Part shown: in pieces, positions 1 through 64,000 of the stretch
Layout: every line of letters begins with the position of its first letter
Numbering within the stretch: position 1 is the first letter of the stretch
Assembly (NCBI RefSeq): GCF_030145185.1
Contig: NZ_JAQYWB010000023.1
Coordinates: 1 to 64,000, forward strand
Source of the DNA: Desulfoluna sp.
GTDB lineage: Bacteria > Desulfobacterota > Desulfobacteria > Desulfobacterales > Desulfolunaceae
DNA length: 64,000 bases
Direction of reading: 5' to 3'
Notes under the pieces: generated by a model
Told to the model about the DNA's origin: nothing
Databases searched by the model: none
The model's input: the letters and a program-made list of their open reading frames with translations, nothing else
Made by a program: the position numbers and the translations under genes

Positions 1-22
1 CATACGATAAAATTGGTTCCAT
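1..22 (-). CDS. Possible first codons of a gene leaving the window on the left
   Basis: Read on the minus strand, an ATG at 22-20 follows GGAGGCAGGT, a strong ribosome binding site with five-base spacing, and the frame stays open to the window edge (MEPILSY). AT-rich DNA suited to a promoter lies just upstream. Seven codons are too few to name a product, and the call rests on the start signal alone. Confidence 0.3.
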
Positions 23-226
23 ACCTGCCTCCATGATTTTGGCTCTGTGCGTTATTTTCTTAATATAATGCATAATCCACGCTTTTCATGGAGCGCAGGT
101 TCTACTTGGCAATCATTATGTCTACAGGTTGCCAACAATACCCAGTGTACAGAGTTTATACTGCACTAAAACCTGCTTTCAAGGTGGCACACCTTGCCGC
201 CGGAGGCTTCTTTTGAAGCTGAATAG
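23..226. other. Intergenic region downstream of the ligase gene
   Basis: No gene is visible. The inverted repeat CAAGGTG/CACCTTG (180-196, three-base loop) and GGCTTC/GAAGC(T) (208-223) lie just beyond the stop codon of the minus-strand ligase and may end its transcript. The following T-run on the minus strand is short, so the terminator call is weak. Confidence 0.3.
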
Positions 227-2068
227 TTACGATTCGACAAGCTCATAAAAACGATTTTCGTCGATGGCGGCCACCCCTTTTTCCTGAGCTTTTTCAATTT
301 TTTTAGCTCCCACGTTGTCCCCGCACACAAGATAATCGGTTTTGCCGGTGACCGAAGACTGGACCACGGCCCCGATTTTTCGGGCCATCTCCTGCATCTC
401 CTCCCGGCTTCCGCGAATCATCTTGCCCGTAAACACCACCCCTTTTCCCGAGAGCGGTGACGTCGCTTCCACCTCGTTGATTTCAGAGGTCAGGGGTGTG
501 GGTTCAATCACAAAGCTCAACGCCAGCATATGAAGAATGGTTTCACGTACCTGGGCCAGGCCAGTGCCGATGTTTTTGCACTTGGCCTCCTTGAAGCCCC
601 GAATCTCGGCAGCAAGGATATCATCACCGGTTTGATTCAGGAGGTCGGCAAGCGGAAAAATCGCCAACAGGTTGCGGGCCTCGCTTTTGCCCAGGCTTCG
701 CACGCCAAAAGCCGCCAGGAAGCGCCAGTCTTCCACCGATGTTGTCCGGCTGATGCCGAGGGCATTGTAGAGGTTTTCCGATTGGACCGGTCCAAAACCA
801 AGGGCCTGAAACTCCATAGCCTTCAGTTTGTAGATCTTTTCCAGGGAGTCGTATCCTTTTTCCACCAGCTTCTGGACGGTCTTTTTCCCGAACCAGTCGG
901 CACTGCCCAGTGTTTTAAACCAGTGAATGATGCGCTGTTCTGCCTTGGCGCTGCACAAAGGGTTCACGCAGAGCAAAAACTTGTCGTCTTCTTCCAGGGG
1001 GGCATCACAGACCGGACACACCTCAGGAATCAAAACCGTCTCGGCAGGCGTGAGCACCTTCTCGAGTTTGGGGATCACCTCACCGCTTCGAATGATCTCG
1101 ATCTCGGCGCCGATTCCCACCTTTTCAGAACGAAGGCGTTCCAGGTTATGGGCCGTGACGCGTCGAATGGTGGCACCCGAGACTTTCACCGGGGTCACCT
1201 CCATCACCGGGGTCACCTTGCCGGTACGCCCCACTTGCCAGATCACATTTTCCACGGTGGTGACCGCACTCTCCCCCCGGGTTTTAATGGCGATCTGCCA
1301 GCGGTTGTGGTGGCTGGTGGCGCCCATGTGGGCCCTCAAGGTCTCATCGGTTATCTCTGCCACCAGGCCATCCACCGGATAATCGATGCCTTCAAGCACC
1401 TCTGCCCGTATGCTGTCCATGGACGCAATCATCTCCGGCCCGCTGCCCGTCCACCTCTTGAGCTCACCATAGGGGACAAAACGAACCGCCTGATCTTCGA
1501 GGGCTTTTTTCGCATGGTCATTCAGGACATCTGAGGTGATAATACCGACCACCATGTTGCGGGGATGTTCGAAGTGGTCTTTCAAATGGGTATTAAAATA
1601 AGAAAGGCCCATGACGATTTCGCCGAGCCCTTTTCCACGCCCTCCAAGGGGAATCACCCCTTTGGCAAAGGCGTTGCTGATTTCATAGCCTTCAAAGCCG
1701 TTGCCGCGGGTGGCAAACTCCGTCCCGTCATCCCGTCCGGCCAGCCCATCGAGTTTTGCCATCACCTGATACGTCACCGACTCGATACCGATTTCAGAAG
1801 CCGCTTTATCTACTCGATTAACAAATCGTTCGAGGTCTTCGATTTTATATGCTTTTTCGGTGGACAGCATAGGAACAGGATGACGCACCTTTCCCCTGCC
1901 ATTGAAGGTCTCCGGCTCCACCGCCTTCAAGTAGGGGTGGGCGGGATTGAGAGCACGCAGCGTCTCAACCTTCTCATCGTAATCCGTATCCGAAACCAGG
2001 GGCTCGCCACGCCGGTAAGCCTCATTCAACTGCGTCAGCTCCTCAACGAGCCGTTCAATGTCATTCAT
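227..2068 (-). CDS. Divergent NAD-dependent DNA ligase (LigA-like)
   Basis: The 613-residue protein has the LigA layout: an N-terminal Ia-like segment with VSDTDYDEKVETL (25-37), a nucleotidyltransferase domain with the nucleophile motif KLDG (Lys105), an OB region, a four-cysteine zinc finger (Cys351, 354, 367, 372), helix-hairpin-helix DNA and a C-terminal BRCT domain (about 540-613). LigA seals nicks by AMP transfer from NAD+. Several usually invariant positions differ: the Glu two residues before the Lys is Met, TRGDG reads TRGNG, NPRNAAAG reads HPRNMVVG, and the Lys of DGVVIKV is lost (DGLVAEI). It is shorter than typical LigA (about 670). It is probably a second, specialised ligase rather than the replicative one. 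Confidence 0.8.
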   Translation of the reverse strand: MNDIERLVEELTQLNEAYRRGEPLVSDTDYDEKVETLRALNPAHPYLKAVEPETFNGRGKVRHPVPMLSTEKAYKIEDLERFVNRVDKAASEIGIESVTYQVMAKLDGLAGRDDGTEFATRGNGFEGYEISNAFAKGVIPLGGRGKGLGEIVMGLSYFNTHLKDHFEHPRNMVVGIITSDVLNDHAKKALEDQAVRFVPYGELKRWTGSGPEMIASMDSIRAEVLEGIDYPVDGLVAEITDETLRAHMGATSHHNRWQIAIKTRGESAVTTVENVIWQVGRTGKVTPVMEVTPVKVSGATIRRVTAHNLERLRSEKVGIGAEIEIIRSGEVIPKLEKVLTPAETVLIPEVCPVCDAPLEEDDKFLLCVNPLCSAKAEQRIIHWFKTLGSADWFGKKTVQKLVEKGYDSLEKIYKLKAMEFQALGFGPVQSENLYNALGISRTTSVEDWRFLAAFGVRSLGKSEARNLLAIFPLADLLNQTGDDILAAEIRGFKEAKCKNIGTGLAQVRETILHMLALSFVIEPTPLTSEINEVEATSPLSGKGVVFTGKMIRGSREEMQEMARKIGAVVQSSVTGKTDYLVCGDNVGAKKIEKAQEKGVAAIDENRFYELVES

Positions 2069-2119
2069 AGAATCCGTTATTCAATTCAGGCCAGGTTCAG
2101 CCCGGAGTTTCAGAAAAAT

Positions 2120-2845
2120 TTACGATGCAAGAGCCCAGCTTGACTGACCGATTAAATGGCAGATAGCGCCCAGGGTTCTTTTTCGGCCCTCCTTGAAGCG
2201 TGGGGTGCCGAAGCCTTTGCTCCAGCTTAACCCAGAGACATCATCAGAGACCGTCATCAATGCGGCCAATTTTACTTTCCGGTAGCAGGCGGCTGTAAAC
2301 AATGCCGATGATTCCATCTCCACAGCCACAGCTCCGAGGTCCTTAAACCGGTTGATACGTTCCGGCGTCTCGCGGTAGATGGCATCGGTGGTCCAGGCCT
2401 TGCCTTCCACCACAGGTGTTCCTGACGTGGAGAGAATATCCCGAACAAAGGCCGTCTGGGACACCGATGGTGAGACGCAATGCCCTGTGGTTTCAACGCC
2501 ATAGTGAAGAGAGGTGCCCTCATCCACATACGCTCCTGTGACAAGAAGGGTCTCACCGATGGCAAGTTTGCCCGTCAGAGAACCGCACCACCCGGCCATC
2601 AAAAAATATTTTCCGCCCCAGGCCACCAGGTTTTCCAGGAGCATGACCGCCTGGGGAGCCCCCATAAAAGGGCCGGCAATGGCTGTGTCCCCGGCCTGAA
2701 ATAATCGCATGGGCATGGGAACGCCTTTCACCTCCTGGGCACCCATGGATTTAACCAATTCTGAAAAATCCGGTTGAGTGGCCACAAGAACGACTTTTTC
2801 TGGAATATCCGGTCCCGACGGGGGGGTTACAATGCCAGTTGTCAT
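2120..2845 (-). CDS. Nucleoside phosphorylase (PNP/UDP family)
   Basis: The 241-residue protein has the fold signatures of the purine/uridine phosphorylase family: GWCGSL in the phosphate/ribose region (about 84-89), the family motif AVEMESSALF (about 173-182) that binds the ribose, and SDDVSG near 201, where an acidic residue usually contacts the base. Members split nucleosides with phosphate into base and ribose-1-phosphate in the cytosol. A GAGG site eight bases upstream supports the ATG at 2845. It ends about 50 bases before the ligase start and may be cotranscribed with it. Substrate preference (uridine, inosine or methylthioadenosine) cannot be read from the sequence. Confidence 0.82.
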   Translation of the reverse strand: MTTGIVTPPSGPDIPEKVVLVATQPDFSELVKSMGAQEVKGVPMPMRLFQAGDTAIAGPFMGAPQAVMLLENLVAWGGKYFLMAGWCGSLTGKLAIGETLLVTGAYVDEGTSLHYGVETTGHCVSPSVSQTAFVRDILSTSGTPVVEGKAWTTDAIYRETPERINRFKDLGAVAVEMESSALFTAACYRKVKLAALMTVSDDVSGLSWSKGFGTPRFKEGRKRTLGAICHLIGQSSWALAS

Positions 2846-3158
2846 GTTGAAGTCCTCACTGTTGAATGATGAATCCGTATGAGGTCGGGTATCGTCGCGT
2901 TACAGGCAGAAAACCACGTCGACAAGGGTGCGGTTTTCTCCGACAGGACTGTGTGTCATGTGCCCGTAAATCGACATAGAACAATCGACCACCGTTCCAA
3001 ACCTGCCATACACTCAATATATAATAGATCGGAGCATGACACCCTGATTTTTTGATGGTTTATCAATATAGCAGGAGATCATCACCCCACGCGGCTCACG
3101 CCACAGGGGGTGTGGCCGTATCAAACGCATGTAACATCAAACCCGTGGAGGCCTTCAT
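2846..3158. other. Intergenic region without a visible gene
   Basis: This stretch separates the nucleoside phosphorylase start from the terminator of the PC4-like gene and should hold the minus-strand promoter of the phosphorylase-ligase pair. AT-rich DNA around 3015-3075 could serve. I see no convincing reading frame or structured RNA. Confidence 0.4.
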
Positions 3159-3188
3159 AAAAAAGGCCCGTCGAAGAACCGACGGGCC
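3159..3188 (-). terminator. Rho-independent terminator of the PC4-like gene
   Basis: A perfect nine-base stem, GGCCCGTCG (3165-3173) with CGACGGGCC (3180-3188), has a six-base loop. On the minus strand it is followed by six Ts (3164-3159). It lies 16 bases past the stop codon of the small gene at 3204-3464. Confidence 0.88.
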
Positions 3189-3203
3189 TGCAGAACCTGG
3201 GAT

Positions 3204-3464
3204 TTAACCGATGGGGTCGAGGTTGTTTTCCAGCTCATCCTTAATATCGTCGATGATATCATAAATAAAGCTGATGTCACTGATGGAGAGACGCCCGGCC
3301 TTGGCAGGGGCGCGATCACTGCCATCCTTTTTTTTCAGAATGCGCGGCCCGATCTGTACCTTGGGCTCGCCTTTATCGTACTGGTTGATAGAGACGAGAA
3401 GACCAGTGTCTTCACATCGCCACTCTTTGAGTTTCTTATCCTTTTCGGGATCAAATCCAGCCAT
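3204..3464 (-). CDS. Small conserved-looking protein, possible PC4/YdbC-like nucleic-acid-binding fold
   Basis: The likely product is 86 residues beginning MAGFDPEKD, chosen because GGAGGAG precedes this ATG; an in-frame start 48 bases upstream is also possible. The body reads as a beta hairpin pair (LLVSINQYDKGEPKVQIGPR) followed by KAGRLSISDISFIYDII and a helix. That order (VxVxxYxGxxxVDIR, then GISLxxxxWxxL, then helix) recalls the PC4-type single-strand-binding fold. This is a fold guess, not a family assignment. The gene is monocistronic, downstream of glyS on the same strand, and has its own terminator. Confidence 0.6.
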   Translation of the reverse strand: MAGFDPEKDKKLKEWRCEDTGLLVSINQYDKGEPKVQIGPRILKKKDGSDRAPAKAGRLSISDISFIYDIIDDIKDELENNLDPIG

Positions 3465-3622
3465 GGACTCCTCCATTTTTTCAGGGGTAGCGGCCTTTTG
3501 GATGCACACCAAAAGGCCGAATTAATGGTGATTATATTAGATGCGATCAAAAAAAATCGTCATCGAAAAACGCCTCATTTAGTCATCACACCACGGTCGA
3601 TCGTGTTACGTGGCGGTCAGGG

Positions 3623-5701
3623 TTACGCAGAAAGCTTTGAAAAATCCGCAATATCGTTAAAGAGTCCGGCAATGCCAGACAAAATAGCCAGACGGTTGGC
3701 CCGCACTTTTTGATCCTCGGCCATGACCATGACGTCCTCAAAGAAACGGTCCACAAAGGGACGCAAACCGGCCACTGCGGAGAGGGCCTTGCTGTACCCC
3801 CCATTCTTAAGAGCGGCCTCCACCTCAATGCGGGTGGCGGTAAAGGCGCTGACCAGCTCTTTTTCGCTCTCATGTTCGAAAAGCGCCGCGTCAACGGAAA
3901 GACCGTCGGAGAGCTCCGCTTTTTTGATAATGTTGACCACTCGCTTGAAGGCCGCGGCCACCGCTTCAAAATCCGCGTTTTCTTTAAGCTCAGAGAGGGC
4001 TTTGACTCGCATCCAGATATCGGGCACCACATTAATGCCAACGGTGGTGACGGATGCCACCACGTCCTTGGCATACCCCTCCTCAAAGAGGAGATGGTCG
4101 ATACGGCCCCGAATGAAATCCGTGATGGCAGAGACGGTTTCGTCTACATTGACATCAATGCGTTCGGCATAGGCGATGACCCCTTTTTCAAGGATGGGAC
4201 GAAGGGGGAAGCTATATCCCCTCTGCACCATGATCTGGGCGATTCCGATGGCCTGGCGACGCAGGGCATAGGGATCGGCTCCCCCTGTGGGGATAAGACC
4301 CGCGGCAAAACAACCGCAGAGGGTGTCAAGCTTATCAGCCAGGGCCAGAAGAGCGCCTTCGCTGGTCTGGGGAAGCTCAGCTCCGGAATAGAGAGGTTTG
4401 TAGTGTTCCTGGATGGCTGCAGCAACAGACGCCTCTTCTCCGGCCCGCTCGGCATAGACACGGCCCATGACGCCCTGAAGTTTGGTGAATTCCACCACCA
4501 TGTGACTCACCAGGTCGGCCTTGCAGAGTTCGGCCGCTCGGGTCGTATTTTTTACGGCATCGGAAGAAACGCCAGCCGCTTCGGCCAACGCTTCGGCAAG
4601 GCCTTTAATGCGCCCTGCCTTGTCGTGAACCGTGCCCAGTTTCGCCTGAAAAAGGACGCCTTTGAGTCGTTCCACCCACGTATCGGGGCTCTCCTTCAGA
4701 TCCTGATCGAAGAAGAACTTGGCATCGGCCAGGCGAGCGCGGAGCACTTTTTCATGACCACGCCGCACCAGAGAGAGGTCTTTCACCCGTGTGTTGTTAA
4801 CGACAAGGAAGGCGTTCTTGAGTTTACCGGCCTCATCCACCACGGCAAAATACTTCTGGTGTTCGCGCATGGAGGTGATCAGCACCTCATCGGGGACAGC
4901 CAGGAAGGCTTCATCAAAGGTACCTGCCACCACCACGGGATACTCAATGAGGTTGGTTACGGTATCAAAAAGCTCTTCATCGGGGAGCAGAAAGCCCCCG
5001 GCCTCTTTTGCCGCCTCGGTCACCTGGGACTTGACCATGACGCGACGGGCAGCAAAATCTGCGATGACGCTGACCTTTTCAAGGGTCTCCAGATACGTAT
5101 CGGGATCCTCGATCACAACGGGACCGGGGTTCATAAACCGGTGGCCGAAGGAGGCCTTACCGCTTTCCACCTTGCCGAAGGCGAAGGGGATCACGGCCTC
5201 TCCGAGCAGGGCCACGATATTCTGAACGGGACGTGCAAAGGTCACAGAGAGATCGGCCCAGCGCATGGCTTTGGGAAAGGGCAGTTTGTGGATCAATTCG
5301 GGAAGAATGTCCGACAGAACCTCTGCGCTCGCCTTAACCTCTTCGGCCACGCTGGCACAAAGATACCGGCCCTTTTTGGTCTCTTTGATTTCAATCTGTG
5401 CAACCTCAATCCCTACCTTTTCAGCAAATTTGATGGCAGGCATCTTCGGGGTGCCGTCGGCATCATAACCCACAGACTCCGGGGGACCGGTGACTTCAGT
5501 TGTCTCAGCCTTCTGGCTGAGAGCTACATTTTTTACCATCACGGTGAGGCGACGCGGGGTGCCATACGTGGTGATGTCCCCGGCATCAATGCGGTTCTCT
5601 TTAAGTCTTGCGGCGACAGTTCTGGCTAAAAAGTCGAGGGCAGGCCGTATATACCCTGCGGGGATCTCTTCCGTTCCGATTTCGAAAAGTAAGGTCTTCA
5701 T
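3623..5701 (-). CDS. glyS: Glycyl-tRNA synthetase beta subunit
   Basis: The 692-residue protein matches the usual length and the opening MKTLLFEIGTEEIPAGY of bacterial GlyS. The beta subunit carries tRNA recognition and an HD-like core, with a DALR-type anticodon-binding segment in the last 130 residues. It works as an alpha2beta2 enzyme with GlyQ to charge tRNA-Gly in the cytosol. The start at 5701 has AGGTGAGAT directly upstream. It lies 101 bases downstream of glyQ on the same strand, the standard glyQS arrangement. No terminator was recognised between it and the PC4-like gene. Confidence 0.96.
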   Translation of the reverse strand: MKTLLFEIGTEEIPAGYIRPALDFLARTVAARLKENRIDAGDITTYGTPRRLTVMVKNVALSQKAETTEVTGPPESVGYDADGTPKMPAIKFAEKVGIEVAQIEIKETKKGRYLCASVAEEVKASAEVLSDILPELIHKLPFPKAMRWADLSVTFARPVQNIVALLGEAVIPFAFGKVESGKASFGHRFMNPGPVVIEDPDTYLETLEKVSVIADFAARRVMVKSQVTEAAKEAGGFLLPDEELFDTVTNLIEYPVVVAGTFDEAFLAVPDEVLITSMREHQKYFAVVDEAGKLKNAFLVVNNTRVKDLSLVRRGHEKVLRARLADAKFFFDQDLKESPDTWVERLKGVLFQAKLGTVHDKAGRIKGLAEALAEAAGVSSDAVKNTTRAAELCKADLVSHMVVEFTKLQGVMGRVYAERAGEEASVAAAIQEHYKPLYSGAELPQTSEGALLALADKLDTLCGCFAAGLIPTGGADPYALRRQAIGIAQIMVQRGYSFPLRPILEKGVIAYAERIDVNVDETVSAITDFIRGRIDHLLFEEGYAKDVVASVTTVGINVVPDIWMRVKALSELKENADFEAVAAAFKRVVNIIKKAELSDGLSVDAALFEHESEKELVSAFTATRIEVEAALKNGGYSKALSAVAGLRPFVDRFFEDVMVMAEDQKVRANRLAILSGIAGLFNDIADFSKLSA

Positions 5702-5802
5702 ATCTCACCTGTGTGTCAGCTGCTAAAATCACGCAGCGGAATCTTTCATGTGTACGGGCAACATCAGCGCTCATTTTGCCCGCAAAGGGGGAATCATCCC
5801 TG

Positions 5803-6672
5803 CTATTTTTTCAGCATGGGGAAGCCGAGTCGCTCTCGCTGTTCGATGTAACCATGGGCACAAAGCCGCGCCAGGCTGCGTATTCTTCCGATATACCCGG
5901 TTCTCTCGGTGACGCTGATAGCCCCCCGTGCGTCGAGGAGGTTAAAGAGGTGCGAGCATTTGATGCAGCATTCATACGCGGGAATAACGATACCCTCTGC
6001 GATGATGCGTTGGGCCTCATTTTCATACTTCTTGAACAGATCAAGGAGCATGTCCACATCGGCAATTTCGAAGTTGTAGGTGGACTGCTCCACCTCCTGC
6101 TGGTGAAAAATATCCCCGTAAGTCAGGGTATCATTCCACTTCAGATCGTAGACGCTGTCTACACCCTGCAGGTACATACAGATTCGCTCAAGGCCGTAGG
6201 TCAACTCCACGGAGACGGGCTTGACCTCTATACTGCCGGCCATCTGGAAATAGGTGAACTGTGTCACCTCCATGCCGTCCAGCCAAACCTCCCAGCCAAG
6301 ACCGGAGGCCCCAAGGGTCGGGGATTCCCAGTCATCCTCCACAAAACGGATATCGTGTTCCAGGGGATCGATTCCGAGCACCTTAAGGCTCTCAAGATAA
6401 AGCTCCTGGACGTTGGCGGGTGAAGGTTTCATGAGCACTTGAAACTGGTAATAGTGCTGCAGACGCATGGGGTTGTCGCCGTAACGACCGTCGGTTGGAC
6501 GACGAGAGGCCTGAGCATAGGCCACTTTCCAGGGCTCAGGCCCGAGGCACCTCAGTAAGGTCGCCGGATGAAAGGTTCCGGCCCCCACTTCAAGGTCATA
6601 GGGCTGGCTCAACACACACCCGGTGCCCGCCCAGTATTTCTGCAACGACAAAATCACATCCTGAAAGTTCAT
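5803..6672 (-). CDS. glyQ: Glycyl-tRNA synthetase alpha subunit
   Basis: The 289-residue protein begins [19 protein letters not shown], the conserved opening of GlyQ, and contains the class II motifs around [14 protein letters not shown] and LTYGLERI. This start is preferred over an in-frame one 78 bases upstream because family members begin here and GAGG lies eight bases before the ATG. The subunit forms glycyl-adenylate and pairs with GlyS. A heterotetrameric GlyRS is typical of proteobacteria and many other bacteria, which agrees with the proposed host. Confidence 0.96.
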
Positions 6673-7007
6673 CTTTTGATTCCTCAAATAACACGGTGCC
6701 TGGAAAGACGCTTCACAAGGGGGTATGGACTCATACCCGGCCCCTTTCACGGTCGTAAAGGTTCACATGATTTGATGGCCCGTCACAAAGACAGGGTACC
6801 GCTTCGCGGTATTCTATATATTGAGAATAGTTCATTATCACAACACACGGTACAAAGAGAGAAGGGGCTGCCTCCCTTTATTACATGACCATCTTATTTT
6901 AACTCAAGAAAACTACATGATAAAATGGCGATAGTCAATCAAAAGGCGCAGGACACCGATCCCGTATAATTCCAAGGGGGTGAATGACGCAACCTGTCAT
7001 TGTCCGA
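6673..7007. other. Intergenic region between the GHMP kinase end and glyQ
   Basis: The stretch contains the predicted glyQS promoter (6815-6843, minus). The remainder is AT-rich and shows no gene. No T-box-like leader was recognised upstream of glyQ. Confidence 0.45.
6815..6843 (-). promoter_or_regulatory. Predicted sigma70-type promoter of glyQS
   Basis: On the minus strand TTGTGA and TATATA are separated by exactly 17 bases. The site is about 140 bases upstream of glyQ. It was found by eye and is untested. Confidence 0.45.
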
Positions 7008-8087
7008 TCATTGAAAAAGGCCCTCTCCTTCATAGATTTTGTCCGATGGCTCGATCACCACCCCTGACCAGGCCACGCCAGAGGGAAGCAAGCGAGCGCC
7101 CGGGGTCTCTTCAAGGCTCGTTTTCCAGGCGTTTCGTGCAGACACCATGGCATCCGCCTCCCCCACCATCCAGAGGCATCCGCCTCCGCCAGCCCCGGTA
7201 AATCGTGCGCCGCAGCCGTGCTCTTCGGCGATTTTTCCCAATCGAGTCCCGGTTTCATCCAGCACATCCGGGGTCATGGCGACCCGGATGCGGGTTTCCT
7301 GATTCATCAGTTCGGCAGCCCCTTGCCAGTCCTGACGTCCCAGGGATTCGGCAAAGTCATGGGTCAGTTGAATAATCTGGTGCCACTCCTGCCTGCAGCT
7401 CCCGCTTAAAAATCCTTTGACCCACCGACTGTTGACGTTCAGGGAATCATGGGGGATGCCGCAATAGGCCACCGCGATATGAGGAGCCAGATCCACCTCT
7501 TCCCCATGAAACACCGAGGCGTGTCGATGCTGCCCTTCCCCATCCCAATGCCAGAGAGAGACCCCGCCGAAAGCGGCGGCCATCTGGTCCTGGATGCCGC
7601 AAACCACGCCTGCCACGGCGCTCTCCACGGACTGAGCGATCCGGGCCGCACGCGTTTGTAACGCCTCGCCGTTTTCCACCCCCTCCAGAGCCGAGAGAAA
7701 AGCCGCACAAAGGGCCACCGCAGCGACGGAGGACCCCCCAAGGGCACTGCGCGGCGGGGAGGCCGAATCGATCTCGATCTTTACCCCGGACACATCAAAA
7801 AAAGCGGCAATACCAAACATCAACCCCATGGGATGGGCAAAAGGAAGCTCACGGGCAGGAAATTCGGCCGACTCAAAACCACGGGAGTCCACGCGCACCC
7901 ACCCTTTTTTGTAGGGAGAAATGCGAACACGGGTGCGAAGATCCAGAGCCAGGTTAAAGGTTGCCGGGTTGAGATGCTGCAAAGGGAGATAAAAGGTGGC
8001 CAGATCCAGAGTTCCCCCCATATCCACACGACACGGGGCGGAGCTGATGGTGGGGGTGGTGATGGGTCTTCCGATAGGGTGAGGCAT
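7008..8087 (-). CDS. GHMP-family sugar kinase
   Basis: The 359-residue protein starts best at MPHPIGRPIT (8087), 13 bases after recO. It carries the three GHMP motifs: SAPCRVDMGGTLDL near the N terminus, the phosphate loop RSALGGSSVAAVAL, and GAGGGGCLW towards the C terminus. The form of motif 1 is closer to heptose-7-phosphate/galactokinase-like members (HddA, GalK) than to homoserine or mevalonate kinases. It probably phosphorylates a sugar or sugar phosphate with ATP in the cytosol. It is the last gene of an mgtE-recO-kinase run. The substrate is unknown and the neighbours do not reveal it. Confidence 0.78.
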   Translation of the reverse strand: MPHPIGRPITTPTISSAPCRVDMGGTLDLATFYLPLQHLNPATFNLALDLRTRVRISPYKKGWVRVDSRGFESAEFPARELPFAHPMGLMFGIAAFFDVSGVKIEIDSASPPRSALGGSSVAAVALCAAFLSALEGVENGEALQTRAARIAQSVESAVAGVVCGIQDQMAAAFGGVSLWHWDGEGQHRHASVFHGEEVDLAPHIAVAYCGIPHDSLNVNSRWVKGFLSGSCRQEWHQIIQLTHDFAESLGRQDWQGAAELMNQETRIRVAMTPDVLDETGTRLGKIAEEHGCGARFTGAGGGGCLWMVGEADAMVSARNAWKTSLEETPGARLLPSGVAWSGVVIEPSDKIYEGEGLFQ

Positions 8088-8100
8088 GAGGTGATCGTCC

Positions 8101-8880
8101 TTAAAATGATCGGATTTTTGACAGAAACGAGAGACTCTTCGGTTCACGTCCGAGATGCATTGGCAAAAAGCGTTCCATAAGGGACAGCCCCTCCCGTTCC
8201 GCAGCCGGGCTGAATCGCACCCGGAAGGCGCCCTCCAGCCCTTCGTTCAGCACCCATCGAAGCTGCTTCAGCGTCCCGACGGAGATCGCCATGCGGTGAC
8301 GGGCTTCTCCCCGACACTGTGGGCAGACCATCCCGCCACGATCCAGGTCAAAGAAAGCCTTGGCTTGAGACAGGGTTTCCATGTCCACCCCACAACCGGC
8401 ACATCGACTGAGCGACGGAGCCAAGCCGGCAATATCAAGAAACAAAAGCTGAAACAAAATACTGACCGTGCCGGGGGATCGCCGGGCGTCATGGAGGGCG
8501 GCAAGGGACGACTCAAAGAGGGTGAAAAGACGTTTTTGAGGCACGCCCTCTTCCAGCCACTGAATGGTTACTTCGGACCAGTATCCGGCATAGGCTGATT
8601 TCAGATAATCGGTCCGAATCGATTCATAAGGGGATAAAATGGAGGCCTCATCAAGGTAGGGAAGGCCTTTGCCTTGCCTGATGACGATCTCAAGGTGGGT
8701 GAAGAGTTCCAACACACCGGAAAAGCGCTTGACGCTCTTTTTGGCATTTTTAGCAAAGGCGCTCATCTTCCCCTCGTCCGGAGTGAGGAAGGTGAGGACC
8801 ACATCGTGGTCCCCATACTCCACCTTACGAAGTAGAATGGCCGGCGCCTTCCGGATAATCACCTGCGCAACGAGTGCCAT
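8101..8880 (-). CDS. recO: DNA repair protein RecO
   Basis: The 259-residue protein has an N-terminal OB fold (VEYGDHDVVLTFLTPDEGK, then KKSVKRFSGVLELF) and a central zinc finger with CAGC (about 160) and CPQC (about 187), the RecO pattern. RecO binds SSB-coated DNA and loads RecA with RecR during gap repair. Its start lies six bases after the mgtE stop, so the two are probably cotranscribed. This window therefore carries both RecF-pathway and RecBCD-pathway components. Confidence 0.93.
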   Translation of the reverse strand: MALVAQVIIRKAPAILLRKVEYGDHDVVLTFLTPDEGKMSAFAKNAKKSVKRFSGVLELFTHLEIVIRQGKGLPYLDEASILSPYESIRTDYLKSAYAGYWSEVTIQWLEEGVPQKRLFTLFESSLAALHDARRSPGTVSILFQLLFLDIAGLAPSLSRCAGCGVDMETLSQAKAFFDLDRGGMVCPQCRGEARHRMAISVGTLKQLRWVLNEGLEGAFRVRFSPAAEREGLSLMERFLPMHLGREPKSLSFLSKIRSF

Positions 8881-8886
8881 CGGTTA

Positions 8887-10251
8887 TCAGAGCCCCAGAA
8901 GGTGAGTGGCGATCCGAAAATAACAATAGACACTGATAATATCGATGCTGGTGGTGACAAAAGGACCGGTGGCAACCGCCGGGTCGATATTGATTCGCCC
9001 AAAGATCATGGGGACCAGAGAACCCACCAGAGCCGCGATGGACATGGACGAGAGCACCGCCAGCCCCACAGAGACGGAGAGCATGGCCGTGTTAAGTTCC
9101 GCGCCGAAACGTATTTGCGCAGCGACGGCGATGAGCCCCCCATAAATCGTGCCTAAAATCACACCGATGCAAAGCTCCTTGGACACCACATGCCTCAGGT
9201 CATCAGAAACGAGACGCCCCGTGGCCAGACCACGAACCACAATCGTGGAAGACTGGGTGCCGATATTCCCCCCCATCCCCATGATCACAGGAAGAAAAGC
9301 CGCCAGATAGGTGACCTGCTTCAAGGAGTCTTCAAAATGACCAATGATAAAAAAGGCGAGAATGCCCCCGATGCAGCTGGCAAAAAGCCAGGGAAGTCGA
9401 ATGCGGGTACTGCTCATGACCGACTGGGTTTCCACAAACTCTTCGCCCACACCGGCCATTTTGAGGATATCCTCTGTGGCCTCCTGGCGAAAAATGTCGA
9501 TGACGTCATCGACGGTGACGATGCCCATGAGGCGGTTGTTGTCGTCCACCACAGGAACGGCCAGAATATCGTAACGGGCGACGATCTGGGCGACCTCTTC
9601 CTGGTCCACGTCCGTCTTGACCGAGAAAATATCTGTGGTCATGAACTCTTTAAGCGGGGTGGCGGGTTTGACGACCACTAGTTGCCGCAGAGACACCACC
9701 CCCACAAGCCGCTCATGATCGTCTACCACATAAAGGTAAAAGGGCATCTCAACATCGGGAAAATCTTTTTGGAGAGATTCAATGGCCTCTCTGGCCGTAA
9801 TCTCTTCACTGAGCGCCACAAAATCGGGCACCATAATACCGCCGGCGGTATCGTCATCGTAACTGAGAAGGTCCTCCACCTCTTCGGACTCTTCTGTATT
9901 CATCTTCTCCAGAACGGCGTCGGCTTTATCCCGGGGAAGATCAGCAATCAGGTCCGCCACGTCATCGGCGGGCATGTGATCAAAAACGTCCAGGAGCTCA
10001 TCCACCTCAATGGTCTCGATAAACTCCGTCACGGTGTATTCACTGAGTTCGCTTAAGAGCACCGCCCGCTGCTCATAATCGTTGATCATGTCGAAGAGTC
10101 TGCGCTGACTGTTCACCGACAAATTCCTGAAGATAACGGAGAGATCCGCCGCATGGGTTTTATTCACTATTTTTTGAAGATTGCTGCTGGCTCCGCGCCT
10201 TAAAAGCCGCTTGATGGTCTCTTCAAGGATCTTACTTCTGTCTTCACTCAT
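8887..10251 (-). CDS. mgtE: Magnesium transporter MgtE
   Basis: The 454-residue protein shows the full MgtE order: an N-terminal helical domain with acidic repeats (DHMPADDVADLIADLP), two CBS domains (about 135-255; GGIMVPDFVAL and FMTTDIFSVKTD), then five membrane segments including FLPVIMGMGGNIGTQSSTIV, the pore signature. MgtE is a Mg2+-gated channel of the inner membrane, with the cytosolic CBS domains sensing Mg2+. The start has GGAGG six bases upstream. It heads an mgtE-recO-GHMP kinase unit. No M-box riboswitch was recognised upstream. Confidence 0.95.
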   Translation of the reverse strand: MSEDRSKILEETIKRLLRRGASSNLQKIVNKTHAADLSVIFRNLSVNSQRRLFDMINDYEQRAVLLSELSEYTVTEFIETIEVDELLDVFDHMPADDVADLIADLPRDKADAVLEKMNTEESEEVEDLLSYDDDTAGGIMVPDFVALSEEITAREAIESLQKDFPDVEMPFYLYVVDDHERLVGVVSLRQLVVVKPATPLKEFMTTDIFSVKTDVDQEEVAQIVARYDILAVPVVDDNNRLMGIVTVDDVIDIFRQEATEDILKMAGVGEEFVETQSVMSSTRIRLPWLFASCIGGILAFFIIGHFEDSLKQVTYLAAFLPVIMGMGGNIGTQSSTIVVRGLATGRLVSDDLRHVVSKELCIGVILGTIYGGLIAVAAQIRFGAELNTAMLSVSVGLAVLSSMSIAALVGSLVPMIFGRINIDPAVATGPFVTTSIDIISVYCYFRIATHLLGL

Positions 10252-10540
10252 GGCTTACCTCCCCGCAATACTGGCCCTTCGAAACGACGGGTAACGAAGG
10301 GCCAGATAAGAGACAGCACACAGCACTCATGAAGCGTCACGGCACGGGTGACGATTTTCGCTTCAGGACTGCTGTGTTCTGCATCAAAGCCCGACATCGC
10401 CGGCGGCGCGGTTGTCCTGGTCGTATCGGGGCTAAAAGATCAGGCGTCACACGAAAATGACGCAGTACGTGTCCGACATGAGCCCGTCCGTGCTCATGTC
10501 TGTCAGGGGATCCCGAAGGATCCGCAAAATCTAAATGTCG
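10252..10540. other. Hairpin-rich intergenic region upstream of mgtE
   Basis: Four inverted repeats crowd this stretch: CTGGCCCTTCG/CGAAGGGCCAG (10271-10305), CGTCAC/GTGACG (10335-10353), GACATGAGC/GCTCATGTC (10475-10500) and GGATCC-cgaa-GGATCC (10508-10523). None is followed by a good T-run on the minus strand. They could be leader structure for mgtE, read-through control after the RodZ-like gene, or repeat remnants. Confidence 0.5.
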
Positions 10541-11258
10541 TCAGGGAATCCAAAGATTCACCGGTCGACCGCATTGCCCAGGGATGGACACCGGTCGACC
10601 GTTGTAAAACAGTGCGACGGCGCACTTATCTTCCAAAAGGATATTAAAACATTCCACCGCACGGATTAAAACCCGTTCGTCTTGTTTCATTACATACGTT
10701 TTTGGCAGGCTGCCGTCATGGCTCACCTTAACATGCGCTTTGCCTGCCGAGAATATTTCCAGAAGCAACATATCCCGCGCCTTATCGGGATGTGCTTTCT
10801 TTTTGACCTCTTTGGGGGGAATGATTCGAGCCTCAGAAGGAGGCTCACTTTGTTGTGCACCCTTGTTTTCAGAGGGTGTCAAAAAAAAAAAAGAAACCAC
10901 CTGTGACAAAAAGAATCAGACAAAACGATAAAAACAACAGGCCAAAATTCCGTCGACGGTTTTTAGGGCTGTAAAAATTATGTCGCTCCTGTTTGGGAGG
11001 ATACGCTTCGAGATAAAGGGAAACCACGGTATCGCCGTCGGCACCGCAGGCATCGGCGACAAAACGAAGAAAACTCTTAAGGAGCACATCTTCAGGCAGC
11101 ACGCTGCGATTTCCAGCTTCAATATTCTCAACCATATAACGAGAGAGCTTGGTCTCGTGACAGACGGCTTCGATCGTGATGCCTTTTTTTAACCGAATGT
11201 CTCGAAGGTACTCTCCAAAATGGGGCCGTTCCTGCGTCTCTTCATTGTGGCCAGACAT
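10541..11258 (-). pseudogene. RodZ-like membrane protein, frame interrupted at a T12 run
   Basis: Two overlapping frames together make one RodZ-like protein of about 238 residues. The first (from 11258) has an N-terminal helix-turn-helix (FGEYLRDIRLKKGITIEAVC), a basic linker and a membrane segment, then stops at FFFFFDTL. The second (10541-10909) supplies the periplasmic domain, with FSAGKAHVKVSHDG and a GRPVSIPGQCG-like end similar to the RodZ C-terminal domain. The frames meet at 12 As on the plus strand (10881-10892, Ts in the coding sense). Eleven Ts would restore one frame. It could be a sequencing slip, a real mutation, phase variation or transcriptional slippage. RodZ anchors MreB in rod-shaped cells. 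It lies downstream of surA-like genes and mfd. Confidence 0.75.
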
Positions 11259-11297
11259 AAGCCCCACCCCTTCCCTCGTTACCGCGCAATAGCGGTG

Positions 11298-11978
11298 TTA
11301 CTGAATAACCCTGATGTGTGCATCTTTTTTTAAATCGCTCAGCCACTGGGCAAATTTCTTTCCCACGGCGTCCTGATAAAGCTGGTCGGCAATGGATGTA
11401 CGAAGCTCCTCAAGGGGCTTTTCCCCGAGGTCCTTCTTATTTTCGTTATAATAAGCCTGAATATCCTCATCGGTAATCACGATTTTAGATTTGACTTCAT
11501 AGCTGACCAGACGATTTCTCAAAAGCTGGTGCCTGATCTCGGCGCGATAAGCCTCATACGCCATCCCCTGCTGCTTGAGTTGAGATCTCAGCGATTCGTC
11601 GGTAAATTGGTTGAGAGATTTCACCCGTTCAATGGCACGATCTACTTCTTCCTCCCCGATGTGAATATCTTTTCTCACCACCAACTGATCGGTGAGCTTT
11701 TTCTCCACAAGTTGGTTGATCACGTCCTCACGAAGTTTGAACCGCATCTGCATCTCTTTCTCCAGAGGGTAGTTCATCTGACGCATTTTTTCTTCATAAG
11801 GCGCCAGCTCTTCATTCAGATCAGTAAGAGTGACCACGTCATCGTTAACCACAGCCACGATACGATCAATCACTTCAGCTTTTTCCGCGCTGACCGTCCC
11901 TGCTGCCAGGGAGATAAACACAGTCACGAGGGCACAAAAAAATAATGTTCCAAACTTATCGGTCGTTAACTTGATCAT
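11298..11978 (-). CDS. Short SurA-like periplasmic chaperone (SurA N domain only)
   Basis: From MIKLTTDKFG the protein has 226 residues: a signal peptide ending near SAEKA, then the SurA opening IDRIVAVVNDDVVTLTDLNEEL and the helical N-terminal chaperone domain (to about 165), finishing with TDEDIQAYYNENKKDLG. The parvulin domains of standard SurA (about 430 residues) are absent, so it probably has chaperone but no peptidyl-prolyl isomerase activity. SurA-type proteins escort outer-membrane proteins through the periplasm. It follows another SurA-like gene on the minus strand downstream of mfd. Confidence 0.8.
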   Translation of the reverse strand: MIKLTTDKFGTLFFCALVTVFISLAAGTVSAEKAEVIDRIVAVVNDDVVTLTDLNEELAPYEEKMRQMNYPLEKEMQMRFKLREDVINQLVEKKLTDQLVVRKDIHIGEEEVDRAIERVKSLNQFTDESLRSQLKQQGMAYEAYRAEIRHQLLRNRLVSYEVKSKIVITDEDIQAYYNENKKDLGEKPLEELRTSIADQLYQDAVGKKFAQWLSDLKKDAHIRVIQ

Positions 11979-12095
11979 ATTCCATCCGATTTCGATTATA
12001 CACTGCATTCCCGAACCGCCTGTAAGGCAAAAAAAGTCCCGGAGTTTCGGTGTAGATGGTCCCCACGTTCAGGGGCCGTCCCCCGCCGCGGAAAG

Positions 12096-12743
12096 CTACG
12101 GCCTGCCTTCTTCAAGGATCTTTTCCCACAATTTGCCGTTAACATCAATTGAATATTTTCCTTCAACCTCCTGTCGCCAGCTGCGATAGCCTGTCTCCAT
12201 CCGACTTCGCTTGACCCGATGGATCAGCGCCTGCTCGCTCAGCCCCTGGGTTCTTTCGCCGGAGGCAGCCTGAAAGTCCTTATATGTCAAAGGACGTTCC
12301 AGTACAAATTCAGTGGCAAGGGTCTTTTCCACCCACAGGCGTTTGGCAAGGCGTCGCTTCCACATGGCAAGAGAGATCCCCCGACTCATCAGCTCCTTTT
12401 CAAACCCACCTTCGGGATACCCCTTCCGGGCATTTTGAACGGCCTTGTCCAATTCGGCCTCCCCAAGAAGGATCCCTTTTTCGTCGGCAAGACACAAGAT
12501 TAAAAGTTCTTCCTGGAGTTGATGAAGGACCCCTTCCCTGATGGCAACCACCTCATCCGTCCTGGAGAGGCCTTCGTATGGGTACCCTTGCAGCGCCAGC
12601 TTCAGAGCATCCTGATAATCCCCGACCGTGACCCACCGCCCCTTGCAGGAGAGAAGCCATGTCGCAGACGTCTCTTTTTCGCCTCCCATGCAACCGGCCA
12701 GAAACAGAAGAAGGAGGAAGGGCAACAGTCCCTTTTTAAGCAT
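12096..12743 (-). CDS. SurA/PpiC-N-like lipoprotein
   Basis: Beginning MLKKGLLPFLLLLFLAGC, this 215-residue protein has a lipoprotein signal with lipobox LAGC (Cys18). The mature part is helical and follows the SurA N-domain pattern: VGDYQDALKLALQGYP, a long helical pair, LLGEAELDKAVQNARKGYPE, and MSRGISLAMWKRRLAKRLWVE. There is no isomerase domain. It is probably a periplasm-facing lipid-anchored folding helper or a degenerate foldase. It overlaps the end of mfd by a few bases, so the two are translationally linked, and it precedes the second SurA-like gene. Confidence 0.7.
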   Translation of the reverse strand: MLKKGLLPFLLLLFLAGCMGGEKETSATWLLSCKGRWVTVGDYQDALKLALQGYPYEGLSRTDEVVAIREGVLHQLQEELLILCLADEKGILLGEAELDKAVQNARKGYPEGGFEKELMSRGISLAMWKRRLAKRLWVEKTLATEFVLERPLTYKDFQAASGERTQGLSEQALIHRVKRSRMETGYRSWRQEVEGKYSIDVNGKLWEKILEEGRP

Positions 12744-15700
12744 CCGCTGGATTAACATAGGCCCCCACCTCTTTAAGAATGTTCTTACACTGCGTCAGGA
12801 GACTGCTGTTGCTCCCCTTGGTCAGAGCGGCTCGAAACAACAAATCCGGTGTCAACTCGTAACGCCCCTCTCCCCTTGCCGTCACCTCGACAATGGCATG
12901 GGGGACCTTCTGGTGCAGATCGGAGAATGAAAGGGAGAGCTGGGTCCCTGACAACTCCAGTTTTTTCACACCGGCCCTTACCGCCTGAATCCTCAACATG
13001 ATTTTGAGAAGGACGTTGACGGCCTCTTCGGGCATCTTTCCATATCGGTCAATGATTTCCCGTTTGATATCGGCAATTTCCTTGAGATCTCGCAGACGGG
13101 CAAGACGGCGATAGAGCACCAGCCGCTGTTCAATGTCCGGGATATAATCTTCGGGCAAATAGGTAGAAAAGTTGACATTAATCTCCGGCTCCAGGGTGTG
13201 AATTTTGGGCTGGCCTTTTAATTCGGAAATGGCCTCGTCCATGAGGGTAAGAAACATATCGTACCCCACAGCGGCGATATGACCTGATTGAGAAGCCCCC
13301 AGCGCCGCCCCGCCGCCGCGTATCTGAAGGTCGCTCATGGCGATCTGAAATCCGGACCCCAGGTCGGTGTGCTCCATGAGCACCTTCATGCGGCGCGCCG
13401 CATCCCGACTGAGGCGAGCCTCCTCTGGAACAAAAAGATACGCAAAGGCCTGTTCGTCGCTCCGCCCGATGCGCCCCCGCAACTGATAAAGCTGAGAGAG
13501 GCCAAATCGGTCCGCACGGTTCACGATCATCGTGTTGGCGGAAGGGATGTCCAGACCCGATTCGATAATGGTGGTGGTCACCAGCACATCAATTTGCCTC
13601 TCCACAAAGGCAAACATGACCTTTTCGAGGTCCCGTTCGTTCTGCTGTCCATGGGCGACGCCCACACGGGCGGTGGGCACCAGCTCACGAATGCGATCGG
13701 CCATTCGCTCGATAGAGGCGACGTTGTTGTGGACAAAAAAGACCTGCCCGCTGCGACCCAACTCTCGGGTGATCGCTTCTCCCACAATGGCATCGTCATA
13801 TTCAGAGATATAACTGATGATTGCCTGCCGCTCTTCGGGAGGGGTAGAAATCACGCTGATATCCCGCATCCCGGCAAGGGACATGTGCAATGTCCTCGGG
13901 ATGGGGGTGGCCGACAGGGCCAGGACATCCACCGTGCTCTTGAGGCCTTTTAGTTTTTCCTTGTGCCGAACCCCGAACCGCTGCTCTTCATCGATGATAA
14001 GCAGGCCGAGATCCTGGAAAATGATATCCGAAGAAAAGAGACGGTGGGTTCCAATGACAATGTCTACCCGGCCTTCCCCAAGGGCTTCGACAATACGACG
14101 CTGCTCAGACGCTTTACGAAAGCGGCTCAAGCTCTCCACGATGACCGGGTAACGATCAAATCGCTCTCGAAAGGTCTTCAGATGCTGTTCAGCAAGCACC
14201 GTGGTGGGCACCAGCACCGCCACCTGTTTTCCATCCGACACAGATTTAAACGCGGCGCGCATGGCCACTTCCGTCTTGCCGTAGCCGACATCTCCGCACA
14301 CCAAACGATCCATGGAGGACTCTTTTTCCATGTCCTCCAGAACATCGTCAATGGCTCTCAGTTGATCACGGGTCTCTTCATACGGAAAAGAGGCTTGGAA
14401 TTCATTAAAATAGGCATCCGCAGGGGAAAACTGAAATCCTTTTTTGACCTTACGCTCGGCGTAGAGCTTGAGAAGCGCCCCGGCCATCTTCTCCACATCT
14501 TTTTTGGCCTTGGCCTTTACCCTCTCCCAGGATTTACCGCCCATGCGATCCAAAAGCGGTTTATGACCCTCAACACCGACATACTTTTGAATCTGGCCCA
14601 TGCGGTCCACGGGCAGATAGAAGCGGTCTTCGTCTTTGTAGACGATGGCAAGATAATCACTGGTGATGCGCCCCACCACGATCTTCGTCAGCCCGACGTA
14701 GCGACCGATCCCATGCTCATCGTGAACCACGAGGTCTCCCTCTTTCAATTCTCCAAGGGAGAGCAGTTCATCGCGGGCGCGCCTGTTGGAGCTCCGCACC
14801 ACACGACGCTTGGCGCCAAAAATTTCATCTTCGGTAATGACGGCCAGTCCGGCATCGGCCCATAAAAAGCCGGAGGACAAGCTGCCCATGGCAATTCGAA
14901 GCGCCCCACCCCGGGCCGTGGCCTCTCGGTTGAAGGCCTCGACCGTCGGCTCGATACCATAGGGCTTCAGCAACTCCAGAAGCCTTTCCACCTGGGGCTC
15001 TCGGCTGCAGAGTATCCAGGTAAGGTGCCCTTCCTGCCGAAGGGTGTCGAGCCGATCCACCAGAGGCTTCAGGGGGGACTCCTCTTGGGTGGGACGGGTT
15101 TTGAGCTCTGCGGTTAAAGCGCTGTGATCGGAAACGGTCAGGGCCAGGGTCCGCCCCTTTTCGGGGGGGGCCGTGGCAGGCACCATGGCATATTCAAGGA
15201 CCCGGCACCTCGCCAGGTGGGACGTCAGCTCTTCCTGGCTCAGAAAAAGTTGTTCCGGTTTCACCGTCAGGCGATTGCTCTTTCGGGCCAGATCGTAATT
15301 ACTTGCGATCCGTTGGAGGAAAATATCACGGCTCCTGCGTACCCCGTCATAGTCCGGAATGACCATCAGTGCATTCGAGGGAAGATAATCCATGAAGGTA
15401 TCCAGCTTGGGATACACCAGGGACAGGAGGCTCTCCACACAGGATTCGCCCTCTTCCGCCTTGATCCTGCCCACGAGATCCTTGACCTCTTCAAGGGGTA
15501 CGCCCGCATCTGCGGCAGCTCTTCGGATCCGACCCACCACCCCTTCCAGGTCTTCCCGCCTCAGGATTGTTTCCCGGGCTGGAAGGATAACGGCTTCAGA
15601 AAGGGATCCCTTTTTTCGTTGATTGGATGCAGAAAAAAGGCGAATAGAGTCGACCATGTCACCAAAAAATTCAACCCGGACCGGATCATCATGGTAGGGC

Positions 15701-16254
15701 GAGAAAAAATCGATAATCCCTCCACGAACGGAGAAATCACCCGGGTCCTCCACAATGGAAGTGCGAACATACCCGCCCGCCACAAGAGTGGCGATGAGCT
15801 CCTGACGATTCACCTCTTCATTGACCATGAGAAGATCCGCATAAGCGTTCATCTCCTCCTTGGGAATGAGGCGCTGCATCAGGGTGTCCACGGTGGTAAC
15901 CACAATCTTCGGCATCCGCCCTTCCAGCATGGCATAAAGGGTACGAATCCTTTGCGCGGATGTTTCGGCATGGTACGAGACCGATTTATAAGGCAGGATG
16001 TTATAAGGGGGAAAAAGGGCCGCCACCTCATCAGGGGAACCGCCTTCAAAGAGAGCGAGATCCCCCTGGAATGTGTCCACCGCCTTCAGGGTGGGAAGCA
16101 CCACCACCAGAGGCCCTGGGTAAAAACGGGATATCTCAGCTGTAACCAGGGCTTTTTCCGCCCCAGCCAACCCGGTGATAGCAGATAAGGAGCCCTTCTT
16201 GGGAGGTTCTTCCAAAAACGGGCGCAGGATGTTTTCTACTTGATTTTGAGCCAT
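12736..16254 (-). CDS. mfd: Transcription-repair coupling factor Mfd
   Basis: The roughly 1172-residue protein has the complete Mfd architecture: UvrB-like N-terminal modules, the RNA-polymerase-interaction domain (GDLVVHDEHGIGRYVGL), helicase motifs with GDVGYGKTEVA (about 655), DEEQRFGV and SATPIPRTLHMS, the translocation motif region and a C-terminal TRCF domain. It removes RNA polymerase stalled at lesions and recruits UvrA. I chose the ATG at 16254 over an in-frame GTG six bases earlier. It heads a run of mfd, SurA-like lipoprotein, SurA-like chaperone and RodZ-like gene, an arrangement that ties repair to envelope genes. Confidence 0.97.
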   Translation of the reverse strand: MAQNQVENILRPFLEEPPKKGSLSAITGLAGAEKALVTAEISRFYPGPLVVVLPTLKAVDTFQGDLALFEGGSPDEVAALFPPYNILPYKSVSYHAETSAQRIRTLYAMLEGRMPKIVVTTVDTLMQRLIPKEEMNAYADLLMVNEEVNRQELIATLVAGGYVRTSIVEDPGDFSVRGGIIDFFSPYHDDPVRVEFFGDMVDSIRLFSASNQRKKGSLSEAVILPARETILRREDLEGVVGRIRRAAADAGVPLEEVKDLVGRIKAEEGESCVESLLSLVYPKLDTFMDYLPSNALMVIPDYDGVRRSRDIFLQRIASNYDLARKSNRLTVKPEQLFLSQEELTSHLARCRVLEYAMVPATAPPEKGRTLALTVSDHSALTAELKTRPTQEESPLKPLVDRLDTLRQEGHLTWILCSREPQVERLLELLKPYGIEPTVEAFNREATARGGALRIAMGSLSSGFLWADAGLAVITEDEIFGAKRRVVRSSNRRARDELLSLGELKEGDLVVHDEHGIGRYVGLTKIVVGRITSDYLAIVYKDEDRFYLPVDRMGQIQKYVGVEGHKPLLDRMGGKSWERVKAKAKKDVEKMAGALLKLYAERKVKKGFQFSPADAYFNEFQASFPYEETRDQLRAIDDVLEDMEKESSMDRLVCGDVGYGKTEVAMRAAFKSVSDGKQVAVLVPTTVLAEQHLKTFRERFDRYPVIVESLSRFRKASEQRRIVEALGEGRVDIVIGTHRLFSSDIIFQDLGLLIIDEEQRFGVRHKEKLKGLKSTVDVLALSATPIPRTLHMSLAGMRDISVISTPPEERQAIISYISEYDDAIVGEAITRELGRSGQVFFVHNNVASIERMADRIRELVPTARVGVAHGQQNERDLEKVMFAFVERQIDVLVTTTIIESGLDIPSANTMIVNRADRFGLSQLYQLRGRIGRSDEQAFAYLFVPEEARLSRDAARRMKVLMEHTDLGSGFQIAMSDLQIRGGGAALGASQSGHIAAVGYDMFLTLMDEAISELKGQPKIHTLEPEINVNFSTYLPEDYIPDIEQRLVLYRRLARLRDLKEIADIKREIIDRYGKMPEEAVNVLLKIMLRIQAVRAGVKKLELSGTQLSLSFSDLHQKVPHAIVEVTARGEGRYELTPDLLFRAALTKGSNSSLLTQCKNILKEVGAYVNPADA

Positions 16255-16559
16255 ATTCACTGCACGGAGACGTTAGGTTCGTAGACTGAAGCGCATGATG
16301 GCCGCAAAGGAACATCAAAGCGCCCCACCTCAGGGTGGGCATCGGATGCCGGTTCCCTGAGGCGTCCGGCAGGATGCGTGCTCCAGAGACTACAGGAAAT
16401 GCCCTGAGACAACAACACCCATTTTGCAAGACCCCTTCCCCTTCTTTGCGAGAAATGAACGGACCAGAATACGCTCCGCCCTTTCACCGGAAACACACTG
16501 TTTAAAAAAAGAGGGATTTTATTGGGAAGGCATTGCGAAGGCATTGGACGCCCGGGAAT
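16255..16559. other. Intergenic region upstream of mfd
   Basis: No gene is visible. Small inverted repeats include CCCACC-tca-GGGTGGG (16323-16338) and GGCATCGGATGCC around 16338-16350. The mfd promoter on the minus strand should lie here but was not pinned down. Confidence 0.35.
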
Positions 16560-16597
16560 CATAAAAAAAGCAGGCATGAAGTCAACATGCCTGCTTT
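16560..16597 (-). terminator. Rho-independent terminator of the small lipoprotein gene
   Basis: A perfect 11-base stem, AAGCAGGCATG (16568-16578) with CATGCCTGCTT (16586-16596), is followed on the minus strand by seven Ts. It lies 47 bases after the stop of the gene at 16644-17054. Confidence 0.88.
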
Positions 16598-16643
16598 GAA
16601 AATTCGAAGACGCAAAAGCGCCCGTTTAATCCAGACCTCCCGA

Positions 16644-17054
16644 CTACTGACCGGTCAACCCTTTCCTGCTGATGCCTTTTGGCGTTTCATCCACATACTT
16701 GGAAGCGCCGACATACCGCCTGAGTGTCATACTTGTGACATCCAAGCTCTTCACCCGGCTTGTCATTTGGGATTTACATATTTTTCGCATTACACTCTTG
16801 ATTCGTTTGGGAACATTGACCTGCGTGGGATTCCTTTGGGTTAAAACAATCCGTAACCCATATTCAACCTGAGCAATTTTCTTCTTGAGTTCCTTGATGC
16901 CCTCTTCGTCATTCATCATGATCGTCATATCAAAAACCAGAATTGAATGATCATTTAACAGGGTCTCGAAATGCAGGGGATAACTGTATTCTTTCGACGA
17001 GCAGGCCATGCAGAGAAAACAGAGCATGACCATCCCCATTCTTTTTAATGTCAT
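16644..17054 (-). CDS. Small lipoprotein, possibly FliL-like
   Basis: From MTLKRMGMVMLCFLCMACSS the product is 136 residues with a lipobox ending at a cysteine. GGTGG upstream of the ATG at 17054 supports this start over one 87 bases earlier. The mature part (FETLLNDHSILVFDMTIMMN, then EELKKKIAQVEYGLRIVLTQ-type helix, then VTSMTLR) has the strand-helix-strand order of the FliL core: an extended strand, a helix ending in a basic segment, and a final strand. The resemblance is weak and no flagellar gene is nearby. It is monocistronic with its own terminator. Confidence 0.6.
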   Translation of the reverse strand: MTLKRMGMVMLCFLCMACSSKEYSYPLHFETLLNDHSILVFDMTIMMNDEEGIKELKKKIAQVEYGLRIVLTQRNPTQVNVPKRIKSVMRKICKSQMTSRVKSLDVTSMTLRRYVGASKYVDETPKGISRKGLTGQ

Positions 17055-17393
17055 TATACCACCCGTTTTAAAAAGGACCGCTCCGGATATCCGCCCCCCA
17101 CAACCCGGAACCAAAGAAGACACCGGGTTCACCAAAATCAAACAAGGCCCATGACGTTACCGCAAAGATCACTTAAAATTAAGTTAATAAGCAATTTTTA
17201 AATCACCTGACTAAAACTAAACTTAACAAAAAAAGATATAGGTGGATATAAAAAACACTCAGGTTCTGTTTGACCCGCGCCTCAGGGGTTTGTTAAAATA
17301 CTATTTTATTGAGTAAATACACTTTCCATACGAATTTTGCTCTCCTTCCGCCTCCGTGGTGGGAGGCAACAAAAACCGGTCAGGAGCCTATCG
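17055..17393. other. Divergent AT-rich promoter region
   Basis: This region lies between the divergent lipoprotein and enoyl-CoA hydratase genes. It is strongly AT-rich from about 17160 to 17260 and holds the predicted promoter of the acyl-CoA operon. No reading frame is supported. Confidence 0.5.
17270..17299 (+). promoter_or_regulatory. Predicted sigma70-type promoter of the acyl-CoA operon
   Basis: TTGACC (17270-17275) and TAAAAT (17294-17299) are separated by 18 bases, 95 bases upstream of the enoyl-CoA hydratase start. Confidence 0.5.
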
Positions 17394-18203
17394 ATGACCC
17401 ACGCCACCGTGCTCTTTGAACAACAGGATCAAACGGGCATCATACGCCTCAATCGCCCCCATCGAATGAACGCTGTGATTGAAACCATGTATGAAGAGTT
17501 AACGTTCATCCTGAAGACTGTCGTGTCGGATCCCCGGATACGGGTACTCATTTTAACCGGCTCACCCCGGGTTCGTCACGGCGAAATAAAAGAGGCCTTC
17601 TGTGCCGGCGCGGATCTTAAACACCACGCCAGCGCAGAACGCAGTCCGCAGGAGAAAAGAGCCTATATTGAGCTGGCCCACGCCACCTGCCAGAAACTTC
17701 GCACCCTTCCCCTCCCGGTCATTGCCGCCGTAAATGGCCCGGCCCGGGGTGCCGGGACCGAACTGGCAATGAACTGCGATTTTGTACTGATGGCCGACAC
17801 CGCCACGCTGGCCTTTCCCGAAACAGGGCTGGGTACCATGGTGGGGGGAGGCGTCACCCGCCACTTGGAGCGCACCGTAGGCCTGATGCGCGCACGGGAA
17901 CTGATTTATACGGGCCGAAGCCTCAATGGACCGGACTCTGTTGTGGCAGGCCTTGCCCTCTTCAGTGTACCGGGTCCCCGTCTTCTGGAGGAAGCCCTGG
18001 GCTTCGCTTCCCGCATGACGCACAAAGCCCCTCTCTCTATTGCTTTTGCCAAAAGCCTCATGGAAAATGCGCCACAGCGTTCCCTGACGGATGCCTATCG
18101 AGAAGAGAGCGAAGCCATTCTTTCCTGCATGAAAACCCAAGATTGGCAGGAGGGCATTGATGCTTTTAAGGAAAAACGCCAACCCACGTTCAAAGGAATC
18201 TAA
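17394..18203 (+). CDS. Enoyl-CoA hydratase/isomerase family protein
   Basis: The 269-residue protein starts at MTHATVLFEQ behind AGGAG with seven-base spacing. It has the crotonase fold markers: an FCAGADLK oxyanion segment, and RGAGTELAMNCD with FPETGLG, which carry glutamates equivalent to the two catalytic residues of hydratases (about Glu123 and Glu143). It probably adds water to a 2-enoyl-CoA, though the family also includes isomerases and lyases. It is the first gene of a three-gene operon with an ADP-forming acyl-CoA ligase (two bases downstream) and an alpha/beta hydrolase, which suggests degradation or energy-conserving conversion of an organic acid. Confidence 0.85.
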   Translation: MTHATVLFEQQDQTGIIRLNRPHRMNAVIETMYEELTFILKTVVSDPRIRVLILTGSPRVRHGEIKEAFCAGADLKHHASAERSPQEKRAYIELAHATCQKLRTLPLPVIAAVNGPARGAGTELAMNCDFVLMADTATLAFPETGLGTMVGGGVTRHLERTVGLMRARELIYTGRSLNGPDSVVAGLALFSVPGPRLLEEALGFASRMTHKAPLSIAFAKSLMENAPQRSLTDAYREESEAILSCMKTQDWQEGIDAFKEKRQPTFKGI

Positions 18204-18205
18204 GC

Positions 18206-20371
18206 ATGGAAGCTCTTCGCCGCATACTCAACGCCGACTCCGTGGCCATCATCGGGGCCTCACGGGACGAAACCAAACGGGGGTATCAGGCCGTCGCCAC
18301 CCTGAAAAAAAGTGGTTTTGAAGGAAACATCTTTCCCGTAAACCCCCGAGAAAGACGAATTCTGGGGCTTCGATGCTACGCCAATGTCGAAGAGATTAAA
18401 GAATCGGTGGATCTGGCTCTGATCACCACACCGGCGGAAACGATCCCCACGCTTCTGGCCGACTGTGGACGTAAAGGGATTGCCGGGGCTGTGATTATCG
18501 CCGGTGGCTTTGGTGAAATGGGTGGACAGGGCAAACGCCTGGAGATGGAGATCCTTAAAACCGCCCGTACCCATGGAGTCCGCCTGGTAGGACCCAACAC
18601 CTCCGGGATTATCAACATGTGGACGGGATTGAACCTTGTGGGCCTCTCAGATGTTCCCAAAGGGGACATTGCCCTGCTCACCCAAAGCGGTAACATCGCA
18701 CTCCACCTGATCACCGAGGCCAGGCTTCGCAGCCACAAAGGATTTTCCTATTACATCGGCGTGGGGAACGAATCCGATATCCATTTTGACGAATATCTGG
18801 AATTTTTTCGAAATGATGAAAAGACGAAAGCCATTCTCATCTATGTGGAGGGCTTAAGGGATGGTCGAACCTTCCTCCAGCAGGTGTACAAAACCTCCCG
18901 TGAAAAACCGATTATTCTTCTGAAAAGCGGCCGGTCCTCTACGGGACAAAAGTCTGCGGGATCTCACACCGGCGCCTTGGCAGGAATCTCCGAAGTGGCC
19001 CGAACCTCTTTTGAACGTGCGGGGATTATCTACATTGAGCACCCTGATCAGCTCTTTCCTGTTGCGGAAACCCTCTCCAGCCTTCCCCCCATACGAAACA
19101 AAAAGGTGGCGATCCTGGCGGACGGAGGCGGGCATGCCACCATCGCATCGGACCTTCTCACCGATTTAGGCGTGGAGATCCCCCCTTTGTCCGACCGGAC
19201 CCAGGCCAAACTGCGAGACATACTTCCCCACAATGCCTCGGTCACCAACCCCGTGGATGTTGCCGGGGGGACCGATTCCAACCCTGAAATATTTGCTCAA
19301 TGTGCCAGAATCATTTTAAGCGACTCCAACGTCGGTGGTCTTCTCATTGCCGGGCTCTTTGGGGGCTACGCCATTCGGTTCGCCGAAAAACTCAGGTTTA
19401 TTGAGGAAGATGCGGCTCACCAGATGGGCAAGCTGGTTCAAAAAACGGGAAAACCCATCGTCTTGCAGAGCCTGTATAACTCGGTCAAGCCACACTCCCT
19501 TGAGCTTCTGCGTTATTACGGGATCCCGGTCTACGAGTCTCTGGACATCGCCACCCGGTGCATCGGGGCGCTTTCCCGCTATGGGCAATACATTTCTGCG
19601 TACAAATACAAAACAAATTTTCACTTTAACTGGGGCGCCAAGGCCAAAAAAAAGGCCCTCCGGATTATGGAGAATGCACGGAAAGAGAGCCGTCGTTACC
19701 TCTTTGAGCACGAAGCCAAAGAGCTCCTGCGCTGTCATGGTGCCCCGGCAACCCATGATCAATTAGCCAAAACAGCCGATGATGCCGTCCGCCTGGCCCG
19801 TGAATTCGAGGGATCCGCTGTGCTCAAAATTGTTTCGCCGGATATCCTTCATAAAAGTGATGCAGGCGGGGTGCGACTCAATCTGGAAAACGAGGACCAA
19901 ATTAAAAACGCCTTTCACCGCATCATCGACAACGCCCGGGAATACAAACCCGGTGCGGTCATCAAAGGCTGTCTGGTGTCCAGCATGAAGAAAAAGGGCG
20001 TCGAGGTGATCATCGGAACAAAAATTGACCGTCAATTTGGTCCTGTGGTGATGTTCGGCATTGGTGGGATCCTTGTGGAGGTGGTACGCGATGTCTCCTT
20101 CCGGGTCCTGCCTCTCTCTCGAACCGCTGCCACACGCATGATTGATGAGATCAAATCGGCTCCCATATTAAATGGCTTTCGAGGGTCTCCTGCCCTGGAC
20201 AAGCAGGCGCTCAGTGAGCTTTTGCTGACCGTCTCTGAAATCATTGAATCCTATCCGGACATCGAAGAGATGGATTTAAATCCAGTGATTGTCCACGATC
20301 ATGGGATTGATATCGCCGATGCTCGAATCATTTTAAAAAAAATACCGAGTGAAACAAACCCAGTGGATTAA
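18206..20371 (+). CDS. Acyl-CoA synthetase, NDP-forming (acetate-CoA ligase ADP-forming type)
   Basis: The 721-residue single chain combines a CoA-binding domain (VAIIGASRDETKRGYQ), two succinyl-CoA-synthetase-like domains with the phosphohistidine motif SHTGALAG (His about 254), and a C-terminal ATP-grasp domain (about 490-721) with the second histidine loop LHKSDAGGV. These enzymes interconvert acyl-CoA + ADP + Pi with acid + CoA + ATP and often conserve energy. It begins two bases after the hydratase stop. A second, distinct member of this family lies at the right edge of the window. The acyl substrate is not evident. Confidence 0.9.
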   Translation: MEALRRILNADSVAIIGASRDETKRGYQAVATLKKSGFEGNIFPVNPRERRILGLRCYANVEEIKESVDLALITTPAETIPTLLADCGRKGIAGAVIIAGGFGEMGGQGKRLEMEILKTARTHGVRLVGPNTSGIINMWTGLNLVGLSDVPKGDIALLTQSGNIALHLITEARLRSHKGFSYYIGVGNESDIHFDEYLEFFRNDEKTKAILIYVEGLRDGRTFLQQVYKTSREKPIILLKSGRSSTGQKSAGSHTGALAGISEVARTSFERAGIIYIEHPDQLFPVAETLSSLPPIRNKKVAILADGGGHATIASDLLTDLGVEIPPLSDRTQAKLRDILPHNASVTNPVDVAGGTDSNPEIFAQCARIILSDSNVGGLLIAGLFGGYAIRFAEKLRFIEEDAAHQMGKLVQKTGKPIVLQSLYNSVKPHSLELLRYYGIPVYESLDIATRCIGALSRYGQYISAYKYKTNFHFNWGAKAKKKALRIMENARKESRRYLFEHEAKELLRCHGAPATHDQLAKTADDAVRLAREFEGSAVLKIVSPDILHKSDAGGVRLNLENEDQIKNAFHRIIDNAREYKPGAVIKGCLVSSMKKKGVEVIIGTKIDRQFGPVVMFGIGGILVEVVRDVSFRVLPLSRTAATRMIDEIKSAPILNGFRGSPALDKQALSELLLTVSEIIESYPDIEEMDLNPVIVHDHGIDIADARIILKKIPSETNPVD

Positions 20372-20392
20372 TGTCCTTTCAGGAGAGATGCC

Positions 20393-21181
20393 ATGCCGGA
20401 CCCCTGCCCCTTTGATCGCAACGATGTCCTCAGCCTGCTGTTTCACCCTCGGCCGGGACTTCCCGTCGAACAAGAGACCGCCACCTGCTTTGATCTCTTC
20501 ATCCCTGCCCATGATGGAGAACGCCTTGTCATTCGTTGCCATCTTAAAGGCAAAGAGTGGCCCTGCCTCCTCTTCTTTCACGGCAACGGAGAGGTCGCCT
20601 CTGATTACGATGAATTCGCCTCTCATCTTACCGGATGCGGGTACAATTTTTTTATCGCAGAATACCGGGGATACGGCCTCTCGCAAGGGGAGCCCTCGGT
20701 GGCTCATATGCTTTCCGATGCCAGAACGACTTTTTCCTTTCTGGACGGATGGTTGAAAAACCGAGAGTACGACGCCCCTCGGGTGGTGATGGGACGCTCC
20801 ATCGGCAGTGCCCCGGCCATCGAGGTGGCGACTTTTTTTCCAGCGTGCATCCAGGCACTTGTCATCGAAAGCGGATTTGCCCGGTTCATTCCTCTCCTCC
20901 ACACCCTTGGACTGCCCCGGTGGGTAGAGCTCCCCCATGAATCCAGGGGACCGGCCAACCTGACAAAAATCAGCACGTACAGCGGCCCTCTTCTTGTGAT
21001 ACATGCCGCTGAAGACAGCATCATCTCCTTTCACGAAGGTGAAGATCTCTTTGAAGCCTCTCCCTCACAAGAGAAACACTTTCTCGAGGTGAAAAATGCA
21101 GACCACAACGACCTCTTTTATGTGGGCTTCCGAGATTATCTGGACGCCCTGGAAGGCCTTTCCCGGCGTCTGATGACCTGA
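20393..21181 (+). CDS. Alpha/beta hydrolase
   Basis: The 262-residue protein has an HGNGE oxyanion segment, the nucleophile elbow GRSIG (Ser about 134), an aspartate in HAAEDSII (about 206) and the histidine in NADHNDL (about 237), completing a catalytic triad in the order of the BEM46/ABHD13-like group. There is no signal peptide, so it is probably a cytosolic esterase or thioesterase. AGGAGA upstream supports the start. It is the last gene of the hydratase-CoA ligase operon and may release an acid or act on a CoA thioester of the same pathway. That role is inference from position. Confidence 0.82.
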   Translation: MPDPCPFDRNDVLSLLFHPRPGLPVEQETATCFDLFIPAHDGERLVIRCHLKGKEWPCLLFFHGNGEVASDYDEFASHLTGCGYNFFIAEYRGYGLSQGEPSVAHMLSDARTTFSFLDGWLKNREYDAPRVVMGRSIGSAPAIEVATFFPACIQALVIESGFARFIPLLHTLGLPRWVELPHESRGPANLTKISTYSGPLLVIHAAEDSIISFHEGEDLFEASPSQEKHFLEVKNADHNDLFYVGFRDYLDALEGLSRRLMT

Positions 21182-21192
21182 TTTGAAATCAT

Positions 21193-23016
21193 TTATCTCG
21201 ATTCACCCTTCCAGAGTTTTTCTCGAAGACCCGAGGCCCTGTGGGTTCGCCTGGAAAGCGCTCTTTCAAGGATCTCAGGAGCGCTCCACACGGCCACCTC
21301 TTCCCTCGCACGGGTAATCCCGGTGTAGATCAGCTCACGGGTCAACACCGGGGCATCGCTGTCAGGAAGCAGCAAGGTCACATGGTTGAATTCTGAGCCC
21401 TGGCTCTTGTGAACCGTCATGGCAAAGACGGTCTCCACCGAGGGGAGTCGGGCGCAATGGATATGGCGCAAGCCCCCTTCGGTGTCGGGAAAAGCCACGG
21501 CCAACTCTCCCCCCGTCTTAACGGTGATCCCCGTGTCCCCATTAAAGAGCCCTAAGGTGTAATCGTTTTCCGTCACCATCACCGGCCGGCCGCGGTACCA
21601 GAGATCCGCCCCTGCGAGCCCTATGCAGCGCTCCACCCATTGATTGATGCGTAAGACCCCCATGGGGCCTTTTCGAACGGCACAGAGAATTCGAAACCGA
21701 TCGATGGCCGCCAGCATGTCATGGGGATCCGTTAACCGGGCATATCCGGCCAGATGATGCCGAACCCTCGCCTCAAGCCAGGCCATGGGGCTATCGCCCA
21801 GGGCGGGACCTGCCAGAAGAAAACCCGGATCGGCGATTCTGGAGAGAGCCTGGACGTCCCCCCGATTGGCAGCGTCCGCGGCTTGACCGATGCCCGGACA
21901 GGCCCCGAAGCGATAACTCTTCGTCAGGGTGGTCACCGCGTCGGCAAGGGGGGGGAGCTGGGGATCCGTCGGGAGACTCCTCCCCGTTATTTTTAAAAGC
22001 ATGCGCCCCAGCTCCGGTGAGACGCGGTCCCCTTTTTTCCCGTGACAGAGGTCCCCCATCACCGAACCCGCCTCCACCGAGGCCAGCTGGTTCCGATCCC
22101 CCATGAGGATAAGCCGGGTGGAAGGAGACAAGGCCCGAACCAGGCGCCCCATGAGAGGAAGATCCACCATGGACGCTTCATCCACCACGATGATGTCGTA
22201 AGGAAGGGGCTCGCGATGGCGGAAGAGTTCCCGACGGCCCCGCCCCAATTTGCCAAGAATTCGATGGATGGTGGCGGCCTCTCTGGGAAGCGCGTTTCTC
22301 ACGGCGTCCTTTAAATCCAACCGTTTTAAAGCACCTGCCATGGACTCCATGAGGCGGGCGGCCGCTTTGCCAGTAGGAGCTACCAGGGCAATGGTCGGCG
22401 TCCCGCTGAATCGACGCTGATGCTGTTCCACAAGCAGCGATAAGATTTTCGTCACGGTGGTGGTCTTTCCCGTTCCCGGCCCGCCTGAGATAACACAGAA
22501 TCGATGCAGCAACGCCACCGCCGCGGCCAGTTTCTGACGATCCATTCCGTCCTCTGCAAGGGCGGGAAAATACCGATTGAGGCCCTCTTGCAGGGCGCTC
22601 ATTTCCGCTTCCGGGAGATCTGAAAGGCGACACTCTCCGGCCATATACAGGGCCACCTCCTGCTGAAAGCGGTAATAGCGTCGCAGATAAAGTCGCCCTC
22701 GATCATCGAGCACAAGAAGCGAGCCCTGGTCATCCCTTCCGGCCACGCCCAGCTCTCGAAGATGCTCTCCCCAGCTTCCGCCGTCCATCGGGCTGACACA
22801 GTCCGCCACTGAATAGCCAGCAAACCTGTTCAAATCGATACAGATATGCCCGTGTCGGCTCTCACGACTCACCAGAGCTGCCGCAAAAAAAATCGACTCA
22901 TCCTGTGCGTGCCGCTCGGCCAGAAACGAGGCAAAGGCCAGGTCGGTATGGGAAAAACCCTGCTCCATCCAGACCTTCCAGCCAGAGGGCTTCATGGCTT
23001 CCTGCTTTAAATTCAT
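21193..23016 (-). CDS. recD: Exodeoxyribonuclease V subunit alpha (RecD helicase)
   Basis: The 607-residue protein is a superfamily 1B helicase with Walker A GGPGTGKT (178-185), VDEASMVD for Walker B, and the late motif TVHKSQGSEF. Length and order match RecD of RecBCD rather than the longer RecD2. RecD is the fast 5'-3' motor of the complex. It is on the same strand as recC-recB but separated from recB by the plus-strand DUF3334 gene, so it must have its own promoter. It converges with the alpha/beta hydrolase gene. Confidence 0.94.
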   Translation of the reverse strand: MNLKQEAMKPSGWKVWMEQGFSHTDLAFASFLAERHAQDESIFFAAALVSRESRHGHICIDLNRFAGYSVADCVSPMDGGSWGEHLRELGVAGRDDQGSLLVLDDRGRLYLRRYYRFQQEVALYMAGECRLSDLPEAEMSALQEGLNRYFPALAEDGMDRQKLAAAVALLHRFCVISGGPGTGKTTTVTKILSLLVEQHQRRFSGTPTIALVAPTGKAAARLMESMAGALKRLDLKDAVRNALPREAATIHRILGKLGRGRRELFRHREPLPYDIIVVDEASMVDLPLMGRLVRALSPSTRLILMGDRNQLASVEAGSVMGDLCHGKKGDRVSPELGRMLLKITGRSLPTDPQLPPLADAVTTLTKSYRFGACPGIGQAADAANRGDVQALSRIADPGFLLAGPALGDSPMAWLEARVRHHLAGYARLTDPHDMLAAIDRFRILCAVRKGPMGVLRINQWVERCIGLAGADLWYRGRPVMVTENDYTLGLFNGDTGITVKTGGELAVAFPDTEGGLRHIHCARLPSVETVFAMTVHKSQGSEFNHVTLLLPDSDAPVLTRELIYTGITRAREEVAVWSAPEILERALSRRTHRASGLREKLWKGESR

Positions 23017-23109
23017 TGGATCATCTCTTCCTCATTGTGATAATATACGCGATTGTATGCAGCCGGTTCGCCGACAACTCACTAACCTTTCAGTACGACA
23101 GGCATATTC

Positions 23110-23667
23110 ATGAAGCTTCAAGAAGCACCGACTATTGATCTTATCGCAGCCGTTCTCTCCGAGGCGGTTACCTATGTGCTGGAACTCAGCATCCGGAAAT
23201 CTATCTCCTTCGCCCCCACCCTCCAGACCATCCCCAAGCTGATCATGCGACCGGATATCAGCTGCTTCGTTCAGCTGAGCGGAGACTTCAGCGGGCTGAT
23301 TGTCTTCAATTTCAGCGATCGGACCGCCGTCAAACTCTATCAGAGTTACATGGTGTCCATGGGCATTCCCCCAGAAAATCTCGTCAAGGATTTTACCTCC
23401 AACGAGGTGACCGACAGCATTGGTGAAATCTTTAATCAGGTGGTCGGAGAGTTTACCCGCCTCATTGAAACAGAGTTTGGCCTCTCCATCATGTGGGGGC
23501 AACCCAAAGTATTGGCTCTGACCAGTGCCATCACCCTCACCATCGATGCCGACTATCACGAGAACCGACGCATCGCCTTTGCCATCGACAACGACCGGTT
23601 CCAGGCGGAAGTGGCCCTGGAACAGACTCAGTTTACCCACATGCCGGAATTCAACCGCCCCGCTTAG
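23110..23667 (+). CDS. DUF3334 / CheX-like protein
   Basis: The 185-residue protein resembles the DUF3334 group (opening with a TIDLIAAVLSEAVTYVLEL-type helix, then MRPDISCFVQLSGDFSGLIV, then NEVTDSIGEIFNQVVGEFT, the NxxG/E region shared with CheX/CheC-type phosphatase folds). CheX proteins dephosphorylate CheY, but whether this one has that activity is unknown. An AGG site seven bases upstream supports the start. The gene sits alone between recB and recD on the opposite strand. Its stop codon TAG is the first part of a dispersed repeat copy. Confidence 0.75.
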   Translation: MKLQEAPTIDLIAAVLSEAVTYVLELSIRKSISFAPTLQTIPKLIMRPDISCFVQLSGDFSGLIVFNFSDRTAVKLYQSYMVSMGIPPENLVKDFTSNEVTDSIGEIFNQVVGEFTRLIETEFGLSIMWGQPKVLALTSAITLTIDADYHENRRIAFAIDNDRFQAEVALEQTQFTHMPEFNRPA

Positions 23668-23687
23668 CCCGGAAATATCCGGGTTAG
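23664..23687. repeat. Dispersed repeat copy A (both ends fused)
   Basis: TTAGCCCGGA (23664-23673) and TATCCGGGTTAG (23676-23687) face each other with only two bases between, so the copy is a perfect small hairpin (CCCGGA-aata-TCCGGG). The TAG is the stop codon of the DUF3334 gene. The same core recurs at 38881, 39112, 45058, 53353 and 61059. Confidence 0.75.
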
Positions 23688-23703
23688 GGGGTGGCCCCTT
23701 TTT
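23684..23703 (+). terminator. Possible terminator of the DUF3334 gene
   Basis: A short GGGG-tgg-CCCC stem is followed by five Ts on the plus strand, immediately after repeat copy A. The stem is only four to five pairs, so it may act together with the repeat hairpin. Confidence 0.5.
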
Positions 23704-23718
23704 CTGCCCTCTCTCTTC

Positions 23719-26700
23719 TCAGGGCAGATCGATCAACAAGGCGTCCAATTCCCGTATGCAACCCTCCTCAGGCCGATCGAAGTAGACGCCCTTGCCGGAG
23801 CCATCCACACCCCGAAGAAAGACATACCAGGCTCCGGCCATATGGACTTCATAGTCATACGCCTCGCCCAATTTAAGGGCGAGGTGACGATTCAAGGCCA
23901 CGGTGTAGAGGAGATACTGAAGGCCGTAGTGATGTTCGCTCATGGCGTGAGCCAGGGCCTGTTTATGATAGTCCTCCGGGCTGTTTCCAAGGTGATTGGA
24001 CTTCCAGTCGATAATCCCAAAGCCTTTTCCCACCTGAAAAATCAAATCCACAAAGCCTTTGAGATACCCTTGAATCGGGGAAAAGCTGAGCCCTTCCATC
24101 CTCAGCTCGCCCCCTTCAAGCGGCCCATACCCCCAGCGATTCAAGACCTCTTTCAGGGCGCCGGGGGTGATGCGTTTCAAGGGAAAGGTAAACTCCATCT
24201 CGTGGAGACGCTCCCGCACGGGCACCTCCGCCAGGGTAAAGGGGGTCTCAAAGGCGTTCAGAGGCGTGTTCAGGACCTCTCTCACCATCCCGGAGATAGC
24301 TTCGGTCCAAAGTTCGGTATCGTACCCATGCCTAAGCAGCAGCTCACGGCAGGCAGAGGTCCTGACCGACTCTTCCGCGTCAAAGGGAAGGGTTTCAAAA
24401 AGCGTGTGCATAAAGGTGCCGGGGCCGGCCCCCTTGGGAAAGGCAAAAATACCTTCAGCCGGAACCTCCTCCTCTGGTTTTTTGTGGACCCAGGCGTCGT
24501 AATCGGCTTCATGGGACTCTCTACCCGAAGAAGCCAGGCCTGAAAAGCTAGTGACAATCCGCGGATCCGGTAGCCTGCCCTTGAACTGCCGCGCCGGGGC
24601 CAGTTCGGCCTGAGTCTCCTGAAAGGTCAAGGGGATCGATTCTTCATCCTGCTCGCAAAGTTGGATCGTCACCGCTCCGGTCGAGGCTGACTCCAATTCG
24701 TGCAGATCGGTGACCAGGTCATGTTCGTTCCGGGAGACGATGAGAGAGGCCGCCTCTTCGGCACTTCTGCTCTCCGGAGCATGAAGAAGCCGTGCCATGG
24801 CGCTCCGCTCAAAGCCCTTGACCCGTCCCCAGGGGATCACCATATGATGACAGGCACGGGTCAGGGCCACATACAGCAGGCGAAGTTCTTCGGCCAGGGC
24901 CTCTCCCGCGGCCAGGGCCCTGTGTTCCTCCAAGTCCTCTGAACCCACATCGTAGACCAGAGCGTCCTCCCCTTCGTGATAGAGAGCCCCCCCTTTGGGC
25001 TCCCGATATCCCATAAAGGGGAATGGCAAAAAGACCACCCCGTATTCCAGCCCCTTGCTCTTGTGAATGGTGACAATCTGCACCGCCGTCCGATCACTCT
25101 CTAAGTGAAGCTGATGCTCCTCCAGTCTCGGTGAGGCAGGATCCCGCATGCGGGACAGCCACCGGAGGAGTCCTTCCGGTGAGAGGCGGCGCGTCATGGT
25201 TTCCCGATGCAGAAGGGCGATGAGATGCTGCATGTTGGTGACCCGGCGCTCGCCATCTGTCAGGCCCATCAGACGTTCATAGGGCTCCTGCGCCCGTATG
25301 AAGCGGCGAATCATCCGCATAAAGCTCTCCTCTTTCCAGAGGGCATGCCACTCTGCAAAAAGCACACTCCAGTGTTCCAGCTGCAAGGGGGAGGTGTCCA
25401 GCGCGGCGATGGCCTCGGCATCCAGGCCGATCATGCGGGTGGCAAGGGCTGCCTTGACCAGAGAGAGGCGCCAGGGCCGCAGGCAGGCGGCAAGCAAAAG
25501 AGCCGTCTCTTCGGCCTCCTCGCTGTCAAAAATATTTCCTGAGCTGTAGAGAACGGCGTGAACCCCCAAGGTCGTCAGATGGTTTTTCACGGCCCTAGCC
25601 TGATCGTTGGTCCTGACGATCACCGCCACATCTTTTTCTGTAAAAGGTGCCGCTCCGATCAAAGCGCGGCCTTCCCGTCCCATGCGCAGCAGAGAGACCA
25701 GCTCGGCCCCGCAGAGGTCGATACAGAGGTTCTGGGCCACCTCTTTGGAGAGGGGCTTCTCCCCGGCCTCAAATCGCTGAATCAAAAGGGGGCTTATGGG
25801 CTCCGAATCGAGGGTCAGCGTCTCTGCATTGTCTCCCCCGGCACTTTTGACCGGAGCAAAGAGGATCCGGTCAAAAAGGAAGGGAGCATCACCGCGTGAA
25901 AAAAGGGTGTTGACAGCCTGGACCATGCCATTGGTGCTGCGGTAGTTCACATCCAGGGTATACCCTTTTTCCGCCTCACCGGCGGCCCTTAAATAGGCAA
26001 AAATATCGGCCCCGCGGAACCCGTAAATTGCCTGTTTGGGGTCTCCGATCATAAACAGGGTGGTCTCTTTAAAAAGGCGATCAAAAATCTCGTATTGTTC
26101 GGGGTCGGTGTCCTGGAACTCATCAATGAGAGCCGCATCGTAGTTTTGACTCACGCCCCGGGCGAGGGTGTCTCCCCCGTCGTCTCCAAGGGCTCGGGCC
26201 ACCCGGGAGAGCAGGTCATCGAACCCCATGATTCCGGCACTCTCTTTGTCCTTGGACAGAGTCTCATCCACATACCGGGCCAGGGCGATCAGATGAGCCA
26301 TGTGATTGCGCTCATAAATAATTTTCAAATCTTCAAGGTCTTCCAGAAGGGTATCCATGATCCCGAAGAGCGGGTTCTCTTCGACGGCCTTTCCCTTTTT
26401 GGTGGCGGCGCACAAGGTGGAGAGAGATAATTTTTCAAGATCTTTCATCTCCCCAAAGGGAACGCTGCCGGAAAAAAGGTCCCGGGCCGCCGCCTCAGCC
26501 TTTCTCTCCACCCCTTTGCGGTATTTGTTCCGATTAAGGGCCGGGTCCGTTGCGATGATGCGTAAGGCGTTCTCTTTTTCCTGGCCCCATATTCGCGATG
26601 CCCGCCCCAGGGATGTGAGACATTGCGCCTCGCACTCCGCGGCAGAGACCGGTTCCCCCTCAGGCAAAAAGGAGATCCGGGACAAGGGGGTGCTGAAGGA

Positions 26701-27264
26701 GAGAAACCTTAACAGACTCTCGGGCAGAATCTTTTGGTCCTTGAGCCAGGCCGCGTAGAGAGAGGTCGCTCCCTCTACCATCCTCCGATAATAATCCTGC
26801 ACTGCCCGCTGCTTCAAGTGACTGAGATCGGTGACCAGTTCCATATCCAGGGGCGAGCCGCTCTCAAAGGCATGGTCCGACAAAAGCCGCCGGCAAAAGC
26901 CATGAATGGTGAAGATGGCCGCTTCATCAAAGTTGCGAAGGGCCGTTCGAAGACGACGGGCCGCATCGTTGTGCGCGGCTCCATCGGGAAACAAAGAGGC
27001 ATAGAGAGAATCATCGTTTGGGGTGCCTTCGAGAAAATGGAGGGCTTCGCGCAGCCGTTCCCGAATGCGTTCGGCCAGCTCCTGGGTGGCGGCTTCCGTA
27101 AAGGTCACCACCAGGATGCGGTCCACAGACATCTTTTCCTCTACCACGAGACGCAGGTAGAGGGCCGCGATGGTATAGGTTTTTCCGGTACCAGCGCTTG
27201 CTTCGATGAGATTTCGCCCGGCAAGGGGAGTGGCGTCGAGACGCAGGGTCGCTAAGGTTTTCAT
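23719..27264 (-). CDS. recB: Exodeoxyribonuclease V subunit beta (RecB helicase-nuclease)
   Basis: The 1181-residue protein has Walker A EASAGTGKT (21-29), UvrD/Rep helicase motifs (AALIDEFQDTDPEQY, FMIGDPKQAIYGFRGAD, TIHKSKGLEYGVVF) and a C-terminal RecB-type nuclease domain with GFVDLIF...IIDWKSN, the D-x-K catalytic pair. It is the 3'-5' motor and the single nuclease of RecBCD, processing double-strand ends and degrading foreign DNA. Its ATG overlaps the recC stop (ATGA), so it is translationally coupled to recC. It is somewhat shorter in the N-terminal part than well-studied enterobacterial RecB. Confidence 0.95.
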   Translation of the reverse strand: MKTLATLRLDATPLAGRNLIEASAGTGKTYTIAALYLRLVVEEKMSVDRILVVTFTEAATQELAERIRERLREALHFLEGTPNDDSLYASLFPDGAAHNDAARRLRTALRNFDEAAIFTIHGFCRRLLSDHAFESGSPLDMELVTDLSHLKQRAVQDYYRRMVEGATSLYAAWLKDQKILPESLLRFLSFSTPLSRISFLPEGEPVSAAECEAQCLTSLGRASRIWGQEKENALRIIATDPALNRNKYRKGVERKAEAAARDLFSGSVPFGEMKDLEKLSLSTLCAATKKGKAVEENPLFGIMDTLLEDLEDLKIIYERNHMAHLIALARYVDETLSKDKESAGIMGFDDLLSRVARALGDDGGDTLARGVSQNYDAALIDEFQDTDPEQYEIFDRLFKETTLFMIGDPKQAIYGFRGADIFAYLRAAGEAEKGYTLDVNYRSTNGMVQAVNTLFSRGDAPFLFDRILFAPVKSAGGDNAETLTLDSEPISPLLIQRFEAGEKPLSKEVAQNLCIDLCGAELVSLLRMGREGRALIGAAPFTEKDVAVIVRTNDQARAVKNHLTTLGVHAVLYSSGNIFDSEEAEETALLLAACLRPWRLSLVKAALATRMIGLDAEAIAALDTSPLQLEHWSVLFAEWHALWKEESFMRMIRRFIRAQEPYERLMGLTDGERRVTNMQHLIALLHRETMTRRLSPEGLLRWLSRMRDPASPRLEEHQLHLESDRTAVQIVTIHKSKGLEYGVVFLPFPFMGYREPKGGALYHEGEDALVYDVGSEDLEEHRALAAGEALAEELRLLYVALTRACHHMVIPWGRVKGFERSAMARLLHAPESRSAEEAASLIVSRNEHDLVTDLHELESASTGAVTIQLCEQDEESIPLTFQETQAELAPARQFKGRLPDPRIVTSFSGLASSGRESHEADYDAWVHKKPEEEVPAEGIFAFPKGAGPGTFMHTLFETLPFDAEESVRTSACRELLLRHGYDTELWTEAISGMVREVLNTPLNAFETPFTLAEVPVRERLHEMEFTFPLKRITPGALKEVLNRWGYGPLEGGELRMEGLSFSPIQGYLKGFVDLIFQVGKGFGIIDWKSNHLGNSPEDYHKQALAHAMSEHHYGLQYLLYTVALNRHLALKLGEAYDYEVHMAGAWYVFLRGVDGSGKGVYFDRPEEGCIRELDALLIDLP

Positions 27265-30200
27265 GCTGTCAAGGCCTCCAGAATCGGTCGATAAAGAATC
27301 TCAGCACATCGCGCGAAGGAGGCGTCCGCCAAGGGCTCCCGGCCCCCCACGGCCATTTTTATCCAGGGATCATTGAGATCTGCCATGATGGAAAACGCAT
27401 TGCCGTAAAAAGCTGCACGTGCTTTTGCCATGGCTTTTCCTTCGTCACAGGTTTTCATAAGCTCTTGAACATAGGCCTCGGAGGCCATGGGAAACAGGGG
27501 CAAAAGGCCGCTCCCTCCCGCGACACAGAGACGGACCAGATCTTCCAGCACCGACCGGGGATTGGGAGGGACGACCATGGGGACAATCTGGGCACCACCG
27601 GTTTTCCTGTCCAACCCCACCACCACCGCCCGGGTCACCGGCATGCCGGCTGTGGCGGCGATCAGGAGACGCAGCCAGGCGGAAATCAAATCCTGCCCCC
27701 GAACCTTGCCGAAGCGCCCCGTCACAAGCACCTCACCAAAAAAGGGTCCCACCTCTCCGGCGAGGTCAACGCCGGAGATTTCTATCCACTGTCGTTCATA
27801 GAGGGGCTCCGTCCCTTGGGTCAAAGGGCCAAGGGCCTCGGCCACGGCCCGGGCGTCATGGGTGAGTTCCCTGAGCAGATGGACGCCCACCTCCCCGCGA
27901 GGCAAGAGCCCCATGGCCGACACCACATCCAGAGGGGACTCAAGGCTCTCTCCGGCGAGGGCGCTTTCAAAAAGAAGGGTCCCGGCCTGGAAGCGTTCCA
28001 ACCCTGTCAAAGTAAATGGTTCACAATTTTCCGGGGCGTCTTCTCCCCCCCTTAGTTCCATGCCCAGCTGCTCACGCAGAAAATACCGGCAGGGGTGTAT
28101 CAGAAAAGCCTCAAGGACCTCCAGAGAGATCTGAGCCGGCTGGAGAAATTCGCCCTCCACCTCTGCAAGGCTGGAAAAAGGCGGGGGAGCAACCGGCGGC
28201 TCCGTCATACGGACCGCCACACGGCGACTGGCCGCGTCAAAGGTAAAGAGGGAGGGATTTCCGGGCTGAAAATAGGCGCTGGAAAAGGGGTGCAAGGGAT
28301 GTTTTACTTTAATCTGATGAGACGCCCCTTCTGTGGTTGTGGCGTCCACATAATCCAAGAGTTCTGAGATCAGCACCGAGGGTTGAAGGGTGCCGTTATC
28401 CCGGATACTCTGCCCGGTGTAGCTGATCCAAAGTTTTTCCCGGACGGAGAGAAGGATCTCCAAAAACAGATAGCGGTCATCCTTTCGTCGGGAGCGATCC
28501 CCCCGTCTTGGCGATGCCGCGATGAGATCAAATCCGGGGGCCTTTTGCTGCCTCGGAAAGGTGCCGTGCCCCATGCCAAGGATGCCAATCACCCGAAAGG
28601 GGATGCTGCGCATGGGGAGCATGGCGCAAAAAGTGACGCCGCTGGTAATAAATCCCGAAACAGGATCCGGCTCGCCCAGGGCGGTCTTAAGGATAAAGCG
28701 CACCACGGGAAAAACAACGGCATCCTCATTTCCGGCTTCCTCGGCGGCATCGGCCATGCGGTAAAGGGCGTTTCGAATCCCCTGGAGTCCTTCGCCTGTC
28801 CCTTCATCATCGGTCAAAAAGGTGGTCAGAACCCCTTCAAAAAAATCAGTCCACGCCCTGGCGCTGCGAGGGCGCTCCAGATCTTTCACGTACCCTGTCA
28901 GGCAGGACATAAAATAAGCCAGGCGACCGAGCAGCATCCCGTGCTCCCCTTCCACCGGTCCGGCGGGAAGGATGCCGTCGTAGAGAGACGACTCTTCGTC
29001 CCCTGCGGCATAACCTGTAAACAGCCTGTCAAAGCCTGCCTTCCAGCTGTTGGCCTCAAAACAGGAGAAACCTTCCTCGCCGCGTTGCTCACCGTCTGCC
29101 CCCCAGCGTATGGATGTTTCCTGAATCCAATGGCTGACCCGCTCAAGATCCCCTTCAGCCATCCCAAAAGCACTTCGGATGCGATCATTTTCCAAAAGTT
29201 CAAGAATGCCCCCCGCTTCAAAGCGAAAACCCGTCAGATCAAGAAGAAGAAGCAGTGCCTCAACAGCACGATCCCCGCTTTTGTTGGCCTGGTCCGCAAT
29301 GGAAAAGGGAATCCGGATCGCCCCTTCCACGCGGCGGCTGAAGACCGCTTCGATGACCGGCGCGTAGGTATCGATGTCCGGGGCCATGACCAGGATATCC
29401 GATGGCCGGAGACCCGGGTCTTCGTCCATCATGGCCAGAAGTGAATCCCGCAGCACCTCGACTTCCCGGAGGGGGCTGTGGCAGCTGTGAACGGTAAAGG
29501 AGGTATCCGAGGCCTCCAGGGAGAAACGCTCACAGGCATCCCGGGTGCGGTCCCTTAAATGAAAGATATCGGCCTGAACCGAGCCGAGGAGGGTCTCTTC
29601 ATCCGGGTCGACAAACAGAGGGATCTCTTCCAGCCCACGTTCAGCCATCATGTCGAAGAACTCCCGGCCCTGGCCACCCATGGATGCCAGCAGAGGGTTC
29701 CCCTCTTCCATAAGAAGGGTGGCGTCCTCTTCCTCTTCAAGTCCCTGTTTCTGTTTGAGGCGTCGTTTTTCAGAATCGGAGAGAATATCTCCCCAAAACT
29801 GAGGACAGGGATTCAGCAGAAAAAGGTTCACCTGAGAAACCTCCGAAAGGGCAATAAAAAGCTCCATATGAAATTCAGGCAGAGAAGAGATACCGAAAAC
29901 GCAGATCCGTTCAGGGAATATCCCCTTATCATTCCGATGAGTTTCAATGCAAGCCTTCAAGTCTTTCATCAGGTGAACGCGATGACGAAAGCCAAGGGAG
30001 CCGAGGAGGTCACGGTAAAGAATCGCCTGAAAATCATCTCCCTCCCCTGCCTCCCAGGAATCAATCATGTCCGGTCGATACGTGAGGTACTGATCGAGGG
30101 TATCCGCCAGAAGTTCGGAGATCTGGTAACGTTTCAAGGGCTCATCCGTGTTGCCCAGGTAATGGGCCAGGGAAGAAAAAGCGGGTTGCGTCACCCACTC

Positions 30201-30506
30201 GGGCAGGCACCCCATGATCTTCCACGCGGCAGATTTGGCGTCAAATCGCCGCGTGTCAGCCAGGTCGGGGACAGCCAGCCCAAACATGTCCTGGAGGAAA
30301 GCATTGGGAAAACGCCATCGAACGTTGGCGCAGATTCCATTGTTCCGGCCGAGGGCCAGGGAGAGCCACCGGGCCATGCCCTGACTCTGAAGAACCACGA
30401 CATCGGGTTCCAGCGGGTTCCCCATGGGGGCTTCCAGTACTTTGGAAAGGGCCCTGGCCAGTATCTCCAGACGATTTCCTGTAAACAAATTCAACCCAGC
30501 GTCCAT
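27261..30506 (-). CDS. recC: Exodeoxyribonuclease V subunit gamma (RecC)
   Basis: The 1081-residue protein begins MDAGLNLFTGNRLEILA, a form of the RecC opening, and contains LQSQGMARWLSLAL, LFLLNPCPQFWGD and GMGHGTFPRQQ, all typical of RecC. RecC is an inactivated helicase-like scaffold that splits the strands and, in enteric bacteria, reads Chi. GGAG ten bases upstream supports the start. recC-recB form one unit, and recD is about 4 kb further along the strand. Whether a Chi-like site exists in this host cannot be judged from one window. Confidence 0.94.
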   Translation of the reverse strand: MDAGLNLFTGNRLEILARALSKVLEAPMGNPLEPDVVVLQSQGMARWLSLALGRNNGICANVRWRFPNAFLQDMFGLAVPDLADTRRFDAKSAAWKIMGCLPEWVTQPAFSSLAHYLGNTDEPLKRYQISELLADTLDQYLTYRPDMIDSWEAGEGDDFQAILYRDLLGSLGFRHRVHLMKDLKACIETHRNDKGIFPERICVFGISSLPEFHMELFIALSEVSQVNLFLLNPCPQFWGDILSDSEKRRLKQKQGLEEEEDATLLMEEGNPLLASMGGQGREFFDMMAERGLEEIPLFVDPDEETLLGSVQADIFHLRDRTRDACERFSLEASDTSFTVHSCHSPLREVEVLRDSLLAMMDEDPGLRPSDILVMAPDIDTYAPVIEAVFSRRVEGAIRIPFSIADQANKSGDRAVEALLLLLDLTGFRFEAGGILELLENDRIRSAFGMAEGDLERVSHWIQETSIRWGADGEQRGEEGFSCFEANSWKAGFDRLFTGYAAGDEESSLYDGILPAGPVEGEHGMLLGRLAYFMSCLTGYVKDLERPRSARAWTDFFEGVLTTFLTDDEGTGEGLQGIRNALYRMADAAEEAGNEDAVVFPVVRFILKTALGEPDPVSGFITSGVTFCAMLPMRSIPFRVIGILGMGHGTFPRQQKAPGFDLIAASPRRGDRSRRKDDRYLFLEILLSVREKLWISYTGQSIRDNGTLQPSVLISELLDYVDATTTEGASHQIKVKHPLHPFSSAYFQPGNPSLFTFDAASRRVAVRMTEPPVAPPPFSSLAEVEGEFLQPAQISLEVLEAFLIHPCRYFLREQLGMELRGGEDAPENCEPFTLTGLERFQAGTLLFESALAGESLESPLDVVSAMGLLPRGEVGVHLLRELTHDARAVAEALGPLTQGTEPLYERQWIEISGVDLAGEVGPFFGEVLVTGRFGKVRGQDLISAWLRLLIAATAGMPVTRAVVVGLDRKTGGAQIVPMVVPPNPRSVLEDLVRLCVAGGSGLLPLFPMASEAYVQELMKTCDEGKAMAKARAAFYGNAFSIMADLNDPWIKMAVGGREPLADASFARCAEILYRPILEALTA

Positions 30507-30685
30507 GCGCTTTCATCTCCGATATCGTGAAACGTTCGTCGTTATATAAGCCTTGTGTTCATATGCCACTTGCGCTGCGGCTGTGCAAGACGACATTTTG
30601 ATAATCATGAATCTTTCTCCGTCCATGGTTCACACAATCGTCCTGTTTCCTGCGGATGGAAGAAGCCATAAATGGGATTGACCTA

Positions 30686-30714
30686 TTGACAATAAAGGCT
30701 ATATCCCCTAATTT
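30686..30714 (+). promoter_or_regulatory. Predicted sigma70-type promoter of the motor operon
   Basis: A perfect TTGACA (30686-30691) and TAATTT (30709-30714) are separated by 17 bases. It is the best promoter match I found in the window and points at the six-gene operon beginning at 30897. Confidence 0.6.
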
Positions 30715-30723
30715 GCATACCTG

Positions 30724-30779
30724 AGTTTACATTGTAAACTATATGAATCATATATTTCATTATCGGTACAAAGTGTACC
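30724..30779. promoter_or_regulatory. Three consecutive perfect palindromes, probable operators
   Basis: AGTTTACATTGTAAACT (30724-30740), TATATGAATCATATA (30740-30754) and GGTACAAAGTGTACC (30765-30779) are each perfectly symmetrical and lie just downstream of the predicted -10 element, where repressor operators often sit. Their sequences differ, so they may bind different regulators or fold as hairpins in the leader. Confidence 0.55.
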
Positions 30780-30896
30780 TCACGCATTGGTCAAAGACAT
30801 CCTGGGCAAAGACGCCCCGCACCGATGCTTATCCTCTGATTTATTTAAATATCCAGACTATCTAATAACACAGATAATCCGAGATCCCGAGGCCGT

Positions 30897-31529
30897 ATGG
30901 AATTCATCATTCACATCTTCAAGCTCTACCCCAACCTGGTCGGTGATCTTGTTCAGGGGTTGGTTTACATTGGCAGCACTATTTTATTTTTTAACGCCAT
31001 CTGGCTTATTATCCAGGCCTATCGCCATGCCCGGCTCGTCAAAAAAAAGACACTCGCGGCCGTGGCCTGCGAGCCGCCCTGTCTTGATGACCTGCTGATG
31101 ACCGTGGCCGCCAAAACCCTCCGGGCCGCTCATGATGAACACAAAGGAAGCCCTTATCCTGTCTCTTTTCTGGTGGATGCCACCCACCAGATGATGGAAA
31201 ACATCTTTCACACGCGTTATATCAACAAAATCACCATGATCACCAACCTGCTTCCCCCCATGGGTTTTATCGGGACCATTTTTGGGATGATCATGATTTT
31301 CCTGGCCAAAGGCGATCCAAACAGTGACCTGAACACCACCGGCCTCGGCATCGCGCTCTTTACCACGCTCATCGCCCTCACCTGCTTTGTGATCCTTGAG
31401 GTATTCAAAAAAAGCCTGGTTAACTTGTCCACCTCGCGTATTGAGCGGGCACTGAGCTTTCATCCTTATATTTGTGCTGCAACGGACCCGGATGCGTCAG
31501 CCAACTCGGTGGAAACGTCAACCCTTTAA
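30897..31529 (+). CDS. MotA/TolQ/ExbB-family proton channel protein
   Basis: The 210-residue protein has three predicted membrane segments: about 17-42, 113-137 and 150-172. The second and third carry NLLPPMGFIGTIFGMIMIF and GLGIALFTTLIALTCFVI, the family signature in which small and threonine residues line the ion path. A cytosolic loop separates segments 1 and 2. Such proteins form pentamers around an ExbD/TolR dimer and convert proton motive force into mechanical work in the periplasm. It opens the operon and is followed after nine to fifteen bases by an ExbD-like gene. Whether it belongs to ExbB, TolQ or a new subgroup is undecided. Confidence 0.85.
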   Translation: MEFIIHIFKLYPNLVGDLVQGLVYIGSTILFFNAIWLIIQAYRHARLVKKKTLAAVACEPPCLDDLLMTVAAKTLRAAHDEHKGSPYPVSFLVDATHQMMENIFHTRYINKITMITNLLPPMGFIGTIFGMIMIFLAKGDPNSDLNTTGLGIALFTTLIALTCFVILEVFKKSLVNLSTSRIERALSFHPYICAATDPDASANSVETSTL

Positions 31530-31544
31530 ACCCAGGCGATGACC

Positions 31545-32006
31545 ATGAGATACGAAGATTCTAAAATCTGGCTTTTCTCCTTTGCCGATCTGGCCTTTCT
31601 GTTGTTGATTGCCTTTACCCAGGCCTCCACCATCGGAAAAAACCCGGTGCACATCGGCGAAATGACGATCCCAAGGGTTGTGGATACCCAAAGCATCTCC
31701 ACGCTGGACCAGGCCCGAATCTCTTTCCAGATTCGCGTTCTCAAGCCCACCATCCCGGAGACCACTCCGTTTCAGTGGGTCACGGTGGTTGACGGAAAGG
31801 TACAACCCGAAGAACACACCCTGAATGCTCAAAGCCTGCAAGACCGCCTGACAGACATGAAGCATGAAGGCAAAAATCGTCCCATGCTGGTTCCCGACCA
31901 ATTTTCATTGAGTAAAGACACTCTGATGGCCATGGCCCTCATCGAAAAGATTTACGACGACGATGAGAAGCGAGTCACCGTCCAAAAGATTTCAGGACCG
32001 CTTTAA
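31545..32006 (+). CDS. ExbD/TolR-like protein
   Basis: The 153-residue protein (ATG at 31545 with AGG eight bases upstream; an in-frame ATG at 31539 is possible) has one N-terminal membrane helix, IWLFSFADLAFLLLIAFTQA, with an aspartate at the position of the essential proton-carrying Asp of ExbD/TolR. A periplasmic domain follows, ending in a VPDQFSLSKDTLMAMALIEKIYDDD-like strand-helix unit comparable with the ExbD fold. It should pair with the preceding channel protein. The periplasmic domain is not close to classical ExbD, with an unusual insertion-like middle (about 40-95). Confidence 0.8.
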   Translation: MRYEDSKIWLFSFADLAFLLLIAFTQASTIGKNPVHIGEMTIPRVVDTQSISTLDQARISFQIRVLKPTIPETTPFQWVTVVDGKVQPEEHTLNAQSLQDRLTDMKHEGKNRPMLVPDQFSLSKDTLMAMALIEKIYDDDEKRVTVQKISGPL

Positions 32007-32100
32007 ATCACTTTTTTTGTCTGAGACAACGCGTCTCCGGAGGGCATGGATATGAGAAGCCCGCAGCATAAAGCCCGGAGACAAGGGGGAATAAATTTTT

Positions 32101-33444
32101 ATGCGCTCGATGCCCATGCAATATTTCGGATACGGTTCGGCGCGTATTGTCATGCCCCGAGCCGTCGCACGCCATGCGCGCCGTGAATGGATCGTCAGTC
32201 CCTCTTTTATGATTCTTGTTATTTCCCTGACTTTTTTCACCCTGTATAAAATCATTTTTTCAGACGCGCTGAATCTTCCCCCCACCCGAACCATTATCCT
32301 GCTTCCCCAGGCACCCATGCTCCCCAAAGTCACCGTGGAGAAAAAATTGACCTTTCTCACGGTGGTCAAAGAGGCCGCAAAGAAAAGTGCCGCGCCCAGA
32401 AAAAAAGAACTGACGCGGATTCTCGAATCACCCAAACCCCTTCCGAAGCGGGTGTTGCCTCCGACAACCGTCATCAAACGAACGCCTCCGGTCCGTCTGC
32501 CTCCCCCGAAGAAGAAGGCACTGACTCTGACCCCCAAGCCCCTGGTGCCTCCCCTGCGCCTGCAGAAACAGTCTCTGCCCGAGAAAAGGCGACTTTCTCC
32601 GGTGAAACCCCAACCCCGGCTGCCTGCGACACACCCTGCCCAAAAACCTGCACCCTCGCGCTCCCAAACCCCGGCGATCAGGGAACAGAGGCTCCGAAAG
32701 GTGTCAAGCACACCACCCCTTTCAATGCCAGAGACGTTGAACGTCGCCCAGCCCTCCCCTCGTCCCGTGGCTAAGAGTTCTGAACGGATGCGGAGCCGGA
32801 AACGGATCCCCCAGCCCCAATCGGTGACCCCATCCGCCCTTGTTCCGCGGACAAAGCCCCACAGGGACCCGACGCCATCGGAGGCCCCCTCTCAAAAAAA
32901 ATTTCGCCCCATGGCCCTTGCCGGTGTCTCGGCTAAGGTTTTAGCCCGGCAACCTGAGCTTGCCTCTCAGGCAACGAGGGTATCGGCTATAAAACGGTCG
33001 GGGCCGGCACCGGTTATCACCCAGTTTTCGGCCCCATCGGCTCCTCCTGCTGCGGCCTCCTTTGAAAAAGAGACCTCGCCGCCGCAGACCGCCAAACGTG
33101 CCCGATCTTTCTCCTCCGGGGCGCTGCCCTCACATCTGCCCGCCGTCCCTGTGGAGGCGTCGGCCCTTGAAACGCCGCAGGATATTCACACATGGGTGAC
33201 CATCCATGGAAGCACCCTGAAGCATTCCCTGCGTGTTACGAGCCTCAAAGAGGAGATCTATCGCAAAATCAGGTACATGAAGCCAGAAAAAAGCCCTTAT
33301 CGCTATCGCATCCAGGGGTATACCTGCACGGTGGTTATCCAAAGCGGTACGAATCCCATAGCCACGCTTACGTTTCAACCCAACGACGCCACGTTTGAGG
33401 TGGTCTCCACCCTTGAGCGAATCCTGCCACGGAGGACAATGTAA
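32101..33444 (+). CDS. Proline-rich TonB/TolA-like energy transducer
   Basis: The 447-residue protein has a short basic cytosolic tail, one membrane segment (about 31-54), a very long Pro/Lys/Arg-rich linker (about 60-345, with KPLPKRVLPPTTVIKRTPP and similar runs) and a small C-terminal domain (about 360-447). That domain ends TCTVVIQSGTNPIATLTFQP followed by a terminal helix, the strand-turn-strand-helix order of TonB/TolA C-termini. It probably spans the periplasm and passes motion from the two preceding proteins to an outer partner. The TonB YP motif is absent and no TonB-dependent receptor is encoded nearby. The linker is one of the longest and most basic of this type. Confidence 0.7.
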   Translation: MRSMPMQYFGYGSARIVMPRAVARHARREWIVSPSFMILVISLTFFTLYKIIFSDALNLPPTRTIILLPQAPMLPKVTVEKKLTFLTVVKEAAKKSAAPRKKELTRILESPKPLPKRVLPPTTVIKRTPPVRLPPPKKKALTLTPKPLVPPLRLQKQSLPEKRRLSPVKPQPRLPATHPAQKPAPSRSQTPAIREQRLRKVSSTPPLSMPETLNVAQPSPRPVAKSSERMRSRKRIPQPQSVTPSALVPRTKPHRDPTPSEAPSQKKFRPMALAGVSAKVLARQPELASQATRVSAIKRSGPAPVITQFSAPSAPPAAASFEKETSPPQTAKRARSFSSGALPSHLPAVPVEASALETPQDIHTWVTIHGSTLKHSLRVTSLKEEIYRKIRYMKPEKSPYRYRIQGYTCTVVIQSGTNPIATLTFQPNDATFEVVSTLERILPRRTM

Positions 33445-33447
33445 TCC

Positions 33448-35529
33448 ATGATCACTGCAAACCAAACGACCCCACCCCGCCCCTTGGGTAGATGCCATCT
33501 CTGGATTTTTACCTTCCTGATGACACTCCTGGGGGGCTTGCTGATGTCTCCCCTCCCTCTTTTCGCGGTTTCTGAGATGACAGAGTTCCAGATGGAGATG
33601 GAGATGGAGGATGAGCGGAGCTCTTCCGAACCCAAAATTTCTGTGTCCAATAAGCAGAGCCCCATGCTTTGGATTTCTGCCGTAGGCAAACTCTACATGA
33701 GAGACCAGATGACATCCCGGCAGCGGGCCTCGTTTTTTAAATTGCTGGACTCCCACCTCGGTATTGAGAAGGACGGCCATCTCAACATCACCACCGCACG
33801 CCAGACGGAAGCGCAACTGACCCAGTACAGTCAGCTCAAGGTGAAACCCTTTTCAAACATCTATTTCGACGAAAAGATCAATCTTACCGGTTACAATGGT
33901 CTCTACCTTGAAACCTGCGTGCTTAACCGTACGGATGAAGCCGCTCGTTTTATTCGCTATTTTGAAAACGGGTACTATCCCAACCGGTCGCTCTTCGTCA
34001 AAGAGGAGCTCTACTATAAGTGCCTTTACTACTATCTCTATTTGACCCAGGAGCACCTTATTCAGGCCATCAACACCACGGTGGCCCAGCTGTCATCCAG
34101 TCCGGAAACCCCTCCGCCTTTTAAAAAGGAAGACATCAAAGGTCTTGAAACCATGGTGATGGTGTGTACGGAATTGGACAACCTCAGGCGTCGCGGGCTC
34201 TCCTCCAAGACCTCACCCTGGGAACGCATCTTCACCCCGGATGAGAGCGCGTGGCTTGACGCCACCCTTGCTTACTTTATGGACATAGAGACCCACATCG
34301 CCCTGAACAGTTACGACTGGTTCAAGCGTCATCTCCCTCTGTCCATCAGCAGTCTCATCATCGCCCATTCCCTGCGGCAAACGTGGACAGAGCAGGCTGT
34401 ATCGCACCGAACCGTCCTCCCTCTCATGCTCTTTATCAATCAGGGGACCAAGCAGTTCAGCGTGGAGAAACTTTTCAAAGAAACCCTCGATATGTTGAAG
34501 ATGGACAATCGGGAAGTGGACCTGGTGGTTCTGTCGGCCATGAAGAGCTGGCTTCTCAAGCAGATAGAACAAGGAATCAAAGTCGAAGACCGGACCACGT
34601 ATAAAAAAATTCTCGATGAACTCAACGTCTGCCCCACAGGATGGATTTTCTATAACCTCTACTCCTGTCGTGAGCCTCTGGAGGCCTTAAAGAAACATGC
34701 CGATGGGTGGGAACGCCTCGACAGGGAGGAACGAGAACGCCTCTTCAACACAAGCGTTCAGCCCCTCTATAACGAAGCCAGGGCCAAAATCGACATCGTC
34801 TTTACCGATCTGGAAAAAATTTTCGGAGGGGAAGAAATTTACGGAGGAGAATACAAGGCCACCAGCATCAACCATATTTTTCACCGGTACCGGGGAGAGA
34901 TTGATTACATCTTTGAATTCCTCCAGGCCGGGCTCTTCGAAGCCACCCTTTCGGATGCGAGGCTTCCCCTGGCCAACGCCACGCGAAGCTGCCTGCACGA
35001 CTTTACCGCAGCCTTTGTTAAAGCACCGAATCTTCGCGTCAACCACGTAAACCTGCTGGGGGCCTACACCCTCCTGTTTCGTGAGTTGTCGGCCCAGGGC
35101 AAGGTGAGCCTTATCATCCGCCATGAACGGGAATTGGCAGAATTTATTCGATCCGAAAAGTATACCCTGGGCTCAGTCCTTGTGCATAAAGAAGACAACC
35201 GATATGAAATTTACCGCATCATCGCCGACACCTATCTTGCGACCCCGAGACTTCGCACCCAAGCCTTGAAAGTCGCCGCCCAAAGTTTTGACCTGGCGCG
35301 CTCCTATTACCTTGAGGCCGCGCGACGAGAAGGGTTCATCTCCGGCACCCTGCCGGGTGCCCTCCCCTCCGACGCAACAGAGAGAGATGATTACGAACGG
35401 CAATACGAATACTATCAATCGATCGCACAAAAACTCGGCAAAAAAGTCCTCCTCCTGCTCCCCCCAGAGGATGTGGATCTTTACAACCGGATGCAGGATT
35501 CAAGGAATCCGGAGGGGTATCTTTTATAA
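33448..35529 (+). CDS. Large exported protein of unknown function, motor operon protein 1
   Basis: I do not recognise this 693-residue protein. An N-terminal hydrophobic stretch (about 17-40, ending PLPLFA) looks like a signal peptide or anchor, followed by an acidic, Met-rich patch (FQMEMEMEDERSSSE). The rest is predicted mostly helical and rich in Tyr, Leu and Glu, with segments such as YYKCLYYYLYLTQEHL, and no catalytic motif. It starts three bases after the TonB-like gene and its stop overlaps the next start (TAATG), so it is part of the same coupled operon. A periplasmic or outer-membrane-facing structural role is inferred. Confidence 0.7.
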   Translation: MITANQTTPPRPLGRCHLWIFTFLMTLLGGLLMSPLPLFAVSEMTEFQMEMEMEDERSSSEPKISVSNKQSPMLWISAVGKLYMRDQMTSRQRASFFKLLDSHLGIEKDGHLNITTARQTEAQLTQYSQLKVKPFSNIYFDEKINLTGYNGLYLETCVLNRTDEAARFIRYFENGYYPNRSLFVKEELYYKCLYYYLYLTQEHLIQAINTTVAQLSSSPETPPPFKKEDIKGLETMVMVCTELDNLRRRGLSSKTSPWERIFTPDESAWLDATLAYFMDIETHIALNSYDWFKRHLPLSISSLIIAHSLRQTWTEQAVSHRTVLPLMLFINQGTKQFSVEKLFKETLDMLKMDNREVDLVVLSAMKSWLLKQIEQGIKVEDRTTYKKILDELNVCPTGWIFYNLYSCREPLEALKKHADGWERLDREERERLFNTSVQPLYNEARAKIDIVFTDLEKIFGGEEIYGGEYKATSINHIFHRYRGEIDYIFEFLQAGLFEATLSDARLPLANATRSCLHDFTAAFVKAPNLRVNHVNLLGAYTLLFRELSAQGKVSLIIRHERELAEFIRSEKYTLGSVLVHKEDNRYEIYRIIADTYLATPRLRTQALKVAAQSFDLARSYYLEAARREGFISGTLPGALPSDATERDDYERQYEYYQSIAQKLGKKVLLLLPPEDVDLYNRMQDSRNPEGYLL

Positions 35530-37229
35530 TGAAGAAGCAACGGATCTACCTGACCCTTATGGTTTTTTTTCTATGGAGCAGCCCTGCAAGCGCGGATTTT
35601 ATGCAGGAATTCAAGACCCGCGGGCGAAGCCTCTATCTGCTCCATGCGGTCCCCCAGCAACAGCCTCCGGCCCACACAGGGATCACGGCCTTAAGCGATC
35701 GTGACATGGCCCGGGTGAATACCCTGGCTGTCGTCCCCGAGGAGGGGCCCTTTCTCCCGGTGGATGACATCGAAACCATGGTAAAACGCATCGACCGGCT
35801 CACCGAAGAGTTTGAAATTTCCAAGGACGGGGAACGTCTGCAGCGCCTTCGGTTTGACATCTCTTACGAATATTTTCTTCTTTACCTCCACTTCCAGAAG
35901 ATCAAATATGGATTTGGATTGGAGAAGAGACCTCAGGAAGAAAATATTCCCGTCACCGATGCAGAGCTCAGGCAATACCTGATGCTCAGCCGCCACTACA
36001 TCTCACCTTTTCTGGAACTGACTCAAATCCAGAGCGGTAACGGGCCTTCCCTTCGCATGATGGACGATGTCAGCTTCAGGATTCGGGGCAAAGCCGACAC
36101 CTACTTAAACGTCCACTTCCTGGCCATGATGATCGAAACGGAGCTTCTGGCTGGACACTGGATCGACGGGGACAACCCTCAGCCCATCCATCACACCTGT
36201 GAAGCAAAAACCTGGCACTGGCTGGAGACCCTCTGGAAACGATACCACCGAACAAGCGGGGAGAGCCTGTACACCCCTTCGTCAGCGCAACTCTTCTCCC
36301 TGTACGAGCTCTACCTCAGGTATCACTTTCTCGGGAGGAGCCTCCGCCATGATGAAAAAACCGACCCCCTGACTCACACCCGGACCCGCACCCTCCTGAG
36401 TCGACTGAACGACTTGAGCACATCGGGAGGCATCGTCAACGGCACCCCCTATGCCCAGTACGTCAAGGAGGTCAACAAAGATTCCGGCAACACCAACTTT
36501 GTGGTGAGCCTCTACCTCGCCCGAAGAGGATTTTCCGTGCTGAGAAACAACACCCTGCCCGCCACGAGGGCTCAGCTCTTCACGCTCTATCAGCGATACT
36601 ATGACCGGGCAGCCCAGGAGATTCGCTACAACATCTCCTACCGAAAAAAAATATACAACGAACTGATTCTTCTGGGGGTGGAGACAGGCAACCTTCGGCT
36701 CATGGAGGATGTCCTCTACCAATACGGCCTGATGGGGCTCCGCATTCCCAGCCCAGAGGATGGAGGCCCGTTCATCGGGGACTCCTCGCGATTTACCATG
36801 GCCTACCTCCTGGCCAATATTCTGGATGCAAAACGGCTCTCCGGGCTCACCTCCGATTCAGGAAGATACGCCGAAATGGAGGGCAACCTGGTGGAGTCCC
36901 TCACCTCCTCGTCCAACTCTTACTGGCGATATGCCTCGGTTTTTCACAGGTGCCTGGCGGAGTATTACGCAAGGGCCCATGACAACCGCAGTGAAGCCAT
37001 GGCCATTTATCACTCCAGAAAAGCCTTCCTTACCCTTTGCAAAAAACTTTCACTCAACGGTAAGGGGGGGGATTTTACGGCTTTCCAAAAAATGCCGGAC
37101 TCCAAGAGTTTTCTTGGCCTCTTTCTTTACTATCAGAAAAAATACCCCACGAGTCCCGATGCATCGGTCCCTCGGGAATATCGTGCGGAACGGATCATTC
37201 AGTTGAAATTACAGCAAAACAGGAGTTAG
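35529..37229 (+). CDS. Large exported protein of unknown function, motor operon protein 2
   Basis: The 566-residue protein has a clear type I signal peptide (MKKQRIYLTLMVFFLWSSPASA). The mature chain looks alpha-helical, with Tyr-rich helix pairs such as SYEYFLLYLHFQKIKYGFG and FTLYQRYYDRAAQEIRYNIS and possible helical-repeat character, but no clear TPR consensus. I recognise no family. Translation is coupled to the preceding gene by overlap, and the next gene starts one base after its stop. Its composition is similar to protein 1, which may mean distant paralogy. Confidence 0.7.
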   Translation: MKKQRIYLTLMVFFLWSSPASADFMQEFKTRGRSLYLLHAVPQQQPPAHTGITALSDRDMARVNTLAVVPEEGPFLPVDDIETMVKRIDRLTEEFEISKDGERLQRLRFDISYEYFLLYLHFQKIKYGFGLEKRPQEENIPVTDAELRQYLMLSRHYISPFLELTQIQSGNGPSLRMMDDVSFRIRGKADTYLNVHFLAMMIETELLAGHWIDGDNPQPIHHTCEAKTWHWLETLWKRYHRTSGESLYTPSSAQLFSLYELYLRYHFLGRSLRHDEKTDPLTHTRTRTLLSRLNDLSTSGGIVNGTPYAQYVKEVNKDSGNTNFVVSLYLARRGFSVLRNNTLPATRAQLFTLYQRYYDRAAQEIRYNISYRKKIYNELILLGVETGNLRLMEDVLYQYGLMGLRIPSPEDGGPFIGDSSRFTMAYLLANILDAKRLSGLTSDSGRYAEMEGNLVESLTSSSNSYWRYASVFHRCLAEYYARAHDNRSEAMAIYHSRKAFLTLCKKLSLNGKGGDFTAFQKMPDSKSFLGLFLYYQKKYPTSPDASVPREYRAERIIQLKLQQNRS

Positions 37230-37230
37230 A

Positions 37231-38757
37231 ATGAATAGCCAAACTGAAGAGACATCGCCCCTCCTCCTGGATCTCCCGAAAGGCCGGAGATCCCGTGACC
37301 TGATCCCTCCCTCATCAGGGGTTCTCCTGCGTGCCTTCGCAAACCGTTTGACGGCATTCATACGCGCCACGTCTTTGGCAGGTGCCCTCGTGCTGGTCAC
37401 CTTCTGCCTGCCGCCCGTCACCTTCTCTGCCGAAGCCACCACCATGGAAGAACTGAAAGCCAATTACCTCACCAGTATCTACGAGGACAGCCGCATTTTT
37501 CTGGAAGGTATTGAGCTGTTCGTCAACCGGGACTACCCGAAATTCTGGTCTGACATCGAAACCGGCCGACCCGTCCCGAAAAGGATGATCCAGCGCTATA
37601 TCCGGGAGCTGAGGTATTTTGAGGGCCAACTCGATGCCCTCTATGAAGAGTTTATCAGCTATGCGGACACCACGGCGAACAAGTCAAACCGCGGGCAAAC
37701 CAAGGTCCGGGATCTGGAGGCCAAAATTTATCATATTCTGGCCTATGCCTACATGCGCACCGGCGATTTTGCCATGAGTCACGCCTTGACCAATAACGAT
37801 GCCATCGGCTCCAAATCCTTTACCATTCCCCTGATGGACATTGAGGGAAAACAACAGACCTTTGCCCTGACCCTTGAGTTGAAGAGGCTGCAACGCCTCA
37901 TCAGTGCAAACCTCAACATTGTCGAACTCCGGATGAAATACTTTTTCCCGACGGATCTTGACAACATCAACGCCTACCTGAAAGTCAGTGATTTCGATCA
38001 GGGAAACCCCTTCAATCTGACCTTCCTGAGCTACTACGACAAAGCATTCCTCGAGTTGGGGGAGACCCGAAACAGCGTGATTCATTTCAGTGAAATCACC
38101 CAATTCTTCAACCGTATCAAATACAACGACGCCTTCAGCCAGGGCACGCGTGACACCAAGGGCTGGGAACTCATTTATCGTCTCCCCATCATCAAGGCCG
38201 AGTATGGCATGGATTTAATGGACACTTCTATTTTAGGATCCGTCTCCTCAGACAACCACGTGCTCGGACTGGAACGCCTCTGCCGATATAAAGGATTTAC
38301 ACGGACCGATTTTCGGACCTTGAAACTGGAAGAGAAGCAGAACATTGCCAACAGCTCCACCCTGGAAAAAGAACTCTACATCGCACGCATTGCCCCCACG
38401 CACAGCGAGACCTCCAAGGAAGACGTCTTGATGACGTATTACGGCAATGTCCCCAGTGACGGCAAACTGCTCCAGGGAATCCCCATTCGCTATGGCACCT
38501 ACAGCCTGTTCGAAGGGTCAGAATTCCTCGGCCTCATTGAACTTGTCCCCTGCTACAAGGGCCAACCCTGCACCAAACTAAATACGGACAAAGCCGTCAC
38601 AGAGGTCAAGGTATACAATCACGAGCTCAGTTTTTATGAGGACACCCTCGATTTTATCCGAATGAACACGCGCATGTATGGAAAAACAACCCACATGACC
38701 CGTGGAGATGACTCAGAAATTCATATTGGACGAGGCTGCGCCTCCGGTAAAAAATAG
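37231..38757 (+). CDS. Large exported protein of unknown function, motor operon protein 3
   Basis: The 508-residue protein has a long charged N-terminal tail (about 1-45) before a hydrophobic segment ending VTFSAEA (about 46-70), so it is either anchored in the inner membrane or uses a late signal peptide. The mature part starts with helices (MEELKANYLTSIYEDSRIFL), has a central mixed region, and ends with a Cys-containing beta-like domain (LVPCYKGQPC; GRGCASGKK at the C terminus). No family is recognised. AGGAG five bases upstream supports the start. It is the last gene before a strong terminator, so the operon ends here. Confidence 0.7.
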   Translation: MNSQTEETSPLLLDLPKGRRSRDLIPPSSGVLLRAFANRLTAFIRATSLAGALVLVTFCLPPVTFSAEATTMEELKANYLTSIYEDSRIFLEGIELFVNRDYPKFWSDIETGRPVPKRMIQRYIRELRYFEGQLDALYEEFISYADTTANKSNRGQTKVRDLEAKIYHILAYAYMRTGDFAMSHALTNNDAIGSKSFTIPLMDIEGKQQTFALTLELKRLQRLISANLNIVELRMKYFFPTDLDNINAYLKVSDFDQGNPFNLTFLSYYDKAFLELGETRNSVIHFSEITQFFNRIKYNDAFSQGTRDTKGWELIYRLPIIKAEYGMDLMDTSILGSVSSDNHVLGLERLCRYKGFTRTDFRTLKLEEKQNIANSSTLEKELYIARIAPTHSETSKEDVLMTYYGNVPSDGKLLQGIPIRYGTYSLFEGSEFLGLIELVPCYKGQPCTKLNTDKAVTEVKVYNHELSFYEDTLDFIRMNTRMYGKTTHMTRGDDSEIHIGRGCASGKK

Positions 38758-38797
38758 CCAGATACGTCATCCAAAGACCTGTCCCTTACGACAAATA

Positions 38798-38840
38798 AAA
38801 ACGGGTTTCAAGGCAGTGCCTTGAAACCCGTTTTGTTTTC
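38798..38840 (+). terminator. Terminator of the six-gene motor operon
   Basis: An 18-base perfect inverted repeat (38798-38815 with 38817-38834, centre ACGGGTTTCAAGGCA) is followed by GTTTTC on the plus strand. It sits 40 bases after the stop of the last operon gene and is the strongest terminator-like hairpin in this half of the window. Confidence 0.9.
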
Positions 38841-38880
38841 GATATATAGATCTCAGCGTCTTTAAAAACATCCATTTATT

Positions 38881-39132
38881 TAGCCCGGATATTTCACGAG
38901 TTGGGTGCGCTCATATGCAAGGCATCAGAGCTGAAGATGTAGTGGTTTACCTCAAAGCTCTGATAACGCGGCAGATGAGTGCACCCGGCTCGCCTGAAAG
39001 GTGAGAAAATCAGACAGAATACCGTGGATTACATTTTGCATTTTTGAAACGACTGAAAATATGACTGCGAAGAACTGCCATTACGGATTATTCCTTAGTC
39101 TTGATTGTTTTCTCATGAAATATCCGGGTTAG
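38881..39132. mobile_element. MITE-like element bounded by inverted repeat copies B and C
   Basis: Copy B (TAGCCCGGATATTTCACGAG, 38881-38900) and copy C (CTCATGAAATATCCGGGTTA, 39112-39131) face each other as near-perfect 20-base terminal inverted repeats. The 38901-38990 part folds as two nested stems: GGGTGCGCTCAT with ATGAGTGCACCC, and inside it ATCAGAGCT with AGCTCTGAT. No transposase gene is present. The inner part of copy D at 45058 shares the GATGGGTGC continuation, so the unit has been copied in more than one form. Confidence 0.6.
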
Positions 39133-39156
39133 GAGGCTTAAACGACACAGGCAGAT

Positions 39157-42100
39157 CTAATTGCCTCCATTGCCCTTCCCGTTCCCATTTCCATTTCCGT
39201 TGCCATTTTTCCGATTCATCCAGGCCGGTTTTTTCCGTTCTTTGACTTTGGGCGGTGTCGCAATGGTACGGACATGTGTCTTCCCTGCCAGGGCTTTCAG
39301 GTCATCCAAAAGCTGTGGGGAAACGGTCACGCCAGCGTAGTCGGGCAACTCAATGGTGGTCATGGAGTGACCTCGAAGCAGAAGATACACGATGACCCCA
39401 CTGGGACCGGGGTAACGCTTTAACACGGCATCCAACCGAGGAATCAACTCCATCTGAATTTCACCGGCGTCCAGATGAAGTGCGACGCCTCCGGTCCAGA
39501 GGCCGGTTACATCATCCATATGAACCAGACGTTCCGCTGCGATGGTGACGTTGTTCTCTTTGACCTGGGAGACGCCTTCGACCATCACGATGGTGTCAGG
39601 GGCCAGAAGATGACGGGCATCGGCAAAGGTGGAAGGAAAAACCACCACCTCGATGTCGCTGTAGAGGTCTTCGATGGACACAAAGGCCATCTGGTCCCCT
39701 TTTTTGGTTCGAATCACCTTCACCGTGGTGACCATCCCCCCAAATCTCACGGGGGCACCTTCCACAGCGTTCTCCTTGTTGAGTCCGGTGAGGGTGGCAT
39801 AGCCTTTCATGATCTCTTCATACTGATTCAAGGGGTGACCGGAAATATAAAAACCCAGCACCTCCTTTTCGAGGGTGAGACGATGGCGCTCTTCCCAGGC
39901 CGGCACATCCGGCAGGACCGGGACATTAATGCGGGCCCCCCCACCTGAGGCATCCCCGAAAAGAGAGAGCTGCGGGTCATTCTTCTCTTTCTGGACGCGG
40001 GAACCGTGATCTAAGGCCTCCTCCATCACCACCATCAGCTGGTTACGCGATGCCCCCGTAAAATCGAAGGCCCCACTTTTAATGAGGGCATCTAAAACAC
40101 GCTTGTTCACCTTGCGAAGGTCCACCCGTTCACAGAACTCAAAGATACTGACAAAGGGGCCATTCTCCTTTCGTTCATTGAGAATGACCTCAATGGGGCC
40201 CTCGCCCACACCCTTGACGGCGGTGAGCCCAAATCGAATGCGACCGTCCAGGACCGAAAAAACGCCCAGGCTCTCATTGACGTCCGGGGGCAACACATCA
40301 ATATGGTTGTTCTTGCATTCCGCTATAAATTTGACGATGCCGTCGGCGTTTCCAATCTCACTGGTGAGAAGGGCCGCCATAAACTCCACGGGAAAATGGG
40401 CTTTCAGCCAGGCTGTCTGATAGCAGACCAGGGCGTAGGCGGCGCTGTGGGATTTGTTAAAACCATAGCCACCGAATTTTTCCATCAAGTCAAACAGAGC
40501 ACCCGCTTTGTCTTCGGGGTGATTGTTTTCAAGGGCCCCTTTCATAAAAAGGGTGCGATGCTCGGCCATGGCCGCGGCAATTTTCTTGCCCATGGCCTTT
40601 CGCAGGCCGTCTGCTTCCGCCATGGTGTAGTTGGCGATGACACCCGCAAGCTGCATCACCTGCTCCTGATAGAGAATCACCCCGTAGGTCTCTTCCAGGA
40701 TCCCCTCCAGCCCCGGAAGAAGGTACTCCACGGGTTCCCTGCCGTGCTTTCGATCCACGTAGGCATCCACCATGCCGGAGTCGAGGGGCCCAGGGCGATA
40801 AAGGGCCACCAGAGCCGTGATGTCTTTGAAGGCCTCGGGCCGGAGCCGAACCAGAAGATCCTTCATGCCCGAGCTTTCAAGCTGAAAGACGCCCGTGGTG
40901 TTCCCGCTGCATAAGAGGTCAAAGGTAGGCTTGTCTGCCACATCGATATGGGTCATATCGGGGCGCTCTATGCCCTGCAGTTCAATCATCTTTAAGGCGT
41001 CATCAATCACGGTCAGGTTTCGAAGGCCCAGGAAGTCAAACTTGACGAGGCCGATCTGCTCAACCCGCTTCATGTCCAGCTGGGTAATGGTTTCACCGTT
41101 TCGGCCTTTAAACAGCGGAAGATACTCCACCAGAGGCTTATCCGAGACCACGACCCCTGCCGCGTGGGTGGAGGCATGACGGGTCAAGCCTTCCAAAACC
41201 CGACACACATTGATGAGTTCGGTGTAGTCGGCTCGCGAATCCACGAGCTCTTTGAGTTCCGGTTCATCGATGAGGGCCTGATTCAGCTTGATCCCCAGGG
41301 TATCGGGGACCAGCTTGGCGATCCGGTCCACCTCGGAGAGGGGAATGTTGAGGGCACGCCCCACATCCCGGATGACGGCTTTGGGCTTCAAGGTCCCGAA
41401 GGTAATAATCTGGGCTACATAGTCCCCGCCCCCATACCGGCCAACCACGTAATTAAACACCTTCTCCCGACCACGGATGCAGAAATCGACGTCGATATCA
41501 GGCATACTGATTCGAGATGGGTTCAGGAATCGCTCGAAGATCAGGCCATGCTCAATGGGATCAAGCTCGGTGATGTTCATGGAATAGGCAACGATACTGC
41601 CCGCCGCCGATCCCCTGCCCGGCCCAACGGGGATGCCGTTGGCCTTGCCGTAGCCGATGAAGTCCGCCACAATGAGAAAATAGCCGGGGAATCCCATTTC
41701 GATGATGGTCTTCACTTCATAGTCGAGGCGCTCTTCATAAACCGCTCGGTCCACATCGGGGTTTTTGGCCTCGATGGCCGCCATACGGGTTTGAAACCCC
41801 TCTCGGGCTTGAATCTCGAAGAGCTCATCGGCGGTGTGTTCGCTGGTGGCATCAAACTGGGGGAAATGGTAGGTATTGAAATCAAACTCAATATGGCACC
41901 GATCGGCAATGGCGACGGTGTTTGCAAGCACCTCCGGGGTGCTGCCAAAGGCTCTGGCCATCTCGGCAGGGGACTTGAAATGCAACTGATCCGTGCCGAA
42001 TTTAAAGCGCTTCGGATCATCCATGGTGGTGCCCGTTTGAATGCAGAGAAGAACCTCGTGGGCTTTATTGTCCTCATAATTCAAGTAATGGCAATCGTTG

Positions 42101-42735
42101 GTGGCCACCATGGGAATGCCGAGGCGCTTGCTCATGTCAAAGAGCGCCTCGTTGACTTTATACTGCTCGACCAGGCCGTTTTCCTGGACCTCCAGAAAGT
42201 AATTTCTCTCTCCGAAAAGCTTCTGGTAGTGGCAGGCCAGAGCATCGGCCTCCTGCTGCTTCCCTTTCATGATGAGCTTGGGAATTTCTCCGGCCAGGCA
42301 GGCCGACAGGGCAATGACCCCCTCGGTGTGCTCTGCCAGCACCTCACGGTCAATACGGGGCTTGTAGTAGAACCCCTGTAATTGAGCGATGGAGGCCAGC
42401 TTGCAGAGGTTGGTGTACCCAACGTTGTTTTCTGCCAGGAGCACAAGGTGAGCAAGACCGGTGCCATCTTCCAGCCCCTCTTTGCGTTTTAACCCCCGGG
42501 GTGCCATGTACGCTTCAAACCCGATGATCGGTTTCACTCCGGCGTGGTTGGCCTTATCGTAAAACTCTACGGCGGCAAACATGCTGCCGTGATCGGTCAC
42601 GGCCACGGAGTTCATGCCGAACTCTTTGGTCCGTTCTAAGAGTGGATCCAGTCGAATGGCACCGTCCAGAAGGCTGTACTGGGAGTGAACATGCAGATGA
42701 ACAAAATCGGGAATACCGTCGGATGATTGCGTCAT
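39157..42735 (-). CDS. dnaE: DNA polymerase III subunit alpha
   Basis: The 1192-residue protein begins MTQSSDGIPDFVHLHVHSQY (an in-frame start 72 bases upstream is less likely). It has the PHP domain (VHLHVHSQYSLLDGA), the polymerase core with PDIDVDFC (about 413), the beta-clamp and OB regions, and ends with a Gly/Asn tail (NGNGNGNGNGKGNGG) encoded by a near-perfect hexanucleotide repeat. DnaE is the replicative polymerase subunit. The absence of a 3'-5' exonuclease domain in the chain marks it as DnaE rather than PolC. The tail is an unusual addition and probably disordered. Confidence 0.96.
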   Translation of the reverse strand: MTQSSDGIPDFVHLHVHSQYSLLDGAIRLDPLLERTKEFGMNSVAVTDHGSMFAAVEFYDKANHAGVKPIIGFEAYMAPRGLKRKEGLEDGTGLAHLVLLAENNVGYTNLCKLASIAQLQGFYYKPRIDREVLAEHTEGVIALSACLAGEIPKLIMKGKQQEADALACHYQKLFGERNYFLEVQENGLVEQYKVNEALFDMSKRLGIPMVATNDCHYLNYEDNKAHEVLLCIQTGTTMDDPKRFKFGTDQLHFKSPAEMARAFGSTPEVLANTVAIADRCHIEFDFNTYHFPQFDATSEHTADELFEIQAREGFQTRMAAIEAKNPDVDRAVYEERLDYEVKTIIEMGFPGYFLIVADFIGYGKANGIPVGPGRGSAAGSIVAYSMNITELDPIEHGLIFERFLNPSRISMPDIDVDFCIRGREKVFNYVVGRYGGGDYVAQIITFGTLKPKAVIRDVGRALNIPLSEVDRIAKLVPDTLGIKLNQALIDEPELKELVDSRADYTELINVCRVLEGLTRHASTHAAGVVVSDKPLVEYLPLFKGRNGETITQLDMKRVEQIGLVKFDFLGLRNLTVIDDALKMIELQGIERPDMTHIDVADKPTFDLLCSGNTTGVFQLESSGMKDLLVRLRPEAFKDITALVALYRPGPLDSGMVDAYVDRKHGREPVEYLLPGLEGILEETYGVILYQEQVMQLAGVIANYTMAEADGLRKAMGKKIAAAMAEHRTLFMKGALENNHPEDKAGALFDLMEKFGGYGFNKSHSAAYALVCYQTAWLKAHFPVEFMAALLTSEIGNADGIVKFIAECKNNHIDVLPPDVNESLGVFSVLDGRIRFGLTAVKGVGEGPIEVILNERKENGPFVSIFEFCERVDLRKVNKRVLDALIKSGAFDFTGASRNQLMVVMEEALDHGSRVQKEKNDPQLSLFGDASGGGARINVPVLPDVPAWEERHRLTLEKEVLGFYISGHPLNQYEEIMKGYATLTGLNKENAVEGAPVRFGGMVTTVKVIRTKKGDQMAFVSIEDLYSDIEVVVFPSTFADARHLLAPDTIVMVEGVSQVKENNVTIAAERLVHMDDVTGLWTGGVALHLDAGEIQMELIPRLDAVLKRYPGPSGVIVYLLLRGHSMTTIELPDYAGVTVSPQLLDDLKALAGKTHVRTIATPPKVKERKKPAWMNRKNGNGNGNGNGKGNGGN

Positions 42736-42989
42736 GGCCTCGTATATCGGGATGTATGGGGTTTTTAAATTCGTTCTGGCGTTTATGTCAGAAACAAGAC
42801 AAGTCATTGATTCTTTACAGGACGCGTCACCTGTTCACTGAAAAGCAGGGGATCTCGGCGCAGCCTCAGGGTCAAGGTTCACAGTGGCACTGTATTTACG
42901 TATGCCCGGCCACCTGGAGGAGAGAGAGCAACAGCAGAGTCAGAAATATCGCCATTGGCACCCCGTTGCAACCCTTTTTGCCCCCCGAA
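42736..42989. other. Short intergenic stretch upstream of dnaE
   Basis: It contains no gene that I can support and should hold the dnaE promoter on the minus strand. The terminator of guaB lies at its right end. Confidence 0.35.
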
Positions 42990-42990
42990 C

Positions 42991-43024
42991 AAAAAAGACC
43001 CCCTCCCACAAAGGAGGGGGTCTT
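42991..43024 (-). terminator. Terminator of guaB
   Basis: A ten-base perfect stem, GACCCCCTCC (42997-43006) with GGAGGGGGTC (43013-43022), is followed on the minus strand by six Ts. On the plus strand it is followed by TTT, so it may work weakly in both directions. Confidence 0.88.
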
Positions 43025-43089
43025 TCATTCCTGTCTCAGTCAAAGGGCCATGAACTCATCGCCCCTTTTTCAAAAACGGCTCGAACCGC

Positions 43090-44553
43090 TTATTCGAGGC
43101 GGTAGTTGGGCGCCTCTTCGGTAATAATAACATCGTGCGCGTGGCTCTCTCGAAGGCCTGCGTTGGTGATGCGGACAAAACGAGCCATCTCACGAAGCTC
43201 TTCGATGGTCCGTGATCCCACATAACCCATTCCGGCCTTCAGGCCACCGATCAACTGAAAAATGTTGTCGACCAGAGAGCCCTTGTAAGGCACCCGGCCC
43301 ACGATCCCTTCAGGAACCAGTTTTTCGTTCTCTTCGTCCTCACCGAGGTAGTACCGATCCTTGCTGCCGGACTGCATCGCTTCCAGGGACCCCATGCCGC
43401 GATAGACTTTATAGCTCCGGCCCTGATAGATAATGGTTTCACCGGGGCTCTCTTCGGTCCCTGCCAGAACACCACCCAGCATGACGCTGTGGGCACCCGC
43501 GCCGATGGCCTTGGCGATATCTCCTGAGAACTTAATCCCACCGTCAGCGATCAAAGGCACACCGGTACGGTCGGAAACGGCCTTGCAGTTGGAGATGGCG
43601 GTCAGCTGGGGAACACCACATCCTGAGACGATCCGTGTGGTACAGATGGAACCGGGACCAATCCCCACCTTGATGCCGTCTACTCCGGCGTCCACCAGGG
43701 CCTGAGCCCCTTTGGCGGTGGCGACGTTGCCCGCAATAATCTCCACGCCTTCAAAGGTAGCTTTCAATTTAATGATGGAATCAATCACGTTCTTGGAGTG
43801 GCCGTGGGAGGTATCAATACAGAGCACATCGGCGCTGGCCTTGATCAAGGCCTCGGCGCGCTCCATCATATCCTCACCCACACCGATGGCAGCCCCAACG
43901 CGCAGACGGCCAACGCTGTCTTTACAGGCGTTGGGGTATTTTTTAACCTTTTCGATGTCTTTGGTGGTGATGATACCGGCCAATTTACCTTCGACATTTA
44001 CGACGAGGAGTTTTTCAATACGATGCTTGTGCAGAAGGGCTTTGGACTCTTCGAGCGTGGTTCCTTCGGGAACGGTAATCAGGTTTTCTGAGGTCATAAC
44101 CTCAGAAATTTTTCGTTCCAACTTGGTCTCAAAACGGAGGTCCCGGTTGGTGACAATACCCACCAATTGTTCCCCGACAGTGACCGGCACACCGGAAATC
44201 CGGTAATGCTTCATCAACTTGTTCACTTCAAAGATGGTGGCATCGGGCCTGACAGTCACCGGATCGATGATCATCCCGCTTTCAGATTTCTTCACACGGT
44301 TGACTTCAATCACCTGCCGTTCAATGGGCATGTTGCGATGAATGATGCCGATCCCACCACTGCGGGCCATGCTGATGGCGGCGCGGGATTCGGTCACCGT
44401 GTCCATGGCCGCACTGAGCAGGGGAATATTAAGGGTAATATTTCGAGTCAGACGCGTGGTGGTGTCCACCATGTTAGGGAGCACATCGGAATAGTTCGGA
44501 ATAAGAAGAACATCATCAAAGGAATAAGCATTTTCCGGTGGAATGGTTTTCAT
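43090..44553 (-). CDS. guaB: IMP dehydrogenase
   Basis: The 487-residue protein begins [19 protein letters not shown] behind GGAGG with eight-base spacing. It has a TIM barrel interrupted by two CBS domains (about 95-205) and the active-site loop GSICTTR, with the cysteine near residue 303. It converts IMP to XMP with NAD+, the committed step to guanine nucleotides. It stands in a window region rich in purine salvage genes (xanthine phosphoribosyltransferase, guanine deaminase, a BMP-type transporter), but has its own terminator. A long structured region that could be a non-coding RNA lies upstream. Confidence 0.97.
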
Positions 44554-44766
44554 GAACGTTACCTCCAAAAAGCGGATGTGTAATAAAAGACCGAAGCCCT
44601 CACGGATAAAAATCCGAACCTTCCTTCTAACAGTCAAGACAAAATGAAGACGTCGCAGATACGGTAACCCGCCCTATCCCCATGGAATAAAGCAGAAATA
44701 CGGTGCATCATACAGGCAGCCGACGCACCAGAAACGCGTGGATCTCGCCTTCACCAACGCCTGAAT
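44554..44766. other. Upstream region of guaB
   Basis: No protein gene is supported. On the minus strand TTGACT near 44632 could be the -35 element of guaB, but the matching -10 (TTTTAT-like) is weak. Confidence 0.35.
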
Positions 44767-44933
44767 ACACGACACCCTTCCGGTCATAAAATCCGAATAC
44801 AAAATGCCAGTACCACTGGACCATTTCCGGGTGTTGGGTAGCAGAAGACAGGTTGTGGGCCGGGTTCCCCCCGGTCCTTGAAGCCTTGCTAAGATTATAT
44901 GGGCACCCCTGAGAACCGGTAACGTCAGCGTGT
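44767..44933. ncRNA. Candidate long structured RNA (possibly 6S-like)
   Basis: A nested set of complementary segments spans 167 bases: ACACG/CGTGT (44767-44771 with 44929-44933), CCGGT/ACCGG (44780-44784 with 44915-44919), GGGTG/CACCC (44829-44833 with 44904-44908), TAGCA/TGCTA (44839-44843 with 44887-44891) and a closing hairpin GGGCCGGG with CCCGGTCC (44857-44877). A side hairpin CCAG/CTGG (44807-44819) lies in the large asymmetric bubble. A long irregular hairpin of this size with an internal bubble is the shape of 6S RNA, but I could not match the sequence to a known family, and the strand is undecided. Confidence 0.4.
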
Positions 44934-44987
44934 CTCTGTCACCGGTAAAAATGCATACCCCTTGGGTCAGGGATATCCATCAAGGGT

Positions 44988-45013
44988 ACAAAAAAATCCG
45001 GTAATACCGGATT
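44988..45013 (-). terminator. Terminator of the purine transporter/deacetylase operon
   Basis: The stem AATCCGGT (44995-45002) pairs with ACCGGATT (45006-45013) and is followed on the minus strand by seven Ts. It lies 160 bases past the deacetylase stop. Confidence 0.8.
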
Positions 45014-45057
45014 GGGTTCAAAAAATAATGAAATGATTCTTGTTGCCCTTTTTTTTG

Positions 45058-45083
45058 GCCGGAATATTACATGAGATGGGTGC
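45058..45083. repeat. Dispersed repeat copy D (divergent)
   Basis: GGCCGGAATATTACATGAGATGGGTGC resembles copy B with a few changes and extends past the core into the GGGTGC segment that copy B also has. It lies between the deacetylase stop and its terminator. Confidence 0.55.
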
Positions 45084-45173
45084 CTCTGGCAAATCCTTTT
45101 TCTTCGTCTCAAAAAATACCGCCACCCCCGTAAAAACGTCTGCACAGGGGGGACACAAGCAATCGGCGTTTTA

Positions 45174-46286
45174 CTAACGGACAATCCATTGACGTGAAAA
45201 CCAGTGATATATCGACCTATCTTTACCAGGAACGGTAATATTGTATTTATGCCTTCCCACAGAAAGAGCGTCCCTGGCTTGCACTTTAAATCGTTTCCCG
45301 GGGATCACCCATTGAATCTCCACACGCCCCTGGCCCGACACATAGCAGCTCAACTCATCCAGCAATGCGTCCGTGGGAGCAAGGGTAATCTCAAGCTCAG
45401 GACGGGTCTCCAGGGTCTGGGGATTCCACGGGGTCTCTGACACAACCGGCAGAGCGCGGGCGTTGGCTTTCATATGAAATGCTTTCATGTCTCCGTACCT
45501 TTCGGACAAAGGAAACCGCGGGATGGCCCTCAAATCGGTAAACGTGCCCACAGCGCCGGAATTCTGCCCAAAAGCCGTGTATCCCAGTTCAGACACCATG
45601 TTTGCCACCTGGGTGTTGTATTCCCCGTAGGGATAAGCCAGCAGCTGAGGACAGGTGCCTATTTCTTCTTCAAGGCGTCCCTGAGCTTTCAAAATGTCGG
45701 CCTGTAACCGCCCAAGCCACTGAATTTGGGTCTCTTCATCGAAACGTTTGATCATGTATGGGTGAGAGGCCGTGTGATTGGCCACTTGCGCCCCGCCCTC
45801 GCTGATTTCCCGAAGCTGATCCCAGGTCATGTAATCTTTATAATGGTGGTCCACAACATCCGTGCTGACAAAGACCGTGAAGGGCCAGCCCTTTTCCTTC
45901 AGCAGGGGCCAGGCGTTATCATACAAACTGGCGTAGGCATCATCCATGGTGAGGACGACGGTTTTATCCGGTAACTCTTCCCCTTTTTTAAGGGCGGCCA
46001 CCACCTCATTAAGGGGCGCCACCTTGAAACCGTTGTCTTCAAGGTACGCCAAATGAGCCTTAAACTGATCCATCCGGATATTGGTCGATGAAAAACGGGC
46101 ATCCCCAAACCGATGGTACATAAAAATCACAGCTGAGTCCGTGCCGGCCCACGTGCACACGGGGGTAAAGACCCAAAGCATAACCATCAGCATCAGGAGC
46201 GCACTGCACTTGCCCAGACGCCCCTCACCCATTGTAAAACCCATAACCCGCATCCTTACCTGATCGCTTCTCGAAAATTGATTCAT
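45174..46286 (-). CDS. Polysaccharide deacetylase family protein
   Basis: The 370-residue protein has a signal peptide (CSALLMLMVMLWVFTPVCTWA) and a carbohydrate esterase 4 domain: the metal aspartate pair in LTMDDAY, the HTASH metal motif (NHTASH) and AYPYGEYN. These periplasmic or secreted enzymes remove N-acetyl groups from polysaccharides or peptidoglycan. A C-terminal region of about 90 residues follows that may bind carbohydrate. Starts at 46286, 46253 and 46244 are all possible; the last has AAGGA seven bases upstream. It lies 24 bases after the transporter ATPase gene and is probably cotranscribed, although its job does not obviously fit purine uptake. Confidence 0.85.
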   Translation of the reverse strand: MNQFSRSDQVRMRVMGFTMGEGRLGKCSALLMLMVMLWVFTPVCTWAGTDSAVIFMYHRFGDARFSSTNIRMDQFKAHLAYLEDNGFKVAPLNEVVAALKKGEELPDKTVVLTMDDAYASLYDNAWPLLKEKGWPFTVFVSTDVVDHHYKDYMTWDQLREISEGGAQVANHTASHPYMIKRFDEETQIQWLGRLQADILKAQGRLEEEIGTCPQLLAYPYGEYNTQVANMVSELGYTAFGQNSGAVGTFTDLRAIPRFPLSERYGDMKAFHMKANARALPVVSETPWNPQTLETRPELEITLAPTDALLDELSCYVSGQGRVEIQWVIPGKRFKVQARDALSVGRHKYNITVPGKDRSIYHWFSRQWIVR

Positions 46287-46310
46287 CGACAGCTCGGTGC
46301 TGCCATCGCC

Positions 46311-47801
46311 TTACGCCGCACCGGCCATCATCAGGCCTATGCGCCCGCGTTTTTCCATATCAGTGACCTCAAAGAGATCGACAATCTCCCCCTCGAACAT
46401 CACCGCCACGCGGTCCGACAGGGAAAACGCTTCATTCAAGTCTCCGGTAACCAGAAGAATGCCCGCACTTTCCCGGGCCGTCACCAGATGATCCCAGATG
46501 GCTTTGGCCGTGGCAATGTCAAGGCCCTGGGTCGGTTGTTCCGCGACAATCAAGCCGGGATTCCGAAAAAACTCGCGGCCCAGCACCAGCTTCTGGAGGT
46601 TGCCTCCAGAGAGATGGCGAGCTTGGGCAGAAATATGCCCGGGAAGAACGCTGAAGCGATCCACCACATTCTGGGACTCACTTTCTACCCGTTTGCGTCG
46701 TAGCCATGGCCCCCGCTTGAACCCCTTGCGGGTGGTCAGCAGAAAATTATCCGACAGGTTCATGGAGGGGCAGGTGGCCAACCCGATGCGATCCTCGGGG
46801 ATGTAGCTTAAGGTGTCCTGATTTTTTCTCCGGGAAAAAAAAGATTTCCAGCTTTTCCCCAGAATGGTGATCTCCCCTTTTTCGGGGGCCTGCAATCCAC
46901 AGATGGTCTCCACCAGGGGTTTCTGACCGTTTCCAGCCACCCCGACGATGCCGAGGATTTCCCCGCGGCGAAGGTTGAGTGAAATGCCTTTCAGGCCATT
47001 TCCGTCCAGCCCCTTCACATCAAGGACCAATTCCCCTCCCTCCACCTTATTTTTCACCACGGAGAGGAAGGTCTCTTTTCCCACCATCATGCGGGCCAGA
47101 TCATCCTTGGAGGTGACCTCCGAGATGCTCTTCTCCTCAATGATCTCCCCTTTTCTCAGGATCGCCACCTCATCGGCCACTCGCATCACCTCCCCTAGCT
47201 TGTGGCTGATAAAGACGATGGATTTTCCCTGATCGGCCATAAAGGAGAGGGCCTTGAAAAGCTCATCCCCCTCCTGGGGGGTGAGCACGGCCGTGGGTTC
47301 ATCGAAGATAAGAATCCGACTCTTGCGCAGGAGAAGTTTTAAAATTTCAACCCGTTGTTTTTCACCCATGGAGAGATCGGCCACCGTGGCCGCCGGGTCA
47401 ATATCAAGGTTGTACGCGTTCGCCAGCTCCCTCACCCTCGTTTCCATGGCGCGGGGCTTGAGCATCCGCCCTCCCTCCTGCCCCAGAAAAACATTTTCCG
47501 CGACGGTCATGGACTCCACCAGCTTAAAATGCTGATAGACCATCCCGATCCCGACATCAATGGCCTCTTTGGCAGACGAAAAATGCGTGGGCGTGCCATC
47601 CACCGTGATGCTCCCGGAATCGGGCTGAAGGCGACCGGCCAGGATGCTCATGAGCGTGCTTTTGCCCGCCCCGTTCTCTCCAAGCAGAGCCTTCACCGTC
47701 CCTTTGCGGATGGTGAGGCAAATGTCTTTATTGGCGTGGACCTTTCCGAAGGATTTACTGATCCCTTCAAGGGCAATGACGATGTCGGCTGGCTGTTTCA
47801 T
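46311..47801 (-). CDS. BMP-type (nucleoside/purine) ABC transporter ATP-binding protein
   Basis: The 496-residue protein has two ABC domains in one chain, like RbsA/YufO: Walker [10 protein letters not shown] and signature LSMGEKQR in the first half, [16 protein letters not shown] and QPTQGLD in the second. The second Walker A is degenerate (GVAGNGQKP), as usual in this class. It drives import by the two permeases upstream, with substrate captured by the BMP-family binding protein. Its ATG overlaps the xanthine phosphoribosyltransferase stop (ATGA). The nucleoside or base substrate is inferred from that neighbour. Confidence 0.9.
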
Positions 47802-48289
47802 TTCTTTTTATTCATCCCGGCTATGGGTTCCACAAACCGGGACTCGGAATCCCAGGGAAAGAGAATCCAGGTATCCTGAGTCACCTCGGTCACAAAGGTG
47901 TCCACATGGGGCTTGCCCTCGGGTTTGGCGTAGAGAGTGGCAAAATGGGCGCCTGGGAGCATATTGCGCACCACCTGGGCTGTTTTGCCGGTGTCCACGA
48001 GGTCATCGATAATCAGCCACCCCTCCCCGCTGTCCCGCAGGGGCTTGATAATCGTGGCCTGACCCTGTTCTTTCCAGGTGTAACTGGAGATACAGATGGT
48101 CTCCACATAATGGATCTCCAGCTCCCGGGCGATAACGGCCGCAGGAACCAGCCCTCCGCGGGTCACGGCGGCGATGCCCTTCCAGGTCATGTCCATGTCA
48201 AGAAGACGCCAGGCCAGGGCCTTGGCGTCACGGTGCAGTTGCTCCCAAGAGATGGGGTGGCGCCTCTGATATCGAGTCGAATCGCTCAT
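47798..48289 (-). CDS. gpt: Xanthine phosphoribosyltransferase
   Basis: The 163-residue protein closely follows enterobacterial Gpt: [29 protein letters not shown], the PRPP loop [12 protein letters not shown] and [10 protein letters not shown]. It converts xanthine or guanine plus PRPP to XMP or GMP at the membrane face or in the cytosol. It is embedded between permease and ATPase genes of an ABC transporter and coupled to the ATPase by a four-base overlap, so imported bases can be trapped at once as nucleotides. GGAG upstream supports the start. Confidence 0.93.
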
Positions 48290-48367
48290 GCTTTACTCCA
48301 CATTTACGCATCGGTAAGGGTTGTTTAAGGGTTCATTATAAATGAAGGATGACGTTCATCCAAGAAA

Positions 48368-49288
48368 TCAATCCGCCGGTTCTATATTCACCCCAAGTGC
48401 TTGGGGGGTAGCACTGCTGCCCCCTTTCCAGGAAGAGAAGACCAGCACACTCAAGGTCAGAACATAAGGCAGCATCAAAAGAAACGAGGAGGGGATATGG
48501 GTCCCCGATGCCTGAAGCCGGAACTGAAAGGCCATGACACCGCCGAACAGATAGGCCCCGGCAACAGCCCGCAACGGGTTCCAAAAGGCAAAAATAACCA
48601 GGGCCACGGCAATCCAGCCCCGTCCGGACGTAAGATGATTTGCCCACATATGCGTATAAGCCAGGGAAAGATAGGCCCCGCCGAGCCCCATGAAAAAACC
48701 GCCGCACAACACGCCCAGCCATCGATAATTGACGGAATGGATACCTGCAGCCAATGCGGCATCGGGATTTTCACCGGCAGCCCGGAGCCTGAGCCCGGCC
48801 CGGGTATATTTGAAAAAGTACCACATGCCCACGGGGACCCCATACGAGACGTAAACCAGAGGGTCCTGCTGAAAAAAAATGGGCCCTAAAAAGGGAATTC
48901 GGGCAAGCAATGGAAGGTCCACCGGGACGAACCCCGAAGCGCTCAACCCGATCAGAGGGGTGCCAAGGTAATTGGCCAGCCCCACCCCTAAAATGGTCAG
49001 GGCAAGTCCTGAAACCACCTGGTTACCCAGGAATCCGAGACAAACCACGCCATGGACGCCCCCCATCAGCATACCGGCGAGGCCCCCCGCCAGAAACCCG
49101 AACCAAACACTGCCCGTGTAATATGAGACGGCAAACCCTGCCAGGGCGCCCACCGCCATAATACCTTCCACGCCAAGGTTCAAAACCCCTGATTTTTCGC
49201 AAAAAATGGCCCCCAGGGTCGCAAAAAGAATGGGGGTGCCGGACTGAACCGTGGCCGCCAGCAGAGGAATGAGGATATCGGGGGTCAT
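48368..49288 (-). CDS. BMP-type ABC transporter permease (YufQ/NupQ-like)
   Basis: The 306-residue protein has eight or more hydrophobic segments and the family motifs FATLGAIFCEKSGVLNLGVEGIM and GRGWIAVALVIFAFWNP. It is the second inner-membrane permease of the transporter. Its ATG overlaps the first permease stop, and it is followed after 78 bases by gpt. Family members import nucleosides, and purine bases are suggested by the neighbours. Confidence 0.9.
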   Translation of the reverse strand: MTPDILIPLLAATVQSGTPILFATLGAIFCEKSGVLNLGVEGIMAVGALAGFAVSYYTGSVWFGFLAGGLAGMLMGGVHGVVCLGFLGNQVVSGLALTILGVGLANYLGTPLIGLSASGFVPVDLPLLARIPFLGPIFFQQDPLVYVSYGVPVGMWYFFKYTRAGLRLRAAGENPDAALAAGIHSVNYRWLGVLCGGFFMGLGGAYLSLAYTHMWANHLTSGRGWIAVALVIFAFWNPLRAVAGAYLFGGVMAFQFRLQASGTHIPSSFLLMLPYVLTLSVLVFSSWKGGSSATPQALGVNIEPAD

Positions 49289-50349
49289 GGCCGCGGCCTC
49301 CGTACAAATCGGTAATTGATGAAAAAAGTTCCGGCAAGGATCGTCAAAAGAATCAATCCCTCCATAATCTCACCGAAGGCTGCGGGGACCTGGAGCTCAA
49401 GCTGAAGGTTTTCCACCCCCACCCGAAGTCCCGCCAGGAGAAAGGATGAAATGCCGATATAAAAGGGGTTAAGACGTGCCAGCCAGGCCACCACAATGGC
49501 GGTGTAGCCATACCCCACCATGATGGTGGGCTGGAGTCTGTTCAGTGTGGCCGAGGCCTCCACGAATCCCGCCCAACCGGCAAAGGCACCGCTGAGCAGC
49601 ATGGAGATAATGACCAAACGCCCATAGGGAAACCGCGCGTAGCGTGCGGCTCGAACGTTTTCCCCGCTGGCCTTAAGCTCAAACCCCATCACGGTAAACT
49701 TGAAAAAAATGTAGATAACGAGGCCCGAAATCAGGCAGATCAGAAGTCCCCAGTTAAGATTGGTCTCTCCAATCTTGCCGATGATGGCCCCGGAGGAGAA
49801 CTCCTGGGTCATGGGAAAGCCAAAACTGTCCGGGGATTTCCAGGGTCCGTAAACCAGATAATCAAGAATCAGAATGGCGATATAATTAAGCATCAGGGTC
49901 ACAATGATCTCGTTGGCATTCGCCTTGAGTTTCAAAACCGCCGGAATGACACCCCAGAGTCCGCCACAGAGAAAGGCAGCCGCCATCATGGACGGAATCA
50001 TCACCCAGGAAGAGTGTCCGGGAAAGGTGATGGCCACCCAGGTGGCACCGATGGCGCCCAGGGCAAACTGTCCTTCCGCTCCGATATTCCAGATCTGAAG
50101 CTTAAAGGCGATGGCGACACCCAATGCGCAGAGGTAAATAGGAATCGCCTTGATCAGACAATCCTCAATGGCATACGAGGAACCAAAAGCCCCTTCAAGC
50201 AGGAGGCTCAACCCTTCGATGGGAGAGTTGCCCTGAAAGAACAACAGGCCGGCGCTGAAGAGCAGTGCCATGGCCACGGCTCCGGAATAAATCAGGACTG
50301 CGGTCCAGCCCAGGCTTTCCTGACGTTTTCTTATGGTTAAATCGAACAT
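49285..50349 (-). CDS. BMP-type ABC transporter permease (YufP/NupP-like)
   Basis: The roughly 354-residue protein has about nine membrane segments with GNSPIEGLSLLLEGAFGSS near the N terminus and IWNIGAEGQFALGAIGA and VGYGYTAIVVAWLARLNP as permease motifs. I prefer the ATG at 50349 because the in-frame ATG at 50382 lies directly after a stable hairpin with no room for a binding site. It forms the channel with the next permease. It is separated from the substrate-binding gene by an inverted repeat that probably lowers its expression. Confidence 0.88.
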   Translation of the reverse strand: MFDLTIRKRQESLGWTAVLIYSGAVAMALLFSAGLLFFQGNSPIEGLSLLLEGAFGSSYAIEDCLIKAIPIYLCALGVAIAFKLQIWNIGAEGQFALGAIGATWVAITFPGHSSWVMIPSMMAAAFLCGGLWGVIPAVLKLKANANEIIVTLMLNYIAILILDYLVYGPWKSPDSFGFPMTQEFSSGAIIGKIGETNLNWGLLICLISGLVIYIFFKFTVMGFELKASGENVRAARYARFPYGRLVIISMLLSGAFAGWAGFVEASATLNRLQPTIMVGYGYTAIVVAWLARLNPFYIGISSFLLAGLRVGVENLQLELQVPAAFGEIMEGLILLTILAGTFFINYRFVRRPRP

Positions 50350-50391
50350 CTTATTGTGTGACTCATTTGTCCTTGGGTCCATAAAGAAATA

Positions 50392-50413
50392 GGGGGGAAC
50401 AACCGTTCCCCCC
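50392..50413 (-). terminator. Intercistronic hairpin between the BMP protein and permease genes
   Basis: A nine-base perfect stem, GGGGGGAAC (50392-50400) with GTTCCCCCC (50405-50413), is followed on the minus strand by TATTTCTTT. It may act as a partial terminator or as an RNase barrier that keeps the binding-protein message abundant relative to the permeases. Confidence 0.65.
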
Positions 50414-50442
50414 GCGATGCTGCAATCACAAATGCCAGAGCA

Positions 50443-51504
50443 CTATTTGGTGGTGCCGATGACCCCTTCGACGAACCAACCCATTTTCAGAAGATCCTGA
50501 TCGGAGGGGACGACGCCGTCGGCAATGCGAACCGTACCGGACTGATCCTTGACCGGGCCAGAAAAAACAACGTAGTCGCCTTTTTTGATCTCAGATCTTC
50601 GTGCCAGGACGGTGGCTTTCACATCGGCTGGAACCATATCGCTCATGGGACTTAAGTCCACCACGCCTTCGGCCAGGCCATTCCACGTGGATCCGCTCTT
50701 CCAGGTCCCGTCTTTGACGCTGTTAAGCACCTCTATATAGTAAGGCGCCCAATTCCAAATGGGAGCCACAAGGTGGGCCTTGGGGGCAAAACTGCTCATG
50801 TCGGTGTTGTATCCGATGGAGTACACGCCGCGTTCCTCGGCTGCTTCCTGGGGACCAGGAGAGTCCTGGTGCTGGGCGATGACGTCGGCACCCACATCAA
50901 GAAGGCTCTTTGCGCCCTCTTTTTCAATGGCCGGATCGTACCAGGTCTTGGTCCAAACGACGCGCACCTGGGCTTTGGGGTTCACAGCCTGGGCACCCAG
51001 GGCAAAGGCGTTGATCCCTCGAATGACCTCAGGCATGGGAAACGCTGCCACATAGCCAAGGACATTGCTCTTTGTCATGGAACCGGCCACCATGCCGGAA
51101 AGATAGCGAGCCTGATACATGCGGCCAAAATAGTTGCCCATATTTTTCGAGGTTTCGTAACCGGAACAGTGCATAAATACAGTGTTCGGAAATTTTTTCG
51201 CAACCTTCAGCATGGGGTTCATGTACCCGAAGCTGGTGCCAAAAATCAGGTCATATTTATTGCGTGCCATTTTTAAAAAGACACGTTCGGAATCAGCACC
51301 TTCTTTGACCGACTCCAGGAATTTGACCTCCACACCGGGAAGGGCTTCGATGGCTTTTCGAGCCACATCGTGGGCATAAGAATAGCCCGCGTCCCCGACT
51401 GGAGAGACATAGACAAAACCAATTTTCATTTTCTTTTCAGCCGCCTGTGCTGTCACCCCAGCCACAAGCAGGGCGAGCACCAGCAGAACCAGAACCTTGC
51501 GCAT
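50443..51504 (-). CDS. BMP-family ABC transporter substrate-binding protein
   Basis: From MRKVLVLLVLALLVAGVTAQA (GGAGG upstream) the product is 353 residues with a type I signal peptide. The mature chain follows the basic-membrane-protein family: KIGFVYVSPVGDAGYSYAHD, KYDLIFGTSFGYM, HCSGYETSKNMGNYFGR, and IGYNTDMSSFAPKAHL. It should capture a nucleoside or purine base in the periplasm and deliver it to the two permeases. No lipobox is present, so it is soluble rather than lipid anchored. It is the promoter-proximal gene of the transporter-gpt-deacetylase operon and divergent from guanine deaminase. Confidence 0.92.
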   Translation of the reverse strand: MRKVLVLLVLALLVAGVTAQAAEKKMKIGFVYVSPVGDAGYSYAHDVARKAIEALPGVEVKFLESVKEGADSERVFLKMARNKYDLIFGTSFGYMNPMLKVAKKFPNTVFMHCSGYETSKNMGNYFGRMYQARYLSGMVAGSMTKSNVLGYVAAFPMPEVIRGINAFALGAQAVNPKAQVRVVWTKTWYDPAIEKEGAKSLLDVGADVIAQHQDSPGPQEAAEERGVYSIGYNTDMSSFAPKAHLVAPIWNWAPYYIEVLNSVKDGTWKSGSTWNGLAEGVVDLSPMSDMVPADVKATVLARRSEIKKGDYVVFSGPVKDQSGTVRIADGVVPSDQDLLKMGWFVEGVIGTTK

Positions 51505-51906
51505 ATCATCCTCCACATATGAATTGGCTTTGATGGGCAGGACACAGAATCCTGAGATCCAACACGTCCCCGGTATGCCACGAAATCTTGTAGAACGAAT
51601 CAATCGTCTTCGGCACATCGAAAGCAGGCTGTCCCGAAGATGTACGGGACCATCAATGTAAGCAGTAACTCAAACCAAATATATGAAAGTCCCCTTTTCA
51701 GCAAGTCTAAAGAATCTCACCCCTGCAGAAAAAGAGATCACTTGCATTTCACCAACTAAAATGAATAGTCTAAAATTTTTGTGTTAAAATTTTGATTTGA
51801 GAGCCTTGGCCTCTCCAGTTATGCGGCTTTAACCGAGACCCCTCAGGAGACGTGCAAACGTTTTGATTCGACCCGTAAGAGTAACACGGGCGTCTCTATC
51901 CTGGTA
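51505..51906. other. Divergent regulatory region of the purine transporter and guanine deaminase
   Basis: The region is AT-rich around 51740-51800, with two AAAATTTT blocks separated by a few bases, a GAGAGCC/GGCCTCTC hairpin near 51800, and the operator-like and leader structures listed separately. No gene is visible. It most likely holds the promoters of both divergent units. Confidence 0.5.
51847..51896 (+). promoter_or_regulatory. Operator-like site and structured leader before guanine deaminase
   Basis: GTGCAAACGTTTTGAT (51853-51868) resembles the PurR/LacI-type operator ACGCAAACGTTTGCGT, with the central GCAAACGTTT intact. The same stretch can fold in RNA: GAGACG (51847-51852) pairs with CGTCTC (51891-51896), enclosing a CCCGT/ACGGG hairpin (51872-51890), ten bases before the start codon. 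Either a LacI-family protein or an RNA structure could control the gene. Confidence 0.4.
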
Positions 51907-53268
51907 ATGAATGACAACAGACGAAACCAAATAAAAATGTCTCATTTTAAATCATCCCGGAGCGTGATTGCCGTCAAGGGCAATATTCTCTACTTTACCG
52001 AAGACCCCCGAATTGCAGGGGACAAAGCATGGCATTATCATCCTGACGGAATGCTGCTGATTGAGAACGGCATCATTCAATTTGCAGGAGACCGATGTGA
52101 CTGCCCGGCCCACGAAGAGGCCGTAACCACCGGGTATGATTACAGCGGCAAATTAATCCTGCCCGGCTTTGTGGACACCCACATCCACCCACCTCAACTA
52201 TCGATCATCGCCTCCAACAGCACCGAGCTTCTCCATTGGCTCGATACCTATACCTTTCCCGAAGAGGGACGGTTTGCCGACCCAGAGGTTTGTCGACGGG
52301 GGGCGGAACGTTACTTTGATGAAACCCTGAAAAACGGCACCACCACCTCCCTGGCCATGGCCACGGTTCATGCCGAATCCGCCGAGGCCCTTTTCCGGGA
52401 AGCCGAAAAGCGCAACCTTCGCTTCGTCACCGGCAAAACCCTGATGGATCGCAATGCCCCTGATTTTCTTACAGATACCCCTGAATCTGCCTTTGATGAG
52501 AGCCTTTCGCTTATCGAACGCTGGCATGGCAAAGGTCGCCTCGGATATGCCGTCACTCCCCGGTTTGCCGTCACCTCCACACCCCAACAGCTCGATGCGG
52601 CGCAAGCGTTGATGAAAGAAGCCGACGGGTTGATCATGCACACCCATTTATCAGAAAATCACGAAGAGATAAGAACGGTCCGAGAGCTCTTCCCCAAAGC
52701 TGAAAACTATCTGGATGTCTATGATCACTTCGGACTCGTGGGCAAAGGCTCGCTCTTTGCCCACGCCATTCACCTCAGCGAAGGTGAATATGAGCGCCTC
52801 GCGGACAGTGGCGCTGCCGTCTCTTTTTGTCCCTCCTCCAACCTCTTTCTGGGAAGCGGCCTTTTTCGCATGGACAACGCCGAACGGCATAGCATCTCCG
52901 TGGGCCTCGGAAGTGACGTAGGGGGTGGCACCTCTTTTTCCCAGCTCTACACGATGGCCGAAGGGTTTAAGGTCTGTCAACTGTGCCGCACGCCCCTTGC
53001 CGCGACCACGGCTTTTTATCTGGCCACCCTGGGAGGAGCACGTTCCCTGGGCTTAGAGACGCGGATCGGGTCCTTTCAGAAAGGGTCAGAAGCAGACTTT
53101 CTGGTCCTTGACCCGGAAGCCACCCCCCTGGCGGCTCGGCGCACCACGCGCACTGAAAGCCTTGAAGAACGTCTCTTCGTTCTGATGATTTTAGGGGACG
53201 ACCGCTTCATCACGGCCACCCACATCATGGGGAAACCGGCATATACGCGAAGTGAAGAGCGGCTGTAG
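51907..53268 (+). CDS. guaD: Guanine deaminase
   Basis: The 453-residue amidohydrolase has the metal motif PGFVDTHIHPPQ, the HTHLSEN segment, the histidine in FAHAIHLS and the catalytic aspartate in LGSDVGGG, all in GuaD order. The DRNAPDFL segment is typical of guanine deaminases. It hydrolyses guanine to xanthine and ammonia in the cytosol, feeding xanthine to the phosphoribosyltransferase encoded in the divergent transporter operon. The start at 51907 has only a weak binding site; an in-frame ATG lies at 51937. It is followed by a strong terminator and stands alone on its strand. Confidence 0.93.
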   Translation: MNDNRRNQIKMSHFKSSRSVIAVKGNILYFTEDPRIAGDKAWHYHPDGMLLIENGIIQFAGDRCDCPAHEEAVTTGYDYSGKLILPGFVDTHIHPPQLSIIASNSTELLHWLDTYTFPEEGRFADPEVCRRGAERYFDETLKNGTTTSLAMATVHAESAEALFREAEKRNLRFVTGKTLMDRNAPDFLTDTPESAFDESLSLIERWHGKGRLGYAVTPRFAVTSTPQQLDAAQALMKEADGLIMHTHLSENHEEIRTVRELFPKAENYLDVYDHFGLVGKGSLFAHAIHLSEGEYERLADSGAAVSFCPSSNLFLGSGLFRMDNAERHSISVGLGSDVGGGTSFSQLYTMAEGFKVCQLCRTPLAATTAFYLATLGGARSLGLETRIGSFQKGSEADFLVLDPEATPLAARRTTRTESLEERLFVLMILGDDRFITATHIMGKPAYTRSEERL

Positions 53269-53274
53269 ACAACA

Positions 53275-53307
53275 AAAAGGGCGCAGCCACTGTCGCTGCG
53301 CCCTTTT
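53275..53307 (+). terminator. Terminator of guaD
   Basis: A 13-base perfect stem, AAAAGGGCGCAGC (53275-53287) with GCTGCGCCCTTTT (53295-53307), lies just past the guaD stop. Its A/T-rich flanks could let it serve the opposite strand as well. Confidence 0.88.
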
Positions 53308-53352
53308 CATATGGATTGAATCATTTTTCAGACAAATGCCCCGAACTCTTTC

Positions 53353-53371
53353 CGTGAAATATCCGGGCTAA
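53353..53371. repeat. Dispersed repeat copy E
   Basis: CGTGAAATATCCGGGCTAA matches the shared core. Read on the minus strand, its TAG (53370-53368) is the stop codon of the DUF4404-like gene, the same relation copy A has to the DUF3334 gene. Confidence 0.7.
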
Positions 53372-53700
53372 ATACCCAGCCCGGCAAAAAAAGAGCACAG
53401 GGCGTTGACCGCCGACACCAACCGTGGGTTGGAGGCTTCCAATCCTTCCACAGAGGCCAGAAGCCCCTCGGATGAAATAGAGACTAGCTTGGGGTCCGGG
53501 CTTTTCCGAACCGCTTCGTGGGTGGTCAATCCCGTAAACCCGGCGATGCTCTCCGCTTCCTCCTGATGACTCTCGGCAAGAATCCCTACCTCCTCTTTCA
53601 GAGTCTCCAAAAGAGCCTGGAGCTCCCTGCGCCTGCCCGGATCCATCTGATCAGCGGCTTCAAGAAGGGCTTCAATGCGTTTCATGGTGCTCTCAATCAT
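53368..53700 (-). CDS. DUF4404-like small helical protein
   Basis: The 110-residue protein opens with a helix (MKRIEALLEAADQMDPGRRRELQALLETL), has a long coiled-coil-like second helix, and ends SNPRLVSAVNALCSFFAGLGI, close to the terminal motif of DUF4404 proteins (HP.L...l..l...LA..GI). Function is unknown in that family. An ATG at 53685 is also possible. Its stop codon is supplied by repeat copy E. It is next to, and on the same strand as, the CBS-ACT gene, 63 bases downstream. Confidence 0.65.
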   Translation of the reverse strand: MIESTMKRIEALLEAADQMDPGRRRELQALLETLKEEVGILAESHQEEAESIAGFTGLTTHEAVRKSPDPKLVSISSEGLLASVEGLEASNPRLVSAVNALCSFFAGLGI

Positions 53701-53763
53701 GACGTCACCTCCTTTGACCCCAAATTTCAGGCCATCTGTTTCATCTAATCGTCATCCACCTAT

Positions 53764-54435
53764 TCAATCGGATATACACGTGGAGTGATCTTCAATATAT
53801 TCGGTAATCACTTTAAGCTGCATGGCTTCCAGTGCATCCACCGCCTTGCGCTTGTCCTTTCCGGCCACTCGAATGACGAGTTGATAGACCCCGTCGAGCC
53901 CCTTTTCAGGCCAGGTAATCAGACTGGTGATATTGATCCCTTCATCCCTCAGACGGCTTGTAATTTCGGCAATCCTGCCGAGTCGATTTCTGACAAGAAC
54001 GATAATTCGCTCGTTCTCTTCCCCCAGCCCAATGGCATCCATCAGCACGCCCATGACATCGGTCTTGGTGACGATGCCGACAGCATGATTGTCTTTCATC
54101 ACAGGCAGGGAGCTGATTTCATTGTCTCGTATGAGAAGAGCCGCTTCTTCCACAGTCGTGCCCGGGGTCACCGTGATGACATTTTTAATCATAATCATGC
54201 CCACCGTGACCTGATCCAGAAGATAATTCAGTTCATGGGTGCTGAAGGTTGTTGCCGGTGAGGCCAGGTTATACTTAACATCCCTGTCAGAAAGAATGCC
54301 CTTAAGATTGCCAGACTCATCGAGAACCACGAGATGCTCGATATGGTGTTCCTTCAGGAGATCCATGGCTTGCTTGATCGTCGTCTCAGGTTTAACCGTA
54401 ATCAGATTGGTGTGCATGATTCTGCCAACATACAT
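53764..54435 (-). CDS. CBS-CBS-ACT domain protein (AcuB-like)
   Basis: The 223-residue protein has two CBS domains (about 1-58 with IMHTNLITVKPETT, and about 75-135 with MIKNVITVTPGTTVEEAA) and a C-terminal ACT-type domain (about 143-212, RIIVLVRNRLGRIAEITSRL). CBS pairs bind adenylates and ACT domains bind amino acids, so it is probably a cytosolic metabolic sensor. The same layout is found in AcuB-type proteins linked to acetoin or CoA metabolism. It is upstream of the DUF4404-like gene and divergent from the branched-chain amino acid transporter, which might be what it senses. Confidence 0.85.
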   Translation of the reverse strand: MYVGRIMHTNLITVKPETTIKQAMDLLKEHHIEHLVVLDESGNLKGILSDRDVKYNLASPATTFSTHELNYLLDQVTVGMIMIKNVITVTPGTTVEEAALLIRDNEISSLPVMKDNHAVGIVTKTDVMGVLMDAIGLGEENERIIVLVRNRLGRIAEITSRLRDEGINITSLITWPEKGLDGVYQLVIRVAGKDKRKAVDALEAMQLKVITEYIEDHSTCISD

Positions 54436-54457
54436 AATAACTGCTCCCTCCTGATAA

Positions 54458-54517
54458 GAGTGGATTTTTCAAGATAAAGAGTGGACTTTCAAGATAAAGA
54501 CTGGATTTTCAAGGAAA
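54458..54517. repeat. Three-copy 20-base tandem repeat
   Basis: GAGTGGATTTTTCAAGATAAA, GAGTGGACTTTCAAGATAAA and GACTGGATTTTCAAGGAAA follow each other without gaps. They lie in the untranslated leader or promoter of the CBS-ACT gene (minus strand). Confidence 0.75.
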
Positions 54518-54842
54518 CACGAACGGAAAATGACTACAGGCGGCGTTCCCTCTCTAAGCCATACATTGCTTGTCTAAATCAAAAATTAAGAAATACAAAA
54601 CCTTTGTGAAAACATGTTACTATTTTAAACACAGGTCAACTACTTGCCATCGCAGGTATTCCCGAATCGGTCAAGTCTAAACCCCCACAGGCCCAGAAAA
54701 CAACGCTTTAAAAAAAAATGTTTTATCTCATAAATTTTAAAAAATGGTAACCCTTATAAATTAAAGCGTATGACGTTCCCCTGTCAAGTAAAACTCTATA
54801 ATTATAAAGTAAAAACGCTGAAATATTTACATATCACAAGGA

Positions 54843-54873
54843 TTGACCCCGCGCCGTTTCACGTAATTATAAT
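54843..54873 (+). promoter_or_regulatory. Predicted livK promoter
   Basis: TTGACC (54843-54848) and a perfect TATAAT (54868-54873) are separated by 19 bases, about 160 bases before livK. An overlapping second pair begins at TTGACT (54873). The wide spacing makes the call moderate. Confidence 0.4.
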
Positions 54874-55032
54874 TGACTTTTACGCAAAGGTTATATTATG
54901 AAAAAAGATTACTGAATCGCAAAGCCCCACTTTTCACTCGTCAGAAGAAATCCTCGGGGTGAACGTTTTCGTATGTTTATTTGCAGAAACAATTTTCGGT
55001 TGATCACTAATTTTTATTGAAAAGGGAAACAC

Positions 55033-56163
55033 ATGAAAAGGTTTCATACTTCTCTTACCGCAACGGTAATGTCGGTATTGTTCGCACTGTGTCTCACCGC
55101 TGGCCAGGTCTTTGCCGCTGACACCATCAAGCTTGGCGTCGCAGGCGCCCACAGTGGTGACCTCGCATCCTATGGCCTCCCCACGGTGAATGCCGCCAAA
55201 TTTGTCGTCGCAGACATCAATGCCGCCGGCGGCGTCCTCGGTAAGCAGGTGGAGTTGATCATCGAAGATGACGTCTGCAAACCCGAAGTGGCCACCAGCA
55301 CCGCCACCAAACTGGTCACCAGCGGCGTGGATATTGTCCTCGGCCATATCTGCAGCGGTGCCACCAAAGCAGCCATGGGAATCTACCACGGCGCAGGGCT
55401 CGTCTGCATCTCACCTTCCGCTACGGCCCCGGACCTGACCTTAAGTGGCGACTACCCCAACTTTTTTCGAACCATCGCCCACGACAAGGTGCAGGCAGAG
55501 CTTCAGGTAAAATTTGTCATCGAAAAACTCGGTGCCAAGAAAATCGCCATCCTTCACGACAAAGGGGATTACGGCAAAGGCGCGGCCTCCCTGGCCAAGC
55601 AGTTTGTTGAAGCCAACCCCAACGCCGAGGTGGTTTTATTTGAAGGGGTCACCTCCGGATCCGTCAGCTTCGGCCCCATCGTCCAGAAAGTGAAGCGCAG
55701 CCGTGCCGATGCCGTGATCTGGGGCGGATACCACTCCGACGCCTCCAAAATTATCCGCCAGATGAACAAAAAGAAGATGAAGGCCTTCTTTGTGGGTGCC
55801 GATGGCCTGAAGGACGAAACCTTCATTAAAGTGGCCGGAAAAGATGCCGAGGGTGTCTATGTGTCAGGTCCCATGGACTACTCGAAGAACCCCCTGGCCA
55901 TCAAAGCCAAAGAGCAGCATAAGAAAGCCTACGGCGATGACCCCGGCGCCTTCTACCTGGAAGCCTATGCGGCCACCCTGGCCATCCTCAATGCCGTTGA
56001 AAAAGCCGGAAGCACTGAATACGACGCTGTGGTCAAGGCGCTGATGACCGAATACGTAGAGACTCCCCTTGGCAAGATCCGCTTTGACGAAAAAGGCGAT
56101 CCCATCGGTGTGGGGTTCACCATGTACCAGGTCCGGAAGGGTCAGTTTGTTGAACTGAACTGA
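55033..56163 (+). CDS. livK: Branched-chain amino acid ABC transporter substrate-binding protein
   Basis: The 376-residue protein has a signal peptide (to about VFAAD) and the LivJ/LivK fold: IKLGVAGAHSGDLASYGLP, NAAKFVVADINAAGGVLGKQ, LVTSGVDIVLGHICSG. It binds Leu/Ile/Val-like substrates in the periplasm for the LivHMGF complex encoded next. AAGGG six bases upstream supports the start. A long hairpin directly after the gene separates it from livH and probably keeps it the most abundant product. Ligand specificity in this family is broad, so another amino acid or amide is possible. Confidence 0.92.
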   Translation: MKRFHTSLTATVMSVLFALCLTAGQVFAADTIKLGVAGAHSGDLASYGLPTVNAAKFVVADINAAGGVLGKQVELIIEDDVCKPEVATSTATKLVTSGVDIVLGHICSGATKAAMGIYHGAGLVCISPSATAPDLTLSGDYPNFFRTIAHDKVQAELQVKFVIEKLGAKKIAILHDKGDYGKGAASLAKQFVEANPNAEVVLFEGVTSGSVSFGPIVQKVKRSRADAVIWGGYHSDASKIIRQMNKKKMKAFFVGADGLKDETFIKVAGKDAEGVYVSGPMDYSKNPLAIKAKEQHKKAYGDDPGAFYLEAYAATLAILNAVEKAGSTEYDAVVKALMTEYVETPLGKIRFDEKGDPIGVGFTMYQVRKGQFVELN

Positions 56164-56192
56164 GACGGCCCCCGGGTATCTGACCGTTAACC

Positions 56193-56229
56193 AAACAGGG
56201 GCGAATCTCACTGAGATTCGCCCCTGTTT
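56193..56229 (+). terminator. Intercistronic hairpin after livK
   Basis: An 18-base perfect inverted repeat (56193-56210 with 56212-56229, centre AGGGGCGAATCTC) ends in GTTT. The T-tract is short, so it is probably a partial terminator or stabilising stem rather than a full stop. Confidence 0.75.
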
Positions 56230-56393
56230 CGCTGGAACGCCGAAGGCCTTGATTGAAGGCCGCTTGCCCCAAGGCGCGGGGCAGGCAGGAACCTGATATT
56301 TAAAACACATGATGCATTGCTTTATGCGGTGTGGGTCCCTGCCCCACCCCGCATCCGTAGATAAGCAGTACCGGCCATAAAAGGCCACTGGAG

Positions 56394-57311
56394 ATGGATA
56401 ATATGGAGCTGGAGTATTTCTTTGAACTCTTTTTGGGAGGCTTGGTGAAGGGCAGTATCTATGCCCTCATCGCCCTCGGTTACACCATGGTGTACGGCGT
56501 CGTTGAATTGATCAACTTTGCCCATGGAGAAATTTATATGCTGGGGGCCTACACCGCCCTCATTGTTGCAAGCGTCCTCACCGTCCTCGGATTTCCTCAG
56601 CTGGCCATCGTCGTCATGGCAGGACTTGCTGCGATTATCTGGGCCTCGGCCTACGGGTATACGGTGGAAAAAGTGGCCTACAAGCCCTTGAGAAAAGCCC
56701 CGAGACTCTCCCCACTTATCAGCGCCATCGGTATGTCCATCTTCCTTCAGAACTATGTCCTTTTGGCCCAGACAGACAAATTTCTCCCTTTCCCAGAGCT
56801 GATTCCTGAATTTGAGTTCTGGGAGCCCTATTCTCATATCATCGGCTCCCCGTCCCTGATGATCCTCGTCTCCACCGTCATCATTATGATGCTTCTTACC
56901 TACATTATTAAATACACCACCATGGGAAAAGCGATGCGAGCCACCGCCCAGGACCGCACCATGGCAATGCTGGTCGGTATCTCCGTCAACAAAGTGATCT
57001 CCTTCACCTTTGTGATCGGCTCCAGCCTGGCTGCCGTCGGCGGTGTCCTTGTGGCGTCACAAATGGGTCAGATCAACTTTTACATTGGTTTCATGGCAGG
57101 CATTAAAGCGTTTACCGCCGCTGTACTCGGAGGTATCGGCAGTATTCCCGGAGCTGTCCTCGGGGGGCTGGTCCTCGGCATGACCGAGAGCTTAGCCACC
57201 GGCTACATCTCAAGTGATTACGAAGATGTTTTCGCCTTTGCCTTGTTGGTCCTGATTCTCATTTTCAGGCCGGCCGGCCTTCTCGGTCGCAATACCACCC
57301 AAAAAGTTTAA
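56394..57311 (+). CDS. livH: Branched-chain amino acid ABC transporter permease LivH
   Basis: The 305-residue protein has about eight membrane segments with GSIYALIALGYTMVYGV near the N terminus and GKAMRATAQDRTMAMLVGI, the EAA-like loop contacting the ATPases. It forms the inner-membrane channel with LivM. The ATG at 56403, with GGAG ten bases upstream, is an equally likely start. It follows the livK hairpin by about 165 bases. Confidence 0.93.
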   Translation: MDNMELEYFFELFLGGLVKGSIYALIALGYTMVYGVVELINFAHGEIYMLGAYTALIVASVLTVLGFPQLAIVVMAGLAAIIWASAYGYTVEKVAYKPLRKAPRLSPLISAIGMSIFLQNYVLLAQTDKFLPFPELIPEFEFWEPYSHIIGSPSLMILVSTVIIMMLLTYIIKYTTMGKAMRATAQDRTMAMLVGISVNKVISFTFVIGSSLAAVGGVLVASQMGQINFYIGFMAGIKAFTAAVLGGIGSIPGAVLGGLVLGMTESLATGYISSDYEDVFAFALLVLILIFRPAGLLGRNTTQKV

Positions 57312-57361
57312 CCGGACTCGACTCGGAACGTTTTTGACCGGGCACCCCCGGAACCGCAACC

Positions 57362-58633
57362 ATGGATACAGGTATCCCGATGTTCAAGTTATCTGAAATA
57401 AAGAAATCGCTCGTCGTCGCCCTCTGGTTTATCTTTCTCACCTTTCCCATCATGGTGATCAAGGTAAACACCATTGAAAATTTTATCGCCTGGCGTTGGC
57501 GAAACATGTTTATGATCGGCATCTGCAGCTTTGTCATTTCCCTTGTCTGGCGCTACTTTCAAGAAAATGAAGCGTCTGGCCAGAGAATCCTCTCGCTGTT
57601 CACCCAGATCCCCCTGGTAAAACGCCTTAAAGGGATGTCCGTCTCGGAGCGTCCCACACAAGACGGGGTGATCCGAGAGTCCAACCCCATGATTCAGCGC
57701 ATCTTTTATACCCTGCTCATCGTGATGGCTCTCCTCTTCCCCTTTGTCAATGACTACCAGACCACTATCCTCACCACGGCTCTTATGTATGTGATCCTCG
57801 GCCTGGGCCTCAATATTGCTGTGGGGTTGGCCGGGCTCCTGCATTTGGGTTATGTGGCCTTCTATGCGGTGGGCGCATACACCTATGCCATCCTGAACAT
57901 GCATTACGGTGTCGGCTTCTGGGTCGCCCTTCCCCTAGGTGGACTTCTCGCCACCCTTTTCGGCATTGCCTTGGGAATTCCCGTCCTTCGCCTGCGTGGG
58001 GACTACCTGGCCATCGTGACCCTGGGGTTCGGGGAGATCACCCGCATTACCCTGGAAAACTGGGATGCTCTCACCCAGGGCCCCAGCGGTATCGCCCAGA
58101 TCCCCAAGCCGGGTCTCTTCGGAATGGAGCTCACCACCCAGCAGGGGATCATGTATGTCTATTATCTTGCGGTGGCCCTTGCCATCCTCACCGTGTTCTG
58201 CACCTATAGACTTCAAAACTCTCGCATAGGCCGGGCGCTGATGGCCATGCGTGAAGACGAGATCGCCTCCCAGGCCATGGGCATCAACATTGCCCGCACC
58301 AAGCTCACCGCCTTTGCCTTGAGCGCCTCTTTTGCCGGAATGGCCGGGGTTCTGTTTGCCGCAAAAACCGGTTTTATCAACCCCCAGAGTTTTACCTTCA
58401 TGGAATCGGCCATTATCCTCTCCATCGTGGTTCTGGGCGGAATGGGCTCTATTTTAGGGGTCATCATCGGTGCCCTGATTCTCATCCTCCTGCCCGAATA
58501 CTTGCGGGAGGTGGGCAACTATCGCATGCTGCTGTTCGGTGCCAGCATGGTCATCATGATGATCTTCCGCCCCCAGGGAATTATCTCCAACGTGCGCAAA
58601 GTGTATAAAATCGACCAGGGAGGGCAGAAGTAA
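57362..58633 (+). CDS. livM: Branched-chain amino acid ABC transporter permease LivM
   Basis: The 423-residue protein has an extended N-terminal region with three membrane segments and a charged loop (about 70-105), then the LivM core: GLGLNIAVGLAGLLHLGYVAFYAVGAYTYA, GDYLAIVTLGFGEI and SRIGRALMAMREDEIASQAM. It partners LivH. An in-frame ATG at 57380, with AGG eight bases upstream, may be the true start. It is one base from livG. Confidence 0.94.
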   Translation: MDTGIPMFKLSEIKKSLVVALWFIFLTFPIMVIKVNTIENFIAWRWRNMFMIGICSFVISLVWRYFQENEASGQRILSLFTQIPLVKRLKGMSVSERPTQDGVIRESNPMIQRIFYTLLIVMALLFPFVNDYQTTILTTALMYVILGLGLNIAVGLAGLLHLGYVAFYAVGAYTYAILNMHYGVGFWVALPLGGLLATLFGIALGIPVLRLRGDYLAIVTLGFGEITRITLENWDALTQGPSGIAQIPKPGLFGMELTTQQGIMYVYYLAVALAILTVFCTYRLQNSRIGRALMAMREDEIASQAMGINIARTKLTAFALSASFAGMAGVLFAAKTGFINPQSFTFMESAIILSIVVLGGMGSILGVIIGALILILLPEYLREVGNYRMLLFGASMVIMMIFRPQGIISNVRKVYKIDQGGQK

Positions 58634-58634
58634 C

Positions 58635-59432
58635 ATGACGACCGAAACCATCTTAGACGTCAAGAAGCTCACCATGGACTTTGGAGGTCTCCGCGCCTTG
58701 AACCATGTGGACCTCACCATTCAAAAGGGTGAGATCGTTGCCCTGATCGGACCGAACGGTGCGGGAAAAACCACCTTTTTCAACTGTGTCACAGGGATCT
58801 ACACCCCCACCGGTGGAGAGATATTTCTGGGGGGTACCGGGAAAAAACCGATCCGCCTGAACGGAATCAAACCCAACCGCATTGCAGATCTCGGCATGAC
58901 CCGTACCTTTCAAAACATCCGCCTCTTTCAGAACATGACCGTCCTGGAAAACGTGATGATTGGTCGTCACATCAGAACCCAAGCCGGTATCTTCAGTGCC
59001 CTGACACGGCTTCCTTCGGCCCGGAAAGAAGAAAAAAAGACCATCGACGACGCATACAATCTCCTGGAAAAAGTGGATCTGGCAGATTGGGCCAACGAAT
59101 TCGCAAAGAACCTCCCTTACGGAGACCAGAGGCGTCTTGAGATTGCCCGCGCCATGGCCACCGACCCGGTCCTTCTTCTTCTCGACGAACCCGCCGCAGG
59201 GATGAACCCCCAGGAAACCCAGAGGCTCGACGCCTTGATCCGTAAAATACGGGATGAAGAGGGGATTACCATTCTCCTTATCGAACACGACATGAAGCTG
59301 GTCATGAACCTCTCCGAGCGCATCTACGTCATGGACTACGGAAGTGGAATCGCCACGGGTACCCCCATGGACATCAAGAACAACCCGGCCGTCATTAAGG
59401 CTTATCTCGGAGAAGAGGTCATCGATGCTTAA
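58635..59432 (+). CDS. livG: Branched-chain amino acid ABC transporter ATP-binding protein LivG
   Basis: The 265-residue ABC protein has Walker A GPNGAGKTTFFN, the Liv-type insert VLENVMIGRHIRTQ, the signature-like LPYGDQRRLEIARAMA, Walker B LLLLDEPAAGMN and the switch IEHDM. LPYGDQRR in place of LSGGQ is usual in LivG. It powers import through LivHM together with LivF. Its end overlaps the livF start by eight bases. Confidence 0.95.
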   Translation: MTTETILDVKKLTMDFGGLRALNHVDLTIQKGEIVALIGPNGAGKTTFFNCVTGIYTPTGGEIFLGGTGKKPIRLNGIKPNRIADLGMTRTFQNIRLFQNMTVLENVMIGRHIRTQAGIFSALTRLPSARKEEKKTIDDAYNLLEKVDLADWANEFAKNLPYGDQRRLEIARAMATDPVLLLLDEPAAGMNPQETQRLDALIRKIRDEEGITILLIEHDMKLVMNLSERIYVMDYGSGIATGTPMDIKNNPAVIKAYLGEEVIDA

Positions 59433-60132
59433 ACTCAGCCATGTAAATACCTTTTATGGAAACATTCAGGCCCTGAAAGGGCTCTCCATCGAGATCAACG
59501 AAGGCGAAATTATCACCCTCATCGGGGCCAACGGGGCGGGGAAAACCACCACCCTCATGTCCATCTCCGGCGTGGTCCCCCCCCGATCCGGTGAGATCAT
59601 CTTCGACGGCGTCCCCATCCACGCCATGAGCCCTGAAAAAATTGTCAAAATGGGTCTGTGTCAAGTGCCTGAAGGACGACGCATCTTCCCGCAGTTAACC
59701 ATCCTTGAAAATCTCGACATGGGTGCCTACCTTCGCGAAGACAAAGACGGGGTGCAACAGGATCTTGACTATGTCATGGATCTTTTTCCCATCCTCAAAG
59801 AACGGCGAAATCAGGCCGGAGGAACCCTCTCCGGGGGGGAACAGCAAATGCTCGCCATCTCCCGAGCGCTCATGGCACGGCCACGGCTTCTCCTGCTGGA
59901 CGAGCCCTCCCTGGGCCTGGCCCCCCTCATCATTCGTCAGATTTTTGATATCATTGCACGGATCAACAAAGAGAACGGGACCACCATCTTTCTCGTGGAA
60001 CAAAACGCCAACCTCGCTCTGAAATCCGCTCACCGAGGCTATGTCATGGAGAACGGGGTGGTCACGCTTTCTGACACCGCTGAAAATCTTCTGGCGAACG
60101 AAGAGGTCAAAAAAGCCTACCTCGGAATCTAA
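59425..60132 (+). CDS. livF: Branched-chain amino acid ABC transporter ATP-binding protein LivF
   Basis: From MLKLSHVNTFYGNIQALKG the protein has 235 residues, the normal LivF length. It has Walker A GANGAGKTTTL, the LivF segment CQVPEGRRIFPQLTILENL, signature LSGGEQQMLAISRALM and Walker B LLLLDEPSLGLAP. The start inside the livG end (eight-base overlap) points to coupled translation. It completes the livKHMGF operon. Confidence 0.95.
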   Translation: MLKLSHVNTFYGNIQALKGLSIEINEGEIITLIGANGAGKTTTLMSISGVVPPRSGEIIFDGVPIHAMSPEKIVKMGLCQVPEGRRIFPQLTILENLDMGAYLREDKDGVQQDLDYVMDLFPILKERRNQAGGTLSGGEQQMLAISRALMARPRLLLLDEPSLGLAPLIIRQIFDIIARINKENGTTIFLVEQNANLALKSAHRGYVMENGVVTLSDTAENLLANEEVKKAYLGI

Positions 60133-60144
60133 GGCAAAACGAAT

Positions 60145-60194
60145 AAAAAAAAGGACGTTTTTACCACGATGCCCGGTAAAAACGTCCCTCTTTT
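60145..60194. terminator. Bidirectional terminator between livF and the PilZ-like gene
   Basis: GGACGTTTTTACC (60153-60165) pairs perfectly with GGTAAAAACGTCC (60175-60187). On the minus strand the stem is followed by eight Ts, serving the PilZ-like gene, and on the plus strand by CTCTTTTAT, serving livF. Confidence 0.88.
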
Positions 60195-60215
60195 ATCGAT
60201 GAGAAAGGCTCTTTG

Positions 60216-60674
60216 TTATTGTATGGAGATGACCTCTTTTAGATGAATCACATGGTCGATCTGATCTTTTGAGACCTCGTTTAAGGCAAGGAGCCGCACC
60301 TTGCAGAGACGCTTGATCGCTTTTCCATTTTCTTCCTGATCCAATGGGGTATCGGAGATCACTTTAAAGGGGAGATTGTCGGCCAGAAACCCGCGACCGA
60401 GCACCACAATTTCAGCGCTGGAGAAGACTCCAGGTTCAAGGGCTGCGCCACTGAAATAGAAGAAACTCATGGACGTATATCCGATGGAGAACACTTGGCA
60501 AATCTGAGGAGCCAGTTCCGGAATCACAGCATACACACCCTCTGAAAACCATGCCACCCCCTGCTGCACCCTTTTATCACGCTGAATCCCCTGAGAGACG
60601 TTTTCGCTTTTCTGACGCATGAGGCATCGGTGGCACATGGTGACATCCAGGTGGCGTTCCTTCTGCTGCATCAT
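60216..60674 (-). CDS. PilZ-like domain protein
   Basis: The 152-residue protein starts at MMQQKERHL, with GGAGG five bases upstream of the ATG at 60674. The body has PilZ character: an RDKRV-like basic motif, VFSIGYTSMSFFYFSG in place of the D/N-x-S-x-x-G loop, a LPFKVISDTP strand, and KRLCKVRLLALNEVSKDQIDHVI, the usual closing strand and helix. PilZ domains bind cyclic di-GMP, but the RxxxR and DxSxxG residues are degenerate here, so binding is doubtful. It has its own terminator and is not in an operon. Confidence 0.65.
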   Translation of the reverse strand: MMQQKERHLDVTMCHRCLMRQKSENVSQGIQRDKRVQQGVAWFSEGVYAVIPELAPQICQVFSIGYTSMSFFYFSGAALEPGVFSSAEIVVLGRGFLADNLPFKVISDTPLDQEENGKAIKRLCKVRLLALNEVSKDQIDHVIHLKEVISIQ

Positions 60675-61058
60675 AATAACCTCCATCATTTCGGCATGCT
60701 GGGTTCAGGTGTAAGGTAGCTGAGATCGCAACGGGAATCGATCCGTCGGCCCTATCCGTCAGAATGAGCGACGCAAGCGGACTTCGATTCTCAACAGAGC
60801 GAGGTGCCTTAAAAATTGCGTTCTTTGCCATGACTTGTGTTTACTTCAGCGTGGGCTCCATAATATTTTGGAGGTGGCTCTTTGTCTATAGAGACAACCG
60901 ATCATTTTCATGGGGCATTCCCCTATAGGGAACTATAGAAGGTCAGGCCCCTCGGGATTTTCTCACCAGATTGCTCTCTCTTAATTCAGGAAAGGTTCCC
61001 GAATGGCTTATTTTCTGAGGGGCACCTCCACGCCCCTTGAATATGAATGCACGCGACC
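60675..61058. other. Divergent intergenic region with clustered palindromes
   Basis: No gene is supported. TTGTCT-atag-AGACAA (60882-60897), GGGGCATTCCCC (60912-60923) and CCCTATAGGG (60921-60930) lie within 50 bases, and CTATAG occurs three times between 60886 and 60938. AGGGGC/GCCCCT (61018-61037) forms another stem. These could be operators or an untranslated structured RNA. Confidence 0.45.
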
Positions 61059-61076
61059 CATGAAATATCCGGGTGA
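61059..61076. repeat. Dispersed repeat copy F
   Basis: CATGAAATATCCGGGTGA matches the core of the dispersed family. It lies about 85 bases upstream of the methyltransferase start. Confidence 0.65.
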
Positions 61077-61160
61077 GCCTCCATGCCTCCAGCTGGCGTA
61101 AACGTTCCGCTCGGTCCGATCTCTTTTAAACATGATCACTTCAATATAAAGGGGATGCAG

Positions 61161-61961
61161 ATGCGCATCGTTTCTGACAACTTTCAACTGGTCCGCCCAA
61201 CCCTGCACGAGGCGGCCGTTCAAAAAAAAGCCCCGCCCATCATTGACGTAATCAACCGACTGATCACCTCAGGCAGCGATGCCATTGATCTGAACATCGG
61301 CCCCCTCGGCAAGGAGAGCCCTACGGTCATCCCCTATCTTATGGATGTGGTACGTGGCGTCACCGCCCTCCCCCTTTTTATCGACTCCCCCAACGCGGAG
61401 ATGGCGCGTCTTGCCTTAGCTTCGGGGCACGCCGGGATTCACGTCAACGGTTTCTCTCTTCAGCCCTCCCGATTGACCCCCTTTCTCTCCCTGATGGCGC
61501 AGTATGAAGCCTCTCATTTCGTGGGATACCTTCTCTCCGAAGAGGGCGCCGTCCCCACGGCCCATGACGGGCGACTTCAAACGGCTACCACCCTCATAAC
61601 CGCGGTAGAGGCTAAAGGGGAGGGCCTGATGGACCGCCTCATTATCGATCCGGTGGTGGTCCCTTTGAGTTGGGACGACGGGACCTTTCATGCACTTGAA
61701 GTCGTTCGGACCCTGCGGGCTCTTCCCGATCTCGCAGGCCGGCGCGTCCAGAGCATGGCCGGACTCTCCAACCTCACCAGTGGCCCTGTACCTCGTCAGA
61801 AAGGAGAGCTGATGGAACAGGCCTACATCCCCCTTCTGGCCGAGGCCGGACTGGATTACATCCTGATGAATACAAACCGAAGAAAAAGCGTTCTGGGCGT
61901 CCACGCCGCAAACCTTCTGACCGGCGGCCTCCCCTTCTCCTGGGAGGCCCTGACCATTTAA
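61161..61961 (+). CDS. Pterin-dependent methyltransferase (DHPS-like)
   Basis: From MRIVSDNFQLVRPTLHEAAV the protein has 266 residues; AAGGGG six bases upstream supports this ATG over an ORF extension starting at 61083. It has the TIM-barrel pterin-binding features GSDAIDLNIGP, LFIDSPNAEMA, DRLIIDPVVVPL and SMAGLSNLTSGP, close to methyltetrahydrofolate:corrinoid methyltransferases such as AcsE and MtgA rather than to folate-synthesis DHPS. It probably moves a methyl group between tetrahydrofolate and a corrinoid protein in C1 metabolism. No corrinoid protein is encoded nearby. A hairpin follows the gene. Confidence 0.82.
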   Translation: MRIVSDNFQLVRPTLHEAAVQKKAPPIIDVINRLITSGSDAIDLNIGPLGKESPTVIPYLMDVVRGVTALPLFIDSPNAEMARLALASGHAGIHVNGFSLQPSRLTPFLSLMAQYEASHFVGYLLSEEGAVPTAHDGRLQTATTLITAVEAKGEGLMDRLIIDPVVVPLSWDDGTFHALEVVRTLRALPDLAGRRVQSMAGLSNLTSGPVPRQKGELMEQAYIPLLAEAGLDYILMNTNRRKSVLGVHAANLLTGGLPFSWEALTI

Positions 61962-61968
61962 AAAACAA

Positions 61969-62003
61969 AACGCGTCGCAAAGAGCTCCTCTTCACGACGC
62001 GTT
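61969..62003 (+). terminator. Terminator of the methyltransferase gene
   Basis: AACGCGTCG (61969-61977) pairs with CGACGCGTT (61995-62003), and the inner AAGAG/CTCTT can extend the stem. The downstream tract is only moderately T-rich. It may also serve the convergent minus-strand CoA ligase. Confidence 0.7.
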
Positions 62004-62058
62004 ATTCGTTTATTTGTAACTATTCAGCCCCAGAAAAAGCCTCCAGCGCATGCACGCC

Positions 62059-64000
62059 TCAGGGCTCAGTTCCCGCGCAGTCATCCCCTGCAGGCTTGGA
62101 GAGGTCCTTTAAGCGCAGGATAATATCTGCCACCGTCGCCCCTTTCCCCTTGGGGTGCACCAGGAGTGGGTTGATGTCCAGCTCCTGGATTTCGGGATGG
62201 TTGTCCACCATCTGCGCCACACGCACCAGGCACTTTTCAATCTCTTCGATGTCGGCGACGGGCTTGCCCCTGAACCCTGTAAGGAGGGGATAAGCCCGGA
62301 TGCTCTTGATCATCCGTCTTGCCGTATTGCGCCCGAACGGTGCGACACGGAACACCACATCCTTGAAGAGTTCCACAAAAATTCCCCCGAGGCCAAACAT
62401 CACCAGGGGCCCAAACTGCTGATCCTGCTTCATCCCGAGGATGATCTCATCGCCAGGCAACGCCATCTGCTGGACCAGAACCCCTCGTATCCTGGCATCC
62501 TCTTTGTATGCCGCGGCGCATGCCAGAATGTCCGTATAGGTGGTCTCCACCTCCTCGGGCGCCCGGATTCCCACCCGAACCCCTTTGGCGTCAGATTTAT
62601 GGGGGATATCCGGAGAAACAATCTTCATCACCACGGGATACCCGATGCGTCGGGCGATATCCACCGCCGCAGAAGGCGAGGTCGCGATCTCCATATCCAG
62701 GGTCTTGAGACCATAGCATTGAAGGATTTGACGCCCTTCATACTCGCCCAAAAGGGTCTGACCGTTTTCAAGGTGCTCGCGAATGATCGATGCCGCCCTT
62801 TCCACATCGTATTCCAGCTTATACTGGGGCAAAATCCGGCGGCTCAACCAACAATGCGCCAGATAAAGCTTGCCCAGCACTTTGGCGGCATTTTCAGGGA
62901 AATCGTAGACGGGCACCCCGGCCTTCTGAAGAATTTTTACCCCCGGTGAGACGTCCACGACCCCCATAAAAGCACAGGTGATCGGCTTTAAGGTGCGCCG
63001 GGATATTTCGGAAATCGCCGTGGCCGTGCCGATGGCATCGGTCATGGATTGAGGGGTCAGAATAATCAAAGCCCCATCGACTCCCTCATCACTGATCACG
63101 GTGGTCAGGGCATTTTCATAACGATCTCGAGCCGCATCCCCGATGACGTCCACCGGGTTATTGAAGTTTGCCGTGGGAGGCAAATGACGTTTCAACTCCT
63201 CCACCGTCTCCTCACTGAAGACAGCCAGGTTCATCCCGGCATTTTCCGTCATGTCCGTGGCAATAATCCCCGGCCCCCCCGCATTGGTGACAATGGCAAT
63301 GTTGCGACCGGTGGGGTATTTGCGTGGAGAAAAGCCCTGGGCCAGGTCAAAGAGTTCGTTGACCGACTCACAACGGATCACACCCGCCTCGGCAAAGAGA
63401 GCATCATAAACGGCGTCAGACCCCGCCAGGGAACCGGTATGGGACGCGGCAGCGGCAGCTCCCGCCACAGAGCGCCCCGACTTGATCACCAGAATAGGGG
63501 TGGGGTTGTCACCGGAGGTGATCTCTTTGGCAACATCGATAAACTCCTTGCCCTTGCGGGTCATCTCCTCCATGTAAATCATGATCACATGGGTTTCCGG
63601 ATCTGCATGGTAGTACCGGAGCAGATCGAGTTCATCCACATCGGCTTTGTTGCCGATGGAGACAAACTTGGAAAACCCAAAACCCCGATCGGCGGCAAAA
63701 TCAAGCACCGCGGTACAAAGGGCCCCGCTCTGGGAAATAAAGGAGATATGTCCCATGGCGGGCATGCGCGTGGAAAAACTGGCATTTAAGGAGACGGATG
63801 AAGAGGGGTTGATCACCCCCAGGCAGTTGGGGCCAACAATGCGAATACCGGCCTCTTTGCAGATGGATTTAATCTTCTCCTCAATTTCAAGACCTTCACC
63901 CCCGACCTCCTTGAACCCGGCAGAGATGATCACCGCCCCTTTGACTTTTTTAATCACACACTCTTCAATGGCTTTCAGAGCCGCCAGGGGCGGAAGGATG
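62059..64000 (-). CDS. Acyl-CoA synthetase, NDP-forming, partial
   Basis: The frame is open to the window edge, so the N-terminal part of the CoA-binding domain is missing; the visible chain is at least 646 residues. It shows the end of the CoA-binding domain (GIRIVGPNCLGVIN), the phosphohistidine motif SHTGSLAG, the ATP-grasp domain with DIPHKSDAKGV, and the closing EIQELDINPLLVHPKG. It is an ADP-forming acetate/acyl-CoA ligase of the same family as the enzyme at 18206-20371 but clearly a different paralogue. It is convergent with the methyltransferase gene. The acyl substrate is unknown. Confidence 0.9.
   Translation of the reverse strand, partial: ILPPLAALKAIEECVIKKVKGAVIISAGFKEVGGEGLEIEEKIKSICKEAGIRIVGPNCLGVINPSSSVSLNASFSTRMPAMGHISFISQSGALCTAVLDFAADRGFGFSKFVSIGNKADVDELDLLRYYHADPETHVIMIYMEEMTRKGKEFIDVAKEITSGDNPTPILVIKSGRSVAGAAAAASHTGSLAGSDAVYDALFAEAGVIRCESVNELFDLAQGFSPRKYPTGRNIAIVTNAGGPGIIATDMTENAGMNLAVFSEETVEELKRHLPPTANFNNPVDVIGDAARDRYENALTTVISDEGVDGALIILTPQSMTDAIGTATAISEISRRTLKPITCAFMGVVDVSPGVKILQKAGVPVYDFPENAAKVLGKLYLAHCWLSRRILPQYKLEYDVERAASIIREHLENGQTLLGEYEGRQILQCYGLKTLDMEIATSPSAAVDIARRIGYPVVMKIVSPDIPHKSDAKGVRVGIRAPEEVETTYTDILACAAAYKEDARIRGVLVQQMALPGDEIILGMKQDQQFGPLVMFGLGGIFVELFKDVVFRVAPFGRNTARRMIKSIRAYPLLTGFRGKPVADIEEIEKCLVRVAQMVDNHPEIQELDINPLLVHPKGKGATVADIILRLKDLSKPAGDDCAGTEP

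What the first reader, a model, noticed from the sequence alone, without database searches (positions are those of the whole stretch)
30686..38840. Self-contained six-gene operon coupling a TolQ/TolR-type motor to three unknown exported proteins
Seen: a near-consensus promoter, six tightly spaced genes (gaps of 3 bases, a TAATG overlap and 1 base at the end) and a strong terminator. Known: MotA/TolQ/ExbB and ExbD/TolR proteins turn proton flow into force, and TonB/TolA proteins carry it across the periplasm. Inference: the last three proteins (693, 566 and 508 residues, exported, helical, without recognised domains) are the dedicated partners or load. There is no tolB, pal, TonB receptor or flagellar gene beside it, so it is neither a normal Tol-Pal nor a normal TonB locus. 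It could be an undescribed envelope machine for transport, motility or surface organisation.
Basis: partly seen in the sequence, partly recalled or inferred. Interest (0 to 1): 0.85.

Follow-up and report, generated by a model that had tools for sequence, protein, structure and literature searches.

The report
Unnamed proton-powered envelope machine operon
Six neighbouring genes in a marine sulphate-reducing bacterium probably build an undescribed machine that uses proton flow to pull on something in the cell envelope, and the same six genes stay together in related bacteria.

Summary
Six co-directional genes lie at 30897-38757, with a conserved promoter-like site and a strong terminator. In the 12 genomes found to carry them, 11 have all six in one order; in the twelfth the contig ends before gene F. 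These span three families of the order, and the recBC/dnaE flanks were seen only in the genus. A is a MotA/TolQ/ExbB protein; B is ExbD/TolR-like with the membrane aspartate. C has the layout of TonB/TolA, but no detectable TonB/TolA domain and no SHLS motif; it carries its own N-terminal signature. D, E and F are exported and of no convincing family. D is modelled as a TPR-like solenoid, F as half helical, half beta. The A-B-C core recurs in nine further Desulfobacterota loci with other partners (a lipoprotein-like protein and D'). The window's genome has a separate, complete Tol-Pal. Best reading: an undescribed proton-driven trans-envelope force machine, working like Tol, Ton or the Agl-Glt core but failing membership tests for each. 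Load and cellular role are unknown. New variant of a known kind.

The parts
30686..30714 (+). promoter-like site: -35 TTGACA (30686-30691), 17-base spacer, -10-like TAATTT (30709-30714)
   Evidence: TTGACA-17-TAAT/TATT upstream of A in window, L032, L033, L034, L035, L037 and L038; not in L036, L039, L041, L042; -10 only 3 of 6
30725..30739 (.). perfect palindrome GTTTACATTGTAAAC just after the -10, operator-like
   Evidence: only exact site in the 5.8 Mb genome (one 1-mismatch site elsewhere); GTTTACA half kept at the same place in L032, L033, L034, L035
30897..31529 (+). gene A: MotA/TolQ/ExbB-type membrane protein, 210 aa, three hydrophobic segments
   Evidence: PF01618 E 1.2e-7, 32 bits vs cut-off 22.9; segments; Thr127 and Thr157 invariant also against four TolQ/ExbB rows; 18 system A proteins on one side of a 100/100 branch against 7 other rows
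31539..32006 (+). gene B: ExbD/TolR-like protein, 155 aa, one membrane helix with invariant Asp17
   Evidence: PF02472 E 5.3e-5, 23.7 bits, just under the curated 25.4; Asp17 invariant also against four TolR/ExbD rows
32101..33444 (+). gene C: transducer-like protein, 447 aa: N-terminal signature (YGxGxxxIxMPR), one hydrophobic segment (35-53), Pro/Lys-rich linker, about 90-residue C-terminal domain
   Evidence: N-terminal signature shared with the C' proteins, hhalign 95.7%; no TonB/TolA domain found by sequence
33448..35529 (+). gene D: exported 693-aa protein, TPR-like alpha-solenoid model
   Evidence: hydrophobic signal-like N terminus in 11 of 11 loci after start correction in two; AF2 mean pLDDT 76.4, pTM 0.51; TPR domains rank highest, Z 12.6
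35529..37229 (+). gene E: exported 566-aa protein, no family
   Evidence: not modelled
37231..38757 (+). gene F: exported 508-aa protein, helical N half and beta-rich C half
   Evidence: AF2 mean pLDDT 67.6, pTM 0.61; helical half only matched
38798..38834 (.). terminator-like stem, 17 pairs, listed for both strands

Best explanation
The six genes encode one proton-driven trans-envelope force machine. Inferred working: A (pentamer) and B (dimer, Asp17) form a 5:2-type ion motor in the inner membrane. C is docked to the motor by its membrane helix and its conserved cytoplasmic N-terminal signature, and reaches through the periplasm with its Pro/Lys-rich linker. Its small C-terminal domain grips a periplasmic scaffold made of the exported proteins D, E and F, which carry the force to an outer-membrane or surface load that is not encoded in the operon. 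Shown: gene content, order and co-conservation, motor residues, export-type N termini, and an A-B-C core shared with a second partner set. Inferred: stoichiometry, proton use, C-motor and C-D/E/F contacts, and the load. The most likely role is moving or holding an outer-membrane or surface complex, in the manner of the Myxococcus Agl-Glt core (about 0.35), ahead of outer-membrane constriction or stability (0.2) and energised transport (0.15); the rest is open.
For: MotA_ExbB domain in A and ExbD-like B with invariant Thr and Asp. Same six genes in the same order in 11 of 12 carriers from three families, with several 4-base overlaps in L041 and L042; the twelfth contig ends before F. recC beside it in the five other same-genus loci, and no recB, recC or dnaE match in the six stretches fetched outside the genus. 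Pairwise distances of the six proteins correlate at 0.89-0.99 over 11 loci. D, E and F have export-type N termini in every aligned locus. The A-B-C core recurs with other exported partners in 9 loci, and the C N-terminal signature is shared. D is TPR-like. The 18 system A proteins placed in a tree are one side of a 100/100 branch against 7 references. Separate complete Tol-Pal in the genome.
Against: No physical or genetic evidence links D, E and F to the motor. B scores just under Pfam's cut-off. Weak matches of A point to MotA/PomA-type proteins rather than TolQ, and 9 of 16 B members touch MotB_plug weakly, so 'TolQ/TolR-type' is loose. C lacks the SHLS motor-binding motif of TonB/TolA in 21 of 21 proteins, so it may dock differently or not at all. 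No outer-membrane protein or lipoprotein is recognised in the operon itself. The known range is narrow. Linkage and correlated divergence are also what shared vertical descent would give: DnaE identities fall in a broadly similar order.
Confidence: 0.7

Rival explanations
1. It is a strongly diverged form of the Agl-Glt core complex (aglRQS with gltD, gltE, gltG, gltC), which occurs in some bacteria with no known function, and would therefore be a member of that family.
For: Same logic: TolQ-like, TolR-like, a bitopic proline-rich transducer and three exported TPR-type proteins; the published core is also clustered and scattered over distant bacteria including Geobacter (PMC3169522, section 6 and passages). 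D is TPR-like.
Against: Only one TolR-like gene found per locus, not two. C has no FHA and no TonB_C match, both listed for GltG. The NCBIfam GltE model gives 10 weak matches in this genome, all under cut-off and none on the contig of the operon. D and F match no NCBIfam model at E up to 1, and E none at 0.001.
Confidence: 0.15
2. It is a second, Tol-like system for outer-membrane constriction or stability: C acts as TolA, and D, E and F stand in for TolB, Pal and CpoB.
For: Motor plus bitopic transducer plus exported partners; the sister loci carry a lipoprotein-like gene upstream of A' in 8 of 9, recalling Pal.
Against: No TolQ or TolR equivalog match over cut-off, no TolB propeller and no OmpA/Pal domain found; a complete canonical Tol-Pal is present in the same genome.
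Confidence: 0.2
3. It is an energised transporter or secretion system (Ton- or type-IX-like): the motor opens or drives an outer-membrane channel encoded elsewhere, with D, E and F as periplasmic carriers.
For: ExbB/ExbD-type motor; the operator-like palindrome next to the promoter suggests regulated expression.
Against: No TonB receptor or barrel domain in the six proteins or in the eight flanking proteins scanned; other loci in the genome already look like ExbBD-TonB (by sequence reading). C shows no TonB_C match.
Confidence: 0.15
4. The six genes are only neighbours: A, B and C form a motor unit and D, E and F are unrelated exported proteins.
For: D and E show no profile match to the D' partners of the sister loci, so the partners look exchangeable.
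Against: All 12 carriers of this version of B also have D and E next to it, 11 of 12 also F, in one order across three families, with overlapping genes in several.
Confidence: 0.05

Closest known systems
Agl-Glt core complex (AglRQS + GltD, GltE, GltG, GltC) of Myxococcus and others
   Same: TolQ/TolR-type motor, a bitopic proline-rich transducer, and exported TPR-type partner proteins; clustered in several distant bacteria, unknown function in most of them (PMC3169522: section 6 and passages read)
   Different: One TolR-like protein instead of two; C shows no FHA or TonB_C domain; partner sizes differ (693/566/508 against 1191/471/673); no match of the GltE model on the operon's contig
Tol-Pal (TolQ-TolR-TolA-TolB-Pal-CpoB)
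   Same: Motor, and bitopic transducer with an extended middle and small C-terminal domain; periplasmic partners
   Different: No SHLS motif, no TolA/TonB domain found by sequence, no TolB, no Pal; a true Tol-Pal is present elsewhere in the genome
vWA force transducers with a TPR gene (PMC12204202, section 8 read)
   Same: tolQ-like and tolR-like genes beside a TonB-shaped transducer with an unrelated C-terminal domain and a TPR gene; function unknown
   Different: C has a domain of about 90 residues without vWA match and lacks the SHLS motif; one TolR-like gene, not a pair; three large partners
ExbB-ExbD-TonB systems
   Same: Motor type and the proline-rich bitopic transducer layout
   Different: No TonB_C match, no receptor gene seen beside it; ExbB-type paralogues of A in the genome are remote
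Zorya (ZorA-ZorB)
   Same: MotA-type motor protein
   Different: Six proteins give no Zorya match in PADLOC, whereas a ZorA-like protein elsewhere in the genome does; D, E and F are exported

Membership tests
5:2 ion-motor superfamily (MotAB/TolQR/ExbBD) | MotA/TolQ/ExbB domain in the A subunit | tested here: met
   PF01618, 32 bits against cut-off 22.9
5:2 ion-motor superfamily (MotAB/TolQR/ExbBD) | single-helix B subunit with a membrane aspartate | tested here: met
   Asp17 invariant in all 12 rows, 8 of the system and 4 TolR/ExbD; one hydrophobic segment in B
5:2 ion-motor superfamily (MotAB/TolQR/ExbBD) | ExbD/TolR domain over the curated cut-off | tested here: inconclusive
   23.7 bits against 25.4; 10 of 16 members match PF02472 at E up to 1, best 8.3e-6
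5:2 ion-motor superfamily (MotAB/TolQR/ExbBD) | five A and two B subunits, ion-driven | not testable with these tools
   -
Tol-Pal | TolQ equivalog | tested here: not met
   TIGR02796 E 0.038, 13.7 bits against cut-off 221; 0 of 11 A members match a TolQ model at E up to 0.001, 3 match PomA and 1 MotP weakly
Tol-Pal | tolB and pal beside the motor genes | tested here: not met
   no such domain in the six proteins or in the eight flanking proteins scanned
Tol-Pal / Ton | SHLS (SxHxLxS) motor-binding motif in the transducer | tested here: not met
   0 of 21 C and C' proteins; no His inside the strongest 19-residue hydrophobic window of any, though a few have one just past it, such as L032-L034 and L036
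Tol-Pal / Ton | TolA/TonB C-terminal domain | tested here: inconclusive
   no TonB/TolA sequence match in Pfam or PDB with whole protein or C-terminal domain; its fold was not modelled
Agl-Glt core complex | two TolR-like subunits (AglQ, AglS) | tested here: not met
   one B match per locus in the 12 loci examined; defining feature from PMC3169522 table 1
Agl-Glt core complex | GltG-type transducer with FHA and TonB_C domains | tested here: not met
   C: no FHA or TonB_C match at E up to 1
Agl-Glt core complex | GltE | tested here: not met
   NF033758: 10 sub-cut-off matches in the genome, none on contig C65
Agl-Glt core complex | homology of D, E, F with GltC and GltD | not tested
vWA force transducers | vWA domain at the C terminus of the transducer | tested here: not met
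   no vWA match in Pfam; the domain is about 90 residues
Zorya | ZorA/ZorB with ZorC/D or E | tested here: not met
   PADLOC: no Zorya match for any of the six at E up to 0.1
TPR proteins (gene D) | TPR repeats | tested here: inconclusive
   no TPR match in Pfam; model arrangement like TPR domains, Z 12.6, rmsd 3.8 over 193 residues, which the tool's note rates as possibly only a common arrangement

The most novel reading that the evidence does not exclude
A separate family of trans-envelope force machines in Desulfobacterota, with its own motor lineage and a transducer unrelated to TonB/TolA that docks through a cytoplasmic N-terminal signature. Its core is modular: the same A-B-C unit drives two unrelated sets of exported proteins (D-E-F, or lipoprotein plus D').
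Probability: 0.45. Interest if true: 0.75.

Novelty: new variant of a known kind. Interest (0 to 1): 0.6.

Why it matters
Few kinds of proton-driven envelope machine are understood (Tol, Ton, flagellar stators, gliding motors, type IX, Zorya; general knowledge). A conserved six-gene cassette with a new type of transducer, and a sister version with exchanged partners, would show how one motor core is coupled to different loads. It gives a compact and testable set of genes in sulphate reducers such as Desulfoluna.

Tried and rejected
Considered and rejected: Tol-Pal, Ton, vWA transducers, Zorya (see membership tests). The idea that C ends in a TolA-like domain (suggested by eye from a cysteine-containing strand) found no support in Pfam or PDB sequences, where the best matches were unrelated and weak (for example NRD1_2 at E 0.0095 and CdsD_C at 0.012, one of 12 members each); its fold was not modelled. 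Homology between D and E, D and F, E and F, D or E and D', and F and the sister lipoprotein: no convincing hhalign match (the lowest E, 0.0054 for D and F over 21 columns, has probability 6.7%). The C-terminal domains of C and C' are not convincingly alike. Pfam BofC_C for D just passes its cut-off (21.1 bits against 21.0, 30 of 693 residues); I take it as chance because it covers one short stretch of a helical model.

Led nowhere: Foldseek for D and F gave no PDB match at E 0.001. VIA-align for F covered mainly the helical half (residues 65-266), so the beta half is hardly tested. No fold was predicted for A, B, C or E (two jobs only). The -35/-10 scan did not list the promoter. Paper searches that showed nothing on this operon; they cover only open-licence PMC papers. 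The species-wide pattern scan used two peptide patterns and missed at least one carrier that the genome search had (G076), so it is not exhaustive.

Rows dropped: G594 (E 3.8e-4, 45 profile positions inside a 784-residue frame) was not counted as a carrier. L040 was left out of the alignments of A, D and F (A was cut because I fetched 6000 of 7608 bases; the D frame is broken there; F is beyond the contig end). The tree holds 18 of the 21 system A proteins and 7 reference rows, three of which have long branches. L012 and the other ExbB-type loci were not family-scanned.
Full report
1. What is there. Six ORFs on the + strand, A to F, lie at 30897-38757. Gaps are 9, 94, 3, -1 and 1 bases. A promoter-like TTGACA-17-TAATTT lies at 30686-30714. 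Its -35 is perfect and its -10 matches 3 of 6, so 'near-consensus' is too strong, and the scan tool did not list it. Yet TTGACA-17-TAAT/TATT recurs upstream of A in 7 of the 11 loci examined. A perfect palindrome, GTTTACATTGTAAAC, sits at 30725-30739. It is the only exact match in the 5.8 Mb genome, with one 1-mismatch site elsewhere; within the window 0.04 matches are expected by chance at up to 2 mismatches. Related half-sites keep their place in four of the five other same-genus loci. A 17-pair terminator-like stem closes the operon, though the number of terminator-like hits in the region is no higher than in shuffles (13 against 11.6).

2. Proteins. A matches MotA_ExbB (1.2e-7) and B matches ExbD weakly, just under Pfam's cut-off. 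C, E and F have no convincing match; D just passes the cut-off of BofC_C (21.1 against 21.0 bits, 30 residues), which I take as chance. In NCBIfam no model is reached over its cut-off by the six: A has weak matches, best to flagellar PomA (E 0.0011), E has two at 0.0094 and 0.059, and B, C, D and F have none at E up to 1. Of 11 A proteins, 3 match PomA and 1 MotP at E up to 0.001, none TolQ, and the weak PDB sequence matches of A are MotA and PomA. PADLOC gives only a weak CorA match for A. The residues expected for an ion motor are there: Gly126, Thr127 and Thr157 in A are invariant also against E. coli TolQ and three TolQ/ExbB-type rows of the same genome, and Asp17 in B against four TolR/ExbD rows. 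That such threonines and the aspartate are the working residues of known motors comes from PMC12204202 and PMC9389320 (aspartate). C has one hydrophobic segment (35-53) and 14% proline, a Pro/Lys-rich middle and an end domain of about 90 residues. D, E and F have hydrophobic, signal-like N termini in every row of their alignments by a simple hydrophobicity scan, not a trained predictor; for two D proteins the start I first called was wrong, and an upstream ATG restores the signal.

3. Conservation of the cassette. D was found in 9 of 146 relatives, E in 11 of 389 genomes of the class, and this version of B in 12 of 242 genomes of the order; these counts include the window's own genome. In all, 12 genomes of three families (f1, f34, f70) carry it. 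In 11 of 12 all six genes are present in the order A-B-C-D-E-F; in the twelfth (L040) A to E are present and the contig ends before F. In another family, four of five junctions in L042 and three in L041 are 4-base overlaps. recC lies beside A in the five other same-genus loci, and no recB, recC or dnaE match was found in the six stretches fetched outside the genus. Named carriers are Desulfoluna spongiiphila, D. limicola, D. butyratoxydans and seven MAGs titled Desulfobacterales, Desulfobacteraceae, Desulforapulum, Desulfococcus or, once, only Proteobacteria; they are the 10 loci of a two-pattern scan over 84,980 species, which is not exhaustive, since it missed G076. The profile of D in 395 genomes of the phylum found only the window's own, so the known spread is narrow. 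Pairwise distances of the six proteins correlate at 0.89-0.99 over 11 loci; DnaE identities fall in a broadly similar order, G004 apart, so this shows joint inheritance, not contact.

4. A second form of the machine. The B profile also found six more distant loci in the order and, when widened, three elsewhere in the phylum (a fourth weak match was dropped). All nine have A', B', a C-like protein and, next to it, a large exported-type protein D' of mostly 660-860 residues (one ORF of 996 probably starts too early, and one is cut by its contig end); L077, L086 and L087 have two. In 8 of 9 a small protein with a lipoprotein-like start lies upstream of A', and the ninth contig begins there (the lipoprotein start judged by eye). 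No significant D, E or F match is found in these loci, and D' is absent from the window's genome; in 192 class genomes D' occurs in 3, all known carriers of A'B'C'. D and E do not match D' by profile comparison. C and C' share a 23-residue N-terminal signature (hhalign 95.7%, score 73.7; best of 30 column-shuffled controls 18.2; reversed control score 35.2, probability 16%). By strict pattern it is in 16 of 21 C proteins; by eye its [IVL]x[ML]P core is in 19 of 21. The A proteins of both forms (18 of 21 used) lie on one side of a branch with 100/100 support against six paralogues of the window's genome and E. coli TolQ (a small reference set, three rows with long branches).

5. Structure. D is modelled as an all-helical solenoid (mean pLDDT 76.4, pTM 0.51). 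Foldseek finds no PDB match at E 0.001; VIA-align ranks TPR-type domains highest (Z 12.6, rmsd 3.8, 193 residues), which the tool's own note treats as possibly just a common arrangement. F is modelled at mean pLDDT 67.6, pTM 0.61, with a helical N half and a beta-rich C half; mainly the helical half was matched, to generic helical bundles. So 'three helical proteins' should read 'one TPR-like, one half helical and half beta, one not modelled'.

6. What it is not. The genome has a complete Tol-Pal elsewhere: tolQ, tolR, tolB, pal and cpoB (ybgF) over their NCBIfam cut-offs, and between them a TolA whose TonB C-terminal domain is over its cut-off (its full-length TolA model is under). C has no SxHxLxS motif in 21 of 21 proteins and no TolA/TonB domain by sequence; the fold of its end domain remains open. 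Against the Agl-Glt core: one TolR-like protein, not two; no FHA or TonB_C match in C; no GltE model match on the operon's contig. Direct comparison with GltC and GltD could not be made. It therefore works like these systems in anatomy, but is not filed as a member of any.

7. How it most likely works. A and B make a proton-driven motor; C carries its motion through the periplasm; D, E and F form the scaffold that passes it to an outer-membrane or surface load. The motor assignment is well supported; the contacts and the load are inference. The exchange of partners between the two forms on one core is the strongest hint that the exported proteins are what the motor acts on. I put the general mechanism at 0.7 and any one cellular role below 0.4.

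8. Literature. PMC12204202 (outline, section 8 and passages read) describes TonB-shaped transducers with unrelated C-terminal domains beside motor and TPR genes, and says that diverse motor-driven systems remain to be discovered; its main text holds no word beginning Desulf. PMC12505986 (passages) groups non-flagellar relatives, some of unknown function, and holds no word beginning Desulfo. PMC3169522 (section 6 and passages) defines the Agl-Glt core. PMC9389320 (passages) covers the 5:2 motors. Searches showed no paper on this operon; of the other papers only listings were seen.

Noticed in passing
window 30725-30739: Perfect 15-base palindrome right after the promoter, unique as an exact match in the genome; a dedicated regulator is possible.
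   Followed up: partly
window 21193-30506: RecD-, RecB- and RecC-like genes run away from the operon on the minus strand; recB/recC matches beside it were seen only within the genus.
   Followed up: partly
G000:C39 about 91090-93250 (L020): A long ZorA-like protein (PADLOC E 1.2e-24) elsewhere in the genome: a possible Zorya-type defence locus.
   Followed up: no
G000:C71 about 19150 (L017): Another MotA/ExbB-type protein (224 residues, no NCBIfam match at E 0.001) with a small neighbouring protein; very long branch in the tree, role unclear.
   Followed up: no
L077 6727-15256: Sister locus with two D' genes and two lipoprotein-like genes around one A'-B'-C' core, as if duplicated.
   Followed up: partly
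gene F C-terminal part, window about 38551-38757: Nearly invariant cysteines (Cys441, Cys447) and a C-terminal Gly-Cys (502-503) in F proteins, of unknown meaning.
   Followed up: no
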